Shown here: positions 1-64,000 of the stretch, piece after piece
Layout of the letters: each line of letters starts with the position of its first letter
Position numbering within the stretch: position 1 is the first letter of the stretch
Assembly (NCBI GenBank): GCA_944389025.1
Contig: CALXKU010000002.1
Coordinates: 62,001-126,000, forward strand
Source: an uncultured Spirochaetaceae bacterium
GTDB lineage: Bacteria > Spirochaetota > Spirochaetia > Sphaerochaetales > Sphaerochaetaceae
Reading direction: 5' to 3'
DNA length: 64,000 bases
Made by a program: the position numbers and the translations under genes
The notes under the pieces: generated by a model
Databases searched by the model: none
Told to the model about the DNA's origin: nothing
Seen by the model: only the letters and a program-made list of their open reading frames with translations

Positions 1-115
1 AGGCTGCCCTTTCGCATGTCACTGCCCCGGATGTGATGAGCGATGCAAGAGAGAGTGTCCTCCCTTTTCCGAAATCGAAAACGATCACATGGCATCATGC
101 TGGCATATGATGTAA
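1..115 (+). CDS. C-terminal end of a cysteine-rich protein (partial)
   Basis: Reading from base 2 there is an open frame of 37 codons ending at TAA 113-115. It encodes a tail with seven cysteines, six of them within the first 20 residues in CxxxCxC and CxxC-like spacing. This looks like a metal-binding or disulfide-rich C-terminus. The rest lies outside the window, so family and function cannot be named. It could also be chance, because the frame is short. The putative promoter of the next gene would fall just beyond its stop. Confidence 0.35.
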   Translation, partial: GCPFACHCPGCDERCKRECPPFSEIENDHMASCWHMM

Positions 116-143
116 GCTGTTCCATTCAAGGCAGAAAAAGAGC

Positions 144-149
144 TATGAT
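144..149 (+). promoter_or_regulatory. Putative -10 box of leaderless DUF2786 gene
   Basis: TATGAT lies exactly six bases before the GTG start at 156, which would place transcription start at or next to the start codon. No convincing -35 box is visible. The call rests mainly on the recurrence of this spacing at other genes in the window. Confidence 0.35.
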
Positions 150-155
150 TATCGG

Positions 156-1187
156 GTGGAAATAAGAACGGTCAGCAGACAATCAATTGCCGAGGCCCAA
201 AGGCTAAAAAAGATAATCGATGATAAGGCGGCGGCTTTCAGCATAAAAAGCCCATTTCTGATCTTCGCCCCCACGGCCGAGGATGGAAGGCTCGGCTATT
301 ATGACAGCCTGCAGAATATGATAGTACTCTCCGATGATTTCCTGAAAGAAAGTGATAAGGGCGATGAGGAGGCGACAGCGCTGCATGAATTAGCGCATAG
401 CGTTGATTACGCACGACGTGGATACAGCACGCATGATTCCGTTTTCCGTGAGATATGCAGAGACTTAGGTGTCCCCGAAGGTTTCGACAAGGCGAAGGTA
501 AAGCTCTATAAGCAGAGGAAAAACACTGCACTCAGACGCATAGATAAGCTCATAAGGCTTTCTGAAAGCCCATTTGAGAGTGAAAGCACCGAAGCACTGA
601 AGAAGGCCCAGCGCCTGATGGCGGAGTATGCGGTAACCGATCAAGAGACAAGGGATGAGGAAGCCGTACTCTATACTCTTCCTCTTGCAGAGAAGAAGCG
701 TTTCTTTTACTACGAAAAGGTGTTTGCTACCATCATAACAAAGCTATCTGGAGCGTTCATACTGAGGGAAAAAAAGAAGGAGAATACAGTGCTCTCAGCA
801 TATGGAACCGTGGGTCAGGTGGAATTCGCATACGAGACATACATCTTTTTACAGGACGCGATGAATGAAGCATACAGAAATGCATCGAAAGCCTATCAGG
901 GTGAGACTGAAAAGCTCTCATTCGCAGCAGGACTTGCATCTAGACTCCTTGAGAAAGTGGAAAGGGAGAGCGATATCGGCGTATCGAAAGCACTGATACT
1001 GAGCACAAAGAGCAACAGGGAAGCTTTTCTCAAGATTCACAGCGAGTTACGCATAAGGGGAAAGAGAAGCCTCTCAAGCTTCTCCAGCCGATCCTCCTTT
1101 GAAGCGGGAGAGAATGCGGCAATGGCCATAAGACTGCCCAAAGAGAAAGGAAGAATCAAGAAAATAGGACTGAAAGGCGGATGTTGA
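156..1187 (+). CDS. SprT-like metalloprotease-type protein with DUF2786 domain
   Basis: The 343-residue protein has an HELAH zinc-metalloprotease-like motif at residues 77-81 with a further His at 93, the arrangement seen in SprT-like putative metallopeptidases. A DUF2786-type helical segment follows at about 126-165 (RIDKLIRLSES...AQRLMAEY), and the remaining half resembles the region that usually follows DUF2786. No signal peptide is seen, so it is probably cytoplasmic. Start choice: GTG at 156. There is no Shine-Dalgarno, but a TATGAT box at 144-149 ends six bases upstream, matching the leaderless arrangement of other genes here. Substrate and role are unknown. The next gene follows after a 66 bp gap and may be co-transcribed. 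Confidence 0.65.
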   Translation: MEIRTVSRQSIAEAQRLKKIIDDKAAAFSIKSPFLIFAPTAEDGRLGYYDSLQNMIVLSDDFLKESDKGDEEATALHELAHSVDYARRGYSTHDSVFREICRDLGVPEGFDKAKVKLYKQRKNTALRRIDKLIRLSESPFESESTEALKKAQRLMAEYAVTDQETRDEEAVLYTLPLAEKKRFFYYEKVFATIITKLSGAFILREKKKENTVLSAYGTVGQVEFAYETYIFLQDAMNEAYRNASKAYQGETEKLSFAAGLASRLLEKVERESDIGVSKALILSTKSNREAFLKIHSELRIRGKRSLSSFSSRSSFEAGENAAMAIRLPKEKGRIKKIGLKGGC

Positions 1188-1253
1188 GTTTTTCCATTAT
1201 TTTCATTGTTCTTCGTGGAAAATATGCGACAATTTAAGCTAGGAGGCGGCGAT

Positions 1254-2549
1254 ATGGACGAGAGAGCAAGAAGATTCATCAGTTCAAGGGATGAGAACAT
1301 CCTTCTTATTTACGGAATAAAGAAAAGTGGCAAGACAAGTTACATCAAGAATTCAATAAAAGGGCGTAAGGAGAAGGTCCTCTATTACGAATTCAAGAAT
1401 ACCAATGAGAGAGAGAATTTACTTCTTTTCCGTGAAAGGGTACATCTTCTGACAGGACTTGAGAGCAAAAGCGAGGATTTCGATCTCCTCTTCAAAGAGA
1501 TTTCAATGATGGAAAATCATCTGATAATAATACTTGAAAGCGCGGACCTCCTTTTCCGTTTCTCATCCGACATCGCATACCGCTGGGTTAAGGAGTGTGC
1601 AAAGCAGCATCGCATTGTCCTTACCACGGATGACTCCGCATTCTTCCAGCAAGCATCAAAGGATGATGCGTTTGTCACGATAGAGAAGACCACGGCAAAG
1701 TATTATGAGAGCTTTGACAGTCTGCATAGCCTCCCCCTCCAAAGACAGCTCATGTTCTATCTCGTCTTCGGCTCTTCGGAGTTCGCGGTCAATCTAATAG
1801 ATCCTGAAGAGTCGCTCAAGAGGAATGTGCGCAATCTTCTCATAACGCAAGAAAGCCCTATTACCGAGTACATAGAACATGAACTCTTCGAGAACCTTGG
1901 AAAGAAGAGTTACGCATTCCTGATCCTTTCCCTGCTTAAGGACAGGAGGATGAAGTATGGTGATCTTGTAGAACTCTCAGGACAGAAATACAACGGGCTA
2001 CTAGATAAGCAGCTCAACATACTTATAAGCCTTGGCCTTGTGGAGAAGAGCTACCCCATAAACAGGAAGGTTGACAGGAAAAAAGTGCTCTACGAGATCT
2101 CTGACAATCTTTTAAGGTTCTATTTCCGATTCATCTATCCGAACAGGGATCTGGCGGAGATAATCGGAAGCAAGGCATATTACGAGAAATATGTTGAGGG
2201 CGAGCTGGATGAGTATATAAGGACGAGCCTGAGGACCATACTCAGGAAATATCTGGAGAAAGCTGCAGAGGACGGTAAATTCGGTAGCATCAACCTGATC
2301 GGAAGATATCATGTCAGCGATGAGGATGAGGAGGAGATTGCCATGATAAGCGATGGCAGCGAGAGGATCTACTCCATATTCTATGAGAAAAGGGTCGACG
2401 ATGAGATGATGGAGAAAGAGAGGCGCAGAATCAGCGAGAAAACCGGAGGAAAGGCTTCACTTGGCCTTTTCTCAACCAGCGGCTTCACATTCCCCTCTGA
2501 CGGAAAGGCATGCATCTCGCTAAAGGATATCTTCTCCATCAAGCCATAG
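1254..2549 (+). CDS. AAA-type ATPase with C-terminal DUF234
   Basis: A 431-residue ATPase of the archaeal-ATPase/DUF234 group. Walker A is GIKKSGKT at residues 21-28, and a Walker B-like LIIILESAD follows about 80-90 residues later. A winged-helix-like segment in the middle (KYGDLVELSG...LGLVEKSYP) precedes the DUF234-type region with LYEISDNLLRFYFRFIYPN. In this family the C-terminus is often a degraded restriction-endonuclease-like fold, and the function is poorly known. Start ATG 1254 is chosen because AGGAGG at 1241-1246 sits at proper distance; an upstream in-frame ATG at 1206 has no such site. Its 3' end overlaps the convergent MarR gene by 11 bp. Confidence 0.75.
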   Translation: MDERARRFISSRDENILLIYGIKKSGKTSYIKNSIKGRKEKVLYYEFKNTNERENLLLFRERVHLLTGLESKSEDFDLLFKEISMMENHLIIILESADLLFRFSSDIAYRWVKECAKQHRIVLTTDDSAFFQQASKDDAFVTIEKTTAKYYESFDSLHSLPLQRQLMFYLVFGSSEFAVNLIDPEESLKRNVRNLLITQESPITEYIEHELFENLGKKSYAFLILSLLKDRRMKYGDLVELSGQKYNGLLDKQLNILISLGLVEKSYPINRKVDRKKVLYEISDNLLRFYFRFIYPNRDLAEIIGSKAYYEKYVEGELDEYIRTSLRTILRKYLEKAAEDGKFGSINLIGRYHVSDEDEEEIAMISDGSERIYSIFYEKRVDDEMMEKERRRISEKTGGKASLGLFSTSGFTFPSDGKACISLKDIFSIKP

Positions 2550-2958
2550 AGCCGATGTTTTCAAGCATTTTGAGACACACTGCCCTGAATGTCTCGATGT
2601 CATCATCCCCGATACCCTGGGTAAGATACTTCTCAATACCTGAGAGCTCATCCTCGAGCTGAGATTGCAATGCGAGAGCCTTATCCGTAAGCACTATTCT
2701 TTTAAAACGCTCATCATCCTTGCTGGGAACACGGAATATGAGGCCATCAGTCTCAAGAGCTTTCAGCGCACTGGTAGCAGATGAAGGGCGCAAAAAGAGT
2801 GCCTTCTCGACATCCTTCTGATAGACATCCCCTTCTGATGAAAGAAGAAAAGAAAGAACCCGCCTGCCAGCATTCACACCTGATGAGCTAACCGCATTCT
2901 CACGTCTCAGCCCATTTGAGAGCTTACCAATAAGCATTAAGATACCTGAACTCTCCAT
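2539..2958 (-). CDS. MarR-family transcriptional regulator
   Basis: A 139-residue winged-helix protein with the MarR layout: N-terminal helix, DNA-binding segment (YQKDVEKALFLRPSSATSAL as recognition region), wing (DGLIFRVPSKDDERFKRI, with the typical D-R-basic wing tip) and C-terminal dimerisation helices. Start ATG 2958 is preceded by GGAGG; the in-frame GTG at 2970 lies upstream of that site and is less likely. The gene is divergent from an HxlR-type regulator with only about 74 bp between the starts, so each could control the other. The ligand is unknown. Confidence 0.8.
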   Translation of the reverse strand: MESSGILMLIGKLSNGLRRENAVSSSGVNAGRRVLSFLLSSEGDVYQKDVEKALFLRPSSATSALKALETDGLIFRVPSKDDERFKRIVLTDKALALQSQLEDELSGIEKYLTQGIGDDDIETFRAVCLKMLENIGSMA

Positions 2959-3017
2959 GATATCCTCCACGAAATAATCTAAATTATCATATCGGGCAGG
3001 TCAAGAAACGGAATTCA

Positions 3018-3026
3018 TGCTATATT
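3018..3026 (+). promoter_or_regulatory. Extended -10 promoter of the HxlR gene (leaderless)
   Basis: TGC TATATT (TG extension 3018-3020, -10 3021-3026) ends six bases before ATG 3033. There is no -35 match and no Shine-Dalgarno, so the transcript probably starts at the start codon. A MarR promoter on the other strand would lie just to the left. Confidence 0.5.
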
Positions 3027-3032
3027 ATCGCT

Positions 3033-3389
3033 ATGAAGGAAAAGATCAGAAACACAACCATAAAGGATACGGGGTTCGGTTATGCGCTAAAGCTCATAGG
3101 AGGGAACTTCCGCCTGCCAATCCTCTATACGCTCATGGAGTACGAATGCGTACGTTTCAATGAGATGAGGAGATACATAGAAGACATATCCTCCAGAAGT
3201 CTCACAATGTGCCTTCGCGAGATGGAGGAAGACGGACTCGTAATCAGGAACGAGGTATCCCACTTCCCTCTTTGCGTTGAATACACTCTGACAGATTATG
3301 CCAAGACACTCTGCTCCATACTTGATGAGATTACGGAATGGGGAGACCGCAACAGAAAAGATACTGATAAGGAAAACGAAAGCATTTAA
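3033..3389 (+). CDS. HxlR-family winged-helix regulator
   Basis: A 118-residue protein of HxlR size. It shows the hallmark order: KLIGGNFRLPILYTLMEY near the N-terminus, FNEMRRYIEDISSRSLTMCLREMEEDGLV as the DNA-binding helices, then a wing and the Y-x-LTDYAKTL C-terminal helix. HxlR proteins usually sense reactive carbonyls, oxidants or drugs, but the usual redox cysteine near the N-terminus is not seen. It is probably leaderless. The gene is divergent from the MarR gene and converges on the RecA-like ATPase, separated by a hairpin terminator. Confidence 0.8.
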   Translation: MKEKIRNTTIKDTGFGYALKLIGGNFRLPILYTLMEYECVRFNEMRRYIEDISSRSLTMCLREMEEDGLVIRNEVSHFPLCVEYTLTDYAKTLCSILDEITEWGDRNRKDTDKENESI

Positions 3390-3390
3390 A

Positions 3391-3415
3391 AAGGGTGGAT
3401 TTCAAGTCCACCCTT
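3391..3415. terminator. Bidirectional hairpin terminator
   Basis: A perfect 9 bp stem (AAGGGTGGA / TCCACCCTT) with a 7 nt loop lies between the convergent HxlR and ATPase genes. A-rich sequence on the left side gives a U tract for the minus-strand transcript. Confidence 0.7.
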
Positions 3416-3427
3416 CAAGCTCAGAGT

Positions 3428-4135
3428 TCATTTCGATATGAGCATCGTCTTTGGATCGAGGTTCACGCCCATCGGCTTTGGAACATTCTCATGGTGAGCC
3501 CTGACGACCGTCATAACGACCTTGTCAATCTTATCATCATAGCGCAGTGCAACGAGCACATCGATCAAATCATAGTATTTCAGGAGGGTGTTTGGTACTC
3601 CATGCTCATCATACACAACATCTGGACGTACAGGGGATACGCTGAACCATACCTCAAGGTCCATCTTCTTAGCGAACTCTTTGATCTTTATGATATCTTC
3701 CTCATCCGCTACGGTCAGCTTATAACCATCGAAAAGAACCGCATCCGCCTTGAATGATCCCTGACTGATAAGAGATTCGAGGCTGGAAAGTACCTTGTCG
3801 ATAGGAACCTGCTCCTGAGAGAAGTTCATAACCACCCTGTTTGCCAGAATTGAATTGTAAACCATGGTCGCATCATCAAGGCTCTGCATCTCAGCAATCT
3901 CCTTGAAGACTTCCTTATACCAGTTTATTACATGCTCCACATTTCCAGAGAAGGATACGTGAATGACGTTTTCACCTTTAAAAAGCTTATCCGTGGCAAG
4001 GTGTACGAGACACGCAGTCTTTCCAACACCATGACGTGAGACGATAACTCCGAGATTACCTTTTCCGAGCCCTCCGTTAATCGCCTCTTCAAAAACCCTG
4101 AGGGGGCTGACACTGTTAAGCTGTTTGATGTCCAT
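3428..4135 (-). CDS. RecA/KaiC-like P-loop ATPase, conserved in spirochaetes (hypothetical)
   Basis: A 235-residue protein with a RecA/DnaB-like Walker A, SRHGVGKT at residues 33-40, where Ser replaces the first Gly as in the DnaB-type ARPxxGKT loop. A Walker B-type strand is seen in KADAVLFDGYKL. It has no DNA-binding extras, suggesting a stand-alone regulatory or switch ATPase. Start ATG 4135 is preceded by AGGAGG. It lies directly downstream of fusA but behind fusA's own terminator, so it has a separate transcript. The function is unknown; the resemblance to treponemal conserved hypothetical proteins is from memory and unverified. Confidence 0.6.
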   Translation of the reverse strand: MDIKQLNSVSPLRVFEEAINGGLGKGNLGVIVSRHGVGKTACLVHLATDKLFKGENVIHVSFSGNVEHVINWYKEVFKEIAEMQSLDDATMVYNSILANRVVMNFSQEQVPIDKVLSSLESLISQGSFKADAVLFDGYKLTVADEEDIIKIKEFAKKMDLEVWFSVSPVRPDVVYDEHGVPNTLLKYYDLIDVLVALRYDDKIDKVVMTVVRAHHENVPKPMGVNLDPKTMLISK

Positions 4136-4214
4136 TTTATTTTCCTCCTGTTTTTGCTTTTTTTAAGTATATCACCCCGGATTTGCAAAAACAAAGAAAA
4201 AATATAGAAATCTA

Positions 4215-4246
4215 GAAAAAGAAAACGGCCGGAGTAAACCGACCGT
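4215..4246 (-). terminator. fusA rho-independent terminator
   Basis: On the minus strand a 7 bp GC-rich stem (CGGTCGG / CCGGCCG, one G-U pair) with a 6 nt loop is followed by a T-rich run (TTTTCTTTTTC). It sits 8 bp past the fusA stop. Confidence 0.75.
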
Positions 4247-4253
4247 CAATCTC

Positions 4254-6368
4254 TTATTTACCAGCTTCCTTCTTCTTCTTTTCCTGATAAGCCTTCTTAA
4301 GCTCTTCGGAAACTGAAGATGGAACTCTGCCGTAGTGGGCAACCTCCATCGTGAACTCCGCCTTACCCTGTGTGAGGCTGCGGAGAACCGTTGAGTAACC
4401 GAACATCTCGCTAAGTGGTACCTCAGCGATTACCTGGCACTGGTTATTATCCTCGGTTGAAGAGATGATGATACCTCTTCTCTGGTTGATGGAACCGAAG
4501 ATGTTACCCTGGAATTCGCTTGGGCCTTCGACCTCAACCTTCATGATCGGCTCGAGGATACATGGCTTAGCCTTCTCGAACGCCTCTCTGAAAGCTCCGA
4601 TCGCAGCTGTCTGGAATGCCATATCCGAAGAGTCAACCGGATGCCATGCACCATCGTTGATGCAGACCTTGACTCCGATTACTGGGAAGCCAACCTGGGT
4701 TCCCTTCTTCATGGCAGCCTGGAAGCCCTTGTCACAGGATGGAATGTATTCGGTAGGAATAGCGCCACCCTTGATCTCATCGATGAACTCGTAGTCCTTT
4801 GCCGGCTCCTCATCGCTTGCAGCAACCGTCGGCTCGATATATCCAGCAACACGTGCATACTGTCCAGATCCACCTGTCTGCTTCTTATGGGTATAGTTGA
4901 AGTCCGCTCTCTGGCTGATAGCCTCTCTGTAGGCAACCTCAGGCTTACCTACCTCAACCTCTGCCTTGTACTCTCTCTTCATTCTCTCAATGTAGACATC
5001 GAGGTGGAGCTCACCCATTCCCTTGATGATTGTCTGGTTTGACTCAGGATCAACATATGTCTGGAATGTCGGGTCCTCCTTCGTAAAGCGGTTGAGAGCC
5101 TTGGCCATGTTGTCAGCACTCTTCTTGTCTACCGGCTTGATAGCAAGTGAGATAACAGGATTAGGTACGAACATACTCGTCATTGAGTAGTTGATGGAAG
5201 GATCGCAGAAGGTATCACCACTTGCGCAGTCGATTCCGAAAAGCGCCGCAATTTCTCCACATCCGCACTCTGAGATATCCTCCATCTCTGATGCGTGCAT
5301 CTTTATAAGTCTTCCGACATTGAATCTCTTTCTTGTTCTCGTGTTATAGAGGGTGTCCCCCTTCTTGATCTTTCCCTGGTAGACACGGATGTATGTAAGC
5401 TGTCCGAACTGTCCATCCTCAAGCTTGAATGCAAGGATTACGGTCGGCTTATCCGGTGTGGACTCGAGAACGACCTCCTTCTCGTTGTCATCAAGATCGA
5501 GGGCAACGTTCTTAACCTCTGTCGGGTTTGGAAGGTAGTCGATAACACCGTCAAGAAGTGGCTGGATTCCCTTGTTCTTATATGCTGAACCCATGAATAC
5601 AGGGCAGAGCTGGAGGGAAATCGTACCCTTTCTGACTGCTGACTTGATAAGCTCCGGAGTAACGTTCTCCTCAAGCATGGCTTCCATGAGCTCATCAGAG
5701 AACATGGAGACGACATCAAGCATCTCCTCCCTCTTGGACTCCGCCTCAGCTTTGAGCTCCTCAGGAATCTCGGCATATCTTGCCTGAAGTCCGTCTGCTC
5801 CACTGTCAAAGTAAATAGCCTTCATCTCAACAAGATCGACAACACCTTCAAGGCGGTCCTCAAGTCCGATTGGAATCTGCATGAGAACAGCGTTAAGGCC
5901 GAGCTTGTCGATAAGCTGCTGCTTTACCTTATAAGGGTTAGCTCCAGTTCTGTCGCACTTGTTAACGAATGCGATGCGTGGAACGTGGTATCTCTTCATC
6001 TGGCGGTCAACCGTGATTGACTGGCTCTGTACACCACCTACGGAGCAGAGAACGAGAATAGCTCCATCGAGAACGCGCAGTGAGCGCTCTACCTCAATCG
6101 TGAAGTCAACGTGTCCCGGGGTATCGATGATGTTGATCTCATGCCCCTTCCAGTTTACGTTGGTAGCGGCGCTGGCAATCGTGATTCCCCTCTCTCTCTC
6201 GAGCTCCATAGAGTCCATGGTAGCTCCAACTCCGTCCTTTCCACGAACTTCATGGATGGCGTGAATCTTGTTACAGAAATAAAGGATGCGTTCGGAAAGA
6301 GTTGTCTTTCCTGAGTCAATGTGGGCACTGATTCCGATATTCCTCATGCCCAGTAGGTCGTTGTTCAT
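4254..6368 (-). CDS. fusA: Elongation factor G (EF-G1, spirochaetal/mitochondrial-like type)
   Basis: A 704-residue translational GTPase that moves tRNAs and mRNA through the ribosome. G motifs: G1 AHIDSGKT (15-22), RGITI (switch I), DTPGH, NKCD. Domains II-V follow, ending in a lysine-rich tail. The G1 loop has HIDSGKT rather than the common HIDAGKT, and the [19 protein letters not shown] stretch is like mitochondrial EF-G1, consistent with the known spirochaetal EF-G1 subgroup. Start ATG 6368 follows a GAGGT site. It has its own terminator. In spirochaetes a second EF-G often handles recycling; none is seen here. Confidence 0.95.
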
Positions 6369-6638
6369 ATCAAACCTCGCAAAATCAATGTCTGTATATC
6401 CATATAGGAACTGATTCCTAACATAATTGGCATAACAAAATAGCGACTAAAAAAATCACCAAGCATGTATAATATGTATTTTGCGGGTTTTATGCAATAG
6501 TCGATTAATCTTTTTTCTTTCACCCTATAGAATAGAGGTTGGAATTAACTTATTTTCAACACCTTGGAAACAGAGCGGGGCCTTCCGTCCTTTCTTCCTT
6601 CGCCCAAAGATGATATACTCGCATGTATCGGAGGATAT

Positions 6639-7037
6639 ATGACAGTTTTCGAAATGATAATAAACGGGGATATCCCGAGCACGAAGATATACGAGGATGA
6701 TCTCTGCATCGCAATCCTTGACATCGCACCGAGAGCAAAAGGGCACACACTCGTGATAAGCAAGGAGGTTTATCCTACAATAGCGGATGCACCATCAGAG
6801 ACGGTTGCGCACATGATGGATATCGTCAAGAAGGTAGACGGGAAGATGCGTAGTGTCCTTAAAGCTGATGGAACTAACGTGATCATAAACAACTCCCCCG
6901 CCTCAGGACAGGAGGTACCGCACCTTCACATACATGTGATTCCAAGATTCAAGGATGACGGCATATCATTCTTCCCTCCAAGCACAAAGTACGAGGAGGA
7001 AGAGATGTCTGAATACGGAAGGAAGCTCGCACTATGA
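6639..7037 (+). CDS. HIT-family nucleotide hydrolase
   Basis: A 132-residue histidine-triad protein. The catalytic HLHIH motif (His95, 97, 99) is followed by VIPRF, and the upstream SPASGQEVPH stretch is typical of the Hint branch. These enzymes hydrolyse nucleoside phosphoramidates or dinucleotides in the cytoplasm. Start ATG 6639 is chosen because GGAGG at 6630-6634 precedes it and the family N-terminus (TVFEMIINGDIPS) starts here. A TATACT box at 6614-6619 could be its -10. Its stop overlaps the next gene's start by 4 bp (ATGA), so they are translationally coupled. Confidence 0.9.
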   Translation: MTVFEMIINGDIPSTKIYEDDLCIAILDIAPRAKGHTLVISKEVYPTIADAPSETVAHMMDIVKKVDGKMRSVLKADGTNVIINNSPASGQEVPHLHIHVIPRFKDDGISFFPPSTKYEEEEMSEYGRKLAL

Positions 7038-8065
7038 GAAAACTCCTCATCCCCCTACTCTTGATACTCCTCTCATCCTGTGCCGTCTACACAGTCGGAG
7101 AAGGGAAAGCCAACATTCACATTCCTCAGGTCTCAGGAGAGCCCGAAACGAGATTCAGGGTCATAAGTGAGAGGAGGGAGTGGGAAAGGATGAGCAATGA
7201 GGAAAGGGCGAAGGCTGAGGAGCTTGCAGAAGCTGAGAGACTGGAGGCTGAAGCGGAAGCGGATAGGCTCAAGGAGGAGTATCTCAAGGCAACAGCGGTC
7301 TATGAGTATCCGGAAAATCTTGAAGAGCTAAGCCTGCCGCATAACTACAGGCCAAGGCGTGAGCATCTAAGCCTGGAGACGGAATTCACACCGTTACGTC
7401 TTCTTTTCATCCCGCTTGAAAATGGGGCAAAGCTTGAGAAGGTTGCCTCATCCGTAAGAGATCTTGAAACGGATTTCATATTCGCCACAGGAAGCATAGA
7501 ACAGCTGGTGAGGCTGTCAGAGATCATGGGAAGGGACAGCGTGCTTACAGAGGGTGGACTTGTGATGTACAACACGAGGCTGGACGAGATGGACAGCACT
7601 TCCTCCACCTTCATGATAAATGACGAGGAGAGAATAGAAACCGTGGTACTATCCACATTCAGCGGCCTTGCAGGAAGCGAGGATGAGTTCCTAATGAATC
7701 TTTCCGGCATTGAGGATCAGGGCAAAATCCTTGAAGGCATACCGGATGATGAGAATACGGTCATCTTTGCATTCTCATCTGCCGAACCGAGCGGACTGGA
7801 CTGGATACCATTCACAGCCTATCCATATAGAAGTGAGCGCAGCTTCAGCGGATCGACATGGTTTGAGAACAACTCATATGTGGATGTATACAGGGCGACA
7901 CACTATAGCGCTGAAACGGATCCTGGAATCACAAGGGAAAACGGAGAAATATATGAGAGGATGGATTTCATCTATGTGAAGAATGCCATCCCACTTGAAA
8001 GCGAGACATTCTCCGTTGCGGGTATGGATAACAGGGCAATCTATGCGGAGGTGCTCCTGCCTTGA
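7034..8065 (+). CDS. Lipoprotein with coiled coil and a possible EEP-like C-terminus
   Basis: A 343-residue predicted lipoprotein: the signal peptide ends in LLSSC with the lipidated Cys16. Residues about 48-85 are rich in E, A, R and K in heptad-like order, suggesting a short coiled coil. The rest is globular. Its end (DVYRATHYSAETDPGIT ... MDFIYVKNAIPLES ... AIYAEV) loosely resembles the last strands of endonuclease/exonuclease/phosphatase-family proteins, but the usual catalytic SDH is not conserved, so any activity is doubtful. It is coupled to the HIT gene by a 4 bp overlap and ends at a hairpin terminator. Confidence 0.6.
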   Translation: MRKLLIPLLLILLSSCAVYTVGEGKANIHIPQVSGEPETRFRVISERREWERMSNEERAKAEELAEAERLEAEAEADRLKEEYLKATAVYEYPENLEELSLPHNYRPRREHLSLETEFTPLRLLFIPLENGAKLEKVASSVRDLETDFIFATGSIEQLVRLSEIMGRDSVLTEGGLVMYNTRLDEMDSTSSTFMINDEERIETVVLSTFSGLAGSEDEFLMNLSGIEDQGKILEGIPDDENTVIFAFSSAEPSGLDWIPFTAYPYRSERSFSGSTWFENNSYVDVYRATHYSAETDPGITRENGEIYERMDFIYVKNAIPLESETFSVAGMDNRAIYAEVLLP

Positions 8066-8074
8066 CAAAATAAA

Positions 8075-8093
8075 TCGCCCTCAGCGAGGGCGA
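8075..8093. terminator. Hairpin terminator between convergent genes
   Basis: A perfect 8 bp stem TCGCCCTC / GAGGGCGA with a 3 nt loop lies just after the lipoprotein stop. The left flank is A-rich, giving a T-rich tail on the minus strand. Confidence 0.7.
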
Positions 8094-8107
8094 CATGATA
8101 ACAAAAC

Positions 8108-9019
8108 TTATTTTTCCCAGAGCTTTTCAGGATAGTATCCTGAATCGAGCTTAGCCCTGATTTCAGACATTACAAGTGGCTTATCCTCAGGATATGTCAT
8201 TCCGAACCAGCGGTCCTCACTTGTGAACACCCTGATACTTCCCTTTCCACTCGTAACGATTTCAGAGGCGCCATTAGGAAGCAGACACTCCTTCTTCTCC
8301 TCCTTGACATTCTCCCTGATAAAATTCTCCCAGTAGGTGTAAAAATCATCGAATGCTCTCGGAGTGAAACCGAAGAAGTTCATTGAGACAGGCTCCTTGC
8401 CTGTAAGGTAGATGTCCTCTCCGTTAAAGTGGGAGACTATCCTTCCATCCGGTGCATACTCTATCTTGGTATGCTCCACCACGGACTCAAGATTTCCATC
8501 CTTAACCTGGCAGATACCACGTGTAACGGAACCGTTTCTGCTCATGGTATTCTCGAGTGTGAAGCCTACCATGGCATGCCTCGTGTCGTTCACATCCAGG
8601 CCAGAGAGGTACTTACCAAGAGTCTGATAGGCGCTTCTGCCATAATAATCATCGGCGTTTATTACGGTAAACGGCTCTTTTACCACATCTTTCGCACAAA
8701 GGAGCGCATGAATCGTTCCCCATGGCTTCTTCCTGCCTTCGCTGAGCTTTATCTGCTCCTCTGTAAGCAGGCTATCCAGCCCCTGGAAGACGTACTCTGC
8801 ATCCATGTTCCTGGCAATGCGGTCAAAGAGCCTCTCCCTGAAATCTTTCTCAATGTCCTTTCTTATGATGAATACGACCTTGCCGTAACCTGCGTTATGT
8901 GCATCATAGACCCCGAAATCAAGAAGAGTCTCCCCATGGACGCCTACAGCATCAATCTGCTTTACTCCGCCATAACGGGATCCCATTCCCGCGGCAAGAA
9001 CCAAAAGTGTCGGTTTCAT
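8108..9019 (-). CDS. Nucleotidyltransferase family protein (NDP-sugar type)
   Basis: A 303-residue Rossmann-like nucleotidyltransferase. The N-terminal LVLAAGMGSRYGG loop is the NTP-binding signature of the sugar-phosphate nucleotidylyltransferase fold, and INADDYYG supplies the metal-binding acidic residues. The match is good at the fold level, but the sugar substrate cannot be read from the sequence. Start ATG 9019 follows AGGAGG, with the fold beginning immediately (KPTLLVLAAG); an in-frame upstream extension has no support. It is convergent with the lipoprotein gene and lies 66 bp downstream of the DUF2974 gene, so it may share its transcript. Confidence 0.85.
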   Translation of the reverse strand: MKPTLLVLAAGMGSRYGGVKQIDAVGVHGETLLDFGVYDAHNAGYGKVVFIIRKDIEKDFRERLFDRIARNMDAEYVFQGLDSLLTEEQIKLSEGRKKPWGTIHALLCAKDVVKEPFTVINADDYYGRSAYQTLGKYLSGLDVNDTRHAMVGFTLENTMSRNGSVTRGICQVKDGNLESVVEHTKIEYAPDGRIVSHFNGEDIYLTGKEPVSMNFFGFTPRAFDDFYTYWENFIRENVKEEKKECLLPNGASEIVTSGKGSIRVFTSEDRWFGMTYPEDKPLVMSEIRAKLDSGYYPEKLWEK

Positions 9020-9085
9020 TTTCTCCTCCTGGTTTCTAATCGTACCACAAAGAGGGATGTAAGGCAAAATGATTTCGCCTTTCCA

Positions 9086-10189
9086 TCAGCCTGTTTTCCC
9101 CTTCTGAGTCTCTTTTTTCTTTGCCAGCAGACTGAGTCTCGTAGCATGAACCAGTGCTGATATGATCTTGCGCATGACCTTCTTCTCTTCCGAGTTCAGA
9201 TTCTGATAGCTCCTTATCACCTCAGGGGCTTTGAAAAGGATCTCGAAAGAACTCTCAGCAAAATAATCGATACCCATTGATGAGACGCACTTGTAAGCGG
9301 CATCCACGAATATCTCCCTTTCTCTCTTGCTAGCCACTTTAAGCCATGATGATATGACATTCTCAAACAGTATGGAATCCTCACTGCGCTTTGGAACATA
9401 CTTGAAATGCGGACCGTCGAAGAGCCACGAGTAAGGATCATGCTGGAATATCAGGCGATATGAAGAGGCTACGATCAGGTAATCACTGCTATGATCTAGA
9501 AGCATGCCTATCATGGAGGATTCCGGCACAATGGTTACGACCTTCTCTTTTATCGCCTCAAGCTTCTCTCGGATCCTGTTATGCTCATTGAATCCTGGGC
9601 CATCGTTGTTATATACCCTGACTATCCTTTCTCTGACTGCTGAGGATGCGTTTGCGGCAGCATAGAGAGCGAGGTTGCCTCCCTTGCTATGGCCGGAAAG
9701 AATTATTCTCTTCCCATACTTTCCCGCAACCATCTCAAGGTATCTGAGCGCCTCAGCCTGGGATGGGACCTCATCCTCATACGCCATATCGAAATCCTCC
9801 TTCCACCCTGTCACGGTGTTATCCGTACCGCGAAAGAGTATTATGAGGCTATCCGGATCAAGGTGCACAGTCATGGCGAAGAACTGCTTATGCCCCTTAT
9901 CGAATTTGTCGAGCACATCACTCATGATGAGTTTTGAGAACCTGGGTGCGGAAACTATGCTCTGAACAAGAAGGTAGTCATTCCTTACCCTGAAATTCTC
10001 CCCCTGATAATCTTTTGCGAGAATCCTCCTTGAAGCATCCTCGATGCTTATGCTCTCATCAGGAGACACGAACGCACCATAGTTAACATAGCAGAGAGTA
10101 GCGAGAATAAGCTGATCTTCAATAGTAAAGGGGAGACTTGAAAGCTCCAGGTCTCCCCTCCATTTGATATAGGTAAACAGATTGTCCAA
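9086..10189 (-). CDS. DUF2974 (Mbeg1-like) alpha/beta hydrolase
   Basis: A 367-residue protein. The N-terminus YIKWRGDLEL with the following ALL-type helix is the conserved opening of DUF2974 proteins. The lipase-like nucleophile elbow is GHSKGGN (Ser168), and RGTD (120-123) is the oxyanion-side motif of class 3 lipase-like folds. No signal peptide. The start is TTG 10189, placed directly after the TAA of the preceding gene. No Shine-Dalgarno is seen, but the family N-terminus begins here, so translation is probably coupled to the upstream gene. The substrate is unknown. Confidence 0.85.
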   Translation of the reverse strand: MDNLFTYIKWRGDLELSSLPFTIEDQLILATLCYVNYGAFVSPDESISIEDASRRILAKDYQGENFRVRNDYLLVQSIVSAPRFSKLIMSDVLDKFDKGHKQFFAMTVHLDPDSLIILFRGTDNTVTGWKEDFDMAYEDEVPSQAEALRYLEMVAGKYGKRIILSGHSKGGNLALYAAANASSAVRERIVRVYNNDGPGFNEHNRIREKLEAIKEKVVTIVPESSMIGMLLDHSSDYLIVASSYRLIFQHDPYSWLFDGPHFKYVPKRSEDSILFENVISSWLKVASKREREIFVDAAYKCVSSMGIDYFAESSFEILFKAPEVIRSYQNLNSEEKKVMRKIISALVHATRLSLLAKKKETQKGKTG

Positions 10190-11209
10190 TTAGAATGTGA
10201 ATCCAAGCACCAGAGATGCGTTCAGTCCGTTGTATTCCCAGTTCGGGAAGTACACCTTGTACACCGCATCAAGTCCGAGTGAGAATACGGATCCCATGTA
10301 GAACTTGGCACCGAGGTTAGCAGCTGCGAATGCTCCAAGATCAATCACATCGTTACCCCATGTCTGGTATGAGCCATATCCAAGCTCCTCACCTTCATTG
10401 AAGAGAATCGCAACACCACCACCAAGGCCGAATGAGAAGTCTGCAAATCCAGCTCTTGCATCGAGTGTGAGAAGGAGGTCGGCATTCACATCATGGTAAT
10501 ACTTGCCTGGTGTGAACATGTCCTTCCAGTGCCAGTTGAGGATATCCCACTTATCAACACCGCTAAAGATGAGGTTAGAGAATCCATCCTTTGCATAGTT
10601 TGTGGAACCGACATCGAATCTGATACCAAGTCCAGAGTTCTCGCCGAATGCCACGACATTATCGAAATCAAGGCTTATGCCACCACCGATTCCGATCGGT
10701 GCGAATACCTTGTCATCCTTCCAGTCAAATCCCATCTCAACAGTCGGCCTTAAAAGGAGAGAGAACTCGAGAGAAGACTTCTTCGTCTCCTCAGCAGCAA
10801 TAGGTGTTACAGGAAGAGCTTCCTCTTCTGCGCTCTCCTCAATCTCAACAGGAAGCTCTGCGACAACCTCTTCCTCCTCTACGGGAGCAGTAAAAGCAGG
10901 TTCTGTCTCCTTTACAAGTAGAGCCTCAGCCGTAGCGCTTGCGGTCTCAGACCAATGAACACCATCATAGCTCCTTTCAAGATAGAGCGTGTGATCCTGA
11001 TACGGATCAAGTCCCTCTGCAAGATATGAGCTTGTAGTTCCTGGAACGACTGTCCAGCCATTATCGTCTGTACCATTAAGCTGATAGCGATAATAATTAA
11101 CCGCGGGATCATCCAGTAGCCATTCCCATGTGACACTCATCTCCTGTGCCGCGAAAAGGGTTGCAGCGGAGAGAAGCATGACGGAAAGAATCAAAAGAAA
11201 TTTCTTCAT
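10190..11209 (-). CDS. Exported outer-membrane-type protein with fibronectin III-like N-terminus
   Basis: A 339-residue protein starting MKKFLLILSVMLLSAATLFA (signal peptide). The first about 80 mature residues (TWEWLLDDPAVNYYRYQLNG ... HTLYLERSYDGVHW) look like a fibronectin III-type repeat. An acidic E/V/P linker follows, then about 200 residues of alternating polar/hydrophobic strands ending in LGFTF, the terminal aromatic expected for an outer-membrane barrel. It probably anchors in the outer membrane with a surface or periplasmic domain. The start has no clear Shine-Dalgarno and follows a long structured leader. The next gene starts immediately after its stop. Confidence 0.7.
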   Translation of the reverse strand: MKKFLLILSVMLLSAATLFAAQEMSVTWEWLLDDPAVNYYRYQLNGTDDNGWTVVPGTTSSYLAEGLDPYQDHTLYLERSYDGVHWSETASATAEALLVKETEPAFTAPVEEEEVVAELPVEIEESAEEEALPVTPIAAEETKKSSLEFSLLLRPTVEMGFDWKDDKVFAPIGIGGGISLDFDNVVAFGENSGLGIRFDVGSTNYAKDGFSNLIFSGVDKWDILNWHWKDMFTPGKYYHDVNADLLLTLDARAGFADFSFGLGGGVAILFNEGEELGYGSYQTWGNDVIDLGAFAAANLGAKFYMGSVFSLGLDAVYKVYFPNWEYNGLNASLVLGFTF

Positions 11210-11395
11210 AACGTATTTGGCGCAGAAACCATCAGCGGTACAGCTGATGGAGGAATCCGCCTTTCCTCCTAAAATTAGATTCTCTTTAAACGGCGCGACG
11301 TGGAACCCACGGCTCACCTGAAACCAGCGGAGAAAGGATTTCCAGTCCAGCTATCATCCTCTTTTCCAGAGAAGATGAACTCCCCCACTGCTATA
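11210..11395 (-). promoter_or_regulatory. Long structured 5' leader of the outer-membrane protein gene
   Basis: About 180 bases separate a TATATA-type -10 (near 11391-11396) from ATG 11209. Three hairpins are visible: CGTGG/CCACG, GGAGGAA/TTCCTCC (which locks up the only GGAGG in the leader), and an 8 bp CCATCAGC/GCTGATGG stem at 11229-11250 just before the start. I do not recognise a known riboswitch. Possible roles are translational control or RNA stability. Confidence 0.4.
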
Positions 11396-11457
11396 TAAAA
11401 TGATTCTAGCTTAAAGAAGTGACACTATCAAGGAAAAAAGTGACAAATAACAGGCTC

Positions 11458-11488
11458 TTGCGATAAAAGTGCGTTTGCATGCTATACT
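11458..11488 (+). promoter_or_regulatory. Promoter of the LOG gene (leaderless)
   Basis: TTGCGA at 11458-11463 and TGC-TATACT (extended -10, 11480-11488) lie 19 bp apart; the -10 ends seven bases before ATG 11496. No Shine-Dalgarno is present. Confidence 0.5.
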
Positions 11489-11495
11489 CTCTCTC

Positions 11496-12071
11496 ATGAA
11501 AAAAATAAACAGCGTATGCGTTTTCACAGGCTCTTCCTTTGGCAATTGTGAAAGATACAGGGAAGATGCGATTAGCCTTGCACATCTTTTCGCAGAGAAT
11601 TCGATAACACTCGTATATGGCGGTGGGAACAAGGGAATAATGGGAGTTCTTGCAAAGGAGCTCAAAAACCTGGGAGGCCACGTCATAGGAGTGCTTCCCA
11701 AAGCCATGGACCTGCCATCGGTAAGAACGGAGGATGTTGAATCAGAGCTCATAATCGTTGACGGGATGCATGCGAGGAAAGAGAAGATGTACTCGCTATC
11801 CGATGCATTCATAGCACTTCCGGGAGGAATCGGAACCCTTGAGGAGTTTAGCGAGATATTCACATGGCGCCAGCTCGGCTATCATGAGAAGAACATCGCA
11901 CTGATGAATACCACCGGCTATTACGACGACCTTCTGCGTTTCCTTGAGCACACCGTGAGCGAGGGTTTCATGGCAAGGAGCGTACTGGATGAGCTCGTAG
12001 TAATAAACGATGTGAAAGAGAGCCTTGCCCTGCTGGAAAGGGATGCGAGGGAGCTGCCGAGCAAGCTATGA
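11496..12071 (+). CDS. LOG-family protein (TIGR00730; nucleoside 5'-monophosphate phosphoribohydrolase-like)
   Basis: A 191-residue protein with the LOG/lysine-decarboxylase-like signatures GGGNKGIMG (42-50) and PGGIGTLEE (109-117), plus the MHARKEKM stretch. The family cleaves cytokinin-type or other nucleoside monophosphates at the N-glycosidic bond; in most bacteria the physiological substrate is unknown. Start ATG 11496 is preferred over the in-frame ATG 11469 because it gives the family N-terminus (KKINSVCVFTGSS) and fits a -10 box seven bases upstream. It overlaps yitT by 4 bp (ATGA), forming a two-gene operon. Confidence 0.9.
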   Translation: MKKINSVCVFTGSSFGNCERYREDAISLAHLFAENSITLVYGGGNKGIMGVLAKELKNLGGHVIGVLPKAMDLPSVRTEDVESELIIVDGMHARKEKMYSLSDAFIALPGGIGTLEEFSEIFTWRQLGYHEKNIALMNTTGYYDDLLRFLEHTVSEGFMARSVLDELVVINDVKESLALLERDARELPSKL

Positions 12072-12982
12072 GAGAGAAGATAACTAGATATACGATCCTT
12101 GAATATTTCTATATCGTTCTCGGATCGTTCATCACAGCATTCGCAATCACCGTCTTCACGAACCCCTCGAAAATAGCACCTGGAGGGGTATCTGGAGTTT
12201 CGACGATACTCTACCACGCCTTCGGCTTCGATCTAAGCCTTACCATGCTGCTTCAGAACATTCCCCTTTTCATTGTGGGAACACTTCTATTCGGAAAGCA
12301 GTTCGGCCTAAAGAGCCTGCTTGGCTCTGTGCTGCTCTCCCTGTTTTCCAGTCTCATAGGAAGCGTGCTCGGCTATGATGGGATACTCGATCTTTCAAAA
12401 GATATGAATGTCTGGCTGAGCTGCCTCTTTGGAGGTGTCATCTCTGGAGTCGGGATAGGGATAGTAATGAAAAGCGGTGCGAATACCGGAGGAACGGACA
12501 TCATCGCACAGATTGCCGCACGATACCTGCACATACCGCTAGGCACATCACTCTTCATAGTTGATGGGATCGTAATCCTCTGTTCCGCTTTCATATTCGG
12601 AATCGAGAGCGCCCTTTATGCGATAATCGTCGCGTATGTCATGCAGGTGATGGTAAACAAGATAGTCCTCATGATGGGTACGAATTATGCGAAGACATGC
12701 TACATAATCTCCGAGAAACTCAATGAGATAAGGGACTTCGTTCTGAATGACCTCGACAAAAGCGGCACACTGATAGAGGCAAAAGGGCTATATTCAATGA
12801 AGAACAGGCCGATGCTGATGGTCGTAATACCTAACCAGAGCGTAAGCAGGCTCACAAGGATGGTACATCTGACAGACCCTGCGGCCTTCCTGATAATCCA
12901 AGAGACCTATCATGTCTTCGGGGAAGGTAACAGGAGCATGGAAGAGTTCGTAGCCCTTAACAAGGATGTGAGCCAGGAATGA
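12068..12982 (+). CDS. YitT-family membrane protein
   Basis: A 304-residue integral membrane protein with about five to six N-terminal helices (FYIVLGSFITAFAITVF as the first) and the conserved motifs NPSKIAPGGVSG and GANTGGTDIIAQI. A soluble C-terminal DUF2179 domain follows from about residue 215 (YIISEKLNEI ... HVFGEG). The function of YitT proteins is unresolved; some have been linked to transport or spore/cell-surface traits. It is coupled to the LOG gene by an ATGA overlap, and a hairpin follows the stop. Confidence 0.9.
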   Translation: MREKITRYTILEYFYIVLGSFITAFAITVFTNPSKIAPGGVSGVSTILYHAFGFDLSLTMLLQNIPLFIVGTLLFGKQFGLKSLLGSVLLSLFSSLIGSVLGYDGILDLSKDMNVWLSCLFGGVISGVGIGIVMKSGANTGGTDIIAQIAARYLHIPLGTSLFIVDGIVILCSAFIFGIESALYAIIVAYVMQVMVNKIVLMMGTNYAKTCYIISEKLNEIRDFVLNDLDKSGTLIEAKGLYSMKNRPMLMVVIPNQSVSRLTRMVHLTDPAAFLIIQETYHVFGEGNRSMEEFVALNKDVSQE

Positions 12983-12985
12983 GAA

Positions 12986-13005
12986 ATGGCGGGTTCCCCC
13001 GCCAT
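12986..13005. terminator. Hairpin between convergent yitT and pheT
   Basis: A perfect 8 bp stem ATGGCGGG / CCCGCCAT with loop TTCC. There is no long T run, so it may act weakly or mainly as a 3' end stabiliser for both genes. Confidence 0.5.
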
Positions 13006-13008
13006 CAA

Positions 13009-15255
13009 TCAGCCAACATTTCCATTGACATACTTATGAACCTTGAGATGCTTGCCACCATATCCAAGCGGCTGTCCCTCAACGCACACCGTGCCGTCCA
13101 CAGTCTTCATCGGAAGTGCGAAGAAATGCTCAGGCTTCAGGTAGGTCGTCACCTTATCGACCTCGCCCTCATTATCGAACCCGATAACAGCTCCTACAGG
13201 AAGGTCGTCCGCGAATATGAGCTCGCAAGTCCTGTGCTCCGTGTCCCCCTCCTCACTGGCGGCAAGTAGCATTCCATTGGACTTGACACCACGGAAGTTC
13301 GCCGGCTTGAGATTCGACACAAGCACTATGTTGTGCCCCATGAGCTCATCTACTGTGTAATATGGGACGATTGAAGAGACTATCTGACGCCTCTCGCTCT
13401 CTCCGGTATCAAGCTTGAGGATGTAGAGCTTATCACCATTGGGATGCTTCTCAACCTCGACAATCTTGGAGACCTTGAGGATGACCTTCCTCTTGAACTG
13501 GTCGATTATGCTCTCTTCCTTCTTCTCTGCACTCTTTTTCACTTCCGACTTCTTTTCCGCAATAAGTGCATCAAGATCTATCTCAGCGGCAATTGTCGGC
13601 ATATCGGAACCCCAGCTTTCCAGGACCTGAGGATGGACCTCTCCGAAAACGCCTACCTTCTCTCCATTGTAAATCACAGATGCGGCACGGCCCGGGATGA
13701 AGCGGGGATCATTCTCGACAGCCTCCAGCTTGTACTCCTTGTTAAGGAAATACATGAGCGTGTTGATAAGGCTTGCCGCCTCATTATATCCGACCTGGTT
13801 GTCAGAGGAGAGGAAGCCGAGGCTGTTCCTCGTAACCGTTCCACTGTTATCCCTCTTATCCTTGAGACATATCTTACCGACCTCAAATATATTATGCGGA
13901 TATACCGCATGACCAGAGACACTCTCACTCTCGAGAAGGCTCGGTATTACAGATGGGCGTACGACCTCGTAGTTCTCGCTCATCGGATTGAGAATGAACA
14001 CGGCATCCTTTCCGTCGATGTGCATCCTGTCGACATACTCTTTCTTAGAGCCGAGATAGTTGTACATCATCTCCTGATAGCCAAGACCGACCATGATCTC
14101 CTTGACCTTTCTTGCAAACTCCTCTGCCGGGCTCAGTCTTCCAATTGTGAAATCACGAGGCATCACAGGTGCAAAGTTCTCAAGACCGTATCCGATCATT
14201 ATATCCTCAATGACATCCACCTCATGGAGGAAATCGTTACGGTAAGGGGGGCAGATTGCGGTGATCTCATCACCGGAGACACTGGCTTCCACTCCCATCC
14301 TCCTAAGTGCCTTTACGCAATCTTCTCCGCTTATTGCAAGTCCAAGCTTCTTCTCAACGGCTTTAACAGAGCATTTCTGCTCCTTCTGGAAATAGTATGG
14401 GACTGTAATCTCCTTTCCATACGGAGTCTCTTTTGCGAACGTGACACGGATAGGAAGGATCTCGAATCCCATATCCGCCATATCACATGCGAGGATGGAG
14501 GCTGTCAGAAGAAGGTCATCAAGAATCGGGCCTGAAAGCTCGATGAAGAGATCCGAGTCCCCTACCTCGACAGCACCGATACGTGCGCTGTTTATAACAG
14601 GCGGGAACGAAAGCGTCTCATTATCATCATCGTAAAGATATGGGAAACGAGGCTTATCAGATACGATATACCCGTAGTCCCTTCCTTTCGGATGCTTCTC
14701 GCAGATTTCCCTGAGCGTCAGCTTTTCTGTCATTCCAAGGGGAACGAAAGACGTCTTATCAGGATCGACCGCCGCATAGTGCACAGGATACTTTATCAGA
14801 TCTGAGCGGTATATGCCCATCGCAATCGTCTTTCTCTTTCTTCCGAAATTCGTACAGAGCTTCTCCTGGCTCTGGATGAGGTTTACAAGAAGATCGTTGT
14901 CAACCTCCTTACCGCGGGCTGCGAAACCTATGGAGTAATCTCTGATTCCAAGCGCACTCTCATCGTCGATGACGGCACGATCTCCGCTCTCAAGCGCCCT
15001 ATCTTTTGTGCTGAAGAAATCATAATGCCTGATCTCTCCGCTCTTATAGGTTGTGAGTGCTCTTGCGACACCGGCTGCGGACCAGAGATCCGGACGGTTG
15101 GTATCATTGAGCTCTATCTTTATTACCCCTTCCTTCTCATCATGGCCATCAAGCTCAGCCTTAGCAACGGGGAAGATGTTCACAAGTTCCTCATCACTCA
15201 TCTTCCTGCCAAGGAGAGAGAAGAATATTTTCTCAGGTGCATCAATCTTAGGCAT
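13009..15255 (-). CDS. pheT: Phenylalanyl-tRNA synthetase beta subunit, archaeal type, with C-terminal tRNA-binding domain
   Basis: A 748-residue subunit of the alpha2-beta2 enzyme that charges tRNA-Phe. Residues 1 to about 560 follow the archaeal/spirochaetal PheT: no bacterial N-terminal EMAP domain, RPDLWSAAGVARAL in B1, the B3/B4 editing region, B5 (PYRNDFLHEVDVIEDIMIGYG), and the catalytic-like module. A Trbp111/EMAPII-type OB fold is appended from about residue 588, with HPNGDKL (604-610) and FRGVKSNGM (654-662), then an about 60-residue tail. Spirochaetal PheT as I recall it ends near 550 residues, so this extension is unusual. ATG overlaps the pheS stop (TGATG). Confidence 0.93.
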   Translation of the reverse strand: MPKIDAPEKIFFSLLGRKMSDEELVNIFPVAKAELDGHDEKEGVIKIELNDTNRPDLWSAAGVARALTTYKSGEIRHYDFFSTKDRALESGDRAVIDDESALGIRDYSIGFAARGKEVDNDLLVNLIQSQEKLCTNFGRKRKTIAMGIYRSDLIKYPVHYAAVDPDKTSFVPLGMTEKLTLREICEKHPKGRDYGYIVSDKPRFPYLYDDDNETLSFPPVINSARIGAVEVGDSDLFIELSGPILDDLLLTASILACDMADMGFEILPIRVTFAKETPYGKEITVPYYFQKEQKCSVKAVEKKLGLAISGEDCVKALRRMGVEASVSGDEITAICPPYRNDFLHEVDVIEDIMIGYGLENFAPVMPRDFTIGRLSPAEEFARKVKEIMVGLGYQEMMYNYLGSKKEYVDRMHIDGKDAVFILNPMSENYEVVRPSVIPSLLESESVSGHAVYPHNIFEVGKICLKDKRDNSGTVTRNSLGFLSSDNQVGYNEAASLINTLMYFLNKEYKLEAVENDPRFIPGRAASVIYNGEKVGVFGEVHPQVLESWGSDMPTIAAEIDLDALIAEKKSEVKKSAEKKEESIIDQFKRKVILKVSKIVEVEKHPNGDKLYILKLDTGESERRQIVSSIVPYYTVDELMGHNIVLVSNLKPANFRGVKSNGMLLAASEEGDTEHRTCELIFADDLPVGAVIGFDNEGEVDKVTTYLKPEHFFALPMKTVDGTVCVEGQPLGYGGKHLKVHKYVNGNVG

Positions 15256-16796
15256 CAGTTTCCCCTCCTCATTCTTACCGATTCGATATTCGGTGTGAAA
15301 AGCTCCCTTATGTCATTAAGGCCGAGATGCATGAGAGCCATCCTGTCAATTCCAAGTCCCCATGCGAGGACAGGGACATCGATTCCAAGGGCCTTCGTAA
15401 CCTCTGGACGGAATATGCCGGATCCTCCGAGCTCGAACCATCCAAGCACTGGATGCTTTATATGAACCTCGATACTCGGCTCGGTGAACGGAAAATAACC
15501 CGGTACGTATTTGACTTCCTCAGCTCCTGCAATCTCCTCTGCGAACATCTTAAGCAGCCCGAGAAGGTTCCTGAGATTCACATCCTCTCCAAGAACAATC
15601 CCCTCCGTCTGATAGAAATCAGCACCATGAGTGGCATCAACCTGGTCATATCTGAAACAGCGAACAACGCCGAAATACTTTCCAGGAATCTTGGCCTTCG
15701 TAAGTTGATGGGCGGAGAGTACAGTACCCTGGCTTCTGAGCACCTGGCGACGTGTGAACTCATGGTCGAATGCATAGCCCCAACCACGGGATCCGGTCTT
15801 CCAGCCATCCTCATGAGTTGCGGCAACCTGGCTGAGCCATGGCTCCTCTATTTTTTTCGCATGTCTTGGCTCTTTCACATAATATACGTCATGTATGTCG
15901 CGGGCTGAGTGGAACTGCGGCATGAAAAGGGCATCACCGTTCCAGAACTCGTTCTCTACGAGAGGTCCGTCGAACTCCTCAAAACCGAGAGCTATGAGCT
16001 TATCCTTGACCCACTGCAGATAGTTTGCATACGCATTCCTCCTGCCGGGGATGAGACGGGATGTCGGGGCATCGACACCGTATGGGCGGAAAGAGGCGCT
16101 CTTCCAAGAGCCGCTCTTAAGCATCTCATGAGTGAGATTTCCTAGCTCCTCTCCCGTGATATTCGCCTTCTCAAGCTCCTTCTTGGCATTATCTCCAGCC
16201 TCTGTAAGTTCGTAGATGACAATCTCCCTCTCACTGAGTTTGAAAGGAGAGAGGCTTGCTCCTCTTTTCTTTGCCATCTGGGATATCGCCTTCTTCTCAT
16301 CGGAAGAGAGAGCTGACTCCTCTATCTCGCCAGAAGAGAGCGCCCTCTCGATCAAAGCCCTCTGCATCCTGATTTCTGCAGGAAGCTCATCGGAGATCCT
16401 CTCCGCTTTTCTCTCGGCATTCAGAGCGACAGCCTTCTTGCTACTAAGAGAGCCGAAAGCAGAGCCGACATCGCTGTTCTCCATATTGAGTGCCTCGGCA
16501 ATTTCCGGCATCGTATGAGGACCCTTCTCGCCGAGGAATGTAAAGATGCGCTCTGCAGGAAGTCCCTCTTTCTCAAGGCTACGGCCATAATCCGTGAGTT
16601 CGTAAACGACTTTGACACTTCTCTCAACTTCTTTTAAAAGCTGTTTCTGACTAAGCCAGGAAAATGCCTGGTTGCACTGTCCGACCTTGTAGCCGAGCTC
16701 AGATATGATCCTTTCATTGTCGATCTTCTCGCCAAGGGATACATGCCTTAAAAGCTTAACTTCAAGCGGATGCAGCTTCTTTACATCAATATCCAT
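15255..16796 (-). CDS. pheS: Phenylalanyl-tRNA synthetase alpha subunit, archaeal type
   Basis: A 513-residue catalytic subunit. The N-terminal half holds tandem winged-helix modules as in archaeal/eukaryotic PheS (KLLRHVSLGEKID...; TFLGEKGPHTMPEIAEALNM). The class II core follows with the motif 2 region (VAATHEDGWKTGSRG, RCFRYDQVDATH) and motif 3 (WGLGIDRMAL). Bacterial PheS is about 350 residues and lacks the winged-helix repeats. Start ATG 16796 has a GAGGAG site and a good promoter 38 bases upstream. It is followed directly by pheT. Archaeal-type PheRS is a known spirochaete trait attributed to ancient transfer. Confidence 0.95.
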   Translation of the reverse strand: MDIDVKKLHPLEVKLLRHVSLGEKIDNERIISELGYKVGQCNQAFSWLSQKQLLKEVERSVKVVYELTDYGRSLEKEGLPAERIFTFLGEKGPHTMPEIAEALNMENSDVGSAFGSLSSKKAVALNAERKAERISDELPAEIRMQRALIERALSSGEIEESALSSDEKKAISQMAKKRGASLSPFKLSEREIVIYELTEAGDNAKKELEKANITGEELGNLTHEMLKSGSWKSASFRPYGVDAPTSRLIPGRRNAYANYLQWVKDKLIALGFEEFDGPLVENEFWNGDALFMPQFHSARDIHDVYYVKEPRHAKKIEEPWLSQVAATHEDGWKTGSRGWGYAFDHEFTRRQVLRSQGTVLSAHQLTKAKIPGKYFGVVRCFRYDQVDATHGADFYQTEGIVLGEDVNLRNLLGLLKMFAEEIAGAEEVKYVPGYFPFTEPSIEVHIKHPVLGWFELGGSGIFRPEVTKALGIDVPVLAWGLGIDRMALMHLGLNDIRELFTPNIESVRMRRGN

Positions 16797-16833
16797 ATAT
16801 GCTCCTCAAAGTTAATTAACAAAATCTTTTAGG

Positions 16834-16862
16834 ATTATAAAAAGAAATTTTCTCTTTGTTAA
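16834..16862 (-). promoter_or_regulatory. pheS promoter
   Basis: On the minus strand TTAACA (16857-16862) and TATAAT (16834-16839) are separated by exactly 17 bp. The -35 box overlaps the stop codon of the upstream dehydrogenase gene. The leader is about 30 nt and contains GAGGAG. Confidence 0.8.
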
Positions 16863-18799
16863 GCGTCAAGGAGCTCAATTGCCGCCTTATATATCTCCTC
16901 TTTGGTTGGAATCACATTCTTTTCAAGTTCCCTTGAAAATGGAATCGGCAAAGCTCTGGCAGAGATGAGGCGGATCTTTCTCCCCTCCGGTATATTCCTG
17001 CTTATAAGGCTTATGACGCTATCTCCGACACTGCCATTTTCGGGGGTGTCCTGGACTACAAGAATGCGCTGGAATCGGGAAGCGTACGAGATTATCGTCT
17101 CCTTATCAAGGGGACTGATGGTGGCAAGGTCGATATATGTCAGCCTGTCACGCAAAGCCTCTGTCGCTTTTTTCGCTGTATTGAACGCATGGGAATACCC
17201 GATAATGAGCAGCTCGTCCCCGCCTTCTCTGACAATCGCCTTTCCAAGGGGAAGGAAAGTGTTCCCGTCCCCTACATCCCCGACTTCATCGTAAAGCCCC
17301 TTATGCTCGAAAAAGAGCACCGGGTTGTTATCCCTGTTGGCGCTCTTAAGAAGAGCCTTAGCGCTATACGGGTCACTCGGAGCAACTACGATGAGGCCCG
17401 GCGTGTTGAGGAACATCGCCTCGATATTACCAGTATGCTGGCTTCCGTGCCCGGTTCCGCTTCCAATCGGAGAGCGGTATATAAGCGGGCAGTTAAGCTG
17501 CCCGGCCGACATGAAATACGTCTTTGCCGCATGGTTGATAAGAGGATCTGAGGCGAGGGTTGAGAAATCGGCGTACATGATCTCCACAATCGGATGAATG
17601 CCGAGCATGCTCGCCCCGATTGCAAGGGAGGTGAACCCCTCTTCCGACACGGGGGTCTCAAGCACTTTACCAGGATGTTTGAGATAGAGGTCCTTCGTCA
17701 CCCCAAAGCAGCCTCCGTAGAGTCCCACATCCTCACCCATGAGAAATGCCCTGTCATCCTCTTTCAATATCTCATCAATGGCTTCATAGATCGCACTTCT
17801 ATAGCTTGCTTTATGCGTTGCACCTTTAGTGTTCATAGAGACGGGAGATGGAGCGAATAGAAAACTGTCAAGCTCTCTCAGAGAGAGAGTCTCATCCTTC
17901 GAGGCTTCTGCTCTAACGTACGCCTCTTCCACCTCCTCTTCAACCTGCCTGGATATTGCCTCATAATCATCTGCAGTGATGACACCCTCGCCGATGAGGG
18001 CAGAAGAGTACAGGACGAGGGGGTCCTTCTTCCTCCACATCTCCTCTTCTTCCCTTGTACGGTATAAAAGCTTGTCGGATTTACTGTGTCCGCACATCCT
18101 GTAGGTACTTACCTCGATGAGAAAAGGTCTGCTGTTCTCAAGCATGTACTCCCTTGCCTCTTTCACGGTATCGCGGACAAGACGCACATCGTTACCATCA
18201 ATTCTGACATGCTTAATCGAATAGCCGGAGGCACGCTCTGCAAGATTGTCTGTGCTTATCGCATTCTTCTCAGAGGCACTCATTCCGTAATGGTTGTTCT
18301 CAAGATAGAAAAGTACCGGTATATTCCACACTGAGGCTATGTTCATCGCCTCATGAACAGCTCCTCGGCTTGTCGCCCCGTCTCCGAATATCGCGGCTGC
18401 GATGCTTCTCTGCCCTTTCCTCTTAAGTGCGAATGCCAGGCCGGCCGCAATTGGCACCCCTGAGCCAACAACAGCACTGCTTCCTGCGTTACATGTCGCT
18501 ATCTCCGTCATATGCATCGAGCCACCAAGACCCCTGCATACCCCGTATTTAGAGCCGAACATCTCTGAAAACATTCTATCAAGAGCTGTTCCTCGTGCGA
18601 TATTAAATCCATGACAGCGATGTGTGGGGACAATCCAGTCAGATTTATCAAGGCCGGCAATAAGTCCGACATGACTGGCTTCCTGACCAATACTCAGATG
18701 CGTAGTCCCGTAAAAGACACCTTCTTTAAACAGATCGGAAAGCTTTGCCTCAAAAAATCTTGAGCGAAGCATAGCTTTCAGTATTTCAACCTCATTCAC
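16859..18799 (-). CDS. Fused alpha-beta E1 component of a 2-oxoacid/acetoin-type dehydrogenase
   Basis: A 646-residue thiamine-diphosphate enzyme. Residues 1-320 are an E1 alpha domain with the ThDP motif GDGATSRGAVHEAMN starting at 139 and closing at LENNHYG. Residues about 330-646 are the E1 beta domain (FLMGEDVGLYGGCFGVTKDL; EIMYADF; VVQDTPENGS). The reaction would be decarboxylation of a 2-oxoacid or acetoin and transfer to a lipoyl E2, but no E2, E3 or lipoate gene is adjacent, so partners must lie elsewhere or the enzyme acts differently. Start GTG 18799 follows a GGAGG. It has its own promoter. Confidence 0.88.
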   Translation of the reverse strand: MNEVEILKAMLRSRFFEAKLSDLFKEGVFYGTTHLSIGQEASHVGLIAGLDKSDWIVPTHRCHGFNIARGTALDRMFSEMFGSKYGVCRGLGGSMHMTEIATCNAGSSAVVGSGVPIAAGLAFALKRKGQRSIAAAIFGDGATSRGAVHEAMNIASVWNIPVLFYLENNHYGMSASEKNAISTDNLAERASGYSIKHVRIDGNDVRLVRDTVKEAREYMLENSRPFLIEVSTYRMCGHSKSDKLLYRTREEEEMWRKKDPLVLYSSALIGEGVITADDYEAISRQVEEEVEEAYVRAEASKDETLSLRELDSFLFAPSPVSMNTKGATHKASYRSAIYEAIDEILKEDDRAFLMGEDVGLYGGCFGVTKDLYLKHPGKVLETPVSEEGFTSLAIGASMLGIHPIVEIMYADFSTLASDPLINHAAKTYFMSAGQLNCPLIYRSPIGSGTGHGSQHTGNIEAMFLNTPGLIVVAPSDPYSAKALLKSANRDNNPVLFFEHKGLYDEVGDVGDGNTFLPLGKAIVREGGDELLIIGYSHAFNTAKKATEALRDRLTYIDLATISPLDKETIISYASRFQRILVVQDTPENGSVGDSVISLISRNIPEGRKIRLISARALPIPFSRELEKNVIPTKEEIYKAAIELLDA

Positions 18800-18843
18800 C
18801 CCTAAGCCTCCAAGGATATCGAGTCCAATAAGCCTTATTTATG

Positions 18844-18872
18844 AGCATAGAAGCTAAAAGAGCCGCTGTCAA
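18844..18872 (-). promoter_or_regulatory. Promoter of the fused E1 gene
   Basis: TTGACA (18867-18872) and TATGCT (18844-18849) with a 17 bp spacer on the minus strand. The leader is about 37 nt and carries GGAGG. Confidence 0.8.
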
Positions 18873-18943
18873 TAAAGAAAAACCATACAGAGTGACTATT
18901 TTTGCACTCTTTGAGTAGAATCCCAGAAAAGAGAATCATGGAT

Positions 18944-20554
18944 TCAGACTCTGATAATCTCTTCCTTCCACCCTGTTATGTTTCTTTCCTCTGATGAGAA
19001 GTTTATCCCAAGAAGATGAATAACAGTCCCTTCCTTTGCATACTTCTCAAAGTATTTCTTCTCTTTTATCTGACTGAGTGCCTCATCCGCACTCTCATCG
19101 AGCTTCAGCTCTATTATGTAGATAACTCCCTTCCTTACCACGACGCTTACGTCCATCCGTCCTATGTTGGTCTTCTCCTCGGCTTCCACCTTATCAAAGC
19201 CAAGGAACATCAGCGCAGAGTAGAACGAGACTTGGAAGTTGTTCTCCTTATCCATGAACATGTCGTACGGTATGTTGACATATGCCTCACGGAACATCTT
19301 AATTATCCCCTCGGTGTCCCCCTCGGAGAAAGCTTTATAGAGATAGGGAAGCCTCTCCCCTCCGATCTTCAGCCCGTAGGTCCTCAAGACCTTTCCGTTC
19401 ATCGTGTCACTGACCTCCCTGTTGGGATAGCCGAGAATCATCTTGCCGTACTCGCTTCCTCTTATCGTGAGATAGCCGGCCTGAACGAGGTACGAGTACA
19501 CCGCCTCAGGATCCGGATTGGGTGAGAACGCCTCAGCCATGTTGAAGCTTGTTAAAGCCTGGTTGTATATGGAAAACGTGACATCCTCATGGAACAGCTC
19601 GGGGTTCCTGCTCACAATCTCATCTACAAGGCTCTGGGCTCCCGTCTCTATCCAGAAGTTCTCGAACGAGCATCCCCCTAAGAAGAACTTTCCGACTGAG
19701 ACAGGATTGTACATCGTTACATCATTCCTCAGGGAGAAGCGGTAGCCGTCGTAGAACTCCTTCATGCGGGTCCTGAAAGCTCTTCTCTCATTCTCATCAG
19801 CAACATTGTTATCTGAGAAGTATTTCTCCATGTACGGGGCAAAATAGTGGTCTATCTCATCATCAGTATAACCGCAGATAGCGGAAAACTTTGGATCTGA
19901 TGAGATATCTGTCAGATTGTTGAGCTTTGAGAAGATTGAAACATGCTGGAAGCGTGTAATGCCTGTTAGAAAGCAGAACCTTAGAGAGTTCTCCTCCACC
20001 TTGAGCGTCTCGTAAAACGCCTGGAGCATGTCCCTCATCTCTTCAAACTTTTCTTTTTCCTTAACACTCTGCATAAGGGGATAGTCATACTCGTCAATCA
20101 GGACAACTACCTTTTTCCCTGTCTTCCTGTATACGGCCCTTAATAGATTTGAAAAATAATAGAAAGGCTCCTCTATGGAGGTGTCAATCATGTCTTCAAC
20201 ATGGAAATACGAGGCCCATTTCATTACAAAGTCTAAAAGAAGCCTTGTATTCACTTTGTTCGAAGAAGCACGGAGATCATTCATGCTGAAGCGTATTACC
20301 GGATGCTCCTCGAAATCGTAACTGTCGTAGATGTATGTCCCTTTGAAGAGCTCCCTGTTCCCCTTGAATATGTTCTCAAGTGTGTCTATTAATAGACTCT
20401 TTCCGAATCTTCTAGGTCGGGAGAGAAAGAAATAAGTGCCCCTTCTTATAAGGGAGAGGATGTATTTCGTCTTATCGATATATAAGCCGTTAGATCTTAC
20501 TATCCATTCAAGCGAACTCTTATCTATTATTATTTCTTTCAGCTTCTCTTCCAT
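18944..20554 (-). CDS. AAA-ATPase-like / PD-(D/E)XK nuclease superfamily 9 protein, copy 1
   Basis: A 536-residue protein. The N-terminal AAA-ATPase-like domain (PF09820 type) starts with YIDKTKYI and has a P-loop RPRRFGKSLL. The C-terminal PD-(D/E)XK-like domain has GRMDVSVVV ... IIELKLDESADEALSQI, so Asp, ELK and Gln are all present. These proteins are heavily duplicated in gut bacteria and spirochaetes, and their role is not established. The downstream edge has no clear terminator. It is leaderless: TGC-TATATT then six bases to ATG. It is a close paralogue of the next gene, with blocks near identical even at DNA level. Confidence 0.8.
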   Translation of the reverse strand: MEEKLKEIIIDKSSLEWIVRSNGLYIDKTKYILSLIRRGTYFFLSRPRRFGKSLLIDTLENIFKGNRELFKGTYIYDSYDFEEHPVIRFSMNDLRASSNKVNTRLLLDFVMKWASYFHVEDMIDTSIEEPFYYFSNLLRAVYRKTGKKVVVLIDEYDYPLMQSVKEKEKFEEMRDMLQAFYETLKVEENSLRFCFLTGITRFQHVSIFSKLNNLTDISSDPKFSAICGYTDDEIDHYFAPYMEKYFSDNNVADENERRAFRTRMKEFYDGYRFSLRNDVTMYNPVSVGKFFLGGCSFENFWIETGAQSLVDEIVSRNPELFHEDVTFSIYNQALTSFNMAEAFSPNPDPEAVYSYLVQAGYLTIRGSEYGKMILGYPNREVSDTMNGKVLRTYGLKIGGERLPYLYKAFSEGDTEGIIKMFREAYVNIPYDMFMDKENNFQVSFYSALMFLGFDKVEAEEKTNIGRMDVSVVVRKGVIYIIELKLDESADEALSQIKEKKYFEKYAKEGTVIHLLGINFSSEERNITGWKEEIIRV

Positions 20555-20560
20555 ATCATC

Positions 20561-20569
20561 AATATAGCA
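20561..20569 (-). promoter_or_regulatory. Extended -10 of copy 1 (leaderless)
   Basis: On the minus strand TGC-TATATT is followed by six bases (GATGAT) and the ATG at 20554. The same core stands before copy 2. Confidence 0.5.
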
Positions 20570-20585
20570 TATTTTCTGGAGGTTA

Positions 20586-22196
20586 TCAGAGAGTAAGCAC
20601 CTCTTCCTTCCAATCTGTTATATTCCTCTCAGCAGATGAGAAGTTTATACCAAGAAGATGAATGACAGCACCATCTTTTGCATACTTCTCGTAGTATTTC
20701 TTCTCTTTTATCTGGCTCAGGGCCTCATCTGCACTCTTATCCAGTTTGAGTTCGATTATGTAATACACCCCGCTCTTAACATTCACCGTGATATCTATCC
20801 TTCCGACATTCGTGACATCCTCGGCAACCGCCTGTGCGCACATGCCCAGTGCTGAGAAGACGGCTATCTGGAACCCCTTCTCCCTGTCCAGCGTCAGCTG
20901 GTAAGGATAGCTCGTGAACGAGTTGTACAGCACCTTGATGATCCCTGCGGTATCCTCATTCAGAAGTGCCTTCCTCAACGCGGCTACCCGCTCCGATTCG
21001 AACTCCACCCCGTATGTCGTGAGCACCGCGGCATCCATCGCATCCCTCACCTCCTCGTTCGGATACGAGAGTATGTAATCGCCGGCTTCCGACCCCACTA
21101 TCGTGAGATATCCGGCCTGCATAAGATACGAGAGCACGTATCCCCTATCCGGCATCTCTGAAAACACCTTCCTCATCTCGAACCTGTTCGCCTTGGATAT
21201 CGGTACGGAGAACTCATCATCCTTCCTGAAAAGAGAGGCGTTCCTCTCCACTATCTCGTTCACAAGGCTCTGCATACCCGTCTCTATCCAGTAGTTCTTA
21301 AAGCGGCATCCTCCTATGAAGAACCTTCCAATGGATACAGGGTTGTACATCGTAACCGGATTATCGAAAGAGAAGCGGTAGCCGTCATAGAACTCCTTAA
21401 TGCGGGTCCTGAAAGCTCTTCTCGCTTCATCATCAGCAACATTGTTATCTGAGAAATACTTCTCCATGTACGGGGCAAAGTAATGGTCTATCTCTGAATC
21501 GGTGTATCCGCAGATTGCTGCGTACTCAGGATCGGTTGAGATGTCTGTCAGGTTATTGAGCTTCGAGAATATTGATACGTGCTGGAAGCGCGTAACTCCT
21601 GTAAGGAAGCAGAAGCATATGTTCTCTTCTTCCGCCTTGAATATGTTATAGAATGTCGCAAGCTCATCCCGTATCTCATCCAAGGCATCTCCATGGATGT
21701 TCTCCATAAGCGGGTAGTCGTACTCGTCAACGAGGACAACGACCTTCTTGCCATATCTTCCGCAAGCAGCTCTTATAAGGGATGAAAGATAGTCGGATGA
21801 TGTCGGAACCGAAAGATCCATCTCATCATAGACATTAAGAGCTTTCCCGATATTCTCTATCTGCTTCATCATCTGCAAGGAGACGGTCTTCTCATCATGC
21901 TTGTTCACGTTTATCATGTTGAGCCTTATTATCGGATGCTCCTCGAAATCGTAATTGTCGTAGATGTATGTCCCCTTGAAGAGTTCCCTGTTCCCCTTGA
22001 ATATGTTCTCAAGGGTGTCTATCAATAGACTCTTTCCGAATCTTCTAGGGCGGGAGAGAAACCAGTACTTGGACGGACTTCCTTTCCTCAGCATCTTATA
22101 AAGATACTCCGTTTTATCGATATAAAGATATCCGTCCTCTATAAGCTCTCTGAATGACTTCGAATCCGTTGCTATGTATTTCAGTTTCTCTTCCAT
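20586..22196 (-). CDS. AAA-ATPase-like / PD-(D/E)XK nuclease superfamily 9 protein, copy 2
   Basis: A 536-residue tandem paralogue of the neighbouring gene, same length and order. P-loop RPRRFGKSLL, then IIELKLDKSADEALSQI with GRIDITVNV as the nuclease-like core. Segments such as RFQHVSIFSKLNNLTDIS, HYFAPYMEKYFSDNNVAD and FYDGYRFS are nearly identical between copies, while the regions between (about residues 60-160 and 290-460) differ strongly. The mosaic suggests recombination between copies or selection on variable parts. It is leaderless with TGC-TATATT. The Rpn gene upstream is in the same orientation. Confidence 0.8.
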   Translation of the reverse strand: MEEKLKYIATDSKSFRELIEDGYLYIDKTEYLYKMLRKGSPSKYWFLSRPRRFGKSLLIDTLENIFKGNRELFKGTYIYDNYDFEEHPIIRLNMINVNKHDEKTVSLQMMKQIENIGKALNVYDEMDLSVPTSSDYLSSLIRAACGRYGKKVVVLVDEYDYPLMENIHGDALDEIRDELATFYNIFKAEEENICFCFLTGVTRFQHVSIFSKLNNLTDISTDPEYAAICGYTDSEIDHYFAPYMEKYFSDNNVADDEARRAFRTRIKEFYDGYRFSFDNPVTMYNPVSIGRFFIGGCRFKNYWIETGMQSLVNEIVERNASLFRKDDEFSVPISKANRFEMRKVFSEMPDRGYVLSYLMQAGYLTIVGSEAGDYILSYPNEEVRDAMDAAVLTTYGVEFESERVAALRKALLNEDTAGIIKVLYNSFTSYPYQLTLDREKGFQIAVFSALGMCAQAVAEDVTNVGRIDITVNVKSGVYYIIELKLDKSADEALSQIKEKKYYEKYAKDGAVIHLLGINFSSAERNITDWKEEVLTL

Positions 22197-22202
22197 GTTA
22201 TC

Positions 22203-22211
22203 AATATAGCA
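22203..22211 (-). promoter_or_regulatory. Extended -10 of copy 2 (leaderless)
   Basis: TGC-TATATT on the minus strand with six bases (GATAAC) to ATG 22196. Almost the same promoter as copy 1, so duplication probably included it. Confidence 0.5.
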
Positions 22212-22239
22212 TAAAACTTTGTAATATTTCTAAATGCAT

Positions 22240-23133
22240 TCAGATTTTTAGACCAGCGTTTTCAGCAATCTTATATACTTCAGAAAGAGAGAGTCCAAAA
22301 CTTCTAGCAATATCATCTGGTGTTGCTATTCCGTTTTTCAATACAATACCGATTGCATCATCGCGGCCCTGCTCCAGACCTTTTTCCATTCCCTTTTTCA
22401 TGATTCTCTCACTGTAGTTATCAAATGTCATATGTCCAGCCTCCGTGTTCTTGACCTCTCCAACTGCCTCCTTTAGAGGATCGTCATGCATCTCTTCATA
22501 TTCCCTGCACCTGATATTATACATCATTCTTCCCATGTCATCCTCCCCTTCGTAATTGATGTTCACCTCGTGCCTCTCATATGACCAGTCAGTGACCATC
22601 CCGTCCTGGTCTTTGAGGCGTGAGGTGTAGACGGCCTTCCCTCTCCCGTACCTGTCTCCGGCTATCAGCCAGATCGATGTGAATGATGGAAGGGATGAGT
22701 ACTTCTCTCCCTTTGCAAGGAATGCTATGTCGAAAGAGCTTTCGTACATCCTCACCCTCTTTGATAGATCTTCATCCATGCTGTTCTGCATCTCGAAGTT
22801 GATGAACCCTCCATCACTCTCCTCTGCCAGCGCGTCCATTATCACGGAGTGCCCGAGGTTCCTTATCTCGTGCTGGGTAAGGACGCGAACTATCTCCACC
22901 TTCCTTCCCGTTATCGTGCTTGCGAGGTAGCTTGCAGCCTTCTGGCTCTTCTCCATTACAATCTTGAAAAGGGCGTCGCTGCATAGGCTCATGTGCTTAA
23001 GCTCCTCGAGAGCGGTCGCGGATACCTCCTTCGTAAAATACTCATCCCCGCTATCTCTAAGCATCGTCTCCGCCCTTGGATATGACGGCATGAAAGAGAA
23101 CCGGATAACGGAATATCTTTCCTCTCCATTCAT
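22240..23133 (-). CDS. Rpn-family PD-(D/E)XK recombination-promoting nuclease/putative transposase
   Basis: A 297-residue protein of the PF12784 type. The N-terminal DALFKIVM with the downstream GFINFEMQNSMDEDLSKRV matches the PD-(D/E)XK core (E in EMQ) of Rpn proteins, and the middle SFTSIWLIAGD is characteristic. The C-terminus has a helical GMEKGLEQGRDDAI stretch and an HTH-like tail (ATPDDIARSFGLSLSEVYKIAENAG). Rpn proteins promote recombination and some act in defence. Start ATG 23133 follows AGGAGG. It is not a standard transposase, and no terminal repeats are seen. Confidence 0.8.
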   Translation of the reverse strand: MNGEERYSVIRFSFMPSYPRAETMLRDSGDEYFTKEVSATALEELKHMSLCSDALFKIVMEKSQKAASYLASTITGRKVEIVRVLTQHEIRNLGHSVIMDALAEESDGGFINFEMQNSMDEDLSKRVRMYESSFDIAFLAKGEKYSSLPSFTSIWLIAGDRYGRGKAVYTSRLKDQDGMVTDWSYERHEVNINYEGEDDMGRMMYNIRCREYEEMHDDPLKEAVGEVKNTEAGHMTFDNYSERIMKKGMEKGLEQGRDDAIGIVLKNGIATPDDIARSFGLSLSEVYKIAENAGLKI

Positions 23134-23216
23134 ATTTTGTTTCCTCCTCTCATATGAATACAAGAAAGGGGCGTTTTGTTAAATTGAGATGTAAATGAAA
23201 GAAAAAATGTCTGCTA

Positions 23217-23867
23217 TCAAACCGTAGTGACGTTTACCACGATTTCACCCTCGTACTGTCCTTCCGTGAAACCTGTCACAGCATCGCCTTTATCATCCTT
23301 GCGAGTAGGAGCATTGAGAGTCAGCTCAATATCAAAGTTCTTCGATATTCCGGAAGATGCTTTCACTGTTTCGCTTTTAATAAGTTGAAGAGTACGTTTT
23401 TCTTCAGAGACCTTAGATGAAATCTTACTGTCACTACCATCACTGGCATCACTGAAACTCAACAATATATTACCAGACGAATCTCCGTCCCTTTCAGAAA
23501 CGGAAACAGAATAATTCAAACCTATTTCCTCTTTCTCCTTATGATGAAGCATGAAATCTTCTGTCTCCCCATTTCCATAATTCTCAGTCGAACTTGCGAA
23601 TATAAGATCGACATTGAAAGTCCCCACATCATACATATGACAAGTAAAACCGAGTTCCGCGGTAGCCTTAGGTGGGGTGCCAGAAACAAGGGAGAATGTC
23701 ACCTCTTCAGAAAGACGGTTATCACTTCCGTATGAAGTGAAATAGTAGTCGGTGACACCCGGGCGAGTCAGAACAAGATCAAAACTTCCAAATGATATCT
23801 CTGTCGCTGTAATAATAGTCGAATTCAGCAGAGCGACAATGAAAGTAAAATAGAGAAGCTTTTTCAT
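23217..23867 (-). CDS. Exported beta-rich putative pilus subunit (last gene of the cluster)
   Basis: A 216-residue protein with a signal peptide (LLYFTFIVALLNSTIITA). The mature part is nearly all strand-like with many Ser/Thr/Glu; one Cys (LGFTCHMYD). The end GQYEGEIVVNVTTV has the G-x-Y plus alternating-hydrophobic pattern shared by the sister genes, like the closing strand of chaperone-usher pilins. It lacks the IGFS/YW motifs of four other members. The start overlaps the previous stop (TAATG). No hairpin terminator was found downstream, only a short T run. Confidence 0.6.
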   Translation of the reverse strand: MKKLLYFTFIVALLNSTIITATEISFGSFDLVLTRPGVTDYYFTSYGSDNRLSEEVTFSLVSGTPPKATAELGFTCHMYDVGTFNVDLIFASSTENYGNGETEDFMLHHKEKEEIGLNYSVSVSERDGDSSGNILLSFSDASDGSDSKISSKVSEEKRTLQLIKSETVKASSGISKNFDIELTLNAPTRKDDKGDAVTGFTEGQYEGEIVVNVTTV

Positions 23868-24385
23868 TATTTCGCCTCCAGAGCGATTGTAATGGTCCCT
23901 GTGTACTCCGATGTTGATTTGATAGCCTCCACCGGTACGAAGAAATTGAACTCGAAATTATACGTGCGAGGCATTTCATAACTTGTTTCCGACTCTTCAA
24001 AAAATTTCTCTACTGATTCAGAGCTCGCTCCAACTCCCTTAAAGGATGATGTATTACTTCCTGAGTTCGTATACCCGATCATATTTGTTTTATTTCTAAG
24101 CGGGGTTGCCTTTGAGATTTTAACCCTTACAGGATAGGTCGTGAACAGCTGAAGATACATGTAGAAAGGCCCTGTCGTATAACTAGAGAAATCGGAACTG
24201 ACAGAGAAAGTCACGGTTTCAAGTTCTGTATCAGGTTCCATTGAGCCACTTACACGACTTGTCGAGAATCCAATATTGTGGGTCCTTCCAGAGGTGAATC
24301 CAACAGGAACTCTCGCCTTGATATCAGCAAAGAGTGAGAATGATACAAAGATAATGATTATAATGAACAATAATATCTTCTTCAT
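23867..24385 (-). CDS. Exported putative pilus subunit (IGFS-motif protein)
   Basis: 172 residues. Signal peptide with a strongly hydrophobic core (KKILLFIIIIIFVSFSLFA). After it comes VPVGFTSGRTHNIGFS, with IGFS at 38-41 and STSRV directly after, the motif shared with two neighbours. The C-terminus SEYTGTITIALEAK gives the Y-x-G closing strand. No cysteine. The start ATG overlaps the upstream stop (TAATG), so it is coupled. Function is inferred from context and shape only; no catalytic motif is seen. Confidence 0.6.
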   Translation of the reverse strand: MKKILLFIIIIIFVSFSLFADIKARVPVGFTSGRTHNIGFSTSRVSGSMEPDTELETVTFSVSSDFSSYTTGPFYMYLQLFTTYPVRVKISKATPLRNKTNMIGYTNSGSNTSSFKGVGASSESVEKFFEESETSYEMPRTYNFEFNFFVPVEAIKSTSEYTGTITIALEAK

Positions 24386-24948
24386 TACTTCGCCCTCAGA
24401 GTCAGGATGAGATTCCTGTTATAGGCCTCAGCCTTGTAATTAAGAAAATCTTCCTGCTTAATTGATGCTTCAACAATGATTCTCTTACTGTTGATATCCT
24501 GGATTGTTGAGCTTTCTTTAGTATGTAAGACAGCATTAGCAGTATTGCTATCAGTACTGGCTAGGAGTGTACCCTTCTTATCATTCTTATTCTGATCATA
24601 CATCCAAGCATTCCATACAATCTTATCTTCCGTGTCCGTCTTAGAGAAAGACAAGCTCAGTTCCAGCTCCAAAGGTGAGACGATGCGCCAGTAAACCCAC
24701 GATGTACTGTTTACCGCTGTTATCTCTTGATTCTCATCGTAAGGCGAAGAGCTCAGATAAATCTGACTAAGGGAAGAAACGCTTCCTGTCGTCGCTGTTA
24801 CCTGTCCGCTTGAGAATCCGATATCATAGCGCTCTATCCCTTCTGGATTCAATGAAAGATTCAGCACTGTACCCTTGCCCAAGGATGCAGAGAAAACAAA
24901 AGAAAGAGAGAGTATGAAAATGATTGCAATTAAAACAAATCTCTTCAC
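24385..24948 (-). CDS. Exported putative pilus subunit (IGFS/YW family)
   Basis: 187 residues with signal peptide. IGFS at 43-46 and YWRI at 86-89 align with the 26207 and 25539 proteins. The first strand LNLSLNPEG also fits LTVTFDPSA and LDVTLDLTD of those two. The end LNYKAEAYNRNLILTLRAK is a looser version of the closing strand, with no G-x-Y core. The start is GTG overlapping the upstream TGA (GTGA), with GGAGGGG nearby as Shine-Dalgarno. No Cys. Probably a minor subunit. Confidence 0.6.
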   Translation of the reverse strand: MKRFVLIAIIFILSLSFVFSASLGKGTVLNLSLNPEGIERYDIGFSSGQVTATTGSVSSLSQIYLSSSPYDENQEITAVNSTSWVYWRIVSPLELELSLSFSKTDTEDKIVWNAWMYDQNKNDKKGTLLASTDSNTANAVLHTKESSTIQDINSKRIIVEASIKQEDFLNYKAEAYNRNLILTLRAK

Positions 24949-25511
24949 TCCATCCCCTCCGTCTTTATCGTAATCGCCGTGCTATATGTTCCTTCTTCAA
25001 GCATCAGTATGCTCTCGGTCTCCAGTTCGAAAAGAATATCCTTTGATGACGAGATCCCATGTTCAGAAGGTATATGCGTGTGGAACACTTTGGCATCATC
25101 GTATGAATTTTTATCAATAATTGTGGTCCATGAATCGCCGTTCTTCATTTTAAGCGTCCAATGAAGCTCATTCCCGTCATCTCTTTTCATAGAACCATAC
25201 ACCGTAGAAGATATCGATACATTCACCGTATCCTTGGATGTGATTCCTATGGTCGCATAAAACTGCTTAGAGGCCCTCATTCCATCACGCTTAAGAGAAA
25301 GCGCACTCAGCTCACCATCCACCTTATTTCCATTCTCATCAACACCATGGAAGGTGTATGAAGGAGAGAATGGAATCTCTACTGTTCCAAGATCCCACAC
25401 GACAGGAATGCTTCTCGAGACCGGAAGCACAGACAAAGTCGCAGGTTCATCCGCAGCATGAATCTGTACTCCGATAGTAAATAGCAGGATCAGGAACAGT
25501 AGTCTTCTCAT
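24945..25511 (-). CDS. Exported putative pilus subunit
   Basis: 188 residues from ATG 25511 (an in-frame TTG three codons earlier is possible; the local GGAT favours ATG). Signal peptide RRLLFLILLFTIGVQIHA. The body has a PVVWDLGTVEIPFSPSYTF segment and many strands, no Cys. The end EEGTYSTAITIKTEGME carries the G-x-Y closing strand. It does not share IGFS. It is separated by 27 bp from the preceding gene and overlaps the following start. The role is inferred from membership of the cluster. Confidence 0.55.
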   Translation of the reverse strand: MRRLLFLILLFTIGVQIHAADEPATLSVLPVSRSIPVVWDLGTVEIPFSPSYTFHGVDENGNKVDGELSALSLKRDGMRASKQFYATIGITSKDTVNVSISSTVYGSMKRDDGNELHWTLKMKNGDSWTTIIDKNSYDDAKVFHTHIPSEHGISSSKDILFELETESILMLEEGTYSTAITIKTEGME

Positions 25512-25538
25512 TTTATCCAAATGATATAGATATCATCC

Positions 25539-26195
25539 TCAATTTGAAGCAGATATGGACAGCGTTAATGTACCGCTGTATGAACCGTCTACTACACTGG
25601 TAGTAAGAAGGTCGACCGTTGATACCGTAAGAGGAATGCTTCCAGATTTAACAACAGCTGTAGAAGAGTCGTCTGACACAGCCTTAACATCTGCTATTTT
25701 CGTAACAGATTCTGCACCACTAGTACTTGTACCCGCGATACCACCTTCTCCATTTGCAGAGGTAGCAGTAGATGCCTTCCATTTGATTTTTGTTGAACCA
25801 GTATCCTCCGTAGTAGTCATATCGGCTCCCGTCTTCATGCTGATATCAACATCTGCTCCTTTTATAATCCAGTAGATAAAAGCTGTGTCTGCCGCATTCT
25901 GTACATCACCACCGCTTGTAGTCTCGGTAAGCTCAAGAGATGTTAAAACTTTAGCTGTTGGAACAGCATTATTTTCCCCTATAGCTCCAATTGCCTCTGA
26001 TGCAAATCCTATCTCAAAATACTTTCCGAGCTTACCATCAGTTAGATCGAGAGTTACATCAAGTGTTGCTGTTTTGTTACTAAAATCAAGCTGATCGCTT
26101 CCCGTCGCCTCTCCTGATACGCTACCCGTACCATCTGCGAACACCATTCCCATTGCGATAGCCATTATGGCTAATAACGTTAAGACTTTTTTCAT
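25539..26195 (-). CDS. Exported pilus subunit, candidate major fibre subunit (IGFA/YW family)
   Basis: 218 residues. Clean signal peptide (KKVLTLLAIMAIAMGMVFA|D). Mature protein is very rich in Thr, Ser, Gly, Ala and Asp, has no Cys, and has low-complexity stretches, as in major pilins. IGFA at 62-65 and YW at 108-109 align with its neighbours. The end DGSYSGTLTLSISASN is the clearest closing strand. Start ATG 26195 with GGAGGAT just before it is chosen over the ATG at 26207; this is one of the strongest ribosome sites of the operon, which fits a major component. That is an inference. Confidence 0.6.
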   Translation of the reverse strand: MKKVLTLLAIMAIAMGMVFADGTGSVSGEATGSDQLDFSNKTATLDVTLDLTDGKLGKYFEIGFASEAIGAIGENNAVPTAKVLTSLELTETTSGGDVQNAADTAFIYWIIKGADVDISMKTGADMTTTEDTGSTKIKWKASTATSANGEGGIAGTSTSGAESVTKIADVKAVSDDSSTAVVKSGSIPLTVSTVDLLTTSVVDGSYSGTLTLSISASN

Positions 26196-26206
26196 ACTAT
26201 CCTCCA

Positions 26207-26764
26207 TTATTCAGTTTTTATGTTCAGTCTTAATTCACCTGTATATTCTCCGGGGAGCAAATCCCCGTAATTCATTGTTTTAGTGCCGATTGAAAGCTCT
26301 GAGCTTCCAGCCGTTCCATAATAGTGCTCCGGATTCATGAAATCGAGTTCAAGATCATTATCCTCATCACTCGATATGCTCTTGTTCTCCTCTACGAGCC
26401 TGACTTCCCAGTCAATCTCTCCATTGGCGCCTTTGAGCGGTTCATCTATGGAGAGAGTCGCACTGAGCCTGCTAGAAGACATTATTCTCCAGTAGATATA
26501 GATGCTGTTCATATAGGTAGCAGTATCACCATCGATGATGAGATCCTCGATATCACTCTGCCTGAAACCGTACACCTCATCACCGATGCTGTTGATCTCG
26601 TTTCTTGAGAAGCCGATATCTACGATGTTGAGTGCTGACGGATCGAAAGTGACTGTCAGATCTGTTGATAACCCATTCTCTCCAAGGGTCGAATCAAAGA
26701 CCTCGGAGAAAAGGGAAGATGTGATCATGATGGATAATGCTACCGTCATGAACAGTTTTCTCAT
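26207..26764 (-). CDS. Exported putative pilus subunit (IGFS/YW family)
   Basis: 185 residues. Signal peptide to about residue 20. LTVTFDP (36-42), VDIGFSRNEI (IGFS 50-53), YIYWRIMSS (YW 91-92) and a following IDWEVRL make it the best match to the 24385 protein. Closing strand PGEYTGELRLNIKTE. No Cys. The start overlaps the upstream stop by 4 bp (ATGA). Probably a minor or linker subunit; the order in the fibre cannot be read. Confidence 0.6.
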   Translation of the reverse strand: MRKLFMTVALSIMITSSLFSEVFDSTLGENGLSTDLTVTFDPSALNIVDIGFSRNEINSIGDEVYGFRQSDIEDLIIDGDTATYMNSIYIYWRIMSSSRLSATLSIDEPLKGANGEIDWEVRLVEENKSISSDEDNDLELDFMNPEHYYGTAGSSELSIGTKTMNYGDLLPGEYTGELRLNIKTE

Positions 26765-27312
26765 ACGACACTCCTTAAGGCGAAGTCGATATTCATGTCA
26801 TACTCCCCAGGCATTATATTCGGCAGGCTCTCCCAGTAGATTGCCAGTTCTCCAGCCTTATCTCCATGACGGGCTCCAATTGCGGGAACCGTGAGAGTAA
26901 GCGTTCCATCATCATTCACACTTGAGACGATGCCGTCACTTCCAAGATAATCGCTGAAGGCAAGGGATACTGGAATGGACTCCGTTCCATCCTTTGACAG
27001 CAGCCATCCATCTGTAGAAGCTGCAATCTCAACCCTATACGGATTCTCCGTATTTCCATAAAAGAGAATGTCGATAGGTATCATAGTCTGACCCTCTTCA
27101 AGGATGATGTTCTCTAGCCCTATTCCAGGCATGAGATCTCCATTTGAGGTCTCGAATACGAGCTTATCGACCTTGAATGCATCCTTTGGAACAACTACCC
27201 CGTAATCCTCAGGAACAACCGCCCTGAAAGATACCGCCTGCGTGTTTTCTACCGCATATACAACGGAGAAAGAAAAGAAAACGCAAATCATCAAAATTAA
27301 AACCTTCTTCAT
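26761..27312 (-). CDS. Exported beta-rich putative pilus subunit
   Basis: 183 residues with signal peptide (KKVLILMICVFFSFSVVYA). SFRAVVPEDYGVVVP and ILEEGQTMIPIDILFYGN suggest an immunoglobulin-like sandwich. The end PGEYDMNIDFALRSVV has the G-x-Y closing strand. Start ATG 27312 follows GGAGAT, and the 15 bp gap after the upstream 485-residue gene makes this a second strong ribosome site within the operon. No Cys in the mature part. Confidence 0.55.
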   Translation of the reverse strand: MKKVLILMICVFFSFSVVYAVENTQAVSFRAVVPEDYGVVVPKDAFKVDKLVFETSNGDLMPGIGLENIILEEGQTMIPIDILFYGNTENPYRVEIAASTDGWLLSKDGTESIPVSLAFSDYLGSDGIVSSVNDDGTLTLTVPAIGARHGDKAGELAIYWESLPNIMPGEYDMNIDFALRSVV

Positions 27313-27327
27313 TTCTTTATCTCCTCT

Positions 27328-28785
27328 CTACCTATAGATTGTGTCTCCAGTAGTAATATTTTCTTCTCCATCTGTCACGATATGGACATAAACTTCCTCT
27401 TCATAAACACCTGACTTCATAGTCGGCGCAGACTGCTGATCCATGATGATGCTCACAGTAGCGTCATATTGAGCAAACCAGACCGTTCCTCCGGTTCCTC
27501 CAAACCCTTTAAATGGGATATAGATTGCATTCTCAGGTAAGATATTGTTTGTAACGGCCTCTGTCCCGTCAAAATCATAGACAACCTTATCACTGTCATT
27601 TGAGGTCTGGTTTGTCGTAACTCTTAAATCAAAACCTATATATTCCTCCATCATAGGACTTGATGAAGCACCTCTATGTACAAGGCGGAATCCGTTTGGA
27701 TCAGAATCAAATGGATTACGAGAGGCTGAAAGGAACATGTGATATTTAGGTTGTCTTCTTTTTTCAGGATATCTATAAACCCAATATCCACCTCCCGAAT
27801 GACTCAAATCAATGACCCAGTGATCCCTTACACCTTCTTCATCGATTATGTATTTGTTCCCCGCAATAGAAAGAAAATTTATATTTGCGATATCAACCTG
27901 TCTTCCCTGCATTGAATTGATTGATAGGTTCGATGCTGATGCCATAGGCCTTACAGAGAGGCTTGATGTCGTATCCATACTGCTGATATTCGCAGAGTAA
28001 TAGCCGCTCAGAGGTATTGTTACCTCTGCACTCTGCCCATTCCATTCAACAGTGATTGTTATAACTGCACTGTAATCATCTGCTTCTATAAGATTGTAAG
28101 AACGCCCGTTGTAGATCATGTTTCCACTGGAAGAGACATAGCTACCATTAGGAGCATTTGGATTCTCGTCGTAGGGAAGGCAAAGAACAAGGTCAAACCA
28201 CATGTACTGGTATTGACAATATTCATATTTGCTTTCCTCTACTTTTTCAGTTCTTGGCTTTGTATAAGAATATATAATATCTTTTATTACATTCTCTCCC
28301 TCTTGAAGAAGATATAATCTCTGCGTTCCGTTCGTATTTATTCCAGACTGATTGGCAGATGATGAGTAGCTCTCCTTTAAAATCAGCAACAAAGCAAATG
28401 GCCTTCTTGCTCCAGGATTAGAAATAGATTCAAAGAAGAAGCCATTAGGACAATTCACTGTAATAGTCATAGGTACATTACATTCTGTATTATTCCAATT
28501 CCCCTTATCCTCAGAAAACCATCCACCTTCTTCCGTAACGGTGAATTCCGACTTCATATTCCACACACCACCCAGAGCAACCGTATGTTTGCCAGAATAA
28601 TCACCATTCTCCCAAGTAATATTGGAATCCTGTCCTTGTGAAATTTCCTCTATGCTGAAATTGTATTCCGTCGACGCCATGTTTATTCCGAAGCCACCAT
28701 TCTGCGGGTTTACTCCAGGGGCTCCGGCAAAGATGGAGGAGGCTATCATGATGAGTGATATGAATATCAGTAATATTTTCTTCAT
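27328..28785 (-). CDS. Large exported protein, candidate tip adhesin of the fibre
   Basis: 485 residues, more than twice its sisters. Signal peptide KKILLIFISLIMIASSIFA. The N-terminal part has two Cys pairs (ECNVPMTITVNC and YCQYQYMWFDLVLC) that could be disulfides, the middle is rich in Ser/Asn/Tyr, and the C-terminal part has strands ending SGVYEEEVYVHIVTDGE, then a short tail. Two-domain adhesins at the tip of chaperone-usher pili have a pilin domain at the C-terminus and a binding domain at the N-terminus, which would fit. No carbohydrate-binding motif is recognised. It overlaps the preceding stop by ATGA. Confidence 0.5.
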   Translation of the reverse strand: MKKILLIFISLIMIASSIFAGAPGVNPQNGGFGINMASTEYNFSIEEISQGQDSNITWENGDYSGKHTVALGGVWNMKSEFTVTEEGGWFSEDKGNWNNTECNVPMTITVNCPNGFFFESISNPGARRPFALLLILKESYSSSANQSGINTNGTQRLYLLQEGENVIKDIIYSYTKPRTEKVEESKYEYCQYQYMWFDLVLCLPYDENPNAPNGSYVSSSGNMIYNGRSYNLIEADDYSAVITITVEWNGQSAEVTIPLSGYYSANISSMDTTSSLSVRPMASASNLSINSMQGRQVDIANINFLSIAGNKYIIDEEGVRDHWVIDLSHSGGGYWVYRYPEKRRQPKYHMFLSASRNPFDSDPNGFRLVHRGASSSPMMEEYIGFDLRVTTNQTSNDSDKVVYDFDGTEAVTNNILPENAIYIPFKGFGGTGGTVWFAQYDATVSIIMDQQSAPTMKSGVYEEEVYVHIVTDGEENITTGDTIYR

Positions 28786-29459
28786 ACAGCTCCTCCCTGG
28801 GTCTCTATAGGTGTTATGGTGACTTTTACCTCAGACCCGTAGTTTCCAGGCGGGAGAGTATTGTCATCCGCACTTCTTATGAAATTCGTTGTTGCCTCAT
28901 CGAACATGAATCTGATTGCCCCCTCGACATTTCCTACATACGAGTTATCATCCATACTGATGGAAGGTCTCCATTTCTGTCCGTCTTCTCCGCTACTTCT
29001 ATATGAGAAGGTCTCACTGCTTGCAGGGCTGAGTACTCCATTCTGATATAGCCCAAGCTCACAATCGAAATAGAGGATATAATCCAATGCCCTGTATTCA
29101 TCGCTGTATGTCTCTGTCGAGTTTTCTTGCATGTAGCGCATCGGCTCTCCTGAGAAAGAGATCTCGAACGGGGTGTTTGAAAGAATGCTGAATGTTGCAA
29201 TTCTTCTTCCCGCATCGGGTGCGGAATATGCAACGATATCATCCTCGATATCGAACGGCATGCCAGCAATATAAGCCATGGACTGAGCAGGAATAGCCTT
29301 GATATCTATCTCGCACACCTCATCGTATCCTGCCTGGATGGTAAATGAATCAGAACGCACTAATGTGACAGTACCTGTATCTTCTGCGTTTACGGATGCG
29401 ACAGACATGAGAAGAATGAGGAGTACAATCATGAGTCTGTTAATCTTATTAAACAACAC
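28782..29459 (-). CDS. Exported putative pilus subunit
   Basis: 225 residues from GTG 29459 (GGGGG at proper distance; the stretch overlaps the previous stop). Signal peptide FNKINRLMIVLLILLMSVASVNA. Two Cys in the body (YDEVCEIDI, FDCELGLY) may pair. The closing strand is PPGNYGSEVKVTITPIE, followed by a short polar tail. The segment FSILSNTPFEISFSGEPM is strand-like. Function inferred from cluster membership and the shared end pattern. Confidence 0.55.
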   Translation of the reverse strand: MLFNKINRLMIVLLILLMSVASVNAEDTGTVTLVRSDSFTIQAGYDEVCEIDIKAIPAQSMAYIAGMPFDIEDDIVAYSAPDAGRRIATFSILSNTPFEISFSGEPMRYMQENSTETYSDEYRALDYILYFDCELGLYQNGVLSPASSETFSYRSSGEDGQKWRPSISMDDNSYVGNVEGAIRFMFDEATTNFIRSADDNTLPPGNYGSEVKVTITPIETQGGAV

Positions 29460-30243
29460 TTAGCATAACCCCCACCGTCGCACGGTACTCCCCTCTTGGA
29501 ATGGAGGGATCATCATAATCAGTACTGCTGATTGTCATGGCAACAGCACCCCTATGAATCCAGGCAGCACGAGTTCTCTTTACTCCGTCTGAATCAACGA
29601 CTGGATCCTTATCCAAGACAGACCACTTGGAAATCAGTCCTGGATTATTTCCTTCAGTATTATTTCCTTCATCTACCTCTTCAGAAGGAATGACTTCTGT
29701 GACATTTCCTTCATTTGCCTCGATTTTCGCTTCCTCATAAGTGTTGGAAGAGGCTCCTGTGAACGTATAGGAGAAGTTTGAAAGATCATACCTAGTCCTA
29801 AGCGTGCCTGAGGTTTTCTCATTCCCTTCCTCTGTTTTCTGGTCTGTCAATTTAAAATCATGCATGGTCAGAGAGAGTGTGAAAGAGCCAAGAGTATTTC
29901 CTACAACCCTGTATGAGAATATGACCCTGTCTTTCAAGAACCCTCCATTGCTGATATCCCCAAGGAACTGATCTATGTGCTTCGTGACATCAATGTCAGA
30001 GCCTTTGATGGTTCCATCCTCATTTTTTGATGTCGAAAGCACCTCAAGAGACTCATTCATGGCATCGGTGATAACTACGTACGGATCCTCCTTGAGTCCG
30101 ACCTTATAGCCTCTGAGCTTCAACGTTGAGGAAGAAGAGGCTTTCTCCTCTTCTGACGGAGTGACAGAGGCTGAATCATCAGATGCGAAAAGCATCATAA
30201 GCGATATCAGAAGCAGAATGAGCATTGAAATCATCTTCCTCAT
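29449..30243 (-). CDS. Exported putative pilus subunit next to the usher
   Basis: 264 residues. Signal peptide RKMISMLILLLISLMMLFA, then an acidic Ser-rich linker (SASVTPSEEEKASSSS) before a domain with LKLRGYKVGLKED. The closing strand is PRGEYRATVGVMLSVV at the very end. No Cys. The start overlaps the usher stop (ATGA). Being first after the usher, it may be an early-assembled or terminal subunit, but order alone does not prove that. Confidence 0.55.
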   Translation of the reverse strand: MRKMISMLILLLISLMMLFASDDSASVTPSEEEKASSSSTLKLRGYKVGLKEDPYVVITDAMNESLEVLSTSKNEDGTIKGSDIDVTKHIDQFLGDISNGGFLKDRVIFSYRVVGNTLGSFTLSLTMHDFKLTDQKTEEGNEKTSGTLRTRYDLSNFSYTFTGASSNTYEEAKIEANEGNVTEVIPSEEVDEGNNTEGNNPGLISKWSVLDKDPVVDSDGVKRTRAAWIHRGAVAMTISSTDYDDPSIPRGEYRATVGVMLSVV

Positions 30244-33200
30244 GCCGCCACCTCCGCGCCGTAGAGCATCTCGAAGAATGCATCCTGACTCATGACCCCC
30301 GTCACGCTTAAATCCATCTCATAATCGTATACGTCGCTCATGGTCTCTGCCTCTCTCAGCTCACCCTGCTCAAGCATCTGAAGCAGTCCGAGATCATCAG
30401 GTCTGTCTTCCACACGGAAGTGCACGAGAATCCAGGAATTGCCATATGGCACATCGAACGCGTATTCCCCTACTTCCATAGAGGATGTGACAAAGCGTCC
30501 GTCTCCATCTGTGAAAAGATAGCTCTCAGTCATCTCAAGATTTCCATCCACTATGCGGTATATCGGAGATGAGCCGTTTATCCATGGCGTTCCGTCAGGA
30601 AGGGTTATAAGGGCAGAGGAAGCATAAGTGTTATCCGCATTGAGACGGAGCACGTAGCCTTTCCTGGTAGAGGAAGGTATGTTGACAGGGAATGACTCCG
30701 CGGTTGAGAACGTATCCTTTCCCTGACTGTACACTATGAAGCTGTCCGCAGCTGCTGAGAGCCCCTCATATATGGATACTCCAAAGCTCTGGGGCAGCTC
30801 GCTCATCCTTGAATACCCCGCACTTCCAACAGATACACTGTTACCTCTGAGTGCACCGCTTTGCGAGATGAGAACATAGTTTGAAGGAATGTATGAGCGG
30901 AATGCCAGGAGTCCGTCTGCAAATACGCTTGAAGTCCTGAGCGAGAGATCGGCACCGATTCTTGAAAGAGAATCATCAGCATCGAGTCCGAGAGAGAGAT
31001 CGACATAGTCCCCCTGATAGCTATAGCCCACATCGAACGAATAGTCGTTGAAGTTCATCAGATCCTCGGTATCCACGCTCGCACTCAGGGAGTGTCTTCC
31101 GAGGCCGTACCTTGTAGAGATGGACGTGTTGTAGCTTCCACCCGTTATGCTAGTACTTCCACCGTCATAGCGGATCGTCGCATAGACCCTTCCACTGATG
31201 ACAGGGTTTGTCCTTCCAGTTCCAGAAATGCTCATGGATGCAGAAAGCCAGATGCTTCTGGATGCCGAGAGGCTCAATGTGCCAGATGTGCTCCAGTAGC
31301 TAGAAGAGATCTTATCTGTATAGATTCCTCCCGATCCGGAAAGTCCCCAGCTGACGATGCCAAGACGTCCGGAGAGGGATGTGCTCAGTCCAATCCTGTG
31401 CCTGCCTGAGATTCTGAGCTCCTCAGGCGATGAGTAGTTCAGACCGAGAGAGACTGAACTGAGCTCTGTCATCCCCGTCCTGATCTGATGCCCGATATTC
31501 GCATAGAAACCAAGGGCGTTCCAGGATCCATCTTCCTTTGTGCGCTCAGTAACATTGAGACCGAATCTTGTCGTTCCAAGTATGTTCGCATTAGTTAGCT
31601 CGAAAGCAAACTTCATGTTCGGACGAAGATTCGTCAATTCATTTGGACTGTTCTGGAATGCGAGAGTGGCATCTATCGAGACTGTCGGTGAAAGCCCGGC
31701 TCTTACATATCCTGATAGAACGAAATCGAGGAGATTGTACTCAAGGCTGCGTCCGCCACCGAGCGGGACTCTGAACGAACTATCAAGTTTTGTAGCATTT
31801 GAAGAGACAGTGCTTCTCCCCGTTACAAGGGATGCTCCGTAGTAAACCTCACCAGGAGCAAGGAGGGACGCGGCATAAAGCACATCAAGATCTATGGTCT
31901 TCGCCTCTGAGCCATCAAGGGGGGTCATCGTAATTGTTATCCTGTTAGCCCCCGTGTAGAGTATGAAATCCCTCAGGCGATATGTCCCGATATCGAGCGT
32001 CCTTCTGAATATCTCACGCCCTTCATTGAAAATCTGCACCTCAGAAGGCTTATCAACTACGATCACCTCCTCTATCTGGCTTGGTCTTCTGTATGTGTTA
32101 GGCGCATATGCGTAGCTTCTGTCGAACCTTATTCCGACGCTTGAACCCCTTGGGGAGAAAAGATCGGAAGAGACATTTCCCCAGCTGAGGCGGAGGAGAG
32201 AATCAGGGAAATCATAATGGAAACGGTATGAGCCGAGGCTGAACGAGAAGGAATACGGTGTCAAACCAATGTAATAGTTGAAATCGAGATAGAGATCATA
32301 AAGGCGGGCCGAATTCGATGCGGAGAATGAGAGAGAAAGCCCGTTCTTTATATTCCTTCCTAGGAAATTCCTGACTCTCGCATTAAGATAATATGATGAA
32401 GTGAGTGTGAACACTGCCGGCTCAAGATCGATTCCACCTGTTATCGGACGCCTCGTATGGCGGAAGCTCGAGAGGCTGCCGATGCTCAGTATCTGTATCG
32501 GCATATCCTCAGGAGAGAGGGTCAGCCTGACCTCGTAGGAAATCGCATCATAGCTTGCCTCAGCACCGAGAGAGGTGATGTAATCAAGTGAGATATACTC
32601 TGAAGATGAAGAGAAGAGCCTCGATGCGAACTCATCCGTTACCGTTCCGCTGAGGTATGTCATGAGCTCAGAAGAAAGGAGGGAGACCTCCCCGTTTTCC
32701 GCATAAACGGTTATCGATCCCGTTTCCGAATCGTTGACGAAGAGTGTCATGTAATAGATTCCATCCTCAAGGGTAAGGTCATCCTCGCCTGCGATGTAGA
32801 AGGAGGCCCAGAAATCATCAAGAGAGGCATCGGCAAAGACATCCTCCTCCTCATCGACCAGATATGCATTGACTTCTTCTTTGAAAAGAGGAGCGGAGGG
32901 AATCTCAATCTCTACAATCGTACTCTCCTTCACAATAAGAGAAGGCACAGAAGGAGGCGTCACCTCATAGAGGCGTGGTATGTAGTACATCATCGGTTTC
33001 TCTGGAACTCTGATTGAATCAACCACAACTTCTTCTCCTTCGTCCTCAACTTTCTCCTCAGCCGTGCTCAGCAGCACCTGAGAATCATGTTTTTCCTCTC
33101 CTTCTTCCTCAGCACTGGCTGATGGAATCCTTTCACTTTCATCAATGCTCTCCATCACGGGAGATTCCTCTACTGCATCAGCGTGGGAAGACACATTTTC

Positions 33201-33782
33201 AACATCCTTAAAAGGCGTCTCTTCCTCTTCTTTTGCAGTTTCTTCACTCTTTGTGGCATCATCTGATGCCCCAGATGCAGTTTCTTCCACAGCATCTTCA
33301 AGCGGATCGGAAATGCTTTGCTCAATAGAGACTGGCAGCATCTTTTCCGCCTCTGCCGCCAAACCCCCCTTCACGGCGGCATCTAATAAAGGAATCTGAG
33401 GGAGGAGAATCTCCTCTTCTGGTTCAGGGGGAATTGAATAGGATCCACCCTCCCCCAGAGACTCGGTTATTTCATCTCTTTCTTCAGGCATGAAGAAGAG
33501 TATTCCGACAGCGACGAGTAACGCCATCATTACAAGGTAGATGAGGACAGTGCCACGTATTGAGCTGCTCTTTTTCTCCTTCTCGAATTTTTCTCTGAGA
33601 AAGAGGATGAGCTCCGCATCCGCATAGCTTAGGAAGGCCAGGAGAGCAAGCAGAGAGACTCCATCCCCCGCACTCTCATAAGCAGATGCCAGTACTTCAT
33701 GCGCCGTCCATGCCGTTCCCGATACGAGAAAAACAAGGAGAACGGAAAGCGCAAGAAGAAGAGCAACCTTCTTCCTGTCCAT
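30240..33782 (-). CDS. Usher-like outer-membrane assembly platform with inner-membrane anchor
   Basis: 1180 residues. Residues 1-100 hold two or three hydrophobic helices (about 5-23, 41-62 and 78-98) with the basic REKFEKEKKSSSIRG between the last two, so the rest faces the periplasm. Residues about 100-300 are an acidic, proline-containing linker. Residues about 300-440 resemble the usher N-domain (VNAYLVDEEEDVFADASL; SLLSSELMTYLSG). A barrel follows from about 450, with the plug-like DKPSEVQIFNEGREIFRRTL and GTYRLRDFILYTGANRI (578-613), both close to usher consensus. The C-end (ITLPDGTPWINGSS; SSMEVGEYAF) resembles the usher C-domain. It would secrete and polymerise the subunits. Start ATG follows GGGGGTAGAGT. 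Confidence 0.75.
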   Translation of the reverse strand: MDRKKVALLLALSVLLVFLVSGTAWTAHEVLASAYESAGDGVSLLALLAFLSYADAELILFLREKFEKEKKSSSIRGTVLIYLVMMALLVAVGILFFMPEERDEITESLGEGGSYSIPPEPEEEILLPQIPLLDAAVKGGLAAEAEKMLPVSIEQSISDPLEDAVEETASGASDDATKSEETAKEEEETPFKDVENVSSHADAVEESPVMESIDESERIPSASAEEEGEEKHDSQVLLSTAEEKVEDEGEEVVVDSIRVPEKPMMYYIPRLYEVTPPSVPSLIVKESTIVEIEIPSAPLFKEEVNAYLVDEEEDVFADASLDDFWASFYIAGEDDLTLEDGIYYMTLFVNDSETGSITVYAENGEVSLLSSELMTYLSGTVTDEFASRLFSSSSEYISLDYITSLGAEASYDAISYEVRLTLSPEDMPIQILSIGSLSSFRHTRRPITGGIDLEPAVFTLTSSYYLNARVRNFLGRNIKNGLSLSFSASNSARLYDLYLDFNYYIGLTPYSFSFSLGSYRFHYDFPDSLLRLSWGNVSSDLFSPRGSSVGIRFDRSYAYAPNTYRRPSQIEEVIVVDKPSEVQIFNEGREIFRRTLDIGTYRLRDFILYTGANRITITMTPLDGSEAKTIDLDVLYAASLLAPGEVYYGASLVTGRSTVSSNATKLDSSFRVPLGGGRSLEYNLLDFVLSGYVRAGLSPTVSIDATLAFQNSPNELTNLRPNMKFAFELTNANILGTTRFGLNVTERTKEDGSWNALGFYANIGHQIRTGMTELSSVSLGLNYSSPEELRISGRHRIGLSTSLSGRLGIVSWGLSGSGGIYTDKISSSYWSTSGTLSLSASRSIWLSASMSISGTGRTNPVISGRVYATIRYDGGSTSITGGSYNTSISTRYGLGRHSLSASVDTEDLMNFNDYSFDVGYSYQGDYVDLSLGLDADDSLSRIGADLSLRTSSVFADGLLAFRSYIPSNYVLISQSGALRGNSVSVGSAGYSRMSELPQSFGVSIYEGLSAAADSFIVYSQGKDTFSTAESFPVNIPSSTRKGYVLRLNADNTYASSALITLPDGTPWINGSSPIYRIVDGNLEMTESYLFTDGDGRFVTSSMEVGEYAFDVPYGNSWILVHFRVEDRPDDLGLLQMLEQGELREAETMSDVYDYEMDLSVTGVMSQDAFFEMLYGAEVAA

Positions 33783-33807
33783 ACTCTACCCCCGATTATT
33801 CCTTCTC

Positions 33808-34539
33808 TTATGCCGAATAGGAATAATCATACGCGGCCTGAGACTGGAACTCCGTGGCCCCGGAGAGAGACTCCGGAATATCAATTACAATTCTGAGGGT
33901 GCTTCCCGTTAAGAGATTCTGACCGCTGACAGCCCCGATTTCCCCTTCGCTGAGCGTGTAGGATGATCCATCATTTCCCGATACGGTGACAGAGAGGTCA
34001 TTGAGCATCTGATGCACACTTCCCGTGTTCTCAATCCTGATCTCAAGCTTTCCCTCTTCATTGATATCAGCAGTCGTGCTAACCCGTTCCACCACCATGG
34101 ATGGACGGACGTATGCACTTGTGGAATAGACGAAGAGGAAGGAAATCATCTGTCCTGATTCTTCCGTCTGGGCACCACGCGGCATTGCAATCTGTTCTGA
34201 TATGATTCTGAATGAGAGTTCGCGTGTGACAGTCTGAGGACCTCTGTATTGGACACGTACGAGCTGAGAAGCCTGAGGCGCGATTATCATGCGCTTCGGC
34301 TGTATCTGGAAATATGCGGATGCATCCTCCGTATACTCGTTTCCATCAAGGTCGATGTTCCTAGAATACGCATTGATCTCAATGGCTATCGGGCTGTCGG
34401 AATCGTTTGTTATCGTGTACACACGCGCCGAACCGGCACCGGTTGGATCGTAGGTGGCACTTAACGGTGACAGCTGATAGGCATATAAGGCTGCGCAGAA
34501 AAAGAGCAGCACGAAAAGTATTATTAATCCTTTTTTCAT
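33808..34539 (-). CDS. Periplasmic pilus-assembly chaperone
   Basis: 243 residues. Signal peptide MKKGLIILFVLLFFCAALYA. Domain 1 shows the PapD-like pattern: LSPLSATYDPTGAGSARVYTITNDSDSPIAIEI, then FQIQPKRMIIAPQASQLVRV, then the LSFRIISEQI strand, equivalent to the conserved YR region. Domain 2 begins near STTADINEEG. It has no Cys after the signal peptide. The sequence is nearest to the archaic (Csu/sigma-type) chaperones by eye. It donates a strand to subunits in the periplasm and hands them to the usher. Start ATG follows AGGGGG, 25 bp before the usher gene. It is the first gene of the operon. Confidence 0.85.
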   Translation of the reverse strand: MKKGLIILFVLLFFCAALYAYQLSPLSATYDPTGAGSARVYTITNDSDSPIAIEINAYSRNIDLDGNEYTEDASAYFQIQPKRMIIAPQASQLVRVQYRGPQTVTRELSFRIISEQIAMPRGAQTEESGQMISFLFVYSTSAYVRPSMVVERVSTTADINEEGKLEIRIENTGSVHQMLNDLSVTVSGNDGSSYTLSEGEIGAVSGQNLLTGSTLRIVIDIPESLSGATEFQSQAAYDYSYSA

Positions 34540-34988
34540 AATTCCCCCTAATATGAGAAAGGAAGGAGGCTAAGCTCCCTGTATCTGAAATTGTCGCCTA
34601 TAGAAGAGATGAAGTAAATGAAGAGAGCATAAAACGCAATACAAGTACCCCCATATGATTTTTATTTAATCTCTTTTATTTATTTATGAGCAAAATAATT
34701 ACCTTAAATTATGATTTTTTGTGGATATTAAATTTTTTTACAGTAGCACATCAGTCCATAAGTATACTTTGTACAATCTTCGGAAAATACGATATCTTAT
34801 GTCATAAGTTTTATTGATGAATTCCAAATTTGCAAAAAAACAACAGCTACTTCCACTTCTTAAAAAAGACGATAAGGGGGCACTTTCCTCAAAAGAGAAG
34901 AAGCCATGATTCTCTTGCGGACAAAAGGCTTTTCACTCTCGCATTTATACTATAAGATTAAAGGGTATTTTCTAACAAGGAAGTTTTA
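34540..34988. other. Divergent intergenic region between the pilus operon and hpt
   Basis: About 450 AT-rich bases with no convincing gene. It contains a perfect 13 bp inverted repeat CTTATG-T-CATAAG at 34796-34808 that could be an operator. A TATACTATAAG stretch at 34946-34956 fits the -10 of hpt. On the other strand, toward the chaperone gene, no single promoter stands out. A 5' leader of up to about 100 nt precedes the chaperone start. Confidence 0.4.
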
Positions 34989-35552
34989 ATGACATCAACA
35001 CTATCGATTCCACCTTTAACAAAGGATTTGAGCAGGATTCTCATTGATGCGGACACCATCTCAAGAAGAGTGGATGAGCTCGCACACAAAATCGATGAGA
35101 AGTACAGGAACCTTGATGAGCCGCTTATTCTGGTCGGTGTTCTGAAAGGTTCTTTTATTTTCATGGCGGATCTCTCGAGAAAGCTCACAATAAAGCATGT
35201 CGTGGATTTCATAGCCATCTCATCATACGGAGAGAAGGGAGATAAGAGGGGCGAGGTAAGGCTGCTCATGGATACGAGGGAGAACCTTGCGGATCACCAT
35301 GTGCTGATCGTCGAAGATATTCTTGACAGCGGAAACACCCTCTCCTACCTCATCAAGACTTTCAAGAGCAGGGGCGTTAAAAGCATAGAGACCGCTGTCT
35401 TCCTTGATAAACCCGAACGTCATGAGGTTGACGTCCCTGTGGAGTATGTGGGATTCGAGATTCCGGATGTATGGGTCGTAGGTTACGGCCTTGATTATAA
35501 GGAGCAGTACAGGACACTGCCCTATATCGCAGAAATGTATCCGAGAAAATAA
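34989..35552 (+). CDS. hpt: Hypoxanthine phosphoribosyltransferase
   Basis: 187 residues, usual Hpt length. It converts hypoxanthine or guanine plus PRPP to IMP or GMP. PRPP-binding motif VLIVEDILDSGNTL, and the flexible-loop region SSYGEKGDKRGEV. The C-terminus VWVVGYGLDYKEQYRTLPYI is highly characteristic. Start ATG 34989 follows AAGGAAG. It is the first gene of a purine-salvage operon with the next PRTase (10 bp gap) and purA. Confidence 0.95.
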   Translation: MTSTLSIPPLTKDLSRILIDADTISRRVDELAHKIDEKYRNLDEPLILVGVLKGSFIFMADLSRKLTIKHVVDFIAISSYGEKGDKRGEVRLLMDTRENLADHHVLIVEDILDSGNTLSYLIKTFKSRGVKSIETAVFLDKPERHEVDVPVEYVGFEIPDVWVVGYGLDYKEQYRTLPYIAEMYPRK

Positions 35553-35562
35553 GGGGAGACAA

Positions 35563-36123
35563 ATGGCAGAAGACAAACTCTATGTGAGCTACAACACGGT
35601 GCATAAGCTTATTAAAAAGCTGGCGAAACAGATTCTGGACTCGGGATTCGATCCGGATGTTATCGTCGCGATCGGCTCTGGCGGATTCATTCCCGCACGT
35701 ATCATCAAGACCTTCATCAACAGACCGATCTACGCGGTCGGGATATCATATTACGGAGTTGACCACAAACACAGGGAGCATCCTACGAAGATCCAGTGGA
35801 TCGATGAGGTGCAGGGACAGCTGAGGGGAAAGAAGGTGCTTTTAATCGACGAGGTCGATGACACCAGGGCAACACTCGCATACTGCGTCGGAGAGCTTTT
35901 AAGCTATGAGCCAGAGGAGATAGCGGTTCTGATCCTGCACAACAAGATCAAGCAGAAGGATGTGGAATTCCCACCAGAGATAAAGAGATACTACCCGGCA
36001 CTCGAGGTCGAGGACGTATGGATCAAGTATCCATGGGATGCGGAGGACATCGACGAGCAGGAAAGACTTGAGAAAGAGATGTTCGAACGCATGAAGAAAG
36101 AAGGAAAGGAGCTTTTTGTATGA
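35563..36123 (+). CDS. Purine phosphoribosyltransferase, second type (Gpt-like)
   Basis: 186 residues. It has a PRTase fold: IVAIGSGGFIPARIIKTFI near the N-terminus, PRPP loop VLLIDEVDDTRATLAY, and the long acidic C-terminal helix EDIDEQERLEKEMFERMKK. Substrate is probably guanine, xanthine or hypoxanthine, but it does not match Hpt at the C-terminus. Start ATG 35563 follows GGGGAGAC and is chosen because the frame upstream is noncoding. It overlaps purA by 4 bp (ATGA). Confidence 0.85.
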   Translation: MAEDKLYVSYNTVHKLIKKLAKQILDSGFDPDVIVAIGSGGFIPARIIKTFINRPIYAVGISYYGVDHKHREHPTKIQWIDEVQGQLRGKKVLLIDEVDDTRATLAYCVGELLSYEPEEIAVLILHNKIKQKDVEFPPEIKRYYPALEVEDVWIKYPWDAEDIDEQERLEKEMFERMKKEGKELFV

Positions 36124-37400
36124 GAAAGACGAACGTATCAGCAATAGTTGGAGTGCAGTACGGAGACGAGGGAAAAGGTAGGATAGTCGACTACTTCGCC
36201 CAGGATGCGGACATCGTTATCCGCTACCAGGGAGGCGATAATGCGGGGCACACCGTAATCAACGACAAAGGAAAGTTCGCGCTTCACATCCTGCCAAGCG
36301 GCATCTTCAACCCGGAGACGATGAACATCGTAGGAGCGGGAACAGTAGTAAACTTCAATACGATGAAAGAGGAGATGGAGAATATCAAGAACAAGTCCGG
36401 CCTTGACATCGACAATGTTTTCATCGATAGCCGCGCACATCTCATTCTCCCCTATCACTGCGATCTCGACGGGGCTGAGGAAGCGAAGAGGGACTCAAGC
36501 CAGAAGATCGGAACCACAAAGAGGGGAATCGGCCCATGCTATACGGACAAGGCTGCAAGATGCGGAATAAGGGCCGGGGACATAAAGGATGAGGAGTGGC
36601 TTGAGAAGAGGCTCTCCATGCTGCTTCCAAAAAAGAACAGGGAACTCGAATATTACGGGCTCAAAACATATACTCTTGAAGAGCTCATGGCACTCTGCGC
36701 GAAATGGAAGGCAGAATTCGGAGACCATATCATAGACACGGTTCCAGTAGTGAGGGAGGCTGTTGAGAGTGGCAAGAGGGTACTCCTCGAGGGCCAGCTT
36801 GGAATCATGAGGGATAATGACTGGGGAATCTATCCGTACACGACCTCAAGCAACCCGACAGTAGGAGGTGCGGCTAACGCATCAGCAATCCCCGCTTGGG
36901 CGATCCAGAAGGTGATAGGAGTTGCCAAGGCCTATTCCACAAGTGTCGGAGGAGGCCCTTATATGACAGAGCTCTTTGATGAGACCGCGGATAAGCTCCG
37001 CGAAATTGGAGGAGAGTACGGGGCAACCACAGGTCGTCCAAGAAGATGTGGCTGGTTCGATGCTGTCGCTGCCGATTACGCATGCTACATGAACGGAGTT
37101 ACGGATCTTGCCCTTACAAAACTGGATGTTCTCGATTCCTTTGAGAAGATCAAGGTCTGCACAGGATACATGATTGACGGTGAGTACTACTCCCATCTTC
37201 CTGAGACTCAGCTTCAGGAAAGAGCCAAGCCGATCTATGATGAGTTCGACGGCTGGATGGAGAAAACCTCTGACTGCAGGAAATGGGAGGATCTTCCAGA
37301 GAAGGCGAAAGCTTACATCCTTGCCCTTGAGAAGCTCATAAACACGAGAATCACCTACGTCTCCGTAGGACCTGAAAGGGAGCAGATGATCATCCGCTGA
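36120..37400 (+). CDS. purA: Adenylosuccinate synthetase
   Basis: 426 residues, typical of PurA. It makes adenylosuccinate from IMP, aspartate and GTP. Motifs: VQYGDEGKGRIVDYFA (GTP loop), GGDNAGHT, TKRGIGPCYTDKAARCGIR, and GRPRRCGWFD. Start overlaps the upstream stop. It is followed by a hairpin terminator. With the two salvage PRTases and purB nearby it gives salvage of IMP to AMP. Confidence 0.97.
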   Translation: MRKTNVSAIVGVQYGDEGKGRIVDYFAQDADIVIRYQGGDNAGHTVINDKGKFALHILPSGIFNPETMNIVGAGTVVNFNTMKEEMENIKNKSGLDIDNVFIDSRAHLILPYHCDLDGAEEAKRDSSQKIGTTKRGIGPCYTDKAARCGIRAGDIKDEEWLEKRLSMLLPKKNRELEYYGLKTYTLEELMALCAKWKAEFGDHIIDTVPVVREAVESGKRVLLEGQLGIMRDNDWGIYPYTTSSNPTVGGAANASAIPAWAIQKVIGVAKAYSTSVGGGPYMTELFDETADKLREIGGEYGATTGRPRRCGWFDAVAADYACYMNGVTDLALTKLDVLDSFEKIKVCTGYMIDGEYYSHLPETQLQERAKPIYDEFDGWMEKTSDCRKWEDLPEKAKAYILALEKLINTRITYVSVGPEREQMIIR

Positions 37401-40382
<2,982 letters not shown>

Positions 40383-40393
40383 AGGAGAAAAAA

Positions 40394-41788
40394 ATGGATT
40401 ACACGCATGATACATTCATAAGCCCGTACACATGGCGTTACGGTTCAGAAGAGATGAGAAAGGTATTCTCGGAGGTCCACAAGAGAAAGCTCCTAAGGAG
40501 GGTATGGATCGCACTGGCAAAGGCCGAGATGAAAGCGGGCCTTGTCACAGAGGATCAACTCGAAGAGCTCATCGCACATAAGGATGATATCGACATAGAG
40601 AGGGCGAGCGAGATTGAGAGGGAGATAAAGCATGACCTCATGGCGGAGATCAAGACCTACGCAGAGCAGTGTCCGGCGGCAGGTGGCATAATCCATCTTG
40701 GGGCAACCAGCATGGATGCTCTCGACAATGCCGATGCCATAAGATTCCGTGAGGCCTTCGACATAATCGAGGAAAAGCTTAAAAAGCTGATTTCATCCCT
40801 CTCTGAGAAAGCCATCGAGTACAAGAGCATCCCAACGATGGCATTTACACATATACAGCCCGCTGAAATCACAACAATAGGCTATCGTCTTGCTCAGAGC
40901 ATTCAGGATTTAAACGATGACCTCGATGACCTTGTCTACGTAAAAGAGAGGCTCAGAGGAAAGGGTTTCAAGGGTGCCGTCGGCACTATGGCAAGCTACA
41001 CTGAACTCTTGAAAGGCAGCTCGATAAGTGCCAGGGAAATGGAGGACGAAGCGATGGCGGAGCTTGGAATCAAGGCATTCACGGCCTCCACCCAGATATA
41101 CACCAGAAAGCAGGATATCAGGATAATCGAAGTCCTTTCAAAGATCGCATGTACCCTTAGCAAGTTCAGTCTCGATTTCAGAATCCTGCAGAGCCCTCCT
41201 ATCGGAGAGTTCTCTGAGCCGTTCGGAAAACACCAGGTGGGTTCAAGCGCCATGCCCTTCAAGCGCAATCCTATCAACAGCGAGAAGATCGATTCGCTCT
41301 CACGCCTGATATCATCGGCATACATGACAGCCTGGCAGAACGCGTCAATGACGGTTTTAGAGCGCAGTCTCGATGATTCTGCAAACAGACGCATCTTCAT
41401 CCCCGAAAGTTTCATCGCCCTTGATGAGATGCTCATGACGGAGATAAGAATCGTCAGCGGAATGAACATCCACAGTGCGGCAACTGAGCGTCTCATGGCG
41501 GACTATGGGATATTCAGCGCTACAGAGCGCGTACTCATGGAAGCTGGAAAGAGAGGTGCTAACCGCCAGGAGATGCATGAGGTCATAAGGGAGCTCAGTC
41601 TCAAGGCATGGGAGAAGGTGCAGAAGGGGGAGAGAAACCCGCTTTTTTGCGAGATGACGGAAGATGAAAGGATACTTTCATACCTCTCTAAGGAAGAGAT
41701 AGAGAGTCTTCTCGATGCATCATCATACACTGGAGAGGCCGAGGAGAGGACGGAAAGGGTCGTTCAGGAAGCTGCAAGACCGAGATAG
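40394..41788 (+). CDS. purB: Adenylosuccinate lyase
   Basis: 464 residues. It splits adenylosuccinate to AMP and fumarate, and SAICAR in de novo synthesis. Fumarase/lyase signature GSSAMPFKRNPINSEK, and HLGATSMDALDNADA. It starts 11 bp after lacZ with GAAGGAG, so it is probably co-transcribed with lacZ rather than with purA, from which it is cut off by the terminator and lacZ promoter. Its 3' end overlaps the convergent VTT gene by 25 bp. Confidence 0.96.
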   Translation: MDYTHDTFISPYTWRYGSEEMRKVFSEVHKRKLLRRVWIALAKAEMKAGLVTEDQLEELIAHKDDIDIERASEIEREIKHDLMAEIKTYAEQCPAAGGIIHLGATSMDALDNADAIRFREAFDIIEEKLKKLISSLSEKAIEYKSIPTMAFTHIQPAEITTIGYRLAQSIQDLNDDLDDLVYVKERLRGKGFKGAVGTMASYTELLKGSSISAREMEDEAMAELGIKAFTASTQIYTRKQDIRIIEVLSKIACTLSKFSLDFRILQSPPIGEFSEPFGKHQVGSSAMPFKRNPINSEKIDSLSRLISSAYMTAWQNASMTVLERSLDDSANRRIFIPESFIALDEMLMTEIRIVSGMNIHSAATERLMADYGIFSATERVLMEAGKRGANRQEMHEVIRELSLKAWEKVQKGERNPLFCEMTEDERILSYLSKEEIESLLDASSYTGEAEERTERVVQEAARPR

Positions 41789-42345
41789 AACATGAAATAG
41801 TATATCGCCATGCGAAGGATGCGGGTTGTCGAATAGAGGCTCACCTTGAACGGATTGAGTTTCATGACTCCCGCAGCCATGCATATGGCGGAAAAAGGAA
41901 GGGGGAAGATCGAAGCGACAAGGACGAACGTGGTTCCATACTTGTCTATGTAAGCGCCCCACTTCTCATGAGCCCTGAGAACAGCACGGTTAATCACGTT
42001 CACCTTATCGAGCAGACGCCCAATGAAGTAACTCGATACCCCGCCAAGCGCGGAGGCAAGCCCTGTTACCGGAATTACCAGATACCATGGATACTGTATG
42101 AGCATCGGGAAGACGAACATCGGAGAGAGAGGAAGGATGAACGTATCGGTCACCCAGATGTATACGCACATCGAGAACAGATTGAACTGGTTGTTTATGA
42201 TATCGGCATAATACTCGAAGTTCGCCCTACCCATCTTCTGTATCACGATGAAGAAACCTATGAACATCAGTATGATAGGTATGGTTCCTATGGTTATATA
42301 GAATTTTATCTTAGGATTTTTCGATATCTTATCCTTTAAATTCAT
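41764..42345 (-). CDS. VTT-domain (DedA/SNARE-associated-like) membrane protein
   Basis: 193 residues. A membrane protein with about four to five helices (FYITIGTIPIILMFIGFFIV first). The region SPMFVFPMLIQYPW ... ALGGVSSYFIGRLLDK and GTTFVLVASIFPLPFSAICMAAG matches the VTT core (G-x-x-x-x-Y-xx-GR, and F...R-x-P) in spirit. Such proteins are linked to phospholipid scrambling and membrane homeostasis. Start ATG 42345 after AAGGGGTG; an in-frame TTG just before it is less likely. It overlaps the AlaX gene by 17 bp. Confidence 0.75.
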   Translation of the reverse strand: MNLKDKISKNPKIKFYITIGTIPIILMFIGFFIVIQKMGRANFEYYADIINNQFNLFSMCVYIWVTDTFILPLSPMFVFPMLIQYPWYLVIPVTGLASALGGVSSYFIGRLLDKVNVINRAVLRAHEKWGAYIDKYGTTFVLVASIFPLPFSAICMAAGVMKLNPFKVSLYSTTRILRMAIYYFMFYLGLAAS

Positions 42346-43459
42346 CAATCACCCCTTTTGCAGACGAGAAGAGAAGCTCTGGCTCAGATATGTAGCTCCC
42401 CTGATAGACGCCCCCTCTTCCGCCACCCCTTAAAGATAATACATTTTTCAGTTCTTTGAAATGCTCATCACTTCCAAGGTAAAGGAACTCCTTTTTCTCC
42501 CCACAGCGCACTATGAGAACATCGCAGATGCCATCTCTTTTTGTAAGTATGCTGCGAAGCTCATCCAAGCCAAGCTCCGTCATATGGACGGAAAAACTCT
42601 GAATCTTCTCAGCCTCCGCTGAGGCAATAGTCGAATGAAGAGCTCTTATCTCACGTTTTAGCGTTTCAATCTCGTCAACTCTTGATGCGATGGCCCCCAC
42701 TATCTCATGAGGAGGGGATGATAGTATACGGGACGCCTCCTTCACAATCTGGAGGTTATCACGCCGTGAGCGCACAGCCTCATCATCCACCTTCCAGACT
42801 GTCCTGATGTGTCCTCTTATTATCTCCGAATCATAATATGATATCTCCCCTATCTCTGCTGTGGAGGAAACATGCACCCCGCCGCAGGCAACGGCATCCT
42901 GGCCTTCTATGAAGACGACTTTCACATCAGGATCGCTGACCTTGATGCTACGCCTCATATGAAGAGCCTCCGCCTCGCTGCGAATCATGTCACGCTGCTC
43001 AATCCGAAGAGCCTTCCTTACAAGACGTGACGCCTCATCCTCGACCGCCATAAGCTCTGCAAGGTCAAGGCTGCTTCTATCAAGTTCGATTGTTACATGC
43101 TCTTCTGCTAGGTGAACGGCAAGGGTTCCAACGCCGAGCTTCCTGAAGAATACGGAGGAAAGCAGGTGCTGCGCGCTATGTCGCTTCATAAAAGCATAAC
43201 GATGGCCCCAGTCAAGGCTGAGTATTCCATTCTCACCTTCTGTTAAGTCTTCTGTACTCTCAAATATGTGAGCAATATCATCACCATCCTTCTCGGTATC
43301 AAGAATCCTGTAACCATTGAAAGTACCCCTGTCCCCAGGCTGTCCACCCCCTTCGGGATAGAATATGCTCTGGTTGAAATAGACCTTATTACCATCTATA
43401 CGGCAGACTCTCGCCTCCGTCTCTTTCAGATACGGATCCTCATAGAAAAGCTTCCTCAT
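42329..43459 (-). CDS. AlaX-like alanyl-tRNA editing protein with DHHA1-type C-terminus
   Basis: 376 residues. An AlaRS-editing-domain homologue without synthetase core. Zinc ligands HSAQH (His94, His98) and CGGVH (Cys192, His196). N-terminal beta-barrel part FNQSIFYPEGGGQPGDRGT is the classic AlaX/AlaRS opening. The C-terminus (EFLYLGSDEHFKELKNVLSLRGGGRGGVYQGS) is a DHHA1-like RNA-binding end. It clears Ser/Gly mischarged tRNA-Ala. Overlaps the TRIC gene by 4 bp, so it is likely in one operon with TRIC and VTT. Confidence 0.88.
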   Translation of the reverse strand: MRKLFYEDPYLKETEARVCRIDGNKVYFNQSIFYPEGGGQPGDRGTFNGYRILDTEKDGDDIAHIFESTEDLTEGENGILSLDWGHRYAFMKRHSAQHLLSSVFFRKLGVGTLAVHLAEEHVTIELDRSSLDLAELMAVEDEASRLVRKALRIEQRDMIRSEAEALHMRRSIKVSDPDVKVVFIEGQDAVACGGVHVSSTAEIGEISYYDSEIIRGHIRTVWKVDDEAVRSRRDNLQIVKEASRILSSPPHEIVGAIASRVDEIETLKREIRALHSTIASAEAEKIQSFSVHMTELGLDELRSILTKRDGICDVLIVRCGEKKEFLYLGSDEHFKELKNVLSLRGGGRGGVYQGSYISEPELLFSSAKGVIDEFKG

Positions 43460-44091
43460 TTCCTCTTCTCCTCTCCATGCAGCCGTGCAACCGGCAGTTT
43501 GAAACGGTGACGGTAACCGACAATCCTGAGCGTTGTCGTGAATATCGCGGTTATGAATAAGAGGGCATCATAACCGAGTGGCGAGAAACGGTCCAGGAGA
43601 ACATACATAAACGCACCGAGGACCGAGGCCGTGGCATAGAAATCGGACGTGAAGACCATCGGAATCTCCTTTGAGAATACATCCCTGAGAATTCCTCCTC
43701 CAACTGCAGTGAACATACCGCTCATGATCTGGCCGACGATGCTGACTCCCATCTCTGCGGCTTTCGCAACCCCCAGGGCCGTGAATACCCCGAGACCGAC
43801 GGCATCCGAGTAGATTATGATCGCCCAGCGCCCGATTGCGACCGGCGCGACTATGAAACACACAAGGCCCGCGATTATGCAGATAAGGAAATACCTGTAA
43901 TCATTGAATGCAGCTACAGGGGTACTGCCTATGAGAGCGTCGCGAAGCATCCCGCCACCACATCCGACCGTGACTGCGAAAAAAAGGACTCCGAGAAGAT
44001 CCAGACGGTTCCTTATACCCTTTACCGCCCCTGTTATCGCGAAAATCATGGTACCGAAAAGATCGAAAAACAAAATGATATTCGAGTCCAT
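43456..44091 (-). CDS. TRIC cation-channel family (UPF0126) membrane protein
   Basis: 211 residues from ATG 44091. Two repeats of about three helices each, with the repeat signature GCGGGMLRDALIG in the first and VGGGILRDVFSKEIP in the second, as in YicG/TRIC-type monovalent cation channels. Start: earlier in-frame ATGs exist, but -35 TTGTAC and -10 TATGCT with 17 bp spacer place transcription start at this ATG. Heads the operon with AlaX-like and VTT genes. Confidence 0.85.
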   Translation of the reverse strand: MDSNIILFFDLFGTMIFAITGAVKGIRNRLDLLGVLFFAVTVGCGGGMLRDALIGSTPVAAFNDYRYFLICIIAGLVCFIVAPVAIGRWAIIIYSDAVGLGVFTALGVAKAAEMGVSIVGQIMSGMFTAVGGGILRDVFSKEIPMVFTSDFYATASVLGAFMYVLLDRFSPLGYDALLFITAIFTTTLRIVGYRHRFKLPVARLHGEEKRK

Positions 44092-44098
44092 AGCATGT

Positions 44099-44127
44099 AG
44101 CATAATCAAAAGGAAAAGAGTGTACAA
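44099..44127 (-). promoter_or_regulatory. TRIC operon promoter (leaderless)
   Basis: TTGTAC (44122-44127) and TATGCT (44099-44104) separated by 17 bp on the minus strand; the -10 ends seven bases before ATG 44091. Confidence 0.65.
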
Positions 44128-44156
44128 TGCTTATTCTCTTTTTCCTCGCTTAGTCT

Positions 44157-44162
44157 TATATT
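44157..44162 (+). promoter_or_regulatory. Putative -10 of the 192-residue coiled-coil gene (leaderless)
   Basis: TATATT ends seven bases before ATG 44170; no -35 match and only an AGG as possible ribosome site. Diverges from the TRIC promoter. Confidence 0.35.
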
Positions 44163-44169
44163 CATAGGT

Positions 44170-44748
44170 ATGGGAAAAATAAGAAGCGCACTGGAAATCG
44201 CGATGGAAAAGACTGAGAACATCGCGATAGACGAGAATAAGATAAGACAGAATCAGGAAGATGATAAGATAAGAAGGATCGCAGGAGAGTACCTTGCGAA
44301 AGAAGAGAGGGATGACAGCATTCTAAAAACGCTGGAAGATCATGACGGAGTAGCTCTGAAAAGAGCACTCAAGGGCCTTCTGCTATCATCACTCAGTCTT
44401 CCGACATACGAGGTTACAGACGACAGGTTCAGCCGCCTAGGGGCGATAATGGAACGCGTAATGGGAGATAACCGCAGCGCGATGGACCTCTATGGGAGAA
44501 TCACAGATTTCCTCATGCAGTATCCGAAGCACAGGAAACAGCTCCTTGACGCGCTTAAAAAGCAGCTTGAACCGATGCTTGAGGAGAAATCGGAGGAGCT
44601 GTCAAAGAAGCTCGGAAGAGAGATCCACCTCAGCGTTGAGGAGGATAAGGAAACGCTCGAGATCATAGAACAGAACCTCGAGCGTCTTGAAAAACAGTAC
44701 AGTGAGAACCTGGATCAGGCGAAAAAGAGCCTTGAAGCATTCTTCTAG
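44170..44748 (+). CDS. Conserved hypothetical coiled-coil protein
   Basis: 192 residues, highly charged, no signal peptide. Helical throughout: [18 protein letters not shown] at the start, and a long C-terminal heptad stretch ([21 protein letters not shown]) for a coiled coil, probably a dimer or structural adaptor. It resembles a family of small conserved proteins in spirochaetes, but I cannot name it from the sequence alone. It is divergent from the TRIC operon and converges with the malic enzyme gene, overlapping its end by 4 bp. Confidence 0.7.
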
Positions 44749-46028
44749 AGCCAGTACTTCTCCATTCTCTTCCTAAGAGACAGGCGATAGGCATCAAAAT
44801 CATCAATTGCCCTGGTGGCCACCCCGTCAAGGCATGCCTGGCGGGCAACGGCAACAGCCTCGTATTCTATGACACGGGGGTCGAATGGCTTAGGAACGAT
44901 GTAATCGCGGCCGAAGCTGAATGGCTTTCCGCCATAGGCCATTGAAACGATCTCAGGAACATCCTCCTTCGCAAGATCGGCCAGGGCCTTGGCTGCGGCA
45001 AGCTTCATGTTCTCAGTTATTTTCCTGGCACCCGTATCGAGGGCTCCGCGGAATATGAACGGGAACCCGAGAACGTTATTTATCTGGTTCGGATAGTCCG
45101 AACGTCCTGTCGCCATTATCACATCAGCTCTTGTCGCCGTAGCCTTCTCATAGGTGATCTCAGGATCCGGATTGGCCATAGCGAAAACGATCGGATTATC
45201 ATTCATCGAAAGGAGCATCTTCTCAGATACGACATCGGGCTTGCTCAGCCCCATGAACACATCGGCACCTTTCATAGCCTCCTCAAGAGTGCGCGAAGAG
45301 GATGTTGTGGCAAACTCCTCCTTCTCCCTCGTCATATGGTCCCTGCCTTTATAGATCACACCACGGCTATCCAGCATTATGATGTTCTCCTTTCTTACCC
45401 CGATAAGGGTGAACATCCTCGCACACGATATCCCCGCAGCCCCTGCACCGCTAACAACGACGCGAAGTGAAGAAAGCTCTTTTCCTGCAATCTCCGCCGC
45501 GTTCATCAGCCCGGCAGATGCGATTATAGCTGTTCCGTGCTGGTCATCATGGAAAACTGGAATATCGCATGATTCAATCAGAGCCTTTTCTATCTCGAAG
45601 CACTCCGGCCCTTTTATATCCTCAAGATTTATTCCTCCGAAGGTCGGGGAAATCGCCTTGACAATCTCAATCAGTTTTTCCGGATCCTTCTCGTTTATCT
45701 CGATATCGAAAACATCTATATCTGCGAATCTCTTAAAGAGAACACCCTTTCCTTCCATTACGGGCTTACTGGCAAGAGCTCCCCTGTCTCCGAGGCCGAG
45801 GATAGCGGTTCCATTCGAGATGACCGCAACCAGATTGCCCTTATTCGTATAGCTGTAAGCGTCAGCTGGATCTGATTCTATCTTAAGCACCGGCTTCGCA
45901 ACTCCAGGGGTGTATGCGAGTGAGAGGTCCTCCGCACTCCTGCATGGCTTTGTGGGAACGACGGAGAGTTTTCCTGCAACTCCGTCCCTGCTATGGTATT
46001 CAAGGGCTTTCTTCTCTAGTTCGTCCAT
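44745..46028 (-). CDS. NAD(P)-dependent malic enzyme
   Basis: 427 residues, short bacterial type without the phosphotransacetylase domain. It oxidatively decarboxylates malate to pyruvate. [25 protein letters not shown] and [10 protein letters not shown] are the catalytic and metal motifs; [12 protein letters not shown] is the dinucleotide-binding loop. Start ATG 46028 follows GGAGGT; a TATACT box lies about 20 bases upstream. The in-frame TTG at 46040 is disfavoured. Works with the oxaloacetate decarboxylase further on in C4/C3 exchange. Confidence 0.95.
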
Positions 46029-46082
46029 CTTTACCTCCAATGGGAAAAGTATAGCCGATAAGGAGGAAAAACAACAGAGAAA

Positions 46083-47441
46083 TCAGACCTTTCCACCCTT
46101 GCTTATGATAGAGCGCAAAGTGATGATAGCAAGAGAGGCCATCACAGCCTCGCTTCCAAACTGCGAATAGGCCAGTCCGTAAAGGGGGAAGAGATGATTG
46201 AGAATCAGAATCAGAGGTATCTCAAGAACCAGCTTCCTTAAAACGGCGAACATGAAACTCTTTGAGCCCATCCCGACAGCCTGAAACACGCCGACAGCAA
46301 GGAAATCAACTGTCAGCAGTGGAATGCCAAGGCAGAATCCGCGAAGGAATCGCGTTCCATAGCCGACGATAACCTCACTCTTCATGAAAAGGGAGACAAA
46401 AAGTGGTGCCCCAGCGTAGAAGATCACAGAGACAGCAACCATGCTGAAAAGTATGATCCTCAGGGCAAAGAATATGGCATCCCTCATCCTTTTCGTGTTC
46501 CCGCTCGCCCAGTTGTAACTCACGAGTGGCATTATCCCCTGAGAAAACCCCAGAGCTATATTCGTCGGTACTGTGTTAATCCTCTGCGCTATTCCCATGG
46601 CGGCGATAGCATCGGAGCCGTAGGCGCTAGTGAAATTATTGAGTATTGTCATTCCCGTGACATTGAGAAGATTCTGTATGCTTGCTGGAATACCGACTGC
46701 GCATACCCCTAGCACTATGATCTTACTAAATCCGTAATACTTCGGGTTAATCGTGACGAACGTACTCTTCCTCCTGAAGAGTATGAGTATGACAAAATAG
46801 AGCACCGCAACACAGTTTGAGATGAATGTGGCAAGGCCTGCCCCTTCGGCTCCCATACCTAAGCCCCAGGGAAGTACGAATATAGGGTCAAGTACGATAT
46901 TGAGCAGACAGCCGCTCATCGTACCTATGCTCGCGTGTACCGCAGATCCCTCAGCGCGGACCATGTAGGCCATTACGACATTTAATATGGCAGGGGCGGC
47001 CCCAAGGCAAACCGTCCAGAAAAGATACTTCGCAGTCGCCTCCCTCGTCACCTCATCTGCGCCGATTATGTTAAGCAGAGGCTCAAAGAAAACAGTGCAG
47101 AGAAGGGAAAAGAGTATGCCGAAGAAAATCGAGGAATAAAAGCCGAACGCGCTGCTCTTCCTGGCAGTCTCGTAATCCTTTCGCCCGAGAGCACGGCTCA
47201 TCATACTGGAAGAGCCGACTCCGAAGAGGTTGTTAACCGCATTGAATGCGAGAAGAACGGGAGCAGAGAGGGTTACCGCCGCGTTTTCAATGCTGTTATT
47301 CAGCATTCCCACGAAATAGGTATCAGCAAGGCTGTAGAGAATTGTGACGAGGGAAGAGAGCACAGTCGGTATCGAGAGCGCGGCTATAGCCCTGGCAATA
47401 CTCTCACTCTCAAACAATCTTACCCTATCCTCTGCCAGCAT
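46083..47441 (-). CDS. MATE-family efflux transporter
   Basis: 452 residues, twelve-helix MATE layout. N-terminal SIARAIAALSIPTVLSSLVTILYSLADTYFVG and the repeat of this module from about residue 240. Exports drugs or metabolites with Na+ or H+ gradient. Start ATG 47441 after GAGGAGG. Complete, unlike the MATE remnant near 58 kb. Substrate cannot be told. Confidence 0.93.
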   Translation of the reverse strand: MLAEDRVRLFESESIARAIAALSIPTVLSSLVTILYSLADTYFVGMLNNSIENAAVTLSAPVLLAFNAVNNLFGVGSSSMMSRALGRKDYETARKSSAFGFYSSIFFGILFSLLCTVFFEPLLNIIGADEVTREATAKYLFWTVCLGAAPAILNVVMAYMVRAEGSAVHASIGTMSGCLLNIVLDPIFVLPWGLGMGAEGAGLATFISNCVAVLYFVILILFRRKSTFVTINPKYYGFSKIIVLGVCAVGIPASIQNLLNVTGMTILNNFTSAYGSDAIAAMGIAQRINTVPTNIALGFSQGIMPLVSYNWASGNTKRMRDAIFFALRIILFSMVAVSVIFYAGAPLFVSLFMKSEVIVGYGTRFLRGFCLGIPLLTVDFLAVGVFQAVGMGSKSFMFAVLRKLVLEIPLILILNHLFPLYGLAYSQFGSEAVMASLAIITLRSIISKGGKV

Positions 47442-47474
47442 CTTCGCCTCCTCATCTCAAATTAAGGCTAAGCA

Positions 47475-47503
47475 TTGCATTAGCCCTCCGAGCATCAGAT
47501 AAT
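47475..47503 (+). promoter_or_regulatory. Promoter of the metallo-hydrolase gene (leaderless)
   Basis: TTGCAT (47475-47480) and GATAAT (47498-47503) with a 17 bp spacer; the -10 ends six bases before ATG 47510. Confidence 0.6.
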
Positions 47504-47509
47504 ATTAGC

Positions 47510-48325
47510 ATGAAAGAACACATGATATCAAAAATAAGCGAGAATACATGGCAGATAGACGAGTTCGGCCTTGTAAACGCGTTCCTCGCAGAAGGAGAAG
47601 ATAAGGCAGCCCTTATCGACACCGGGGCAGGACTTTCAGATATAAGAAGTGCAGTGAGAAAGCTTACAGATAAACCTCTTGAAGTACTTCTTACCCACTC
47701 TCACAGCGACCATAGTGGAGGGCTATACCATTTTTATGACACACCAATTCATATGAGAAGTGAGGACGAAGGGCTACGGCTTTGGGGGATGAGAACGGAT
47801 AACGAATTCAGGAGAATGTACGTCAGAACCAGAGGAAAAGAGAGGAAAGAGGAACTTGACGCGCTGATACCGGAAGGCAATCCTGACTGCACATATTTTA
47901 AATATGAGAACATTGAGGACGGCATGATCATAGATCTTGGCTCCAGAGCTCTCAAATGCATCCACACCCCAGGACATACGGATGGCAGCGTCTCTTTCCT
48001 TGATGAGAAAAACCGCCTTCTTTTCAGCGGAGATACGGTAAACCGGAGCATAATACTCATGAGGGAAGAAGATAACAGTCTGAAAAAAGTCCGCGTTTTA
48101 CACGACACCCTCCTTAAGATCCGCAACCTATCATCCTCATTCGATTACCTTGTAATCGGTCATGGCTCACCCCGCCTTGAAAAGAGCATAATATCCGATT
48201 ACATAGAAATCACGGAAGGCCTTCTTTCGGGCTCCCTTTCAGGTGAGTACGAGGAGAGAGGATTCAGAAAAGGTGATGTGATACGTCTTGGCTCCGCAGA
48301 ACTATGGTACAGGTGTGACAGCTGA
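47510..48325 (+). CDS. Metallo-beta-lactamase-fold hydrolase
   Basis: 271 residues. Metal motif LTHSHSDHSGG (His63, His65, Asp67, His68), then HTPGHTDGS and FSGDTV, and IGHGSPR as the last ligand. Glyoxalase II-like subgroup, cytoplasmic. Substrate unknown. Leaderless. Precedes umuC by 42 bp, but umuC has its own promoter. Confidence 0.88.
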   Translation: MKEHMISKISENTWQIDEFGLVNAFLAEGEDKAALIDTGAGLSDIRSAVRKLTDKPLEVLLTHSHSDHSGGLYHFYDTPIHMRSEDEGLRLWGMRTDNEFRRMYVRTRGKERKEELDALIPEGNPDCTYFKYENIEDGMIIDLGSRALKCIHTPGHTDGSVSFLDEKNRLLFSGDTVNRSIILMREEDNSLKKVRVLHDTLLKIRNLSSSFDYLVIGHGSPRLEKSIISDYIEITEGLLSGSLSGEYEERGFRKGDVIRLGSAELWYRCDS

Positions 48326-48331
48326 AAAGTT

Positions 48332-48361
48332 TTGCAAAAGCTTCCATTTTCCAGCTACTAT
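48332..48361 (+). promoter_or_regulatory. Promoter of the Y-family polymerase gene (leaderless)
   Basis: TTGCAA (48332-48337) and TACTAT (48356-48361), spacer 18 bp, -10 ends six bases before ATG 48368. No obvious LexA-type box noticed. Confidence 0.55.
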
Positions 48362-48367
48362 CATTAT

Positions 48368-49897
48368 ATGGGAGAAAAGCAAAGGACATATATCGCGATC
48401 GATCTCAAATCGTTCTACGCATCTGTTGAGTGCAGGGAGCGTCATCTTGACCCCTTGGATACCAACCTCGTGGTAGCCGATGAGAGCAGGACGGATAAGA
48501 CGATCTGCCTTGCCGTCTCCCCATCACTGAAATCCTACGGCCTTCCAGGAAGGGTAAGGCTTTTCGAAGCTAAGGCAAAAGTCAGGGAAATCAACAGAGA
48601 GAGGGCAAAGGAGGCCCCTAGGAGGCGTCTTCATGCCAAGTCAGTGTTCCTCTCTGAACTGCGAAAAGATAAATCCCTTGCCTTGGACTTCATCGTTGCT
48701 ATGCCGCGCATGGCCCTCTACATGGAATACAGCAGGAGGATATACGGGATATATCTTAAATACGTCTCGCCGGAGGACATCCACGTATACTCGATCGATG
48801 AGGTCTTCATCGATGCAACAGACTATCTTCCCCTATATGGTAAAAACGCCCATGATTTCACTATGCGCCTCATTCTCGATGTGCTTGAAGAGACCGGAAT
48901 AACGGCAACGGCGGGAATCGGAGAAAATCTCTATCTTGCAAAAATTGCCATGGATATCATGGCAAAGCACATCCCCGCGGATGAGAACGGGGTAAGGATT
49001 GCAGAGCTTGATGAGATGGAATACAGGAGAAAACTCTGGGATCATAAGCCCATCTCTGACTTCTGGAGAATCGGACGAGGCTATGCAGAAAAGCTCTCCG
49101 CACTACGCCTCTATACCATGGGGGATATCGCAAGATGCTCAGTTGGGAAAGAAAGCGACTACTATAGCGAAGATCTCCTATACAAGGTATTCGGAAAGAA
49201 TGCCGAGCTTCTGATCGACCATGCCTGGGGCTATGAGCCATGTACGATGAAAGACATAAAGAGCTATCAGCCAAAAGATAACAGCATAGGATCAGGACAG
49301 GTACTCTCCTGCCCTTATGAAGCAGACAAGGCCGAGATAGTTCTCAAGGAGATGGTGGATGCTCTCGCTCTTGATCTTGTCGCAAAGGGACTCGTAACGA
49401 ATCAGATCGTGCTCACGGTTGGCTATGACACGGAGAATCTCAAAGATCCAGAGAGGGTGAAAGCGATCCAAGGAGGAATCAGAGAGGATCACTATGGGAG
49501 AAAGATACCGATGTATGCCCATGGAACAGCGCATACTGACGCTCTGACCTCCTCCTCAAAGAAGCTGACAAAGGCTTTCGTAGGACTCTTCGATTCCATA
49601 GTGAACAGAAAACTGCTTATAAAAAGACTCTACATAACCGCATGCAATGTCATAAGCGAGAGAGAAGCCGATACCATCGTCAGAGAAAGACAGTTAGAAC
49701 TGTTCGTAGACTATGAGGAAGAGGAAAAGAGGGAAAAAGAAGCGTTTGCAGAATCCGTAAGGGAAAAAAACTTCCAGTATGCGGCACTTGAGATAAAGAA
49801 GAGGTTCGGTAAGAACGCTCTGCTGAAAGGCATAAGCCTGGAGGATGGTGCAACAGCAAAGGAAAGAAACAGCCAGATCGGAGGGCACAGGGCATGA
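48368..49897 (+). CDS. Y-family DNA polymerase (UmuC/DinB-like)
   Basis: 509 residues. Palm motif IAIDLKSFYASVECRER near the N-terminus and VYSIDEVFID (catalytic acidic pair), with the HhH region KPISDFWRIGRGYAEKLSALRL. C-terminal little-finger domain follows; the protein is longer than DinB, as in the Firmicutes UvrX-type. Performs translesion synthesis. Start ATG 48368, since the -10 box lies just before it and upstream residues read poorly. Overlaps the YolD-like gene by 4 bp (ATGA), a pair common in Firmicutes and their mobile elements. Confidence 0.93.
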   Translation: MGEKQRTYIAIDLKSFYASVECRERHLDPLDTNLVVADESRTDKTICLAVSPSLKSYGLPGRVRLFEAKAKVREINRERAKEAPRRRLHAKSVFLSELRKDKSLALDFIVAMPRMALYMEYSRRIYGIYLKYVSPEDIHVYSIDEVFIDATDYLPLYGKNAHDFTMRLILDVLEETGITATAGIGENLYLAKIAMDIMAKHIPADENGVRIAELDEMEYRRKLWDHKPISDFWRIGRGYAEKLSALRLYTMGDIARCSVGKESDYYSEDLLYKVFGKNAELLIDHAWGYEPCTMKDIKSYQPKDNSIGSGQVLSCPYEADKAEIVLKEMVDALALDLVAKGLVTNQIVLTVGYDTENLKDPERVKAIQGGIREDHYGRKIPMYAHGTAHTDALTSSSKKLTKAFVGLFDSIVNRKLLIKRLYITACNVISEREADTIVRERQLELFVDYEEEEKREKEAFAESVREKNFQYAALEIKKRFGKNALLKGISLEDGATAKERNSQIGGHRA

Positions 49898-50292
49898 GTG
49901 GCAGATACGATGACATCATGGACATGAGCTATCCATACCCATCCAGACACCAGAGAATGAGCAGGAAAGAACGGGCTGCGCAGTTCTCCCCATTTGCCGC
50001 TCTCACAGGATACGGGGACATAATCGAGGAAGAGGCAAGGCATGTGGATGAGAGGCCGATGCTAAGTGATGATGAGAAAGCCATCATAAATGAGAAACTG
50101 CAAATGATTTCCACCCATCATTCTCTTCATGTGAGACTGACATGCTTCTCAGAAGACAGCCTGAAAAGAGGTGGAAAGATCACACTCAAAGAAGGCCAAG
50201 CTACAAAATTAGATAAAGAGAAAGGGACTCTGTACCTTGAAAGCGGCATCAGAGTCCATTTTGAGGATATCATATCAATTGAGATAATATGA
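49894..50292 (+). CDS. YolD-like protein
   Basis: 132 residues. The opening SGRYDDIMDMSYPYPS...RMSRKERAAQFSPFAALTGYGDIIEEEA is the YolD signature. C-terminal half has a strand-rich GKITLKEGQATKLDKEKGTLYL end. YolD-like proteins are small partners encoded beside UmuC-like polymerases, thought to act like UmuD. Coupled to the polymerase by ATGA, ends 2 bp before a convergent gene. Confidence 0.85.
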   Translation: MSGRYDDIMDMSYPYPSRHQRMSRKERAAQFSPFAALTGYGDIIEEEARHVDERPMLSDDEKAIINEKLQMISTHHSLHVRLTCFSEDSLKRGGKITLKEGQATKLDKEKGTLYLESGIRVHFEDIISIEII

Positions 50293-50294
50293 AA

Positions 50295-51314
50295 TCATGG
50301 CTTACAGATTCCGCAAGGGTCGTATCCCCCCTCAATCAGTTCATCTCTGCTCTTATCTGTGAGTTTGTAATTTTCCGAATCAGGCTCCGGAGCTCGGGAA
50401 CAGGAGAGGGTATGGAAGACATCTGAATTAGTGTTGAGGATATAAGTTGCCTCATCGAGAGGAATTTCAACCTCCTCCTCTGGCGGTAAATCACTGTTAG
50501 CCCAGTTATCCCCGCTTCTGTAGTCTATCGTAACCCCTGGCTCCCAGTTCGGTATGTAGACGGCAAAATCAATATCATCACATTCAAGACAATCAGCCTC
50601 CATTATGATTCCATGGGCAAGAAGATTGTCCTCATAGAAATCAGGAGTTACCCGGACTAGCACCTTATGAGGATCATCCCCAGCGCTTCCATCCTCTTCC
50701 TTGATATGATCCGTAAGAATGTTTTCAAAGGGAAGCATACCTTTTACATTGAACGATCTCGTCCCGGTCATGAGATTTCTCCCATCATCCTGAAGACCGG
50801 AATACTGGAATCCAAGCATGTGCGAACGGTTGTATAGCCATCTGCTTTCGACCCATGAATAGTCGTTCTGAACCCAACCCGAAGGCTTTGTGGAAAGATC
50901 TCCCCGCTCATAATCAGGACAATGCTCCGCATCAAACAGCCCCATGGCAACGCCCACCCTTCCAAGCTCATCAAGCTCTGAAAGCGAAATATAGTATTCC
51001 TCCCCGTTTTCATCGGAGACGGAGAAGGATGGAATGTTATCGTTATACTCAATGAAAAAGACATCCTCCCCCATTTCAGCGCTTATGATATCCTCATGAT
51101 TCATAATCGCCTCAATGCCTTTGGACCCAATTACGATTTCCGGGTTATCAATATCTGGATCATCCACCTCTGGATTATCCTCATCGGGTTCCTCTACGAC
51201 AACATCATCATCCATGTCACCGAAATCAATGTAGTTCAGTAACATGTCACAACCAGAAAATAGCAGCAGAACAAGTGTTAGTAGCAGTACAAGCCTTGCA
51301 GATCGTCTTCTCAT
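50295..51314 (-). CDS. Exported DNA/RNA non-specific endonuclease lipoprotein with zinc-finger-like tail
   Basis: 339 residues. Signal peptide with lipobox LFSGC (Cys22), then an acidic spacer (33-60). The nuclease core resembles streptococcal EndA-type enzymes: YNRSHMLG (His165 base), RNLMTGTRSFN (Asn180 metal ligand). A C-terminal module YILNTNSDVFHTLSCSR ... GYDPCGICKP places Cys and a CxxC (334, 337) as in Ada-like small zinc domains often fused to such nucleases. Likely surface- or periplasm-anchored, degrading nucleic acid or taking up DNA. Overlaps the small upstream gene by 4 bp. Confidence 0.85.
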   Translation of the reverse strand: MRRRSARLVLLLTLVLLLFSGCDMLLNYIDFGDMDDDVVVEEPDEDNPEVDDPDIDNPEIVIGSKGIEAIMNHEDIISAEMGEDVFFIEYNDNIPSFSVSDENGEEYYISLSELDELGRVGVAMGLFDAEHCPDYERGDLSTKPSGWVQNDYSWVESRWLYNRSHMLGFQYSGLQDDGRNLMTGTRSFNVKGMLPFENILTDHIKEEDGSAGDDPHKVLVRVTPDFYEDNLLAHGIIMEADCLECDDIDFAVYIPNWEPGVTIDYRSGDNWANSDLPPEEEVEIPLDEATYILNTNSDVFHTLSCSRAPEPDSENYKLTDKSRDELIEGGYDPCGICKP

Positions 51315-51691
51315 CTCACATATACCTCCCTTGTGATTTTCTTATGGGAATATCCGGCAAAGTCATCAGATGAGATCTTCCTCCATCCGTTTTTCTCTGG
51401 ATCATAATGGCTATCAGAAGGATACAACCTGTTCCACCTGTAAACGACGAGCTCAGTCACACAGTCCTGTATCTCCTCTTTCTCAAGGAAAAGAGTAGCA
51501 CTCTCGGGAACAGCATCGGGGATGGGACAAAGAACTCTCTCATTCCCCTTGAAAAGGGATGCTGTGTATTCACTTACGTAGACGAAGCCAAATCTTTCAA
51601 GAATATCCGCATTGACAGTCCTATCTTTCGAAAGTCGCTTTCCAAAGAGAGTCCGCCCGCATGCGTCATCCAGCGTGATTATTACTCTCAT
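51311..51691 (-). CDS. Small conserved protein next to the nuclease
   Basis: 126 residues, cytoplasmic, opens MRVIITLDDACGRTLFGKRL and continues with SKDRTVNADIL. Similar short proteins next to EndA-like nucleases in Firmicutes are sometimes labelled ribonuclease Z, but no MBL motif is present here. May be an inhibitor or regulator of the nuclease; that is inference. Coupled to the nuclease gene. Start ATG 51691. The tRNA gene lies about 90 bp upstream on the same strand. Confidence 0.5.
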   Translation of the reverse strand: MRVIITLDDACGRTLFGKRLSKDRTVNADILERFGFVYVSEYTASLFKGNERVLCPIPDAVPESATLFLEKEEIQDCVTELVVYRWNRLYPSDSHYDPEKNGWRKISSDDFAGYSHKKITREVYVR

Positions 51692-51740
51692 GATGTCTCA
51701 TTGCCTTGATTACAAGTATAAGTTGAAATTATTGAAAATG

Positions 51741-51771
51741 AAAACAAAAAAAGCTTCCCACAAAAGGAAGC
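51741..51771 (-). terminator. Terminator behind tRNA-Cys
   Basis: On the minus strand GCTTCC / GGAAGC 6 bp stem with 7 nt loop followed by TTTTTTT. Ends the tRNA transcript. Confidence 0.8.
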
Positions 51772-51778
51772 CAGAAAA

Positions 51779-51852
51779 AGGTGTCGAGCGGATTCGAACC
51801 GCTGAAAGACGGTTTTGCAGACCGTTCCCTTAGGCCGCTTGGGTACGACACC
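51779..51852 (-). tRNA. tRNA-Cys (anticodon GCA)
   Basis: A 74-nt cloverleaf on the minus strand. Acceptor pairs GGTGTCG with CGACACC, the anticodon loop is CTGCAAA, T-loop TTCGAAT, and U73 is the Cys discriminator. The CCA end is not encoded. A terminator follows directly. Confidence 0.93.
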
Positions 51853-51918
51853 GAATGCTCTAATGACTCTATCAGAAAGAACTTTCTTAATCAAGAGATG
51901 GAGATGCGTTTTGCATGA

Positions 51919-51947
51919 TTTACACCATCTTTTTCTAATTATATAAT
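51919..51947 (+). promoter_or_regulatory. Promoter of the small outer-membrane protein gene
   Basis: TTTACA (51919-51924) and TATAAT (51942-51947) with exactly 17 bp between. The leader is about 16 nt with GGAGGG just before ATG 51970. The -10 is within a palindromic AATTATATAATT. Confidence 0.8.
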
Positions 51948-51969
51948 TAAATCATTCAAAGGAGGGTAT

Positions 51970-52551
51970 ATGAAAAAGTTAATCCTGACAGCATTGATCG
52001 CATTACTCCTCTGCCCTTTTCTACTTGCAGACTCAATTACAGGTTTAGGTCTTAGCGGGATATATGATGAGCCATACAGCCGTGGGGAATTCGGACTTTA
52101 TACGAATTACTACTACACATTCCCGATAGATTCATCCCCTGTGAGCCTTGGATTCGGATCCCGTCTCGATTTCTCTTTCAGCATTCCACTTGATACGCTC
52201 TCGCTCGGCTTCATGAGCGGTTTTGCACTTGATGTGGAACTAGGGAAACAGAGTGCATTATATCTCATGTTTGGTCCTCAGGTGACAATGATCAGTCCCG
52301 ATACGGATCCTGGCATACTAGGAATAGGAGGGGCTCTTGATGTGGGAATCACCTACTATTTCAATGAGGCGAGGACTACTGGAGGGACACTTGGAATTGT
52401 GAATTATTTTTCCGCCATACTTCCAGACGAAGGCTCTGCCTATTTCGGTTATTACGGAGGAGTATACCTGGGTATTACGATACGCTTCCAAACCCCGTTC
52501 TATGGCACTCTCCCTCCAGGATATTCATACATAGATTACATAAGCATTTAA
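51970..52551 (+). CDS. Exported small outer-membrane barrel-like protein (hypothetical)
   Basis: 193 residues. Signal peptide KKLILTALIALLLCPFLLA|D. Mature part has alternating aromatic/Gly strands (LGLSGIYDEPYSRGEFGLYTNYYYTF; LGFGSRLDFSFSIPL), consistent with an eight-stranded barrel. No catalytic motif. Strong ribosome site AAAGGAGGG and a good promoter suggest high expression. Followed by a hairpin with a nested promoter for the next gene. Confidence 0.65.
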   Translation: MKKLILTALIALLLCPFLLADSITGLGLSGIYDEPYSRGEFGLYTNYYYTFPIDSSPVSLGFGSRLDFSFSIPLDTLSLGFMSGFALDVELGKQSALYLMFGPQVTMISPDTDPGILGIGGALDVGITYYFNEARTTGGTLGIVNYFSAILPDEGSAYFGYYGGVYLGITIRFQTPFYGTLPPGYSYIDYISI

Positions 52552-52562
52552 AAAATCCCATG

Positions 52563-52600
52563 AAGCCTCTGAAAGTGGATTATACTGTTTTCGGAGGCTT
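52563..52600 (+). terminator. Hairpin with nested promoter and Shine-Dalgarno of the next gene
   Basis: A 12 bp stem (AAGCCTCTGAAA / TTTCGGAGGCTT, one G-U) with a 14 nt loop, followed by TTATG. The loop holds TATACT, the likely -10 of the next gene, and the right arm holds GGAGG, its ribosome site. Read-through RNA would fold and hide the GGAGG; RNA started at the nested promoter would not. Confidence 0.5.
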
Positions 52601-52602
52601 TT

Positions 52603-53739
52603 ATGACAAAAGAGGTAAAAGAATATCTAGAGCGCTATGAGGACTCGGCTTTCGTTCCTTTCGACAAGCTTGAGAGATTCATGAAGGAAGCACTGATGGG
52701 AGCCGGCGTTCCGAAAGCGGATGCGGAAATAATAGCAGCCGTGCTTATCGAGAGTGATAAGAGAGGAATAGACAGCCACGGAATCGGAAGGCTCAAACCG
52801 ATATACATCGACAGGATAGATCAGGGAATACTGAATCCGGTAACGGAAATTGAAATCATCAGGGAAGATAAGGCGACAGCAGTTCTTGACGGCCATAATG
52901 GCATGGGGCATGTTGTAGCCCATAAGGCCATGGCAATGGCGATCGACAAGGCCAAGAAGAACGGAATTGCGATGACTGCCGTCCGAAACAGCACCCATTA
53001 CGGAATTGCGGGATACTATGCCACCATGGCCACGTCTGAGGACCTTATAGGTATAACAGGAACAAATGCCCGCCCATCGATCGCACCGACATTCGGAGTT
53101 GAGAACATGCTCGGTACGAACCCGCTCACCATAGGACTACCAACCGATGATCCATTCCCATTCGTACTCGACTGCGCCACAAGCGTGAGTCAGAGAGGAA
53201 AGATCGAAGTGTATGGCAGGGCCGGCAAGGACGTTCCCCCTGGCTGGGTGATAGATGAAAGCGGAAATACAAGGGTGGATACTGCCGGAATACTCAAGGA
53301 TCTCACACTCGGCAAGGCTGCGCTCACTCCCCTTGGTGGACTGGGGGAGGAGACTGCGGGATATAAGGGCTACGGATATGCGACAGTAGTGGAGATTCTT
53401 TCTGCGGCACTCCAGGATGGTGCATTCTTAAAAGCGCTTAATGGCAAAGATGAAAGTGGCAAGCCAATACCCTACCCGCTCGGGCATTTCTTCATTGCGA
53501 TAGACCCCGAGTTCTTCATGGGAAGAAAGACTTTCAAGAGGATAGCTTCCGCGATTCTCAAAGATCTCAGAGAAAGCAGAAAAGCCCCCGGGCATGAGAG
53601 AATATACACTGCGGGAGAGAAGGAATATGAGGCGTATAAAATCAGGAAGGAGTACGGATGCCCCGTTCCTCCATCACTGCAGAGCGTCATAAAAGAGCTC
53701 TCTGCACGCTACGGTCTCTCAGATTCCTGGCCATTCTGA
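52603..53739 (+). CDS. Malate/L-lactate (Ldh-family) dehydrogenase
   Basis: 378 residues. NAD(P)H-dependent oxidoreductase of the Ldh2/MDH2 family, not the classic Rossmann LDH: motifs DKRGIDSHGIGRL, AVRNSTHYGIAGYY (catalytic His in STHYG) and LGTNPLTIGLP. Substrate may be malate, lactate, sulfolactate or ureidoglycolate; the neighbours do not decide. Start ATG 52603 after GGAGG. Its end overlaps the opposite gene by 31 bp. Confidence 0.92.
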   Translation: MTKEVKEYLERYEDSAFVPFDKLERFMKEALMGAGVPKADAEIIAAVLIESDKRGIDSHGIGRLKPIYIDRIDQGILNPVTEIEIIREDKATAVLDGHNGMGHVVAHKAMAMAIDKAKKNGIAMTAVRNSTHYGIAGYYATMATSEDLIGITGTNARPSIAPTFGVENMLGTNPLTIGLPTDDPFPFVLDCATSVSQRGKIEVYGRAGKDVPPGWVIDESGNTRVDTAGILKDLTLGKAALTPLGGLGEETAGYKGYGYATVVEILSAALQDGAFLKALNGKDESGKPIPYPLGHFFIAIDPEFFMGRKTFKRIASAILKDLRESRKAPGHERIYTAGEKEYEAYKIRKEYGCPVPPSLQSVIKELSARYGLSDSWPF

Positions 53740-54887
53740 AACAGAGCCTTTGAGACACTCGCTATCGCTTCGAAGTTATGGTCGGCGGGGATGAATATCG
53801 TACTCTTTGTACGCTTTAATAGTATTCCCCCGTCGATGAACTCAACCGAGTATATTCCAAGGTTCATTCTGGAGTTATCATACCCCTGGAAAGCATCAGC
53901 GTAATAAAGGACCTTGGATTTTCCCGCCTCGATAGTGAAGTTCTTAGTATGTTTTGGACCGTAATTCATTCCGACAGAAAGACTGAACACCTGGCTTGTA
54001 GCCCCATCATAGAGAGCCCAGGGGGCATCCATGCGGCCAAGATAGTTCTCTACGAGGAATATGTTGGGAAAGCTGTCTATCATATCGGCCGGCGTAAATG
54101 AGAAGAATATCTGCTGAAGGCGTGGGTTTATCACGCTTATCCAGCCGTTCTTAGCCCTATCAGGAATCTTTCCAAGAAGATAATCGTAAGTACCGGTAGG
54201 AGATGGGACATAAGAAGCGTCAGCCGTTCCACCCTTCACAAGAGGTGTCTTTTTCAGATCATCGAAAACCGGACCGGAGAGGAAGCGGTTGTTAGCCAGC
54301 TCCCGTACCGCCGTATGGTATGCGGAGAAATTTCTGGCGTTCGTATCTATGAAACATCCGGTTTCAAAGAAAGGGGCTCCAAACATAACAGAATGGGACG
54401 GGGATGCCAGAAGGCTCTCCTCTCCCGTATTCGTAATTCTGATCGCCGTATAAAGCACAGGCTGGGATGGGATTACAAGATCGACCTTCTCGAGGCGGTA
54501 TCTGTTACCCTCCTCCCTGCTTTTCATCTCAGAGAGCCTCCATATGCCACCATATCGCTCCTCGGTACCATATTTCCTCACACTCCAGTAAGTATTGCTG
54601 CTGGTTATGTGATCCTCAGAGGCGAATGGGAATGTGAAGTAGCTTCCCCCCGCCTGATAGAGGCTCTGCTTCATCTGATACCACTCCCCGTTCGCATCGG
54701 ATAGCACACCGCTACCGGTCCCGCGGAAATACGGCAGACAGAGAGGGTTAACCCGCGCACCTGAGATGCATGTGTTCGAAAGCTCGAGGCAGACTTCGCC
54801 CTGATCTTCTATAACTACGTTTATTATGTCATTGCTCATATAGGTGGCATTCCTGCCCTCCCAGAGCGGTATGCGTCGAATATCCAT
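53709..54887 (-). CDS. Unknown protein beside the alpha-galactosidase (beta-sandwich-like)
   Basis: 392 residues from ATG 54887, preceded by GAGAGG; an in-frame upstream ATG is before the promoter region. No signal peptide. The N-terminal stretch IRRIPLWEGRNATYMSNDIINVVIEDQGE and the strand-rich body with aromatic Gly/Trp loops suggest a mutarotase- or glycosidase-like sandwich, but no catalytic motif is recognised. Divergent from the GH36-like gene with a shared promoter region, so a role in galactoside handling is plausible. Convergent 31 bp overlap with the Ldh gene. Confidence 0.5.
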   Translation of the reverse strand: MDIRRIPLWEGRNATYMSNDIINVVIEDQGEVCLELSNTCISGARVNPLCLPYFRGTGSGVLSDANGEWYQMKQSLYQAGGSYFTFPFASEDHITSSNTYWSVRKYGTEERYGGIWRLSEMKSREEGNRYRLEKVDLVIPSQPVLYTAIRITNTGEESLLASPSHSVMFGAPFFETGCFIDTNARNFSAYHTAVRELANNRFLSGPVFDDLKKTPLVKGGTADASYVPSPTGTYDYLLGKIPDRAKNGWISVINPRLQQIFFSFTPADMIDSFPNIFLVENYLGRMDAPWALYDGATSQVFSLSVGMNYGPKHTKNFTIEAGKSKVLYYADAFQGYDNSRMNLGIYSVEFIDGGILLKRTKSTIFIPADHNFEAIASVSKALFQNGQESERP

Positions 54888-54901
54888 GGAAAAAACCTCT
54901 C

Positions 54902-54913
54902 TGCTATAATATA
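54902..54913. promoter_or_regulatory. Overlapping divergent -10 boxes
   Basis: Extended TGC-TATAAT on the plus strand (to 54910, about 18 nt leader with AAGAGG before ATG 54936) overlaps TATATT on the minus strand (54908-54913). Both genes probably share control. Confidence 0.55.
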
Positions 54914-54935
54914 ATATCACGGAAAGAGGCTCTTA

Positions 54936-57176
54936 ATGATAGAAATAAACGATGGAAGGATGATTCACCTGAAAGGAAAGAACACGAGTTACGTTTTCAG
55001 GATCACGGATACGGACCACCTTGAGCATATTTATTACGGAAAGAGGCTTGAGCATGCACAGGAAGATGGACGTGCGATCATCGATAAAGACCGTTCAAGG
55101 GCCGGACTTTCGATAGCTTTGGATAGCAATCACCCTACTCTGGATCTTAATAACATGGCACTCGAGGCCTCTTTCGAGGGAAAAGGAGATTTCAAATCAC
55201 CACTTGTAAAAATCGAAGGGAGAAAAACCCTGGATTTAAGATATTCAGGCCATAGACTCTACCCTGGCATTAAGCGTTACAGAAGCGCAAGCCTCCCTAT
55301 GGCGGTTGCTGAGGAGGAGAATGCGGAGACGGTTGAAATCCTCCTTAAGGATGAGGAGCAGAAAATCTCTGTGATTCTCTGTTACACGCTATTCAAAGAC
55401 TGGGACATAATAAGCCGTAAAACGATTGTCAGAAATGATGGTAAAGAAGAGATCGTAATAGGAAAATGCGCATCAATGCAGCTTGACCTTTACGGCTCAT
55501 CATTCAGCCTTACATCGCTCGGAGGAGCGTGGCTCAGGGAGCTTGAGGTAAAAAAGCAGAGTCTCTGTTCAGGAACTCTCTCCCTCTCATCAAGAAACAT
55601 GAGCACAGGTTTTGAGACGAACAGTGCGTTCGCCATTGAGGATGAAAGAGGTGGCTGCCTCATTTCCGCACTGGTATACTCATCATCATTCTCAACCACA
55701 TTCGAGATGGGAGAGCAGTCAAGACTCCATATCGTAAGCGGAATAAACAGCGAGAATTTCAAATGGTCCCTCAACCCGGAAGAGGAGTTTGAAAGCCCTG
55801 AAAGTATCATGTGCTTCTCAGAGAAAGGGTTAGCTGACGCTTCACTGCGCTTCAGAAAAGGAATTGAGAAGGTGATAATGAGAGGCCCTTGGAAGGAACG
55901 TCTCCGCCCTCTCATGCTCTCAACAAGGGATATCATGGGCCTTGATGTAAGCGAGAGCAGAATATACGAGCTTTCAGCTGCGGCAAAGGCAATAGGTTTT
56001 GAAGGCATAATCGTGGACGATGGCTGGTTCGGGGTAAGGAGGGAAAGAAACACGAGCCTCGGAGACTGGTATGTCAACTCCCTTAAATTCCCCAGCGGAC
56101 TGAAAATGGTTGCAAGCAACATACACCGCGAAGGCCTTCTTTTCGGTCTCTATTTCGATATCGAGACGGTAAGCAGGAACAGCAATCTTTTCGAGAGTAA
56201 GCCTGAGTGGGCCGTACGTGATAAGAAAGTGAAGACATACAGTTCGAATGAGGAAGACTACCTTCTTGATTTCACGCTTGCTGAGGTTCAGGAGTGGGCG
56301 ACAGACACGATTTCAGAAATCATAGAGACTGCGAAACTCGATTATCTGAGATATGAGAAGACAAGACTGCCTTCCGAAATCTGCTCATCATACCCTGATG
56401 AATTTGAACATCGCTATATCATGGGGGTCTACAGCGTACTGAACTCGATATCACGCAAATACCCCAACCTTCTTATCGAAACCAGCTTCTCCGGCGGTGG
56501 CAGATTTGACCTCGGGATGCTCAGCTATTCCTCGCTGATGAGAATCACGGATAACACGGACCCGATATCGAGGATCAAATCGGTAGAAGGTGCAGGCCTT
56601 TTCTATCCTCAGAAAGCGGGGCTCGTTACAATCTCTTCATCCCCTGATAAAGGTACTGGCAAACAGATAGATATCGAGACAAGATTCAATGCATCCCTAT
56701 TCACCCCTGTCGAGTATTCTCTGGACCTGACAGTACTCATGCCCCATGAGGCGCTTGCAATCAGTAAAGAGATTGAATTCTACAAGCACTACAGGCATGT
56801 TTTGCAATTTGGGAATATAATAAGAGAAGAGAGCGGAGAAAGGGTGATCTGGTCCGCCTCGGACGATGACGCCTCAACAATCATCATTCTCTACCTTATA
56901 AAAGAATTTCCTCTCAACAGAGCGAAGGAAAGGATTTTCGTACGCCAGGCAAATGAGAACTATAAATACAGGATATATTCCCGCACCCATGTTCAGAGGG
57001 AGGATGAGGCCCTCACATCCCCCATGGAGATAGAGAGCTACGAGGCTTGGGGAGACTCTATAAAATGGGCTGGAATAGCACTTACAGACAGAAGCGGTGG
57101 TTACTTTGGATACCAGGAAGACATGAGGAAGCTGAAAGATAACAGCTCCAGACTTTATATCATAAGGAAGATCTGA
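54936..57176 (+). CDS. GH36-family alpha-galactosidase-like protein with altered active site
   Basis: 746 residues, correct length and architecture (N-terminal sandwich, barrel from about 320). VDDGWFG (360-366) and the SGGGRFDLGM and TDNTD (538-542) motifs identify GH36; Asp539 would be acid/base. But the nucleophile loop KWDMNR is LRYEKTR at 471-477, so Glu474 replaces the nucleophile Asp, and FGLWFEPEMV is FGLYFDIETV. It may act on another sugar, have a changed mechanism, or be weakly active. No signal peptide. Followed by gpsA with TGATG overlap. Confidence 0.85.
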   Translation: MIEINDGRMIHLKGKNTSYVFRITDTDHLEHIYYGKRLEHAQEDGRAIIDKDRSRAGLSIALDSNHPTLDLNNMALEASFEGKGDFKSPLVKIEGRKTLDLRYSGHRLYPGIKRYRSASLPMAVAEEENAETVEILLKDEEQKISVILCYTLFKDWDIISRKTIVRNDGKEEIVIGKCASMQLDLYGSSFSLTSLGGAWLRELEVKKQSLCSGTLSLSSRNMSTGFETNSAFAIEDERGGCLISALVYSSSFSTTFEMGEQSRLHIVSGINSENFKWSLNPEEEFESPESIMCFSEKGLADASLRFRKGIEKVIMRGPWKERLRPLMLSTRDIMGLDVSESRIYELSAAAKAIGFEGIIVDDGWFGVRRERNTSLGDWYVNSLKFPSGLKMVASNIHREGLLFGLYFDIETVSRNSNLFESKPEWAVRDKKVKTYSSNEEDYLLDFTLAEVQEWATDTISEIIETAKLDYLRYEKTRLPSEICSSYPDEFEHRYIMGVYSVLNSISRKYPNLLIETSFSGGGRFDLGMLSYSSLMRITDNTDPISRIKSVEGAGLFYPQKAGLVTISSSPDKGTGKQIDIETRFNASLFTPVEYSLDLTVLMPHEALAISKEIEFYKHYRHVLQFGNIIREESGERVIWSASDDDASTIIILYLIKEFPLNRAKERIFVRQANENYKYRIYSRTHVQREDEALTSPMEIESYEAWGDSIKWAGIALTDRSGGYFGYQEDMRKLKDNSSRLYIIRKI

Positions 57177-58132
57177 TGGCTAAGATAGTAATAGCAGGAG
57201 CAGGAACGTTCGGTACAAGCGTTTCCGAACGCCTGGCATGGAACAGGAATAACAAGGTATGCCTTCATACAATCGAGGGTGATGTCGCTAAAGAGATCAA
57301 TGAGGATCACAAGAACTCAAAGTACTTCCCTACACGGTTCATAAACAAAAGCATAGAGGCCTCCGTGTCATACGATGTGTTCGAGGATGCGGATGTCATC
57401 ATGCTCGTAATACCGTCAAAAGCGATAGTAAGTTTCTCACTCGAGATGAAAAGGCATACGAAAAAGAATCCACTCGTTGTGAATCTTGCGAAAGGAATGA
57501 GCGATGACGGGGCGTTCATAACGGAGAAAATCCCGTTTGAGCGCACTGCGAGCATGAAGGGCCCCTCGTTCGCAATCGAGACTCTCAACGGCTTTCCAAC
57601 GGCATTCACGTTCGGAGGGAAGAGAAGCGATTACGAATACTTCAAGAAGGAGGTTATCGCGTATACGGGTTTCTCGCTGGATTACAGCAGCGATGTGAGA
57701 GCGGTAGAGCTGAACAGTATTCTTAAAAACATGTATGCGATCGCCATCGGACTCGTCTCAGGACGCTACAACAGCCCTAACGTAGACTTCCTTGTATACA
57801 CCAAGGCTGTCAACGAGATGAGGGGACTGCTCAATCTCTTCTCATGTGACGAGGAGACCATCTTCCGATATTGCGGTATCGGGGATCTCGGACTGACCAG
57901 CCTTAACGACCTCTCAAGAAACAGGACATTCGGAATGCTCATTGGAAAAGGATTCTCGTACGATGAGAAGTCAGGAGCGACCGTAATTGAGGGAAAGCGC
58001 ACAATAAGACTCATAGGAGATATTGTCACAGAGAAAAAGAGGGAAAATGATTTTCCTCTCGTAATGTCACTCTACCGTCTGATGTATCAGGGAAGCAGCC
58101 TTAACGATTATATCACAGACGCATTGAGCTAA
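57176..58132 (+). CDS. gpsA: Glycerol-3-phosphate dehydrogenase [NAD(P)+]
   Basis: 318 residues. GAGTFGTSVSERLA (NAD loop), VIPSKAI, NLAKGM, MKGPSFAIET and the catalytic-lysine region LNSILKNMYAIAIGLVSG followed by GIGDLGLTSL. Makes sn-glycerol-3-phosphate for phospholipids. Overlaps the GH36-like stop by one base (TGATG), an odd partner, so they are co-transcribed. Downstream lies a MATE remnant on the other strand. Confidence 0.93.
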   Translation: MAKIVIAGAGTFGTSVSERLAWNRNNKVCLHTIEGDVAKEINEDHKNSKYFPTRFINKSIEASVSYDVFEDADVIMLVIPSKAIVSFSLEMKRHTKKNPLVVNLAKGMSDDGAFITEKIPFERTASMKGPSFAIETLNGFPTAFTFGGKRSDYEYFKKEVIAYTGFSLDYSSDVRAVELNSILKNMYAIAIGLVSGRYNSPNVDFLVYTKAVNEMRGLLNLFSCDEETIFRYCGIGDLGLTSLNDLSRNRTFGMLIGKGFSYDEKSGATVIEGKRTIRLIGDIVTEKKRENDFPLVMSLYRLMYQGSSLNDYITDALS

Positions 58133-58135
58133 TTC

Positions 58136-58435
58136 TTTTCTGAAACCGAATGAAATAACATCAACGTCCGCGATAACTACATTCCCCGGGTCCAGAAATC
58201 TGGGCAGGCTGCAATCAATCAGCCGATGGGTGGAGTGCCACAGGCAGACCGGAAACGGAGCCTGTGGATACTCCGGAAAGCCCTTCGGTGCTACTAAACC
58301 AATAATCATGACATCCACAGCGCCATACATCGCATGAAGGACAAAGACTCCAAGAATCGGGAACATGAAACGCGTAAGTTTTGAAAATATGCTGTCAGAT
58401 GTAAAATCCGATCTGTTTTCCATGCTACTCTTCAT
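58136..58435 (-). pseudogene. N-terminal remnant of a MATE transporter
   Basis: The stretch FTSDSIFSKLTRFMFPILGVFVLHAMYGAVDVMIIGLVA matches the first about 40 residues of MATE proteins (TEGSI-L-FMIPxL...MYGAVD). After this the frame reads into unrelated sequence (PKGFPEYPQAPFPVCL...) and no transporter body exists. It is a decayed fragment, with start near 58435 or 58423. The right boundary is approximate; the frame itself continues into the gpsA end. Confidence 0.55.
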
Positions 58436-58521
58436 GACATCAGAGTAATTATGTCCATCATCAGAATAATCTTGGAAAAAGAGGAAAATCATATTAATAT
58501 TTTTACCTAGAGAGTTGTATT

Positions 58522-59085
58522 ATGCGAAAACTTATACCATTAGCCTTCTTAATTCTCATTCTAACAGGGTGCATACCCTATCCCCTTTCCCTGATGTACG
58601 GAGAGAGAAGGCACAGCGGACTTATTGAGGGCAGCTATGAGTACACGGCTTTGGGAGGAAGAACTCTCTACAGCCTCACGATTATCGGTGAGCATGAAGA
58701 GCATGACGGAGCAGATGCGATACTCAGGATCTACACCAAACAGATTGGAGAATATCATCTTGAAGAGACGGTATATGGCAACTACAGCCATAGCCACATA
58801 GCAAAAGGAAAAGAGAACAGTCATGGCAAGTTCGAAAGTTTCCACGTTGATGAACTAGTCTTCGAAAAATCATCTGCCCTGAATTTCAATGGAAGGGTCA
58901 GCGTCCATCTCAGGAACGGATACGGAATAAAAGATGGGGAATACGGGTATGGGGAGAACCTCTACCCGAGGCTAGGCACAAGCCTTTACCTCAAACCTGT
59001 CGACGACTGGGATAATAATGAAACAAGGCCCGGCTATCCAACCGGACCCTGGTATTATGTAAGTAAAAAGACCGTCCTACCTTAA
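58522..59085 (+). CDS. Small exported lipoprotein (hypothetical)
   Basis: 187 residues. Signal peptide RKLIPLAFLILILTGC with Cys17 lipobox (LTGC). The mature part is polar with Tyr/Gly/His; no family recognised. Only a weak AGAG precedes ATG 58522. Its end overlaps the convergent SIMPL gene by 9 bp. No further clue to function. Confidence 0.65.
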   Translation: MRKLIPLAFLILILTGCIPYPLSLMYGERRHSGLIEGSYEYTALGGRTLYSLTIIGEHEEHDGADAILRIYTKQIGEYHLEETVYGNYSHSHIAKGKENSHGKFESFHVDELVFEKSSALNFNGRVSVHLRNGYGIKDGEYGYGENLYPRLGTSLYLKPVDDWDNNETRPGYPTGPWYYVSKKTVLP

Positions 59086-59781
59086 TTCTACGATGATTGA
59101 GACTGAATCCGAGCAGCTAAGGTCATAGCTGTAGAATGTCGTCTTATATGCGGCATCGGATGAAGCGGCAAAAGATGCGGCCTCAAGGCGTAGCACCCCG
59201 TTTGAGTAACTAGGAGCGCTGTTATCGGAAATCGAAATCACATTCCCAAGTTCCCGTCCAATGGCAGAGGCGTAGGTTGCGGCCTTGCCTATGGCATCTG
59301 TCAGGGCAAGACGTCTTGCCTCCGCGATTTCCGCACTCTTATCGCTCTTATCGAGGGTTATGGACGATATTGATATCCCGTTGATTTTGGCAAGGTCTTC
59401 GACAATGGGACCTATCACGGAAATGTCGCTAAGACTCACATCTATGCTCTGATAGCCCCTCTGCCCCGTAAGGACTTTCTGATTATCCACATATCTATAC
59501 TCCGGACTTAAAGACAGATAGTTCGTCCTGATATCCTCATCACTTATCCCATATCTGTCCTTGAGGACACTCACAGCCTCCGTTATTATCGCATCGGTGG
59601 CTTCTCTCGCCTCATCGGTCGTTTCCCTCACAGCCTCCGCAGATACGGTAAATGATGCATTATCGGGATGCATGTAGACGGTGGATGAGCCACTTACGCT
59701 TATTGTTGCACTCTCAGCATCCATCGTCGAACAGGATGCAAGAAAGACTACGGACAATAGCAGAATCAATAACTTCCTCAT
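59077..59781 (-). CDS. SIMPL-domain (DUF541) lipoprotein
   Basis: 234 residues. Lipobox LASC (Cys17). The SIMPL pattern is seen: ATISVSGSSTVYMHPDNASFTVSAEAVRETTDEA, then TNYLSLSPEYRYVDNQKVLTGQRGYQS, and the helix AEARRLALTDAIGKAATYASAIGRELG. These proteins are oligomeric periplasmic or envelope proteins of unknown function. Start ATG 59781 follows GGAGGA; TATAAT about 30 bases upstream fits a promoter. Not linked to Nudix, which lies 110 bp upstream. Confidence 0.9.
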   Translation of the reverse strand: MRKLLILLLSVVFLASCSTMDAESATISVSGSSTVYMHPDNASFTVSAEAVRETTDEAREATDAIITEAVSVLKDRYGISDEDIRTNYLSLSPEYRYVDNQKVLTGQRGYQSIDVSLSDISVIGPIVEDLAKINGISISSITLDKSDKSAEIAEARRLALTDAIGKAATYASAIGRELGNVISISDNSAPSYSNGVLRLEAASFAASSDAAYKTTFYSYDLSCSDSVSIIVELR

Positions 59782-59891
59782 AAAATCCTCCAGAGATGGA
59801 GATTATCTTTCTCCAAGAATTAATTATAGAATACCAGGGCTCCAGCAACATTATATTCCCGCTGTAGAAATCTGTTGAATCCAAGGGAATA

Positions 59892-60515
59892 TCATGAAGA
59901 TACGGTCAAGACCTCCCTGAGATACGGATGCTTCTCCGCATAGCGCAGGAAGTAGCCGAGGGCCATCATCATCGTACCGTTATCAAAAATACCCGTTCCC
60001 ATCTTCTCCACAGCCTCGCTTACGGGCAGAGAAAAGACATCTATCTCCTCGTTCTCATCCAGATCCTGTCCTGCTATGAGTTCAAGATCCTCGGCAAGGT
60101 AGAAATTCTGCCTGTTATCCATGAATGCGGCATTCGGACACACATCTCCAAGTTTCGTAATCCTTCCCCGAAGTCCTGTCTCCTCCAGCAGTTCACGCTG
60201 AGCAGCATGAAGGCTATCCTCCCCCTCATCCACAAGACCGCCGGGGAATTCCCATGTTACACTTGAGTTTCCATGCCTGAACTGCTGCTCCATTATGAAG
60301 CGGGGAACACCCTCCTCATCCCTGAACCATGGTATGACGACGATCCAGTCGGTCGTATGAAGCTGTATGAATGAGGCTTTCTTACTGCCATCGCGGCTTT
60401 CACGTTCGACTTTCATGACATCGAAAATCGGGGTATGGCGCTCAAGGCTCTTTTCCCCCGTTTTCCAGATAAGCTCCTCGCTTTGGCGGGGAGCCTTGAA
60501 AAGATTCTTATCCAT
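59892..60515 (-). CDS. Nudix hydrolase (ADP-ribose pyrophosphatase-like)
   Basis: 207 residues. Nudix box GGLVDEGEDSLHAAQRELLEETGL complete (residues about 105-128 of the protein); the preceding ILE-type strands (FIMEQQFRHG) and WEFPGG fit ADP-ribose/NDP-sugar pyrophosphatases. Start ATG 60515 after AAGGAAG; the upstream in-frame stretch is the mrp tail in another frame. It overlaps mrp by 8 bp, so both are one operon. Confidence 0.93.
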   Translation of the reverse strand: MDKNLFKAPRQSEELIWKTGEKSLERHTPIFDVMKVERESRDGSKKASFIQLHTTDWIVVIPWFRDEEGVPRFIMEQQFRHGNSSVTWEFPGGLVDEGEDSLHAAQRELLEETGLRGRITKLGDVCPNAAFMDNRQNFYLAEDLELIAGQDLDENEEIDVFSLPVSEAVEKMGTGIFDNGTMMMALGYFLRYAEKHPYLREVLTVSS

Positions 60516-61434
60516 TTTTCTTCCTTGAAGGGCAGTTTGACGTACATGTGGCACATGCGCTTGGCTTGCATGACGGAGTTCCGAGGAAGGACGTATCACG
60601 GCTTGTAGAGCACGCAGTACCATTGTTTATCTCATTAGCTATCTCCTTGAGAGCCTCACGGGATGGACGGCTGGCACCGGAATGGGACCAGTCCTTTCCC
60701 TCATCCTCTGCGATTCTGAGATCGATTTCCATCGGTACCTCACCGAGGAACGGCACGTGCATATCCTGGCACATCCTCTTTCCCCCTCCTTTGCCGAAGA
60801 TCGGAATCTCCGTCTTGCAGTTGGGACAGATAAGACCGCTCATGTTCTCAATAACACCAATAATCGCAACTCCGAGTTTCCTTGAGAAATTCACACTACG
60901 TCTGGCATCAAGGATTGCGACATCCTGAGGTGTCGTGACTATTATCGTTCCTGTAAGCTCAGGAATCGACTGGCATACAGTAAGCTGCTCATCTCCAGTT
61001 CCTGGAGGAGTATCGATCAGAAGATAGTCAAGCTCTCCCCACTCCACATCGGCAAGGAACTGCCTGATAGCACCCATCTTCATGCTCCCTCTCCAAATGA
61101 CAGGGGCATCGGGATCCTCAAGGGCAAAAGAGAGGGAGATTACTGAAAGATTATCCCTGACCTTAACCGGCAGAAATGATACCCCATCCTCGCTAGAGAG
61201 GCTCTCGCCCTCAACACCGAACATCTTCGCGACATTCGGTCCGTGCAGGTCCGTATCCAGGACTCCTACCCTGCAGCCCATGTCGGCAAGCTCATTGGCA
61301 AGATTGACCGTTACAGTCGTCTTACCAACACCACCTTTGCCGCTCATGACCATTATCTTGCGTCCGATTTTATCCATGCGCTCACGGATGCGCTCATTCG
61401 TAAGCTCATATTCATCCTTAACCTGATCAGCCAT
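60508..61434 (-). CDS. Mrp/NBP35-family Fe-S carrier ATPase
   Basis: 308 residues. SGKGGVGKTT (31-40) deviant Walker A, LDTDLHGPNVA, and LIDTPPGTGDEQLT. CPNC in the second half bridges the dimer's Fe-S cluster. The last about 30 residues are Cys-rich (five Cys: ACSTS...SCKPSACATCTSNC), not seen in classic Mrp, and may bind another cluster. Start ATG 61434 with GGAGAG; TATGAT lies 30 bases upstream. Cytoplasmic Fe-S delivery. Confidence 0.92.
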   Translation of the reverse strand: MADQVKDEYELTNERIRERMDKIGRKIMVMSGKGGVGKTTVTVNLANELADMGCRVGVLDTDLHGPNVAKMFGVEGESLSSEDGVSFLPVKVRDNLSVISLSFALEDPDAPVIWRGSMKMGAIRQFLADVEWGELDYLLIDTPPGTGDEQLTVCQSIPELTGTIIVTTPQDVAILDARRSVNFSRKLGVAIIGVIENMSGLICPNCKTEIPIFGKGGGKRMCQDMHVPFLGEVPMEIDLRIAEDEGKDWSHSGASRPSREALKEIANEINNGTACSTSRDTSFLGTPSCKPSACATCTSNCPSRKKNG

Positions 61435-61772
61435 TTTACTCTCCATCGGTGTTTTTCCCACCTATCATAATCTAACTTCATGGAAAAGGAAAGGAAAGAG
61501 CCATTACGATATGAATAATAGCGGCTATTTTTACGAAAAAGTACAGGAAACAAGTATCCTGCAAACAGTTCAGTTTTTCACCGATTTTCACATAAAAACA
61601 CGATTTGAGAAATAAAAACACGATTTTGCTTTTCTTTTTTCAACAAAGATTTATCTGCGGTAAGCAATATCAGATTCAAGAGGCATATTCTTGATGTAAT
61701 TACTTGATGAAAGAATTGCTTTTAGGTAAGATTCAGACTTGAATGACTTTAATTTAGCATTAGAGGAGATAA
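61435..61772. other. Intergenic region upstream of oadGA with repeated CGATTT motif
   Basis: About 340 AT-rich bases with no convincing gene; a 34-codon frame at 61511 lacks support. CGATTT occurs at 61582, 61601 and 61621, one helical face apart, and a 15-base ATAAAAACACGATTT is repeated exactly. A promoter for oadG probably lies in the last 100 bases, but no clear -35/-10 pair stands out. Confidence 0.4.
61582..61626 (+). repeat. Direct repeats with CGATTT core, 19-20 bp period
   Basis: ATAAAAACACGATTT at 61592-61606 and 61612-61626 is exact and 20 bp apart; a third, weaker CGATTTT sits at 61582. This is a candidate regulator site for the oad operon. Confidence 0.5.
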
Positions 61773-62060
61773 ATGATGTTACCATTGTTAACGAACTTGC
61801 CTCGAGAAACCCTGGTCCAGCAGATTAATGACGGATTAATCCTGCTTGTCCTTGGTATGGGAACGGTTTTCATTTTCCTTGTTCTGTTAATTTATGCGAC
61901 AAAGATAATGAGTAAGATCTGTGCAAACATCTCACCTGCGGAAACAACTGCGGCAAAGCCTGCACAGAAACCAGCGGCAACCACGGCCAAAGTAGTTGCC
62001 AAGAGCAATGATGCGGCAATCGCAGCAGCCATTGCAGCAGCCTACGACAAAGAAAGATAA
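61773..62060 (+). CDS. oadG: Oxaloacetate decarboxylase gamma subunit
   Basis: 95 residues. One membrane helix (LILLVLGMGTVFIFLVLLIYATKI) and a long Ala/Lys/Pro tail, as in OadG, which joins the soluble alpha subunit to the membrane beta pump and stabilises it. Start ATG 61773 after GAGGAG. Directly upstream of oadA, usual gamma-alpha order. Beta would follow beyond the window. Confidence 0.9.
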   Translation: MMLPLLTNLPRETLVQQINDGLILLVLGMGTVFIFLVLLIYATKIMSKICANISPAETTAAKPAQKPAATTAKVVAKSNDAAIAAAIAAAYDKER

Positions 62061-62071
62061 GGGAGAATCAG

Positions 62072-64000
62072 ATGAGCAAGAAAAAAATCAATTTTATGTG
62101 TACAGCATTCCGTGACGGTTTCCAGTCCGTATACGGAGCACGTGTTTTCACAAAGGATTTCATGCCTGCAGTAGCAGCAGCAAAGGAAGCGGGAATCAAC
62201 CACTTCGAAGCTGGTGGCGGTGCAAGATTCCAGTCACTTTACTTCTACACGAACGAAGATGCGTTCGAGATGATGGATGAGTTCAGAAGGGTCGCAGGAC
62301 CGGATGCAAACCTCCAGACACTTGCAAGAGGAGTTAACATTGTAGGTCTTGACAGCCAGCCACGCGACATGATCAAGCTCCATGCAGAGCTTTTCAAGAA
62401 GCATGGAATGACCACAATCAGGAACTTCGACGCACTCAATGATGTGAACAACCTCATCGACAGCGGAAAATACATCCATGAAGCAGGTCTCAAGCATGAG
62501 GTCACAGTTACGATGATGAGCCTTCCAGAAGGTGTCACAGGAGCTCATGACCCAGATTTCTACGAGAAGATTCTCCGCCAGATTCTTGATGCGGGCATTC
62601 CATATGACAGCGTATGTTTCAAGGATGCATCCGGTACATCAACTCCTCATAACGTATATGAGACAATAAAGAGGGCGAGAAAGCTCCTCGGACCAAACGT
62701 AAAGATCGTATTCCACTCTCATGAGACAGCAGGAGTATCAATCCAGCAGTACATGTCTGCAATCGAGGCAGGTGCTGACCAGGTAGACCTCTCAATGAGT
62801 CCATGCTCAGGCGGAACATGCCAGCCGGACATCATCACGATGTGGCACGCTCTCAGGGGAACCGATTACACTCTCGATATCGATGTGAACAAGGTTCGCA
62901 ATGCAGAAAAGGTATTCGAAGAGTGCATGAAGGACTACTTCCTCCCACCAGAAGCAACAATGGTAAATCCAGAGATTCCATTCTTCCCACTTCCAGGTGG
63001 AGCTCTTACAGCTAACACCCAGATGCTCAGGGACAACGGACTCATGGACAAGTATCCTCAGATTGTTGAGGCAATGGGAGAGACTGTTGCTAAGGGTGGC
63101 TTCGGAACATCCGTTACACCGGTAAGCCAGTTCTATTTCCAGCAGGCATTCAACAACGTCATGTTCGGACCTTGGAAGAAGTTCGCAGAGGGATACGGCA
63201 AGATGGTTCTCGGTTACTTCGGAAAGACTCCTGTTGCTCCGGATCCGGAAGTTGTCAAGCTTGCAGCAGCTCAGCTCAAGCTCGAGCCTACAACAGAGAA
63301 GTGCGTAGATATCAACGACAGGGATCCGAAGAAAGGCAGAGCGGCAGCAGAGGCAATGCTCAAGGAAGCGAACCTTCCTATCACAGACGAGAACGTGTTC
63401 ATCGCAGCCGCATGTAAGGACAAGGGTATCCTCTACCTCACAGGTAAGGCTCATGTAAATGGCGTCAGAAAGGTAAGCGAGGAGCAGAAGAAGGAAGCTG
63501 CAGCACCTGCGGCTAAGAAGGGCAATGGAGAGTACACCGTCACAGTTAACGGCGCATCCTATGCTGTTAAGCTCGAGAAGGACAGCGCAACTGTCAATGG
63601 AGTGAAGTATCCTCTCTCAATCGCAGATGGAATCAAGGCAGCACCAGCTGCAGCTCAGGCAGCAGCTCCTCAGGTTCAGACTGTCGTTACAGGCAGCACT
63701 GATATCACAGCACCGATGCCAGGACTTGCTCTCCGCTTCGAAGTAAAGGAAGGAGATACGGTAAAGAAGAACGACATCCTCATGGTTATGGAAGCTATGA
63801 AGATGGAGAACGAGATTTATGCTCCATGCGACGGTGTAGTATCAAAGATCTGCGTAAAGCAGGGTGATCAGCTCCAGAGCGGAGATCTCCTAATGCAGAT
63901 TGGAGGAACAGTTGTAGAAGCCGCCCCGGCACCAGCACCAGCACCCGCACCAGAGCCTGTTCAGGAAGCACCTGCAGCACCAGTACAGAGCGGAGCAAAA
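62072..64000 (+). CDS. oadA: Oxaloacetate decarboxylase alpha subunit (partial, runs off the end)
   Basis: 643 codons to the edge, no stop. Carboxyltransferase barrel with CTAFRDGFQSVYGARV, CFKDASGTSTPHN, HSHETAG and GGTCQPD; then a conserved PYC_OADA region and a biotinyl domain with EAMKMEN (biotin Lys577). It moves CO2 from oxaloacetate to biotin; the beta subunit then pumps Na+. After the biotin domain a Pro/Ala linker continues to the window edge, longer than a normal OadA end, so a further domain may follow. SD GGGAGA before ATG 62072. Confidence 0.94.
   Translation, partial: MSKKKINFMCTAFRDGFQSVYGARVFTKDFMPAVAAAKEAGINHFEAGGGARFQSLYFYTNEDAFEMMDEFRRVAGPDANLQTLARGVNIVGLDSQPRDMIKLHAELFKKHGMTTIRNFDALNDVNNLIDSGKYIHEAGLKHEVTVTMMSLPEGVTGAHDPDFYEKILRQILDAGIPYDSVCFKDASGTSTPHNVYETIKRARKLLGPNVKIVFHSHETAGVSIQQYMSAIEAGADQVDLSMSPCSGGTCQPDIITMWHALRGTDYTLDIDVNKVRNAEKVFEECMKDYFLPPEATMVNPEIPFFPLPGGALTANTQMLRDNGLMDKYPQIVEAMGETVAKGGFGTSVTPVSQFYFQQAFNNVMFGPWKKFAEGYGKMVLGYFGKTPVAPDPEVVKLAAAQLKLEPTTEKCVDINDRDPKKGRAAAEAMLKEANLPITDENVFIAAACKDKGILYLTGKAHVNGVRKVSEEQKKEAAAPAAKKGNGEYTVTVNGASYAVKLEKDSATVNGVKYPLSIADGIKAAPAAAQAAAPQVQTVVTGSTDITAPMPGLALRFEVKEGDTVKKNDILMVMEAMKMENEIYAPCDGVVSKICVKQGDQLQSGDLLMQIGGTVVEAAPAPAPAPAPEPVQEAPAAPVQSGAK

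Follow-up and report, generated by a model that had tools for sequence, protein, structure and literature searches.

Does a spirochaete carry the genes for assembling hair-like surface fibres by the chaperone-usher route, best known from E. coli? The question is raised by a gene cluster in a 64,000-nucleotide stretch of DNA (hereafter the window) from an uncultured gut member of this phylum. From gene content, comparison across genomes and structure prediction, we conclude that the locus very probably encodes a divergent, non-classical (archaic- or alternative-type) chaperone-usher fibre system, there being no direct evidence of the fibres themselves. A search of the open-licence literature found no paper on a chaperone-usher system in a spirochaete, Treponema or Sphaerochaeta, which is not proof of novelty.

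Checking of the open reading frames places 12 packed genes at 23217-34539 on the minus strand, one encoding a PapD-like chaperone, one an usher and ten the subunits S1 to S10 (Table 1). The intergenic junctions range from –11 to +25 bp and 8 of the 11 overlap, seven of these by 1-4 bp, as is typical of translational coupling. Signal-peptide-like hydrophobic N-termini open the chaperone and every one of the ten subunits, and the earlier note's description of twelve co-directional, mostly overlapping genes, ten of them for signal-peptide proteins, stands unchanged. The operon is flanked on its 5′ side by a divergent phosphoribosyltransferase-like gene and on its 3′ side by unrelated genes, and promoter and terminator scans of it gave results close to shuffled expectation. 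Also 3′ of the operon, at 18944-22196 on the minus strand, two similar 536-residue reading frames with an AAA-ATPase-like N-terminus lie in tandem. Chaperone and usher genes adjoin on the same strand, with a median gap of 29 bp, in all 65 independently retrieved loci having both; because it is conserved in 65/65 loci, their adjacency is not due to chance. In the remaining 15 (of 80), the locus stops 0.5-3.9 kb beyond the chaperone.

Table 1 Features of the operon, with positions in the window and the evidence for each
Feature	Position	Strand	Evidence
PapD-like periplasmic chaperone (non-classical), 243 aa	33808..34539	-	PapD_N match, Arg111
Usher, entire reading frame, 1180 aa	30240..33782	-	FimD/PapC matches of AlphaFold model in Foldseek and VIA
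Usher residues 1-97, candidate inner-membrane anchor of three predicted transmembrane helices	33492..33782	-	AlphaFold helices and hydropathy
Usher residues 98-333, predicted disordered acidic proline-containing linker	32784..33491	-	Low pLDDT, composition
Usher residues 334-457, periplasmic N-domain and segment leading into barrel	32412..32783	-	VIA alignment with FimD 3rfz_E
Usher residues 458-962, ~24-strand beta-barrel and plug (~572-621)	30897..32411	-	DSSP of model
Usher residues 963-1180, C-terminal beta domains	30243..30896	-	Model strands; CarboxypepD_reg in 11/25 homologues
S1, 264 aa, fixed block	29449..30243	-	One-to-one orthologues in 28 loci; hhalign to pilin family E 4e-12
S2, 225 aa, fixed block	28782..29459	-	One-to-one orthologues in 27 loci; hhalign to pilin family E 3e-14
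S3, 485 aa, candidate tip adhesin	27328..28785	-	Size, C-terminal G-x-Y motif
S4, 183 aa, fixed block	26761..27312	-	One-to-one orthologues in 22 loci; hhalign to pilin family E 4.5e-11
S5, 185 aa, paralogous pilin	26207..26764	-	AlphaFold pLDDT 87.8; Foldseek
S6, 222 aa, paralogous pilin	25539..26207	-	In S5 BLAST cluster
S7, 191 aa, paralogous pilin	24945..25520	-	In S5 BLAST cluster
S8, 187 aa, paralogous pilin	24385..24948	-	In S5 BLAST cluster
S9, 172 aa	23867..24385	-	Small cluster, homologues in 5 loci; C-terminal motif
S10, 216 aa	23217..23867	-	One homologue among loci (L058); C-terminal motif

The chaperone, whose fold has no predicted structure of its own, is identified by profile and alignment. 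It matches Pfam PapD_N with 24.4 bits, above the curated cut-off of 23, and 21 of the 23 family members match the same profile (best 2.5e-8). EcpB of E. coli is the sole chaperone-type match in a PDB sequence search, with weak E-values, and hhalign aligns 109 columns with it. The second domain also aligns with EcpB, EcpE and FimC, completing the two-domain PapD-type organization. Neither position of the classical PapD/FimC subunit-anchoring basic pair in domain 1, which we take to be Arg8/Lys112 in PapD, is conserved as basic in the chaperone alignments, and the protein does not qualify as a classical chaperone. Arg111, invariant across 23 homologues, instead coincides with an Arg in EcpB and EcpE and with a Met in FimC. 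The Arg that anchors the subunit carboxylate (Arg89 in CsuC/EcpB) is confined to archaic and alternative chaperones and absent from classical ones (PMC4654587), and the chaperone is therefore placed among the non-classical ones. The system had initially been called archaic-like; this diagnostic residue supports that assignment without deciding between archaic and alternative. In one operon from the same genus (L142), two PapD-like chaperones are found among the subunits, at 7657-8427 and 14522-15268.

The 1180-residue protein consists of an usher of ~850 residues and an N-terminal extension of ~330 residues. AlphaFold, given 65 sequences, models it with confidence beyond about residue 340. The top 19 Foldseek matches to the model are all usher chains, with E-values from 2.7e-29 (FimD) to 1.4e-9, and the best non-usher match is at 4.9e-6, porins and receptors lying at that value or worse. 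Alignment by VIA with FimD yields Z 19.6 over 629 residues and, for FimD chain 3rfz_E, spans model residues 335-1143. The model has every element of the usher architecture known from the classical FimD and PapC, namely an N-domain, a barrel of ~24 strands, a plug between strands 6 and 7 (strands counted in the DSSP string) and C-terminal domains. FimD and PapC, too, have the plug after strand 6. In hhalign, the usher profile aligns weakly with both EcpC and FimD, and its plug region weakly with FimD 307-451, so usher membership rests mainly on the fold. The window usher alone has no match in Pfam or NCBIfam scans, a PF00577 search of the window genome found nothing, the usher profile drew only chance matches among PDB sequences, and tblastn of the usher against plasmids found none. 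PF00577 is matched by 4 of 25 usher relatives (best 6.3e-6), and 11 of the 25 carry CarboxypepD_reg at the C-terminus. The earlier note's identification of a PapD-like chaperone and an usher-like protein survives: the absence of any PapD match for the 243-residue protein, or a non-usher fold for the 1180-residue protein, would have refuted it, and neither is the case.

The extension of the usher has no counterpart in Csu; like the subunit layout and the wide distribution described below, it goes beyond what the earlier note had recognised. AlphaFold predicts helices at residues 3-34, 40-66 and 73-96, and hydropathy analysis marks segments at 6-24, 44-62 and 79-97. The linker behind them has pLDDT below 50 in 98-219 and 221-333 and contains 28% D/E, 6% K/R and 8% P, with ~25% D/E and ~4% K/R across family linkers. 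At least one transmembrane-length hydrophobic segment (range 1-7) precedes the N-domain in 65/65 aligned family ushers. In the window lineage (n=30), 16 ushers have three segments, five have five, three have two, and four, six and seven are found in two ushers each, with a median linker of 206 residues; in the remaining family ushers (n=35), 33 have one and two have two, with a median linker of 144 residues. These are hydropathy counts, and single values are uncertain. An odd number occurs in 56/65, which fits a topology, itself inferred, with the N-terminus in the cytoplasm and the linker in the periplasm. The predictions suggest that, in this family, N-terminal helices and linker fasten the usher to the inner membrane, later cleavage not being excluded. 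Whether the mature usher is kept there and spans the periplasm with its linker, so that one protein forms a trans-envelope platform for pilus assembly and might draw on inner-membrane energy, we regard as evenly balanced; if true, it would give a textbook machine, understood to need no inner-membrane contact, a new architecture. For this step alone, it is also conceivable, and we hold it as a tentative alternative, that helices and linker do not tether the usher permanently but are an extended signal and pro-region that is cleaved off, or in some genera a lipoprotein signal. Outside the window lineage, only one helix is found in most genera, in several of which it ends with a Cys, a possible lipoprotein signal, but the 2-7 helices of the window lineage cannot all form a signal peptide, and the prevailing odd numbers are what an inside N-terminus with a periplasmic linker requires. 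Most of the 11 ushers from other spirochaete families have an ordinary signal-peptide-like segment near the N-domain, some predicted starts there being unreliable. A marginal match of the usher profile to a TonB protein (1e-3) is probably due to shared linker composition and not to a TonB-like N-terminus.

BLAST clustering of 226 subunit ORFs resolves S1, S2, S3 and S4 as one-to-one positional families, places S5-S8 within one cluster of 91 paralogues and leaves S9 and S10 in small clusters. The order S1-S2-S3-S4 is repeated in at least 20 loci of the window's lineage, and the layout, as judged from sequence, is a fixed S1-S4 block with a variable paralogue array. S5 is the only subunit with a predicted structure, a single-chain model for which the top 23 Foldseek matches are all chaperone-usher pilins or adhesins (best CfaB, 6e-4). 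VIA scores for this model are weak (Z 6-7), no higher than for some unrelated beta-sandwiches. The hhalign values of S1, S2 and S4 against the S5 family are pairwise, not database-calibrated and inflated by signal peptides. S3, about twice the size of the other subunits, shows no alignment with the S5 family profile beyond the signal peptide and no alternating-hydrophobic N-terminal stretch past the signal-peptide edge. Pfam pilin families gave no match at a convincing E-value against 89 pilins, and a PDB sequence search with a Sphaerochaeta pilin profile gave chance matches only.

Two sequence features bear on polymerisation. A C-terminal strand motif of the G-x-Y type is present in 177/226 subunits versus 32/538 other ORFs, at least 15 of the 32 being missed subunits in loci L078 and L081; since the subunits of the window itself supplied the pattern, these counts are descriptive. 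Near the N-terminus, positions 36, 38, 40 and 42 of S5 are V/I/L/F/M in 69-90% of the 89 pilins, with non-hydrophobic neighbours in between, and the 36-42 stretch forms no strand in the single-chain model and lies outside its core. This alternation fits what a donor strand would look like, no complex showing the missing strand. The subunits are many and diverse, and in Sphaerochaeta pilin-like genes are scattered away from the chaperone-usher pair, as might be expected if the usher-like protein merely exported separate surface proteins. We nevertheless consider export without fibre polymerisation improbable: an alternating-hydrophobic N-terminal segment of the kind that donor-strand exchange requires lies outside the modelled core of S5, and the C-terminal motif and chaperone Arg are as in polymerising systems.

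All 80 retained loci are spirochaetal, one of the sources being the strain Sphaerochaeta halotolerans 4-11, and the nearest named relatives belong to Candidatus Ornithospirochaeta. The chaperone profile detects 38/393 genomes of a phylum-wide sample, nine of them outside the family Sphaerochaetaceae, whereas PF00577 is above cut-off in only 2/393, indicating that the Pfam usher model misses the system. Standard annotation overlooks it even though it is widespread in the Sphaerochaeta group. In other spirochaete families, related chaperones and ushers are encoded in compact pilin-chaperone-usher-adhesin operons, and one of these ushers passes PF00577. In Sphaerochaeta the pair usually stands beside V-ATPase-like genes without adjacent subunits, and there, as in some relatives, pilin-like arrays are located elsewhere. 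This isolation of the pair, together with a split usher in some genomes (e.g. G110), could be taken as the mark of decaying or non-functional relics, but such a reading is barely tenable given that open frames have been kept over large divergence, that the usher is present in 104/139 genomes of Sphaerochaetaceae and that the window operon is fully open, with no broken frames.

As a fibre system, the locus would operate as follows. The subunits would reach the periplasm via Sec, as their signal peptides imply, where the chaperone would lend its G1 strand to each of them and hold its C-terminal carboxylate at Arg111, a role inferred from EcpB/CsuC. The usher N-domain would take up the chaperone-subunit complex, donor-strand exchange through the alternating-hydrophobic segment would polymerise the subunits, and the fibre would pass outward through the usher barrel, the fold being taken from the model and the process inferred. 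The helices and flexible linker probably bind the usher to the inner membrane, again by inference. S3 is inferred to be the likely tip adhesin, S1 and S2 to act as adaptors at the tip, and S4-S10 to build the shaft or serve as alternative subunits. The likeliest role, also inferred, would be adhesion. A flagellin search found none in the window genome or in 17 others of its genus (18/18), and with this operon a lineage without detected flagellin gains a concrete candidate adhesion organelle.

Compared with known systems, the host phylum, the usher architecture and the subunit layout are new. The archaic (sigma) Csu pili of Acinetobacter baumannii share the non-classical chaperone Arg, an usher, signal-peptide subunits with a C-terminal strand of the same kind and, in the spirochaete relatives, the compact operon form. 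Csu has four subunits (PMC4654587), bearing out the original claim that ten exceed a Csu-type operon; the window system further differs in its usher anchor and linker and in pilins without Pfam match. The spirochaete phylum lies outside the distribution given in PMC4654587, and the known range of chaperone-usher fibres thus gains a phylum. Among the alternative (alpha) systems of E. coli, ECP supplies the closest solved chaperone by sequence (EcpB) and CFA/I the best structural neighbour of S5 (CfaB), whereas EcpC shows no more than a weak sequence alignment to the usher profile and the window has many more subunits, another gene order and the anchor. The P-usher CupB3 of Pseudomonas aeruginosa likewise has an extra N-terminal part (PMC3031594), which in that protein is a periplasmic POTRA domain instead of transmembrane helices and a linker.

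Several arrangements were observed in relatives. In Sphaerochaeta halotolerans (L125, 9977-20640), as in many relatives, the pair lies directly upstream of a V-type ATPase-like operon. Genome G010 carries three S1-S2-S3-like blocks, possibly alternative tips, in one array (L150, 1719-11149), with the usher on another contig. ExbB was found in 14 Sphaerochaeta genomes, and in seven of them (G090, G091, G093, G095, G100, G101 and G106) its sole gene has orphan pilin-like genes no more than about 3 kb away; these genomes are related and not independent. At the G091 and G093 loci (L146 and L147), the orphan genes adjoin ExbB/ExbD-like genes, a TonB protein and a likely TonB-dependent receptor.

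Follow-up and report, generated by a model that had tools for sequence, protein, structure and literature searches.

Ten exported proteins are encoded side by side at 23217-30243 of the window (the whole 64,000-nucleotide stretch of DNA analysed here), by minus-strand open reading frames (ORFs) that mostly abut or overlap, and an earlier sequence-only reading proposed that they close in the same way. This raises the question of what kind of proteins they are and which machinery they serve. The answer supported here, with a probability of about 0.88, is that 23217-34539 (minus strand) is one chaperone-usher (CU) pilus operon of a gut spirochete and that the ten proteins are its immunoglobulin-type pilin subunits. 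The host belongs to the Sphaerochaetaceae and is of the Candidatus Ornithospirochaeta type.

Gene content and gene order

The gene upstream of the usher (33808..34539, on the minus strand like all the others) encodes a PapD-type periplasmic chaperone of 243 aa. It matches Pfam PapD_N with 24.4 bits (cut-off 23), the same model is matched by 21/22 chaperone relatives, and a PDB search with the chaperone profile returned EcpB alone, weakly (E 0.027). Between the chaperone and the subunit genes lies a protein of 1180 aa (30240..33782) which, on the basis of its AF2 model, is an usher missed by Pfam. The model covers aa 270-1180 with a pLDDT of 84.1, falling below 50 in the modelled part of the linker (aa 270 on). 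Its best Foldseek match is FimD (E 3.5e-28), the first 18 rows are all FimD or PapC, and VIA gives a Z of 19.0 over 632 residues with an rmsd of 7.5. The strand pattern of the model and the fold comparison place an N-terminal domain, a large barrel with plug and C-terminal domains in aa 325-1180 (30243..32810).

Pfam, PF00577 included, gives no match on the window usher, and PF00577 is found in 10/40 of its relatives, with a best E of 1.8e-8. Searches of the organism's own genome with PF00577 and PF00345 returned no match, though both genes are present, and a PDB sequence search with the usher profile gave chance matches only, in the low-complexity linker. Because the fold comparison identifies an usher and PF00577 is not defining for the pathway, its missing match is read as divergence.

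The ten subunit genes follow the usher. S01 (29449..30243, 264 aa, with a signal peptide) and S02 (28782..29459, 225 aa) precede the large subunit S03 (27328..28785, 485 aa) and S04 (26761..27312, 183 aa). Four middle-type pilins come next, namely S05 (26207..26764, 185 aa), for which an AF2 model was compared with Foldseek, and S06 (25539..26207, 222 aa), S07 (24945..25520, 191 aa) and S08 (24385..24948, 187 aa), recognised by the middle-type alignment; S09 (23867..24385, 172 aa), a profile homolog of the middle family, and S10 (23217..23867, 216 aa) complete the series. The order chaperone-usher-S01-S02 is kept in all 31 related loci that have the usher after the chaperone (seven further loci that were examined do not have it there and stand outside the 31), and S03 is third after the usher in 30 of them. 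S10 is the final gene in all nine related operons compared. The gene content and gene order of the operon, together with the identities of chaperone and usher, are established by computation, and the earlier expectation that pilin-like subunits adjoin a chaperone and an usher is borne out by the PapD_N match and the FimD fold match. A scan for promoter-like (26 against 22.6 in shuffles) and terminator-like sites (12 against 8.7) was set aside because the counts lie near the shuffle level.

The nine operons hold 8-15 subunits each, and the variable middle genes are the likeliest candidates for shaft or adaptor subunits. So many different subunits per operon, as well as the scattered single pilin genes present in Sphaerochaeta-type genomes, are also what could be expected if no rod-like pilus were made and the usher secreted a thin capsule-like or coat-like layer, as in some CU systems; this is regarded as improbable.

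The closing strand and the status of the subunits

The sequence-only reading described the shared ending as [G/E]-x-Y-x-x-h-x-h, with h a hydrophobic residue, in nine of the ten proteins. Written in this way the formula matches none of the ten tails (h = V/I/L/M/F/W), and with a looser h (A, T, Y and C added) it is found in place in S06 and S07 and at another spot in S03. The formula was dropped, its spacing being off by one, and what stands is the pattern behind it: with the true spacing, Y-x3-h-x-h-x-h, all ten tails agree. From S01 to S10 the closing strands are GEYRATVGVML, GNYGSEVKVTI, GVYEEEVYVHI, GEYDMNIDFAL, GEYTGELRLNI, GSYSGTLTLSI, GTYSTAITIKT, EAYNRNLILTL, SEYTGTITIAL and GQYEGEIVVNV. 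The protein starting at 24385 (S08), which had been credited with only a loose version, fits the corrected pattern as well.

The sequence-only reading would have been contradicted by an ending common among unrelated exported proteins, and this is not what is seen. The pattern occurs within the last 30 residues in 90/107 subunits of the nine related operons, which were picked by position, size and signal peptide with no use of the motif. Among other exported ORFs nearby it is found in 8/67 (in 11/78 if signal peptides are called less strictly), and shuffled tails show it at 14.9%. Pairwise identity to S05 is only 12-30% and S03 has no convincing profile link to the middle family, so that one might regard the ten as unrelated exported proteins whose tails agree by chance or through a common export step. 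Against this stand the distribution of the motif, the chaperone and usher in the same operon, the pilin fold and the conserved gene order, by which such a reading is largely refuted and left with a very small probability. The evidence supports the closing strand as the C-terminal, that is the last, strand of chaperone-usher pilins.

The other signature, IGF[SA], is present in four of the ten as had been noted (IGFS in S05, S08 and S09, IGFA in S06), with a later YW in S05, S06 and S08. It is a local variant: 12/63 middle-type subunits carry it and it is also found in 2/67 unrelated exported proteins, while GF[STA] is found in 44/63 middle-type subunits, the F being at least 90% conserved. At the other end of the subunits, strict N-terminal alternation is found in 77/107 as against 23/67 other exported ORFs. 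A looser donor-strand test does not separate the groups (102/107 vs 57/67) and was discarded as uninformative.

S05, the one subunit modelled, gives a model with a pLDDT of 85.3 and an unstructured N-terminal stretch (aa 1-25 without strand), and the comparisons support a pilin-type immunoglobulin fold for it. In Foldseek, CU pilins take all of the first 12 ranks (prob 0.84-1.00), the best being CfaB (E 1.3e-3), FimG, CsuA/B and FimA, none of them below 1e-3. With VIA the pilins (Z up to 7.3) are tied with unrelated beta-sandwiches, and hexosaminidases take the first two rows (Z 7.4-7.5). At the sequence level, Pfam gives no significant match in any of the ten subunits, the middle-type family profile matches no Pfam fimbrial family, and a PDB sequence search with the middle pilin profile found no match. 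A single clear profile family (hhalign 98%, E 1e-14) is made up of the middle subunits and S09 alone; S01, S02, S04 and S10 have weak profile links to it. A profile of Sphaerochaeta relatives matches the CS17 major pilin (E 7.5e-5) and is linked to the window middle family profile with 95.2% (E 2.8e-8). The fold and this link to CS17 place the ten in the known CU pilin superfamily. As they are divergent members of it, the earlier claim of a new subunit family goes too far.

It had also been suggested that the ending resembles that of SCPU-type pilins. The likeness to a pilin C-terminal strand holds, but Pfam SCPU is matched neither in the ten nor in the 63 aligned middle-type subunits. The operon is thus unlikely to belong to the archaic (SCPU/Csu) CU branch, even if CsuA/B is among the fold matches of S05 and, in other Spirochaetia families, relatives have two adhesin-like genes that match SCPU. 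Its best sequence links are CS17 and, weakly, EcpB, both of which we take to be alternative-type systems. Moreover, a regular cysteine pair is lacking, at least two cysteines being present in just 5/54 middle subunits; invariant cysteines are a feature of archaic pilin domains (PMC4654587).

S03 is the likeliest tip adhesin on account of its size. A homology of S03 to the adhesin-like proteins of other families was rejected, the single match being to a 151-aa protein; since its profile gave this one weak match only, the tip role is one that we infer.

The N-terminal extension of the usher

The more surprising part of the operon lies outside the original finding and concerns the usher. Ahead of its N-terminal domain, the window usher has a predicted membrane anchor (aa 1-100, 33483..33782), with three hydrophobic segments (6-24, 44-62 and 79-97) recognised by hydropathy, followed by an acidic linker (aa 101-324, 32811..33482) whose boundary comes from the profile and whose composition comes from relatives. 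An extension of 127-521 aa is present in all 77 intact Sphaerochaetaceae ushers, each with at least one hydrophobic segment; it consists of one or several predicted transmembrane segments and then an acidic, Pro-rich linker. The extension-bearing clade has a support of 1.0. Conversely, ushers of other Spirochaetia families have no extension, with 15-107 aa before the domain in all 11 examined.

The constant presence of predicted transmembrane segments and linker (77/77) suggests that the usher is tethered to the inner membrane. The Sphaerochaetaceae ushers would then be trans-envelope proteins, with one to several inner-membrane helices, a periplasm-crossing acidic Pro-rich linker and an outer-membrane pilus pore in a single polypeptide, a proposal that is slightly favoured. 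Better-known ushers begin with a cleaved signal peptide, and the N-terminus here may likewise be a long cleaved signal sequence of an otherwise ordinary outer-membrane protein of the CU pilus, with a disordered tail. This is a tentative reading, somewhat less probable than the tether. AxA-like cleavage sites near the hydrophobic run in 20/44 type B ushers could speak for it, but they are equally common in ordinary ushers (5/11), and this test of the anchor was rejected as uninformative. Cleavage is harder to reconcile with the three segments of the window usher, with the 2-7 (mostly three or five) of type A ushers and with the presence of the extension in all 77 ushers of the clade. In addition, a hydrophobic run of at least 19 is found in 34/44 type B ushers as compared to 0/11 ushers of other families, 17/107 subunits and 2/22 chaperones.

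The N-termini of type B ushers recall TonB in layout only, with a short basic start, one hydrophobic segment and a proline-rich acidic linker. It is an analogy and not a homology; unlike TonB, the usher continues into an outer-membrane barrel and has no TonB C-terminal domain. A literature search found no outer membrane usher with an inner membrane anchor, and a wider search found no fimbrial usher by title.

Known pili, assembly and meaning for the family

Among known systems, the CFA/I-CS1-type (alternative CU) fimbriae are alike in that CfaB is the top fold match of S05 and in that the profile of the Sphaerochaeta relatives matches the CS17 major pilin best. They differ from the operon described here, which has ten different subunits with no Pfam match to known fimbrial families, an usher with a predicted membrane anchor and a host in the Spirochaetota. 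Type 1 and P pili (FimD/PapC, FimC/PapD) share the usher domain set and fold and the PapD-type chaperone; however, the usher fold alignments show about 11-16% identity, and the matched full-length FimD/PapC chains have about 800 residues against 1180 aa here. The evidence supports a divergent CU pilus.

For its assembly we infer donor-strand exchange, polymerisation and retention of the anchor. On this reading the ten proteins are exported by Sec as immunoglobulin-type pilin subunits, and each would be capped by the chaperone. The pilin core ends with the closing strand, which borders a groove that would be filled by the donor strand of the chaperone and then by the N-terminal extension of the next subunit. 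The usher N-terminal domain would receive the chaperone-subunit complexes, and the subunits would be joined and then extruded through the barrel. The anchor and the acidic, proline-rich linker probably hold the usher to the inner membrane, with the barrel in the outer membrane.

In an account of 2015, CU systems are given only for Proteobacteria, Cyanobacteria and Deinococcus-Thermus (PMC4654587). A search judged largely by title, PMC4793230 included, found nothing on a spirochete CU system, and nothing was found joining Sphaerochaeta and usher. The standard family models that were tried miss the window usher and pilins. A CU system is widespread in this spirochete family, including gut residents and Sphaerochaeta, and it is a candidate surface organelle for the Sphaerochaetaceae. 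If the usher is indeed anchored, the platform may collect subunits at the inner membrane or fix the pilus to it, and its place in the envelope would differ from the one generally assumed for pilus assembly platforms.

Gene content and identity of the usher

The operon lies on the minus strand and begins with an exported protein of 243 aa (33808-34539), a PapD-type chaperone scoring 24.4 bits against Pfam PapD_N, whose cut-off is 23 bits. It is followed by a 1180-aa protein, the usher (30240-33782), and by ten exported proteins, numbered S01 to S10 from the usher to the operon end, which fill the stretch from 30243 down to 23217. The Pfam scan gave no match for the 1180-aa protein and no significant match for any of S01-S10. 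Just downstream, a PDDEXK_2 transposase-family nuclease is found at 22240-23163, and a gene of similar size occupies this place in the related locus L032. A tandem pair of paralogs with similar ends spans 18944-22196; the second, which is the one scanned, is an AAA-ATPase-like/PDDEXK_9 protein.

Relatives of the 1180-aa protein, searched with the protein itself, occur in 91 of the 119 genomes of the order and in 15 of 22 genera, and 10 of 40 relatives match PF00577. A model of residues 270-1180, built from 40 sequences, reached a pLDDT of 84.1 and a pTM of 0.66. Its strand list may be read, in order, as an N-terminal domain, six long strands, a small all-beta insertion predicted at the place of the plug in ushers, more strands of the barrel, and the C-terminal domains. 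In Foldseek against the PDB, the first 18 chains are FimD/PapC (E 3.5e-28 to 2.3e-14) and the next match is a siderophore receptor (E 6.4e-6); VIA gave Z 19.0 over 632 residues.

Closing strand and fold of the subunits

The sequence-only reading had ascribed a common C-terminal pattern to the subunits. The shared strand was confirmed and its spacing was not, as three residues, rather than two, separate Tyr from the first hydrophobic residue: with a strict hydrophobic set, none of the ten tails matches the formula as first written; all ten match the corrected form, Y-x3-h-x-h-x-h. Across nine operons (the window and L031-L038), the corrected strand is present in 90 of 107 subunits picked by position, length, and signal peptide, as compared to 8 of 67 among the remaining exported ORFs in the stretches fetched; it is thus not common in unrelated exported proteins. 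A looser signal-peptide filter for the control gave 11/78, and shuffled tails gave 14.9%. The strand is weakest in S01 orthologs (5/9) and in middle genes (42/54). IGF[SA] indeed occurs in four of the ten proteins, with YW in three of these four. In the S05 model, the two motifs sit on core strands 31-37 and 72-79, which, as modelled, makes them fold signatures of the middle subunits (S05-S08 and relatives).

The alignment of 63 middle and S09-type subunits (A1) has a mean column identity of 15%. The S05 model (pLDDT 85.3, pTM 0.74) finds CfaB, FimG, CsuA/B, FimA, and PapA as best matches, and ranks 1-12 are all chaperone-usher pilins (best E 1.3e-3). Since VIA scores the pilins at up to Z 7.3, level with two hexosaminidase rows (7.4-7.5), this predicted fold match taken alone is moderate. 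The pilin reading of the subunits is supported by a separate link between sequence profiles. A search with A1 picked up exported proteins scattered over Sphaerochaeta-type genomes, and their neighbourhoods were inspected; the profile of these proteins, A4 (17 sequences), matches the CS17 major fimbrial subunit (E 7.5e-5) and A1 itself (95.2%, E 2.8e-8).

Profile comparison within the operon firmly joins the middle family and S09 (E 1e-14), links S01, S02, S04, and S10 weakly (about 48-85%), and connects S03 convincingly to no other subunit. Elsewhere on the chromosome, 3-7 A4-type pilin matches are present per Sphaerochaeta-type genome and none in four genomes of the window's genus. In two Sphaerochaeta-type genomes (L151:4972-12849; L153:6595-14700), scattered pilin genes adjoin genes for a TonB-dependent receptor and ExbB/ExbD-like proteins, the Pfam identity being checked in L151, for the receptor and the ExbB-like protein.

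Distribution and two groups of ushers

The best 80 of 97 chaperone relatives in a profile scan of named genomes all bear spirochete titles: Candidatus Ornithospirochaeta, Candidatus Aphodenecus, Sphaerochaeta, Pleomorphochaeta, and further relatives. Phylum-wide, the chaperone was found in 38 of 392 genomes; 29 of these belong to the same family and 9 to other families within the class. The order chaperone-usher-S01-S02 is kept in 31 of 38 examined loci of the window's type, which overlap genomes of the earlier locus survey and are not independent of it, and S03 comes next in 30 of these 31. Of the other seven, six have no labelled gene but the chaperone, and in L099 the order differs. In this variant operon (L099; L171:8657-19961), the usher is first, many subunits follow, and the chaperone is last; its genome also has a second chaperone match.

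Eleven usher loci from the nine other-family genomes are ordinary chaperone-usher gene sets, with small closing-strand proteins, an usher of 786-898 aa, usually a chaperone, and usually also a protein of 310-350 aa that shares the closing strand. Two such larger proteins match SCPU (E 6.9e-12 and 7.4e-6; ten proteins of these loci tested).

All 77 intact Sphaerochaetaceae ushers form one clade (support 1.0). They fall into type A (33, the window's included) and type B (44), a weakly supported split (0.04-0.75 for A, 0.56 for B), and one genome, G007, has both. Type A ushers have pilin genes behind them wherever the fetched stretch is long enough; type B ushers have none directly behind in the stretches listed. 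V-type ATPase genes adjoin 34 of the 44 type B ushers in the fetched stretch. In most Sphaerochaetaceae, a pilin-less chaperone-usher pair lies directly upstream of the V-type ATPase operon, as in L041:4678-13257, for which the Pfam identities were established.

The usher N-terminus and its possible role in assembly

Between 127 and 521 residues precede the usher N-terminal domain in the 77 ushers, a count that leaves out one truncated copy, L146. The 11 other-family ushers have 15-107 residues there, a length that the first-start rule overcalls in some of them. The extension contains a single hydrophobic segment in 43 of the 44 type B ushers and 2-7 in type A, mostly three (18/33) or five (6/33). 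Acidic residues and proline abound in the linker behind it (Asp+Glu 22-26%, Pro 9-16%), as compared to 12% and 3.4% in the usher core. Hydrophobic runs of at least 19 residues occur in 34/44 type B ushers, 0/11 other-family ushers, 17/107 subunits, and 2/22 chaperones, and AxA-like sites do not discriminate (20/44 type B versus 5/11 other-family ushers). The window usher's start codon at 33782 is preceded by a GGGGG stretch. A membrane anchor at the usher N-terminus is predicted and somewhat favoured, with a probability of about 0.55-0.6. By eye, many type B ushers (L040, L041, L042, L043, L047-L050) show a cysteine where the hydrophobic segment ends, with no standard lipobox.

In known chaperone-usher systems, as outlined in PMC4654587 and PMC9452303, the subunit lacks its last strand and the chaperone lends one of its own to fill the resulting groove, the usher N-terminal domain takes in the complex, the N-terminal extension of the incoming subunit displaces the chaperone strand, and the fibre exits through the usher barrel. 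By analogy, the spirochete chaperone would fill the subunit groove with its own strand, the usher N-terminal domain would receive the complexes, the next subunit's N-terminal extension would replace the chaperone strand, and the fibre would leave via the barrel.

Full-text searches of openly licensed PMC papers, among them PMC4793230, brought up no work on a spirochete chaperone-usher system or an anchored usher. The pathway itself is already known; what sets this operon apart is its phylum, its many and diverse subunits and, most of all, the usher N-terminus. An anchored usher could collect complexes close to the inner membrane, or fasten the base of the pilus there.

Follow-up and report, generated by a model that had tools for sequence, protein, structure and literature searches.

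A spirochaetal chaperone-usher locus whose usher is predicted to retain an inner-membrane anchor and a flexible linker

The window, a 64,000-nucleotide stretch from an uncultured member of the Sphaerochaetaceae (round, non-spiral relatives of spirochaetes), contains a PapD-like chaperone gene, followed by the gene of a divergent usher and ten pilin-like genes (Table 1). The PDB search with the chaperone gave only weak matches, among them EcpB at E 0.065. Pfam and NCBIfam recognised none of the pilin-like proteins in the window. The Ig-like pilin fold was taken from the model of one of the ten, protein 5 (modelled from window 26210-26764), which Foldseek matched best to CfaB (E 7.5e-4); the first 26 matches were all fimbrial subunits or fimbrial adhesins. 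The larger secreted protein 3 is a candidate tip adhesin.

Table 1. Features of the chaperone-usher locus, in window positions; residue numbers are those of the usher
Feature	Position	Strand	Basis and remarks
PapD-like periplasmic chaperone	33808..34539	-	PF00345 PapD_N, 24.4 bits (cut-off 23)
Anchored usher (predicted), 1180 aa	30240..33782	-	ORF; AlphaFold m62d44b32a503; Foldseek and VIA to FimD/PapC
Membrane helix 1, residues 3-35, N-in (predicted)	33678..33776	-	KD peak 6-24 = 2.57; AlphaFold helix 3-35
Membrane helix 2, residues 40-66	33585..33665	-	KD peak 44-62 = 2.03; AlphaFold
Basic loop LREKFEKEKKSSSIRG, residues 62-77, predicted cytoplasmic	33552..33599	-	Sequence; net +3 between helices 2 and 3
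Membrane helix 3, residues 74-96, then acidic periplasmic side (predicted)	33495..33563	-	KD peak 79-97 = 2.95; AlphaFold
Disordered acidic linker, residues 97-316, PxxPx-hydrophobic motifs	32835..33494	-	pLDDT <50 over 93-322; composition; family-wide motif enrichment
N-tail, residues 317-340, motif DDFWASFYIAGED	32763..32834	-	Conserved across rows; probable chaperone-binding tail
N-terminal domain (NTD), residues 341-433	32484..32762	-	AlphaFold; FimD 26 aligns to residue 335
Beta-barrel with plug, residues 458-962	30897..32411	-	AlphaFold, Foldseek, VIA
C-terminal domains (CTDs), residues ~1029-1144	30351..30698	-	AlphaFold; FimD 834 aligns to residue 1143
C-terminal tail helix, FFEMLY	30258..30287	-	Family motif [FY]-[WFD]-x-x-hydrophobic-[YF]
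Pilin-like secreted protein 1	29449..30243	-	Family of 60, 32 at position 1; GxYxxx terminal strand
Pilin-like secreted protein 2	28782..29459	-	Family of 32, all at position 2
Larger secreted protein 3, 485 aa	27328..28785	-	Family of 31, all at position 3
Pilin-like secreted protein 4	26761..27312	-	Family of 26
Pilin-like protein 5, modelled as Ig-like pilin	26207..26764	-	pLDDT 88; Foldseek
Pilin-like protein 6	25539..26207	-	Family of protein 5
Pilin-like protein 7	24945..25520	-	Family of protein 5
Pilin-like protein 8	24385..24948	-	Family of protein 5
Pilin-like protein 9	23867..24385	-	Family of protein 5
Pilin-like protein 10	23217..23867	-	Family of protein 1

The usher escaped sequence searches. 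Neither Pfam nor NCBIfam gave a match at E ≤ 1, including the PF00577 Usher profile, and PDB sequence searches with the protein alone or with the 44-row family profile A2 returned no usher chain; the top PDB matches of A2, which fall in the N-terminal low-complexity part, were judged artefacts. Its predicted fold, by contrast, matched FimD/PapC best (Foldseek E 2.1e-30), and ranks 1-18 were all FimD or PapC. The VIA comparison aligned 607 residues (Z 19.3, rmsd 7.5), placing FimD 26-834 on model residues 335-1143. Moreover, profile alignment (hhalign) linked A2 to the usher of L167, from another spirochaetal lineage, which passes PF00577 (99.7%, E 1.1e-25). The window usher is thus recognised by its modelled fold together with this profile link, and the identification in the sequence-only reading holds; the onset of the usher-like part, which had been placed near residue 300, moves to ~317, where the N-tail begins. 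By analogy with the PapC N-tail, as described in the accessible part of PMC8410936, this segment is probably a chaperone-binding tail. Its aromatic pattern is repeated in the C-tail. The C-tail motif was present in 61 of 74 full-length ushers (7 of the 81 family rows described below being left out), against a shuffled mean of 4.1 and maximum of 10. Within the linker the aromatic motif showed no enrichment, with 4 of 74 against a shuffled mean of 0.9 and maximum of 7.

Hydropathy located three membrane segments within residues 1-98. The AlphaFold model likewise contained three helices, at a confidence of only ~45-60, then low-confidence disorder over 97-316 and a short helix (317-326) leading into the NTD and barrel. 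The two or three helices proposed from the letters are therefore three, and the basic loop proposed between them is present. The acidic, proline-containing linker, placed at 100-300, agrees with the composition as far as residue 328, the NTD marker (D/E 0.28, K/R 0.06, P 0.08), with its end moved to ~316. The frame starts with an ATG at 33782, with a G-rich, Shine-Dalgarno-like stretch 5′ of it, and opens only one codon before that ATG, so an earlier start is impossible. A start after residue 100, which had been named as evidence against the unusual N-terminus, found no support: the later in-frame ATGs, at residues 85, 86 and 98, lack a Shine-Dalgarno-like sequence. Starting past them would also deprive the usher of its export signal.

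Usher homologues were found in 105 of 139 Sphaerochaetaceae genomes and in 15 of 22 genera. The single-contig genomes with a match include G090, G091, G093, G100, G110 and G113, with the G110 gene split by a frameshift. The 120 usher sequences gave 81 distinct N-termini, covering all 15 positive genera, and in every one a linker follows one or more membrane helices. Because the layout recurs in 81 of 81, that of the window protein is more than chance, which confirms the unusual N-terminus. One row, L068, was left out as its N-terminus runs off the contig; the frameshifted ushers L126 and L141 contributed their N-terminal pieces only. Start sites were set manually in eight rows (L062, L080, L105, L128, L131, L133, L134 and L135); the place chosen in L131 is not a start codon, and that in L135 is one residue early. 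For the usher tree, rows with fewer than 600 aa after the NTD were dropped, leaving 76.

The helix number is one in most genera and three, five or seven in the window's clade. By a simple hydropathy window rather than a trained predictor, the count was odd in 73 of 81 N-termini; 8 of 81 were even at a threshold of 1.6 and 8 of 81 at 1.4, with L002, L005 and L140 even at both. The N-flank was net positive in 79 of 81, and the side C-terminal to the last helix carried a net negative charge in 77 of 81. Across the 31 multi-helix rows with an odd count, the mean charge was +1.58 over 73 cytoplasmic flanks and loops and -0.88 over 42 periplasmic loops. An odd count, a basic N-flank and an acidic C-side are what a periplasm-facing usher requires. 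The linkers, acidic and proline-containing, are 105-435 residues long; the shortest (one row left out) would measure ~38 nm fully extended. A PxxPx-hydrophobic motif occurs in 54 of the 81 linkers and is enriched (108 occurrences versus 18.7 ± 4.4 in a shuffle that ignores relatedness). Some linkers are of the TonB-like (EP)n kind. Across 33 multi-helix-type rows, identity to the window protein was 18% in the helix module and 44% in the barrel, with hydrophobicity and topology kept.

Ushers of other Spirochaetia served as controls. The four examined (L166-L169, frames of 786-893 aa) have a signal-peptide-like start that runs straight into the NTD, with no linker. All four loci have a chaperone-like gene before the usher and a further secreted gene after it, which at L166 is an SCPU gene. 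Three BamA homologues had ordinary short N-terminal hydrophobic segments, and on this control the idea that all outer-membrane proteins are anchored here was rejected. The search for the N-terminal module in other spirochaetes, suggested in the sequence-only reading, thus found it general in Sphaerochaetaceae and absent as anchor-plus-linker from these four ushers, and we conclude that the predicted anchored usher is a derived trait of the family.

In our preferred reading, to which we assign a probability of roughly 0.62, the locus encodes a chaperone-usher pilus system whose usher carries an uncleaved inner-membrane anchor and a flexible linker in place of a cleaved signal peptide. Judging from hydropathy, charge and the odd helix count, the N-terminal helices would take the protein to the translocon and remain in the inner membrane, leaving the N-terminus on the cytoplasmic side. 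The linker would span the periplasm, and the barrel, given its fold, would sit in the outer membrane like that of any usher. By homology, the aromatic N-tail, and probably also the C-tail, would capture PapD-like chaperone-pilin complexes, and the pilins would be joined by donor-strand exchange into a polymer that is pushed out through the pore. The anchor may fix the location of the platform between the two membranes and keep the capture tails near the subunit exit site at the inner membrane. The suggestion that the protein may link both membranes is favoured in that the module is in frame, the topology fits an anchor and even the shortest linker, 105 residues with one row left out, is long enough to reach the outer membrane; 'fixed assembly sites' is compatible with an anchored usher. 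A more elaborate version, in which a trans-envelope usher with one to seven inner-membrane helices uses its PxxPx motifs, N-tail and C-tail as a multi-site conveyor from inner-membrane chaperone-pilin complexes to the pore, is tentative and falls somewhat short of an even chance.

The module could instead be an elaborate targeting sequence or propeptide, with the chain cut by SPase I or a periplasmic protease to leave an ordinary mature usher. Disordered linkers are prone to proteases, the module and linker diverge fast (18-21% identity), and a loose SPase I-like site lies near the helix end in 15 of 42 single-helix N-termini. Such sites occur, however, in 51 of 87 chaperones and 263 of 346 pilins of the same loci, whose signals are shorter and ordinary, with median unbroken apolar runs of 18 and 16 residues against 21 in the single-helix anchors. 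Three to seven helices would be useless as a mere signal, and the persistence in 15 genera of a mostly odd count and an ever-present linker, never shorter than 105 residues (one row left out), would be unexpected in a discarded part; we consider this reading unlikely. In the window usher a G-T-A sequence ends at residue 24, and an SPase I cut after helix 1 would still spare two helices and keep the C-terminal topology unchanged. Much less probable still is a lipid-anchored usher with a lipoprotein signal at its N-terminus: 32 of 42 single-helix rows have a Cys within residues 16-45, but only 4 of 42 fit a relaxed lipobox, and the window anchor (residues 1-98) has no Cys.

The tether might also be mainly structural, joining the membranes of an unusual spirochaetal envelope, with pilus assembly secondary, above all in the single-helix clade. 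There, chaperone and usher immediately precede a V-ATPase operon and have no adjoining pilin genes at 40 of 89 loci (~35 distinct), and two genomes, the window's (G000) and G026, encode stand-alone helix-plus-linker proteins. Nevertheless, the NTD, N-tail, plug and CTDs are all retained, and pilin-like clusters occur elsewhere in single-helix genomes (eight genes in a row in L203, three in L204). No usher was found in 34 of 139 family genomes, so it is not essential glue. We regard this explanation as improbable. A stand-alone paralogue as a general partner was rejected, as 4 of 48 genus genomes matched, two of them only in ushers.

Energy input, which had also been proposed, is not borne out. 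In a TonB-like coupling, the helices would harvest proton-motive force and use it to pull the NTD or plug, and the single N-in helix with an (EP)n linker in L116 and L136-L138 does resemble TonB. Against this, a search of 13 family genomes for MotA/ExbB-family proteins found none in 9, among them the window's (97.6% complete). Over residues 1-98 of 34 multi-helix-type A2 rows, the same polar or charged letter recurs in at least 20 rows at columns 4 and 76 only, both of them basic, and so no residue suited to coupling stands out. According to the accessible part of PMC8410936, donor-strand exchange drives the canonical pathway, which needs no such energy. TonB-like coupling is therefore highly improbable, and the helices look like a passive anchor, not an energy converter.

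The window usher shares with FimD/PapC the order of NTD, barrel with plug and CTDs, and a PapD-like chaperone gene adjoins it. It differs in the three helices and 220-residue linker before the N-tail, in the extra aromatic C-tail and in a sequence that has diverged too far for PF00577 to recognise. In known ushers a cleaved signal peptide usually stands directly before the NTD, with, to our knowledge, no anchor and no long linker. The archaic (sigma, Csu-type) systems, including L166-L169, are connected through the A2-L167 profile link, but their ushers lack the anchor-plus-linker. The N-in helix and Pro/Glu-rich periplasmic spacer recall TonB, except that the window spacer ends in a beta-barrel usher, without a TonB C-terminal domain or, in its genome, an ExbB-type partner. 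GspB/OutB of type II secretion likewise ties a pore of the outer membrane to the inner membrane, although, as far as the accessible text goes, as a separate protein bridging to the secretin (PMC9239104), whereas here anchor and pore form one chain. TamA-TamB likewise links an inner-membrane protein across the periplasm with an outer-membrane barrel, but as two proteins with another function, as far as the available part of PMC11014939 describes them. Among the literature matches listed for ushers, spirochaetes and two-membrane barrels, in a coverage that mostly excludes subscription papers, none described an anchored usher.

Ushers are regarded as free outer-membrane platforms that await diffusing chaperone-subunit complexes. 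A covalent link between usher and inner membrane would break this picture, and poses the question of how the barrel travels from the translocon to BAM with the N-terminus still held in the inner membrane. Whether pilus assembly is limited by local capture at that membrane, as opposed to diffusion, also becomes testable. The locus adds a divergent chaperone-usher branch in Spirochaetota, unseen by Pfam and NCBIfam, to which the spirochaetal ushers without an anchor provide a natural contrast.

The usher frame opens one codon upstream of the ATG, so a longer N-terminus is impossible, and a G-rich Shine-Dalgarno-like stretch lies 5′ of that ATG. An AlphaFold model built from a 44-row family alignment (A2) had a mean pLDDT of 73 and placed three helices in the region where hydropathy found membrane segments. 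The following linker, disordered in the model, was acidic (D/E 0.28, K/R 0.06, proline 8%). The ORF, hydropathy, model and linker composition bear out in substance the sequence-only reading, which had described an usher with N-terminal helices and an acidic linker.

Coordinates of the usher, its parts and related features
Feature	Location	Details
Usher ORF	window 30240..33782 (-)	1180 residues; ATG at 33782
Helix module	usher residues 1-98	three membrane segments by hydropathy
Helices (AlphaFold)	usher residues 3-35, 40-66, 74-96	
Linker	usher residues 97-316	
N-tail	usher residues 317-340	short helix 317-326 (AlphaFold)
Usher body	to residue 1164	mostly beta (AlphaFold)
Final helix	usher residues 1166-1174	AlphaFold
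Region aligned to FimD	usher residues 335..1143	FimD 26..834 (3rfz_E)
Pilin-like protein	window 26210-26764	
Neighbours of the pilin-operon end	window 20003-23163	two related proteins, 536 aa and 184 aa, which we take to resemble AAA/PD-(D/E)XK; a gene presumably resembling the Rpn family
Ushers with two extra linker helices	L008:1483-5097; L014:739-4467	extra helices at 152-203 and 166-215
Usher-free helix-linker proteins	L171:4969-5610 (G000:C9, the window's genome); L031:5016-5951 (genome G026)	
Single-helix loci, V-ATPase genes downstream	L098-L101, L103, L104, L106-L109, L112-L122, L124-L127, L129-L134, L139-L146, L148	
Remaining single-helix loci	L123, L128, L135-L138, L147, L149	

The usher gave no match at E ≤ 1 in Pfam or NCBIfam, and a PF00577 search of the window's whole genome found none. 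In a Foldseek search of the PDB, every one of the model's top 18 matches was a FimD or PapC chain, with a best E of 2.1e-30. VIA-align superposed FimD 26..834 on residues 335..1143 (Z 18.3, rmsd 8.6, 722 aligned), with a best Z of 19.3 overall. Moreover, profile A2 aligned (hhalign 99.7%, E 1.1e-25) with the L167 usher, which comes from a spirochaete of a different family and passes PF00577 with 34.6 bits (cut-off 27.1). By its predicted fold, the window protein is clearly an usher. A gene for a PapD-like chaperone (PF00345 above its cut-off) precedes it, and ten secreted-protein genes of five families, common to other loci, follow in the same direction. One of the ten products, the pilin-like protein at window 26210-26764, was modelled from a 59-row alignment (pLDDT 88); each of its top 26 PDB matches was a fimbrial subunit or a fimbrial adhesin, with CfaB the best (E 7.5e-4). 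Together, the computed usher fold, the chaperone and the fimbrial-type pilin model identify the locus as a chaperone-usher operon.

The usher was matched in 36 of 48 genomes of the window's genus, Candidatus Ornithospirochaeta. Across the Sphaerochaetaceae, family profile A1 matched 105 of 139 genomes (15 of 22 genera), and A2 matched 106 of 139. A phylum-wide draw of 392 genomes yielded 34 matches, 29 of them Sphaerochaetaceae; the other five were weak, and four (G419, G480, G483, G486) lay in chaperone-usher-like operons. The fifth, in G184, was confined to the profile's anchor/linker part and lay in a 689-aa protein that looks unrelated. A frameshift split the usher gene into two ORFs in L126 (G110) and L141 (G081), representing either pseudogenes or sequencing errors. 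An Ornithospirochaeta-type usher operon was also present on JAHLFB010000141.1 (L068), titled Candidatus Phocaeicola faecipullorum, probably a mis-binned contig.

Computation found the anchor, with at least one hydropathy-defined membrane segment, and the linker in every one of 81 distinct N-termini, which together sampled all 15 positive genera. At a threshold of 1.6, the segment count was odd in 73 of 81 (one in 42, three in 21, five in nine, seven in one) and otherwise two (seven rows) or six (one row). At 1.4, the odd counts were 40, 24, seven and two, and eight of 81 were even (two in three rows, four in three, six in two). Lowering the threshold from 1.6 to 1.4 turned five of the eight even rows odd and five odd rows even; of the other even rows, L002 and L140 kept two segments and L005 changed to four. 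The computed charges were consistent with this topology: the N-flank was net positive in 79/81, and the 40 residues past the last helix were net negative in 77/81. Among the 31 multi-helix rows with an odd count, the mean charge was +1.58 for predicted cytoplasmic stretches versus −0.88 for predicted periplasmic loops. Such helix counts and charges are expected if periplasmic placement of the usher is the sole thing selected. Linker length had a median of 163 residues and a range of 105-435, setting aside L140, which has a second hydropathy peak inside its linker. Mean linker composition was D/E 0.24, K/R 0.04 and P 0.13, with TonB-like (EP)n stretches in some genera (L116, L136-L138). In L008 and L014, two further helices within the linker add to three, leaving the count odd at 1.6. 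We also observed stand-alone, usher-free proteins, in which three helices are joined to an acidic Pro linker, in the window's genome and G026, in the same place, between copZ-like and serA-like genes.

A cleaved signal alone cannot account for the three to seven helices of the multi-helix rows. For single-helix ushers, the median apolar run was 21 residues versus 18 in chaperones and 16 in pilins of the same loci, and the hydropathy peak was 2.78 versus 2.17 in both. Loose SPase I sites were rarer (15/42 versus 51/87 chaperones and 263/346 pilins). At sequence level these features are suggestive, not proof, of an anchor over a signal peptide; the strict A-x-A form did not separate the groups (4/42, 10/87 and 42/346). 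A relaxed lipobox occurred in 4/42 single-helix rows. As controls, four ushers of other Spirochaetia had signal-peptide-like starts and no linker (though two of them, with hydropathy peaks of only 1.58 in G419 and 1.47 in G486, have an uncertain true start), and BamA homologues of three Sphaerochaetaceae genomes had ordinary starts. The simplest reading is therefore that the Sphaerochaetaceae usher acquired its anchor as a derived feature. The chaperone-usher operons of those four ushers, L166-L169, are thus of the conventional usher kind; one of the ushers passes PF00577, and one of the pilins is SCPU (archaic type).

Across 33 multi-helix-type rows, median identity to the window was 18% in the helix module versus 44% in the N-terminal domain (NTD) plus barrel. 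Only two module columns, both basic, kept one polar or charged letter in at least 20 of 34 rows. This low identity and the two basic columns argue that the module is a passive anchor. MotA/ExbB family members were not detected in 9 of 13 Sphaerochaetaceae genomes tested, the window's included. This result and the passive nature of the helices together speak against the energy input once proposed for them.

The N-tail motif, DDFWASFYIAGED in the window's usher, was strongly conserved. Hydrophobic N-tail residues of PapC bind the chaperone (PMC8410936). The pattern [FY]-[WFD]-x-x-hydrophobic-[YF] fitted the N-tail in 56 of 74 full-length ushers. In 61 of the 74 it recurred within the C-terminal 70 residues, versus a mean of 4.1 and a maximum of 10 in 500 shuffles, which ignore relatedness. 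No such C-tail was seen in the last 25 residues of the four ushers from other Spirochaetia. Repeated [IVL]PxxPx-hydrophobic motifs, in 54 of 81 linkers, numbered 108 versus 18.7 ± 4.4 in shuffles that likewise ignore relatedness. We infer one partner common to tails and linker motifs, most simply the chaperone.

A tree of NTD and barrel only, midpoint-rooted for drawing, set a multi-helix clade (35 rows, SH-aLRT 100) apart from a single-helix clade (41 rows), which includes L140, scored with two segments. Multi-helix ushers lay in operons with pilin genes. V-ATPase subunit genes occurred within 6 kb downstream of the usher in 40 of 89 loci (~35 distinct without twice-appearing contigs). A V-ATPase operon mostly came next after single-helix ushers, with chaperone and usher directly upstream and no adjacent pilin genes; in L119, L124, L132 and L100, its first gene begins roughly 10 to 160 bases past the usher. 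The remaining 49 comprise, besides the window and the multi-helix loci, eight of the single-helix kind, some of them cut by a contig end. The window's genome has its V-ATPase operon at another place (L205), without an usher. Pilin-like clusters were found elsewhere in two single-helix genomes (eight genes, L203; three, L204) and one pilin-like gene in a third (L202). Both usher kinds are present in G055.

In the searchable literature, to which subscription papers mostly do not belong, we found no description of an inner-membrane-anchored usher. We classify the locus as a new chaperone-usher variant whose usher is predicted to be anchored in the inner membrane. The anchor probably stays uncleaved, the linker would cross the periplasm in the mature protein, and the assembly site would be fixed.
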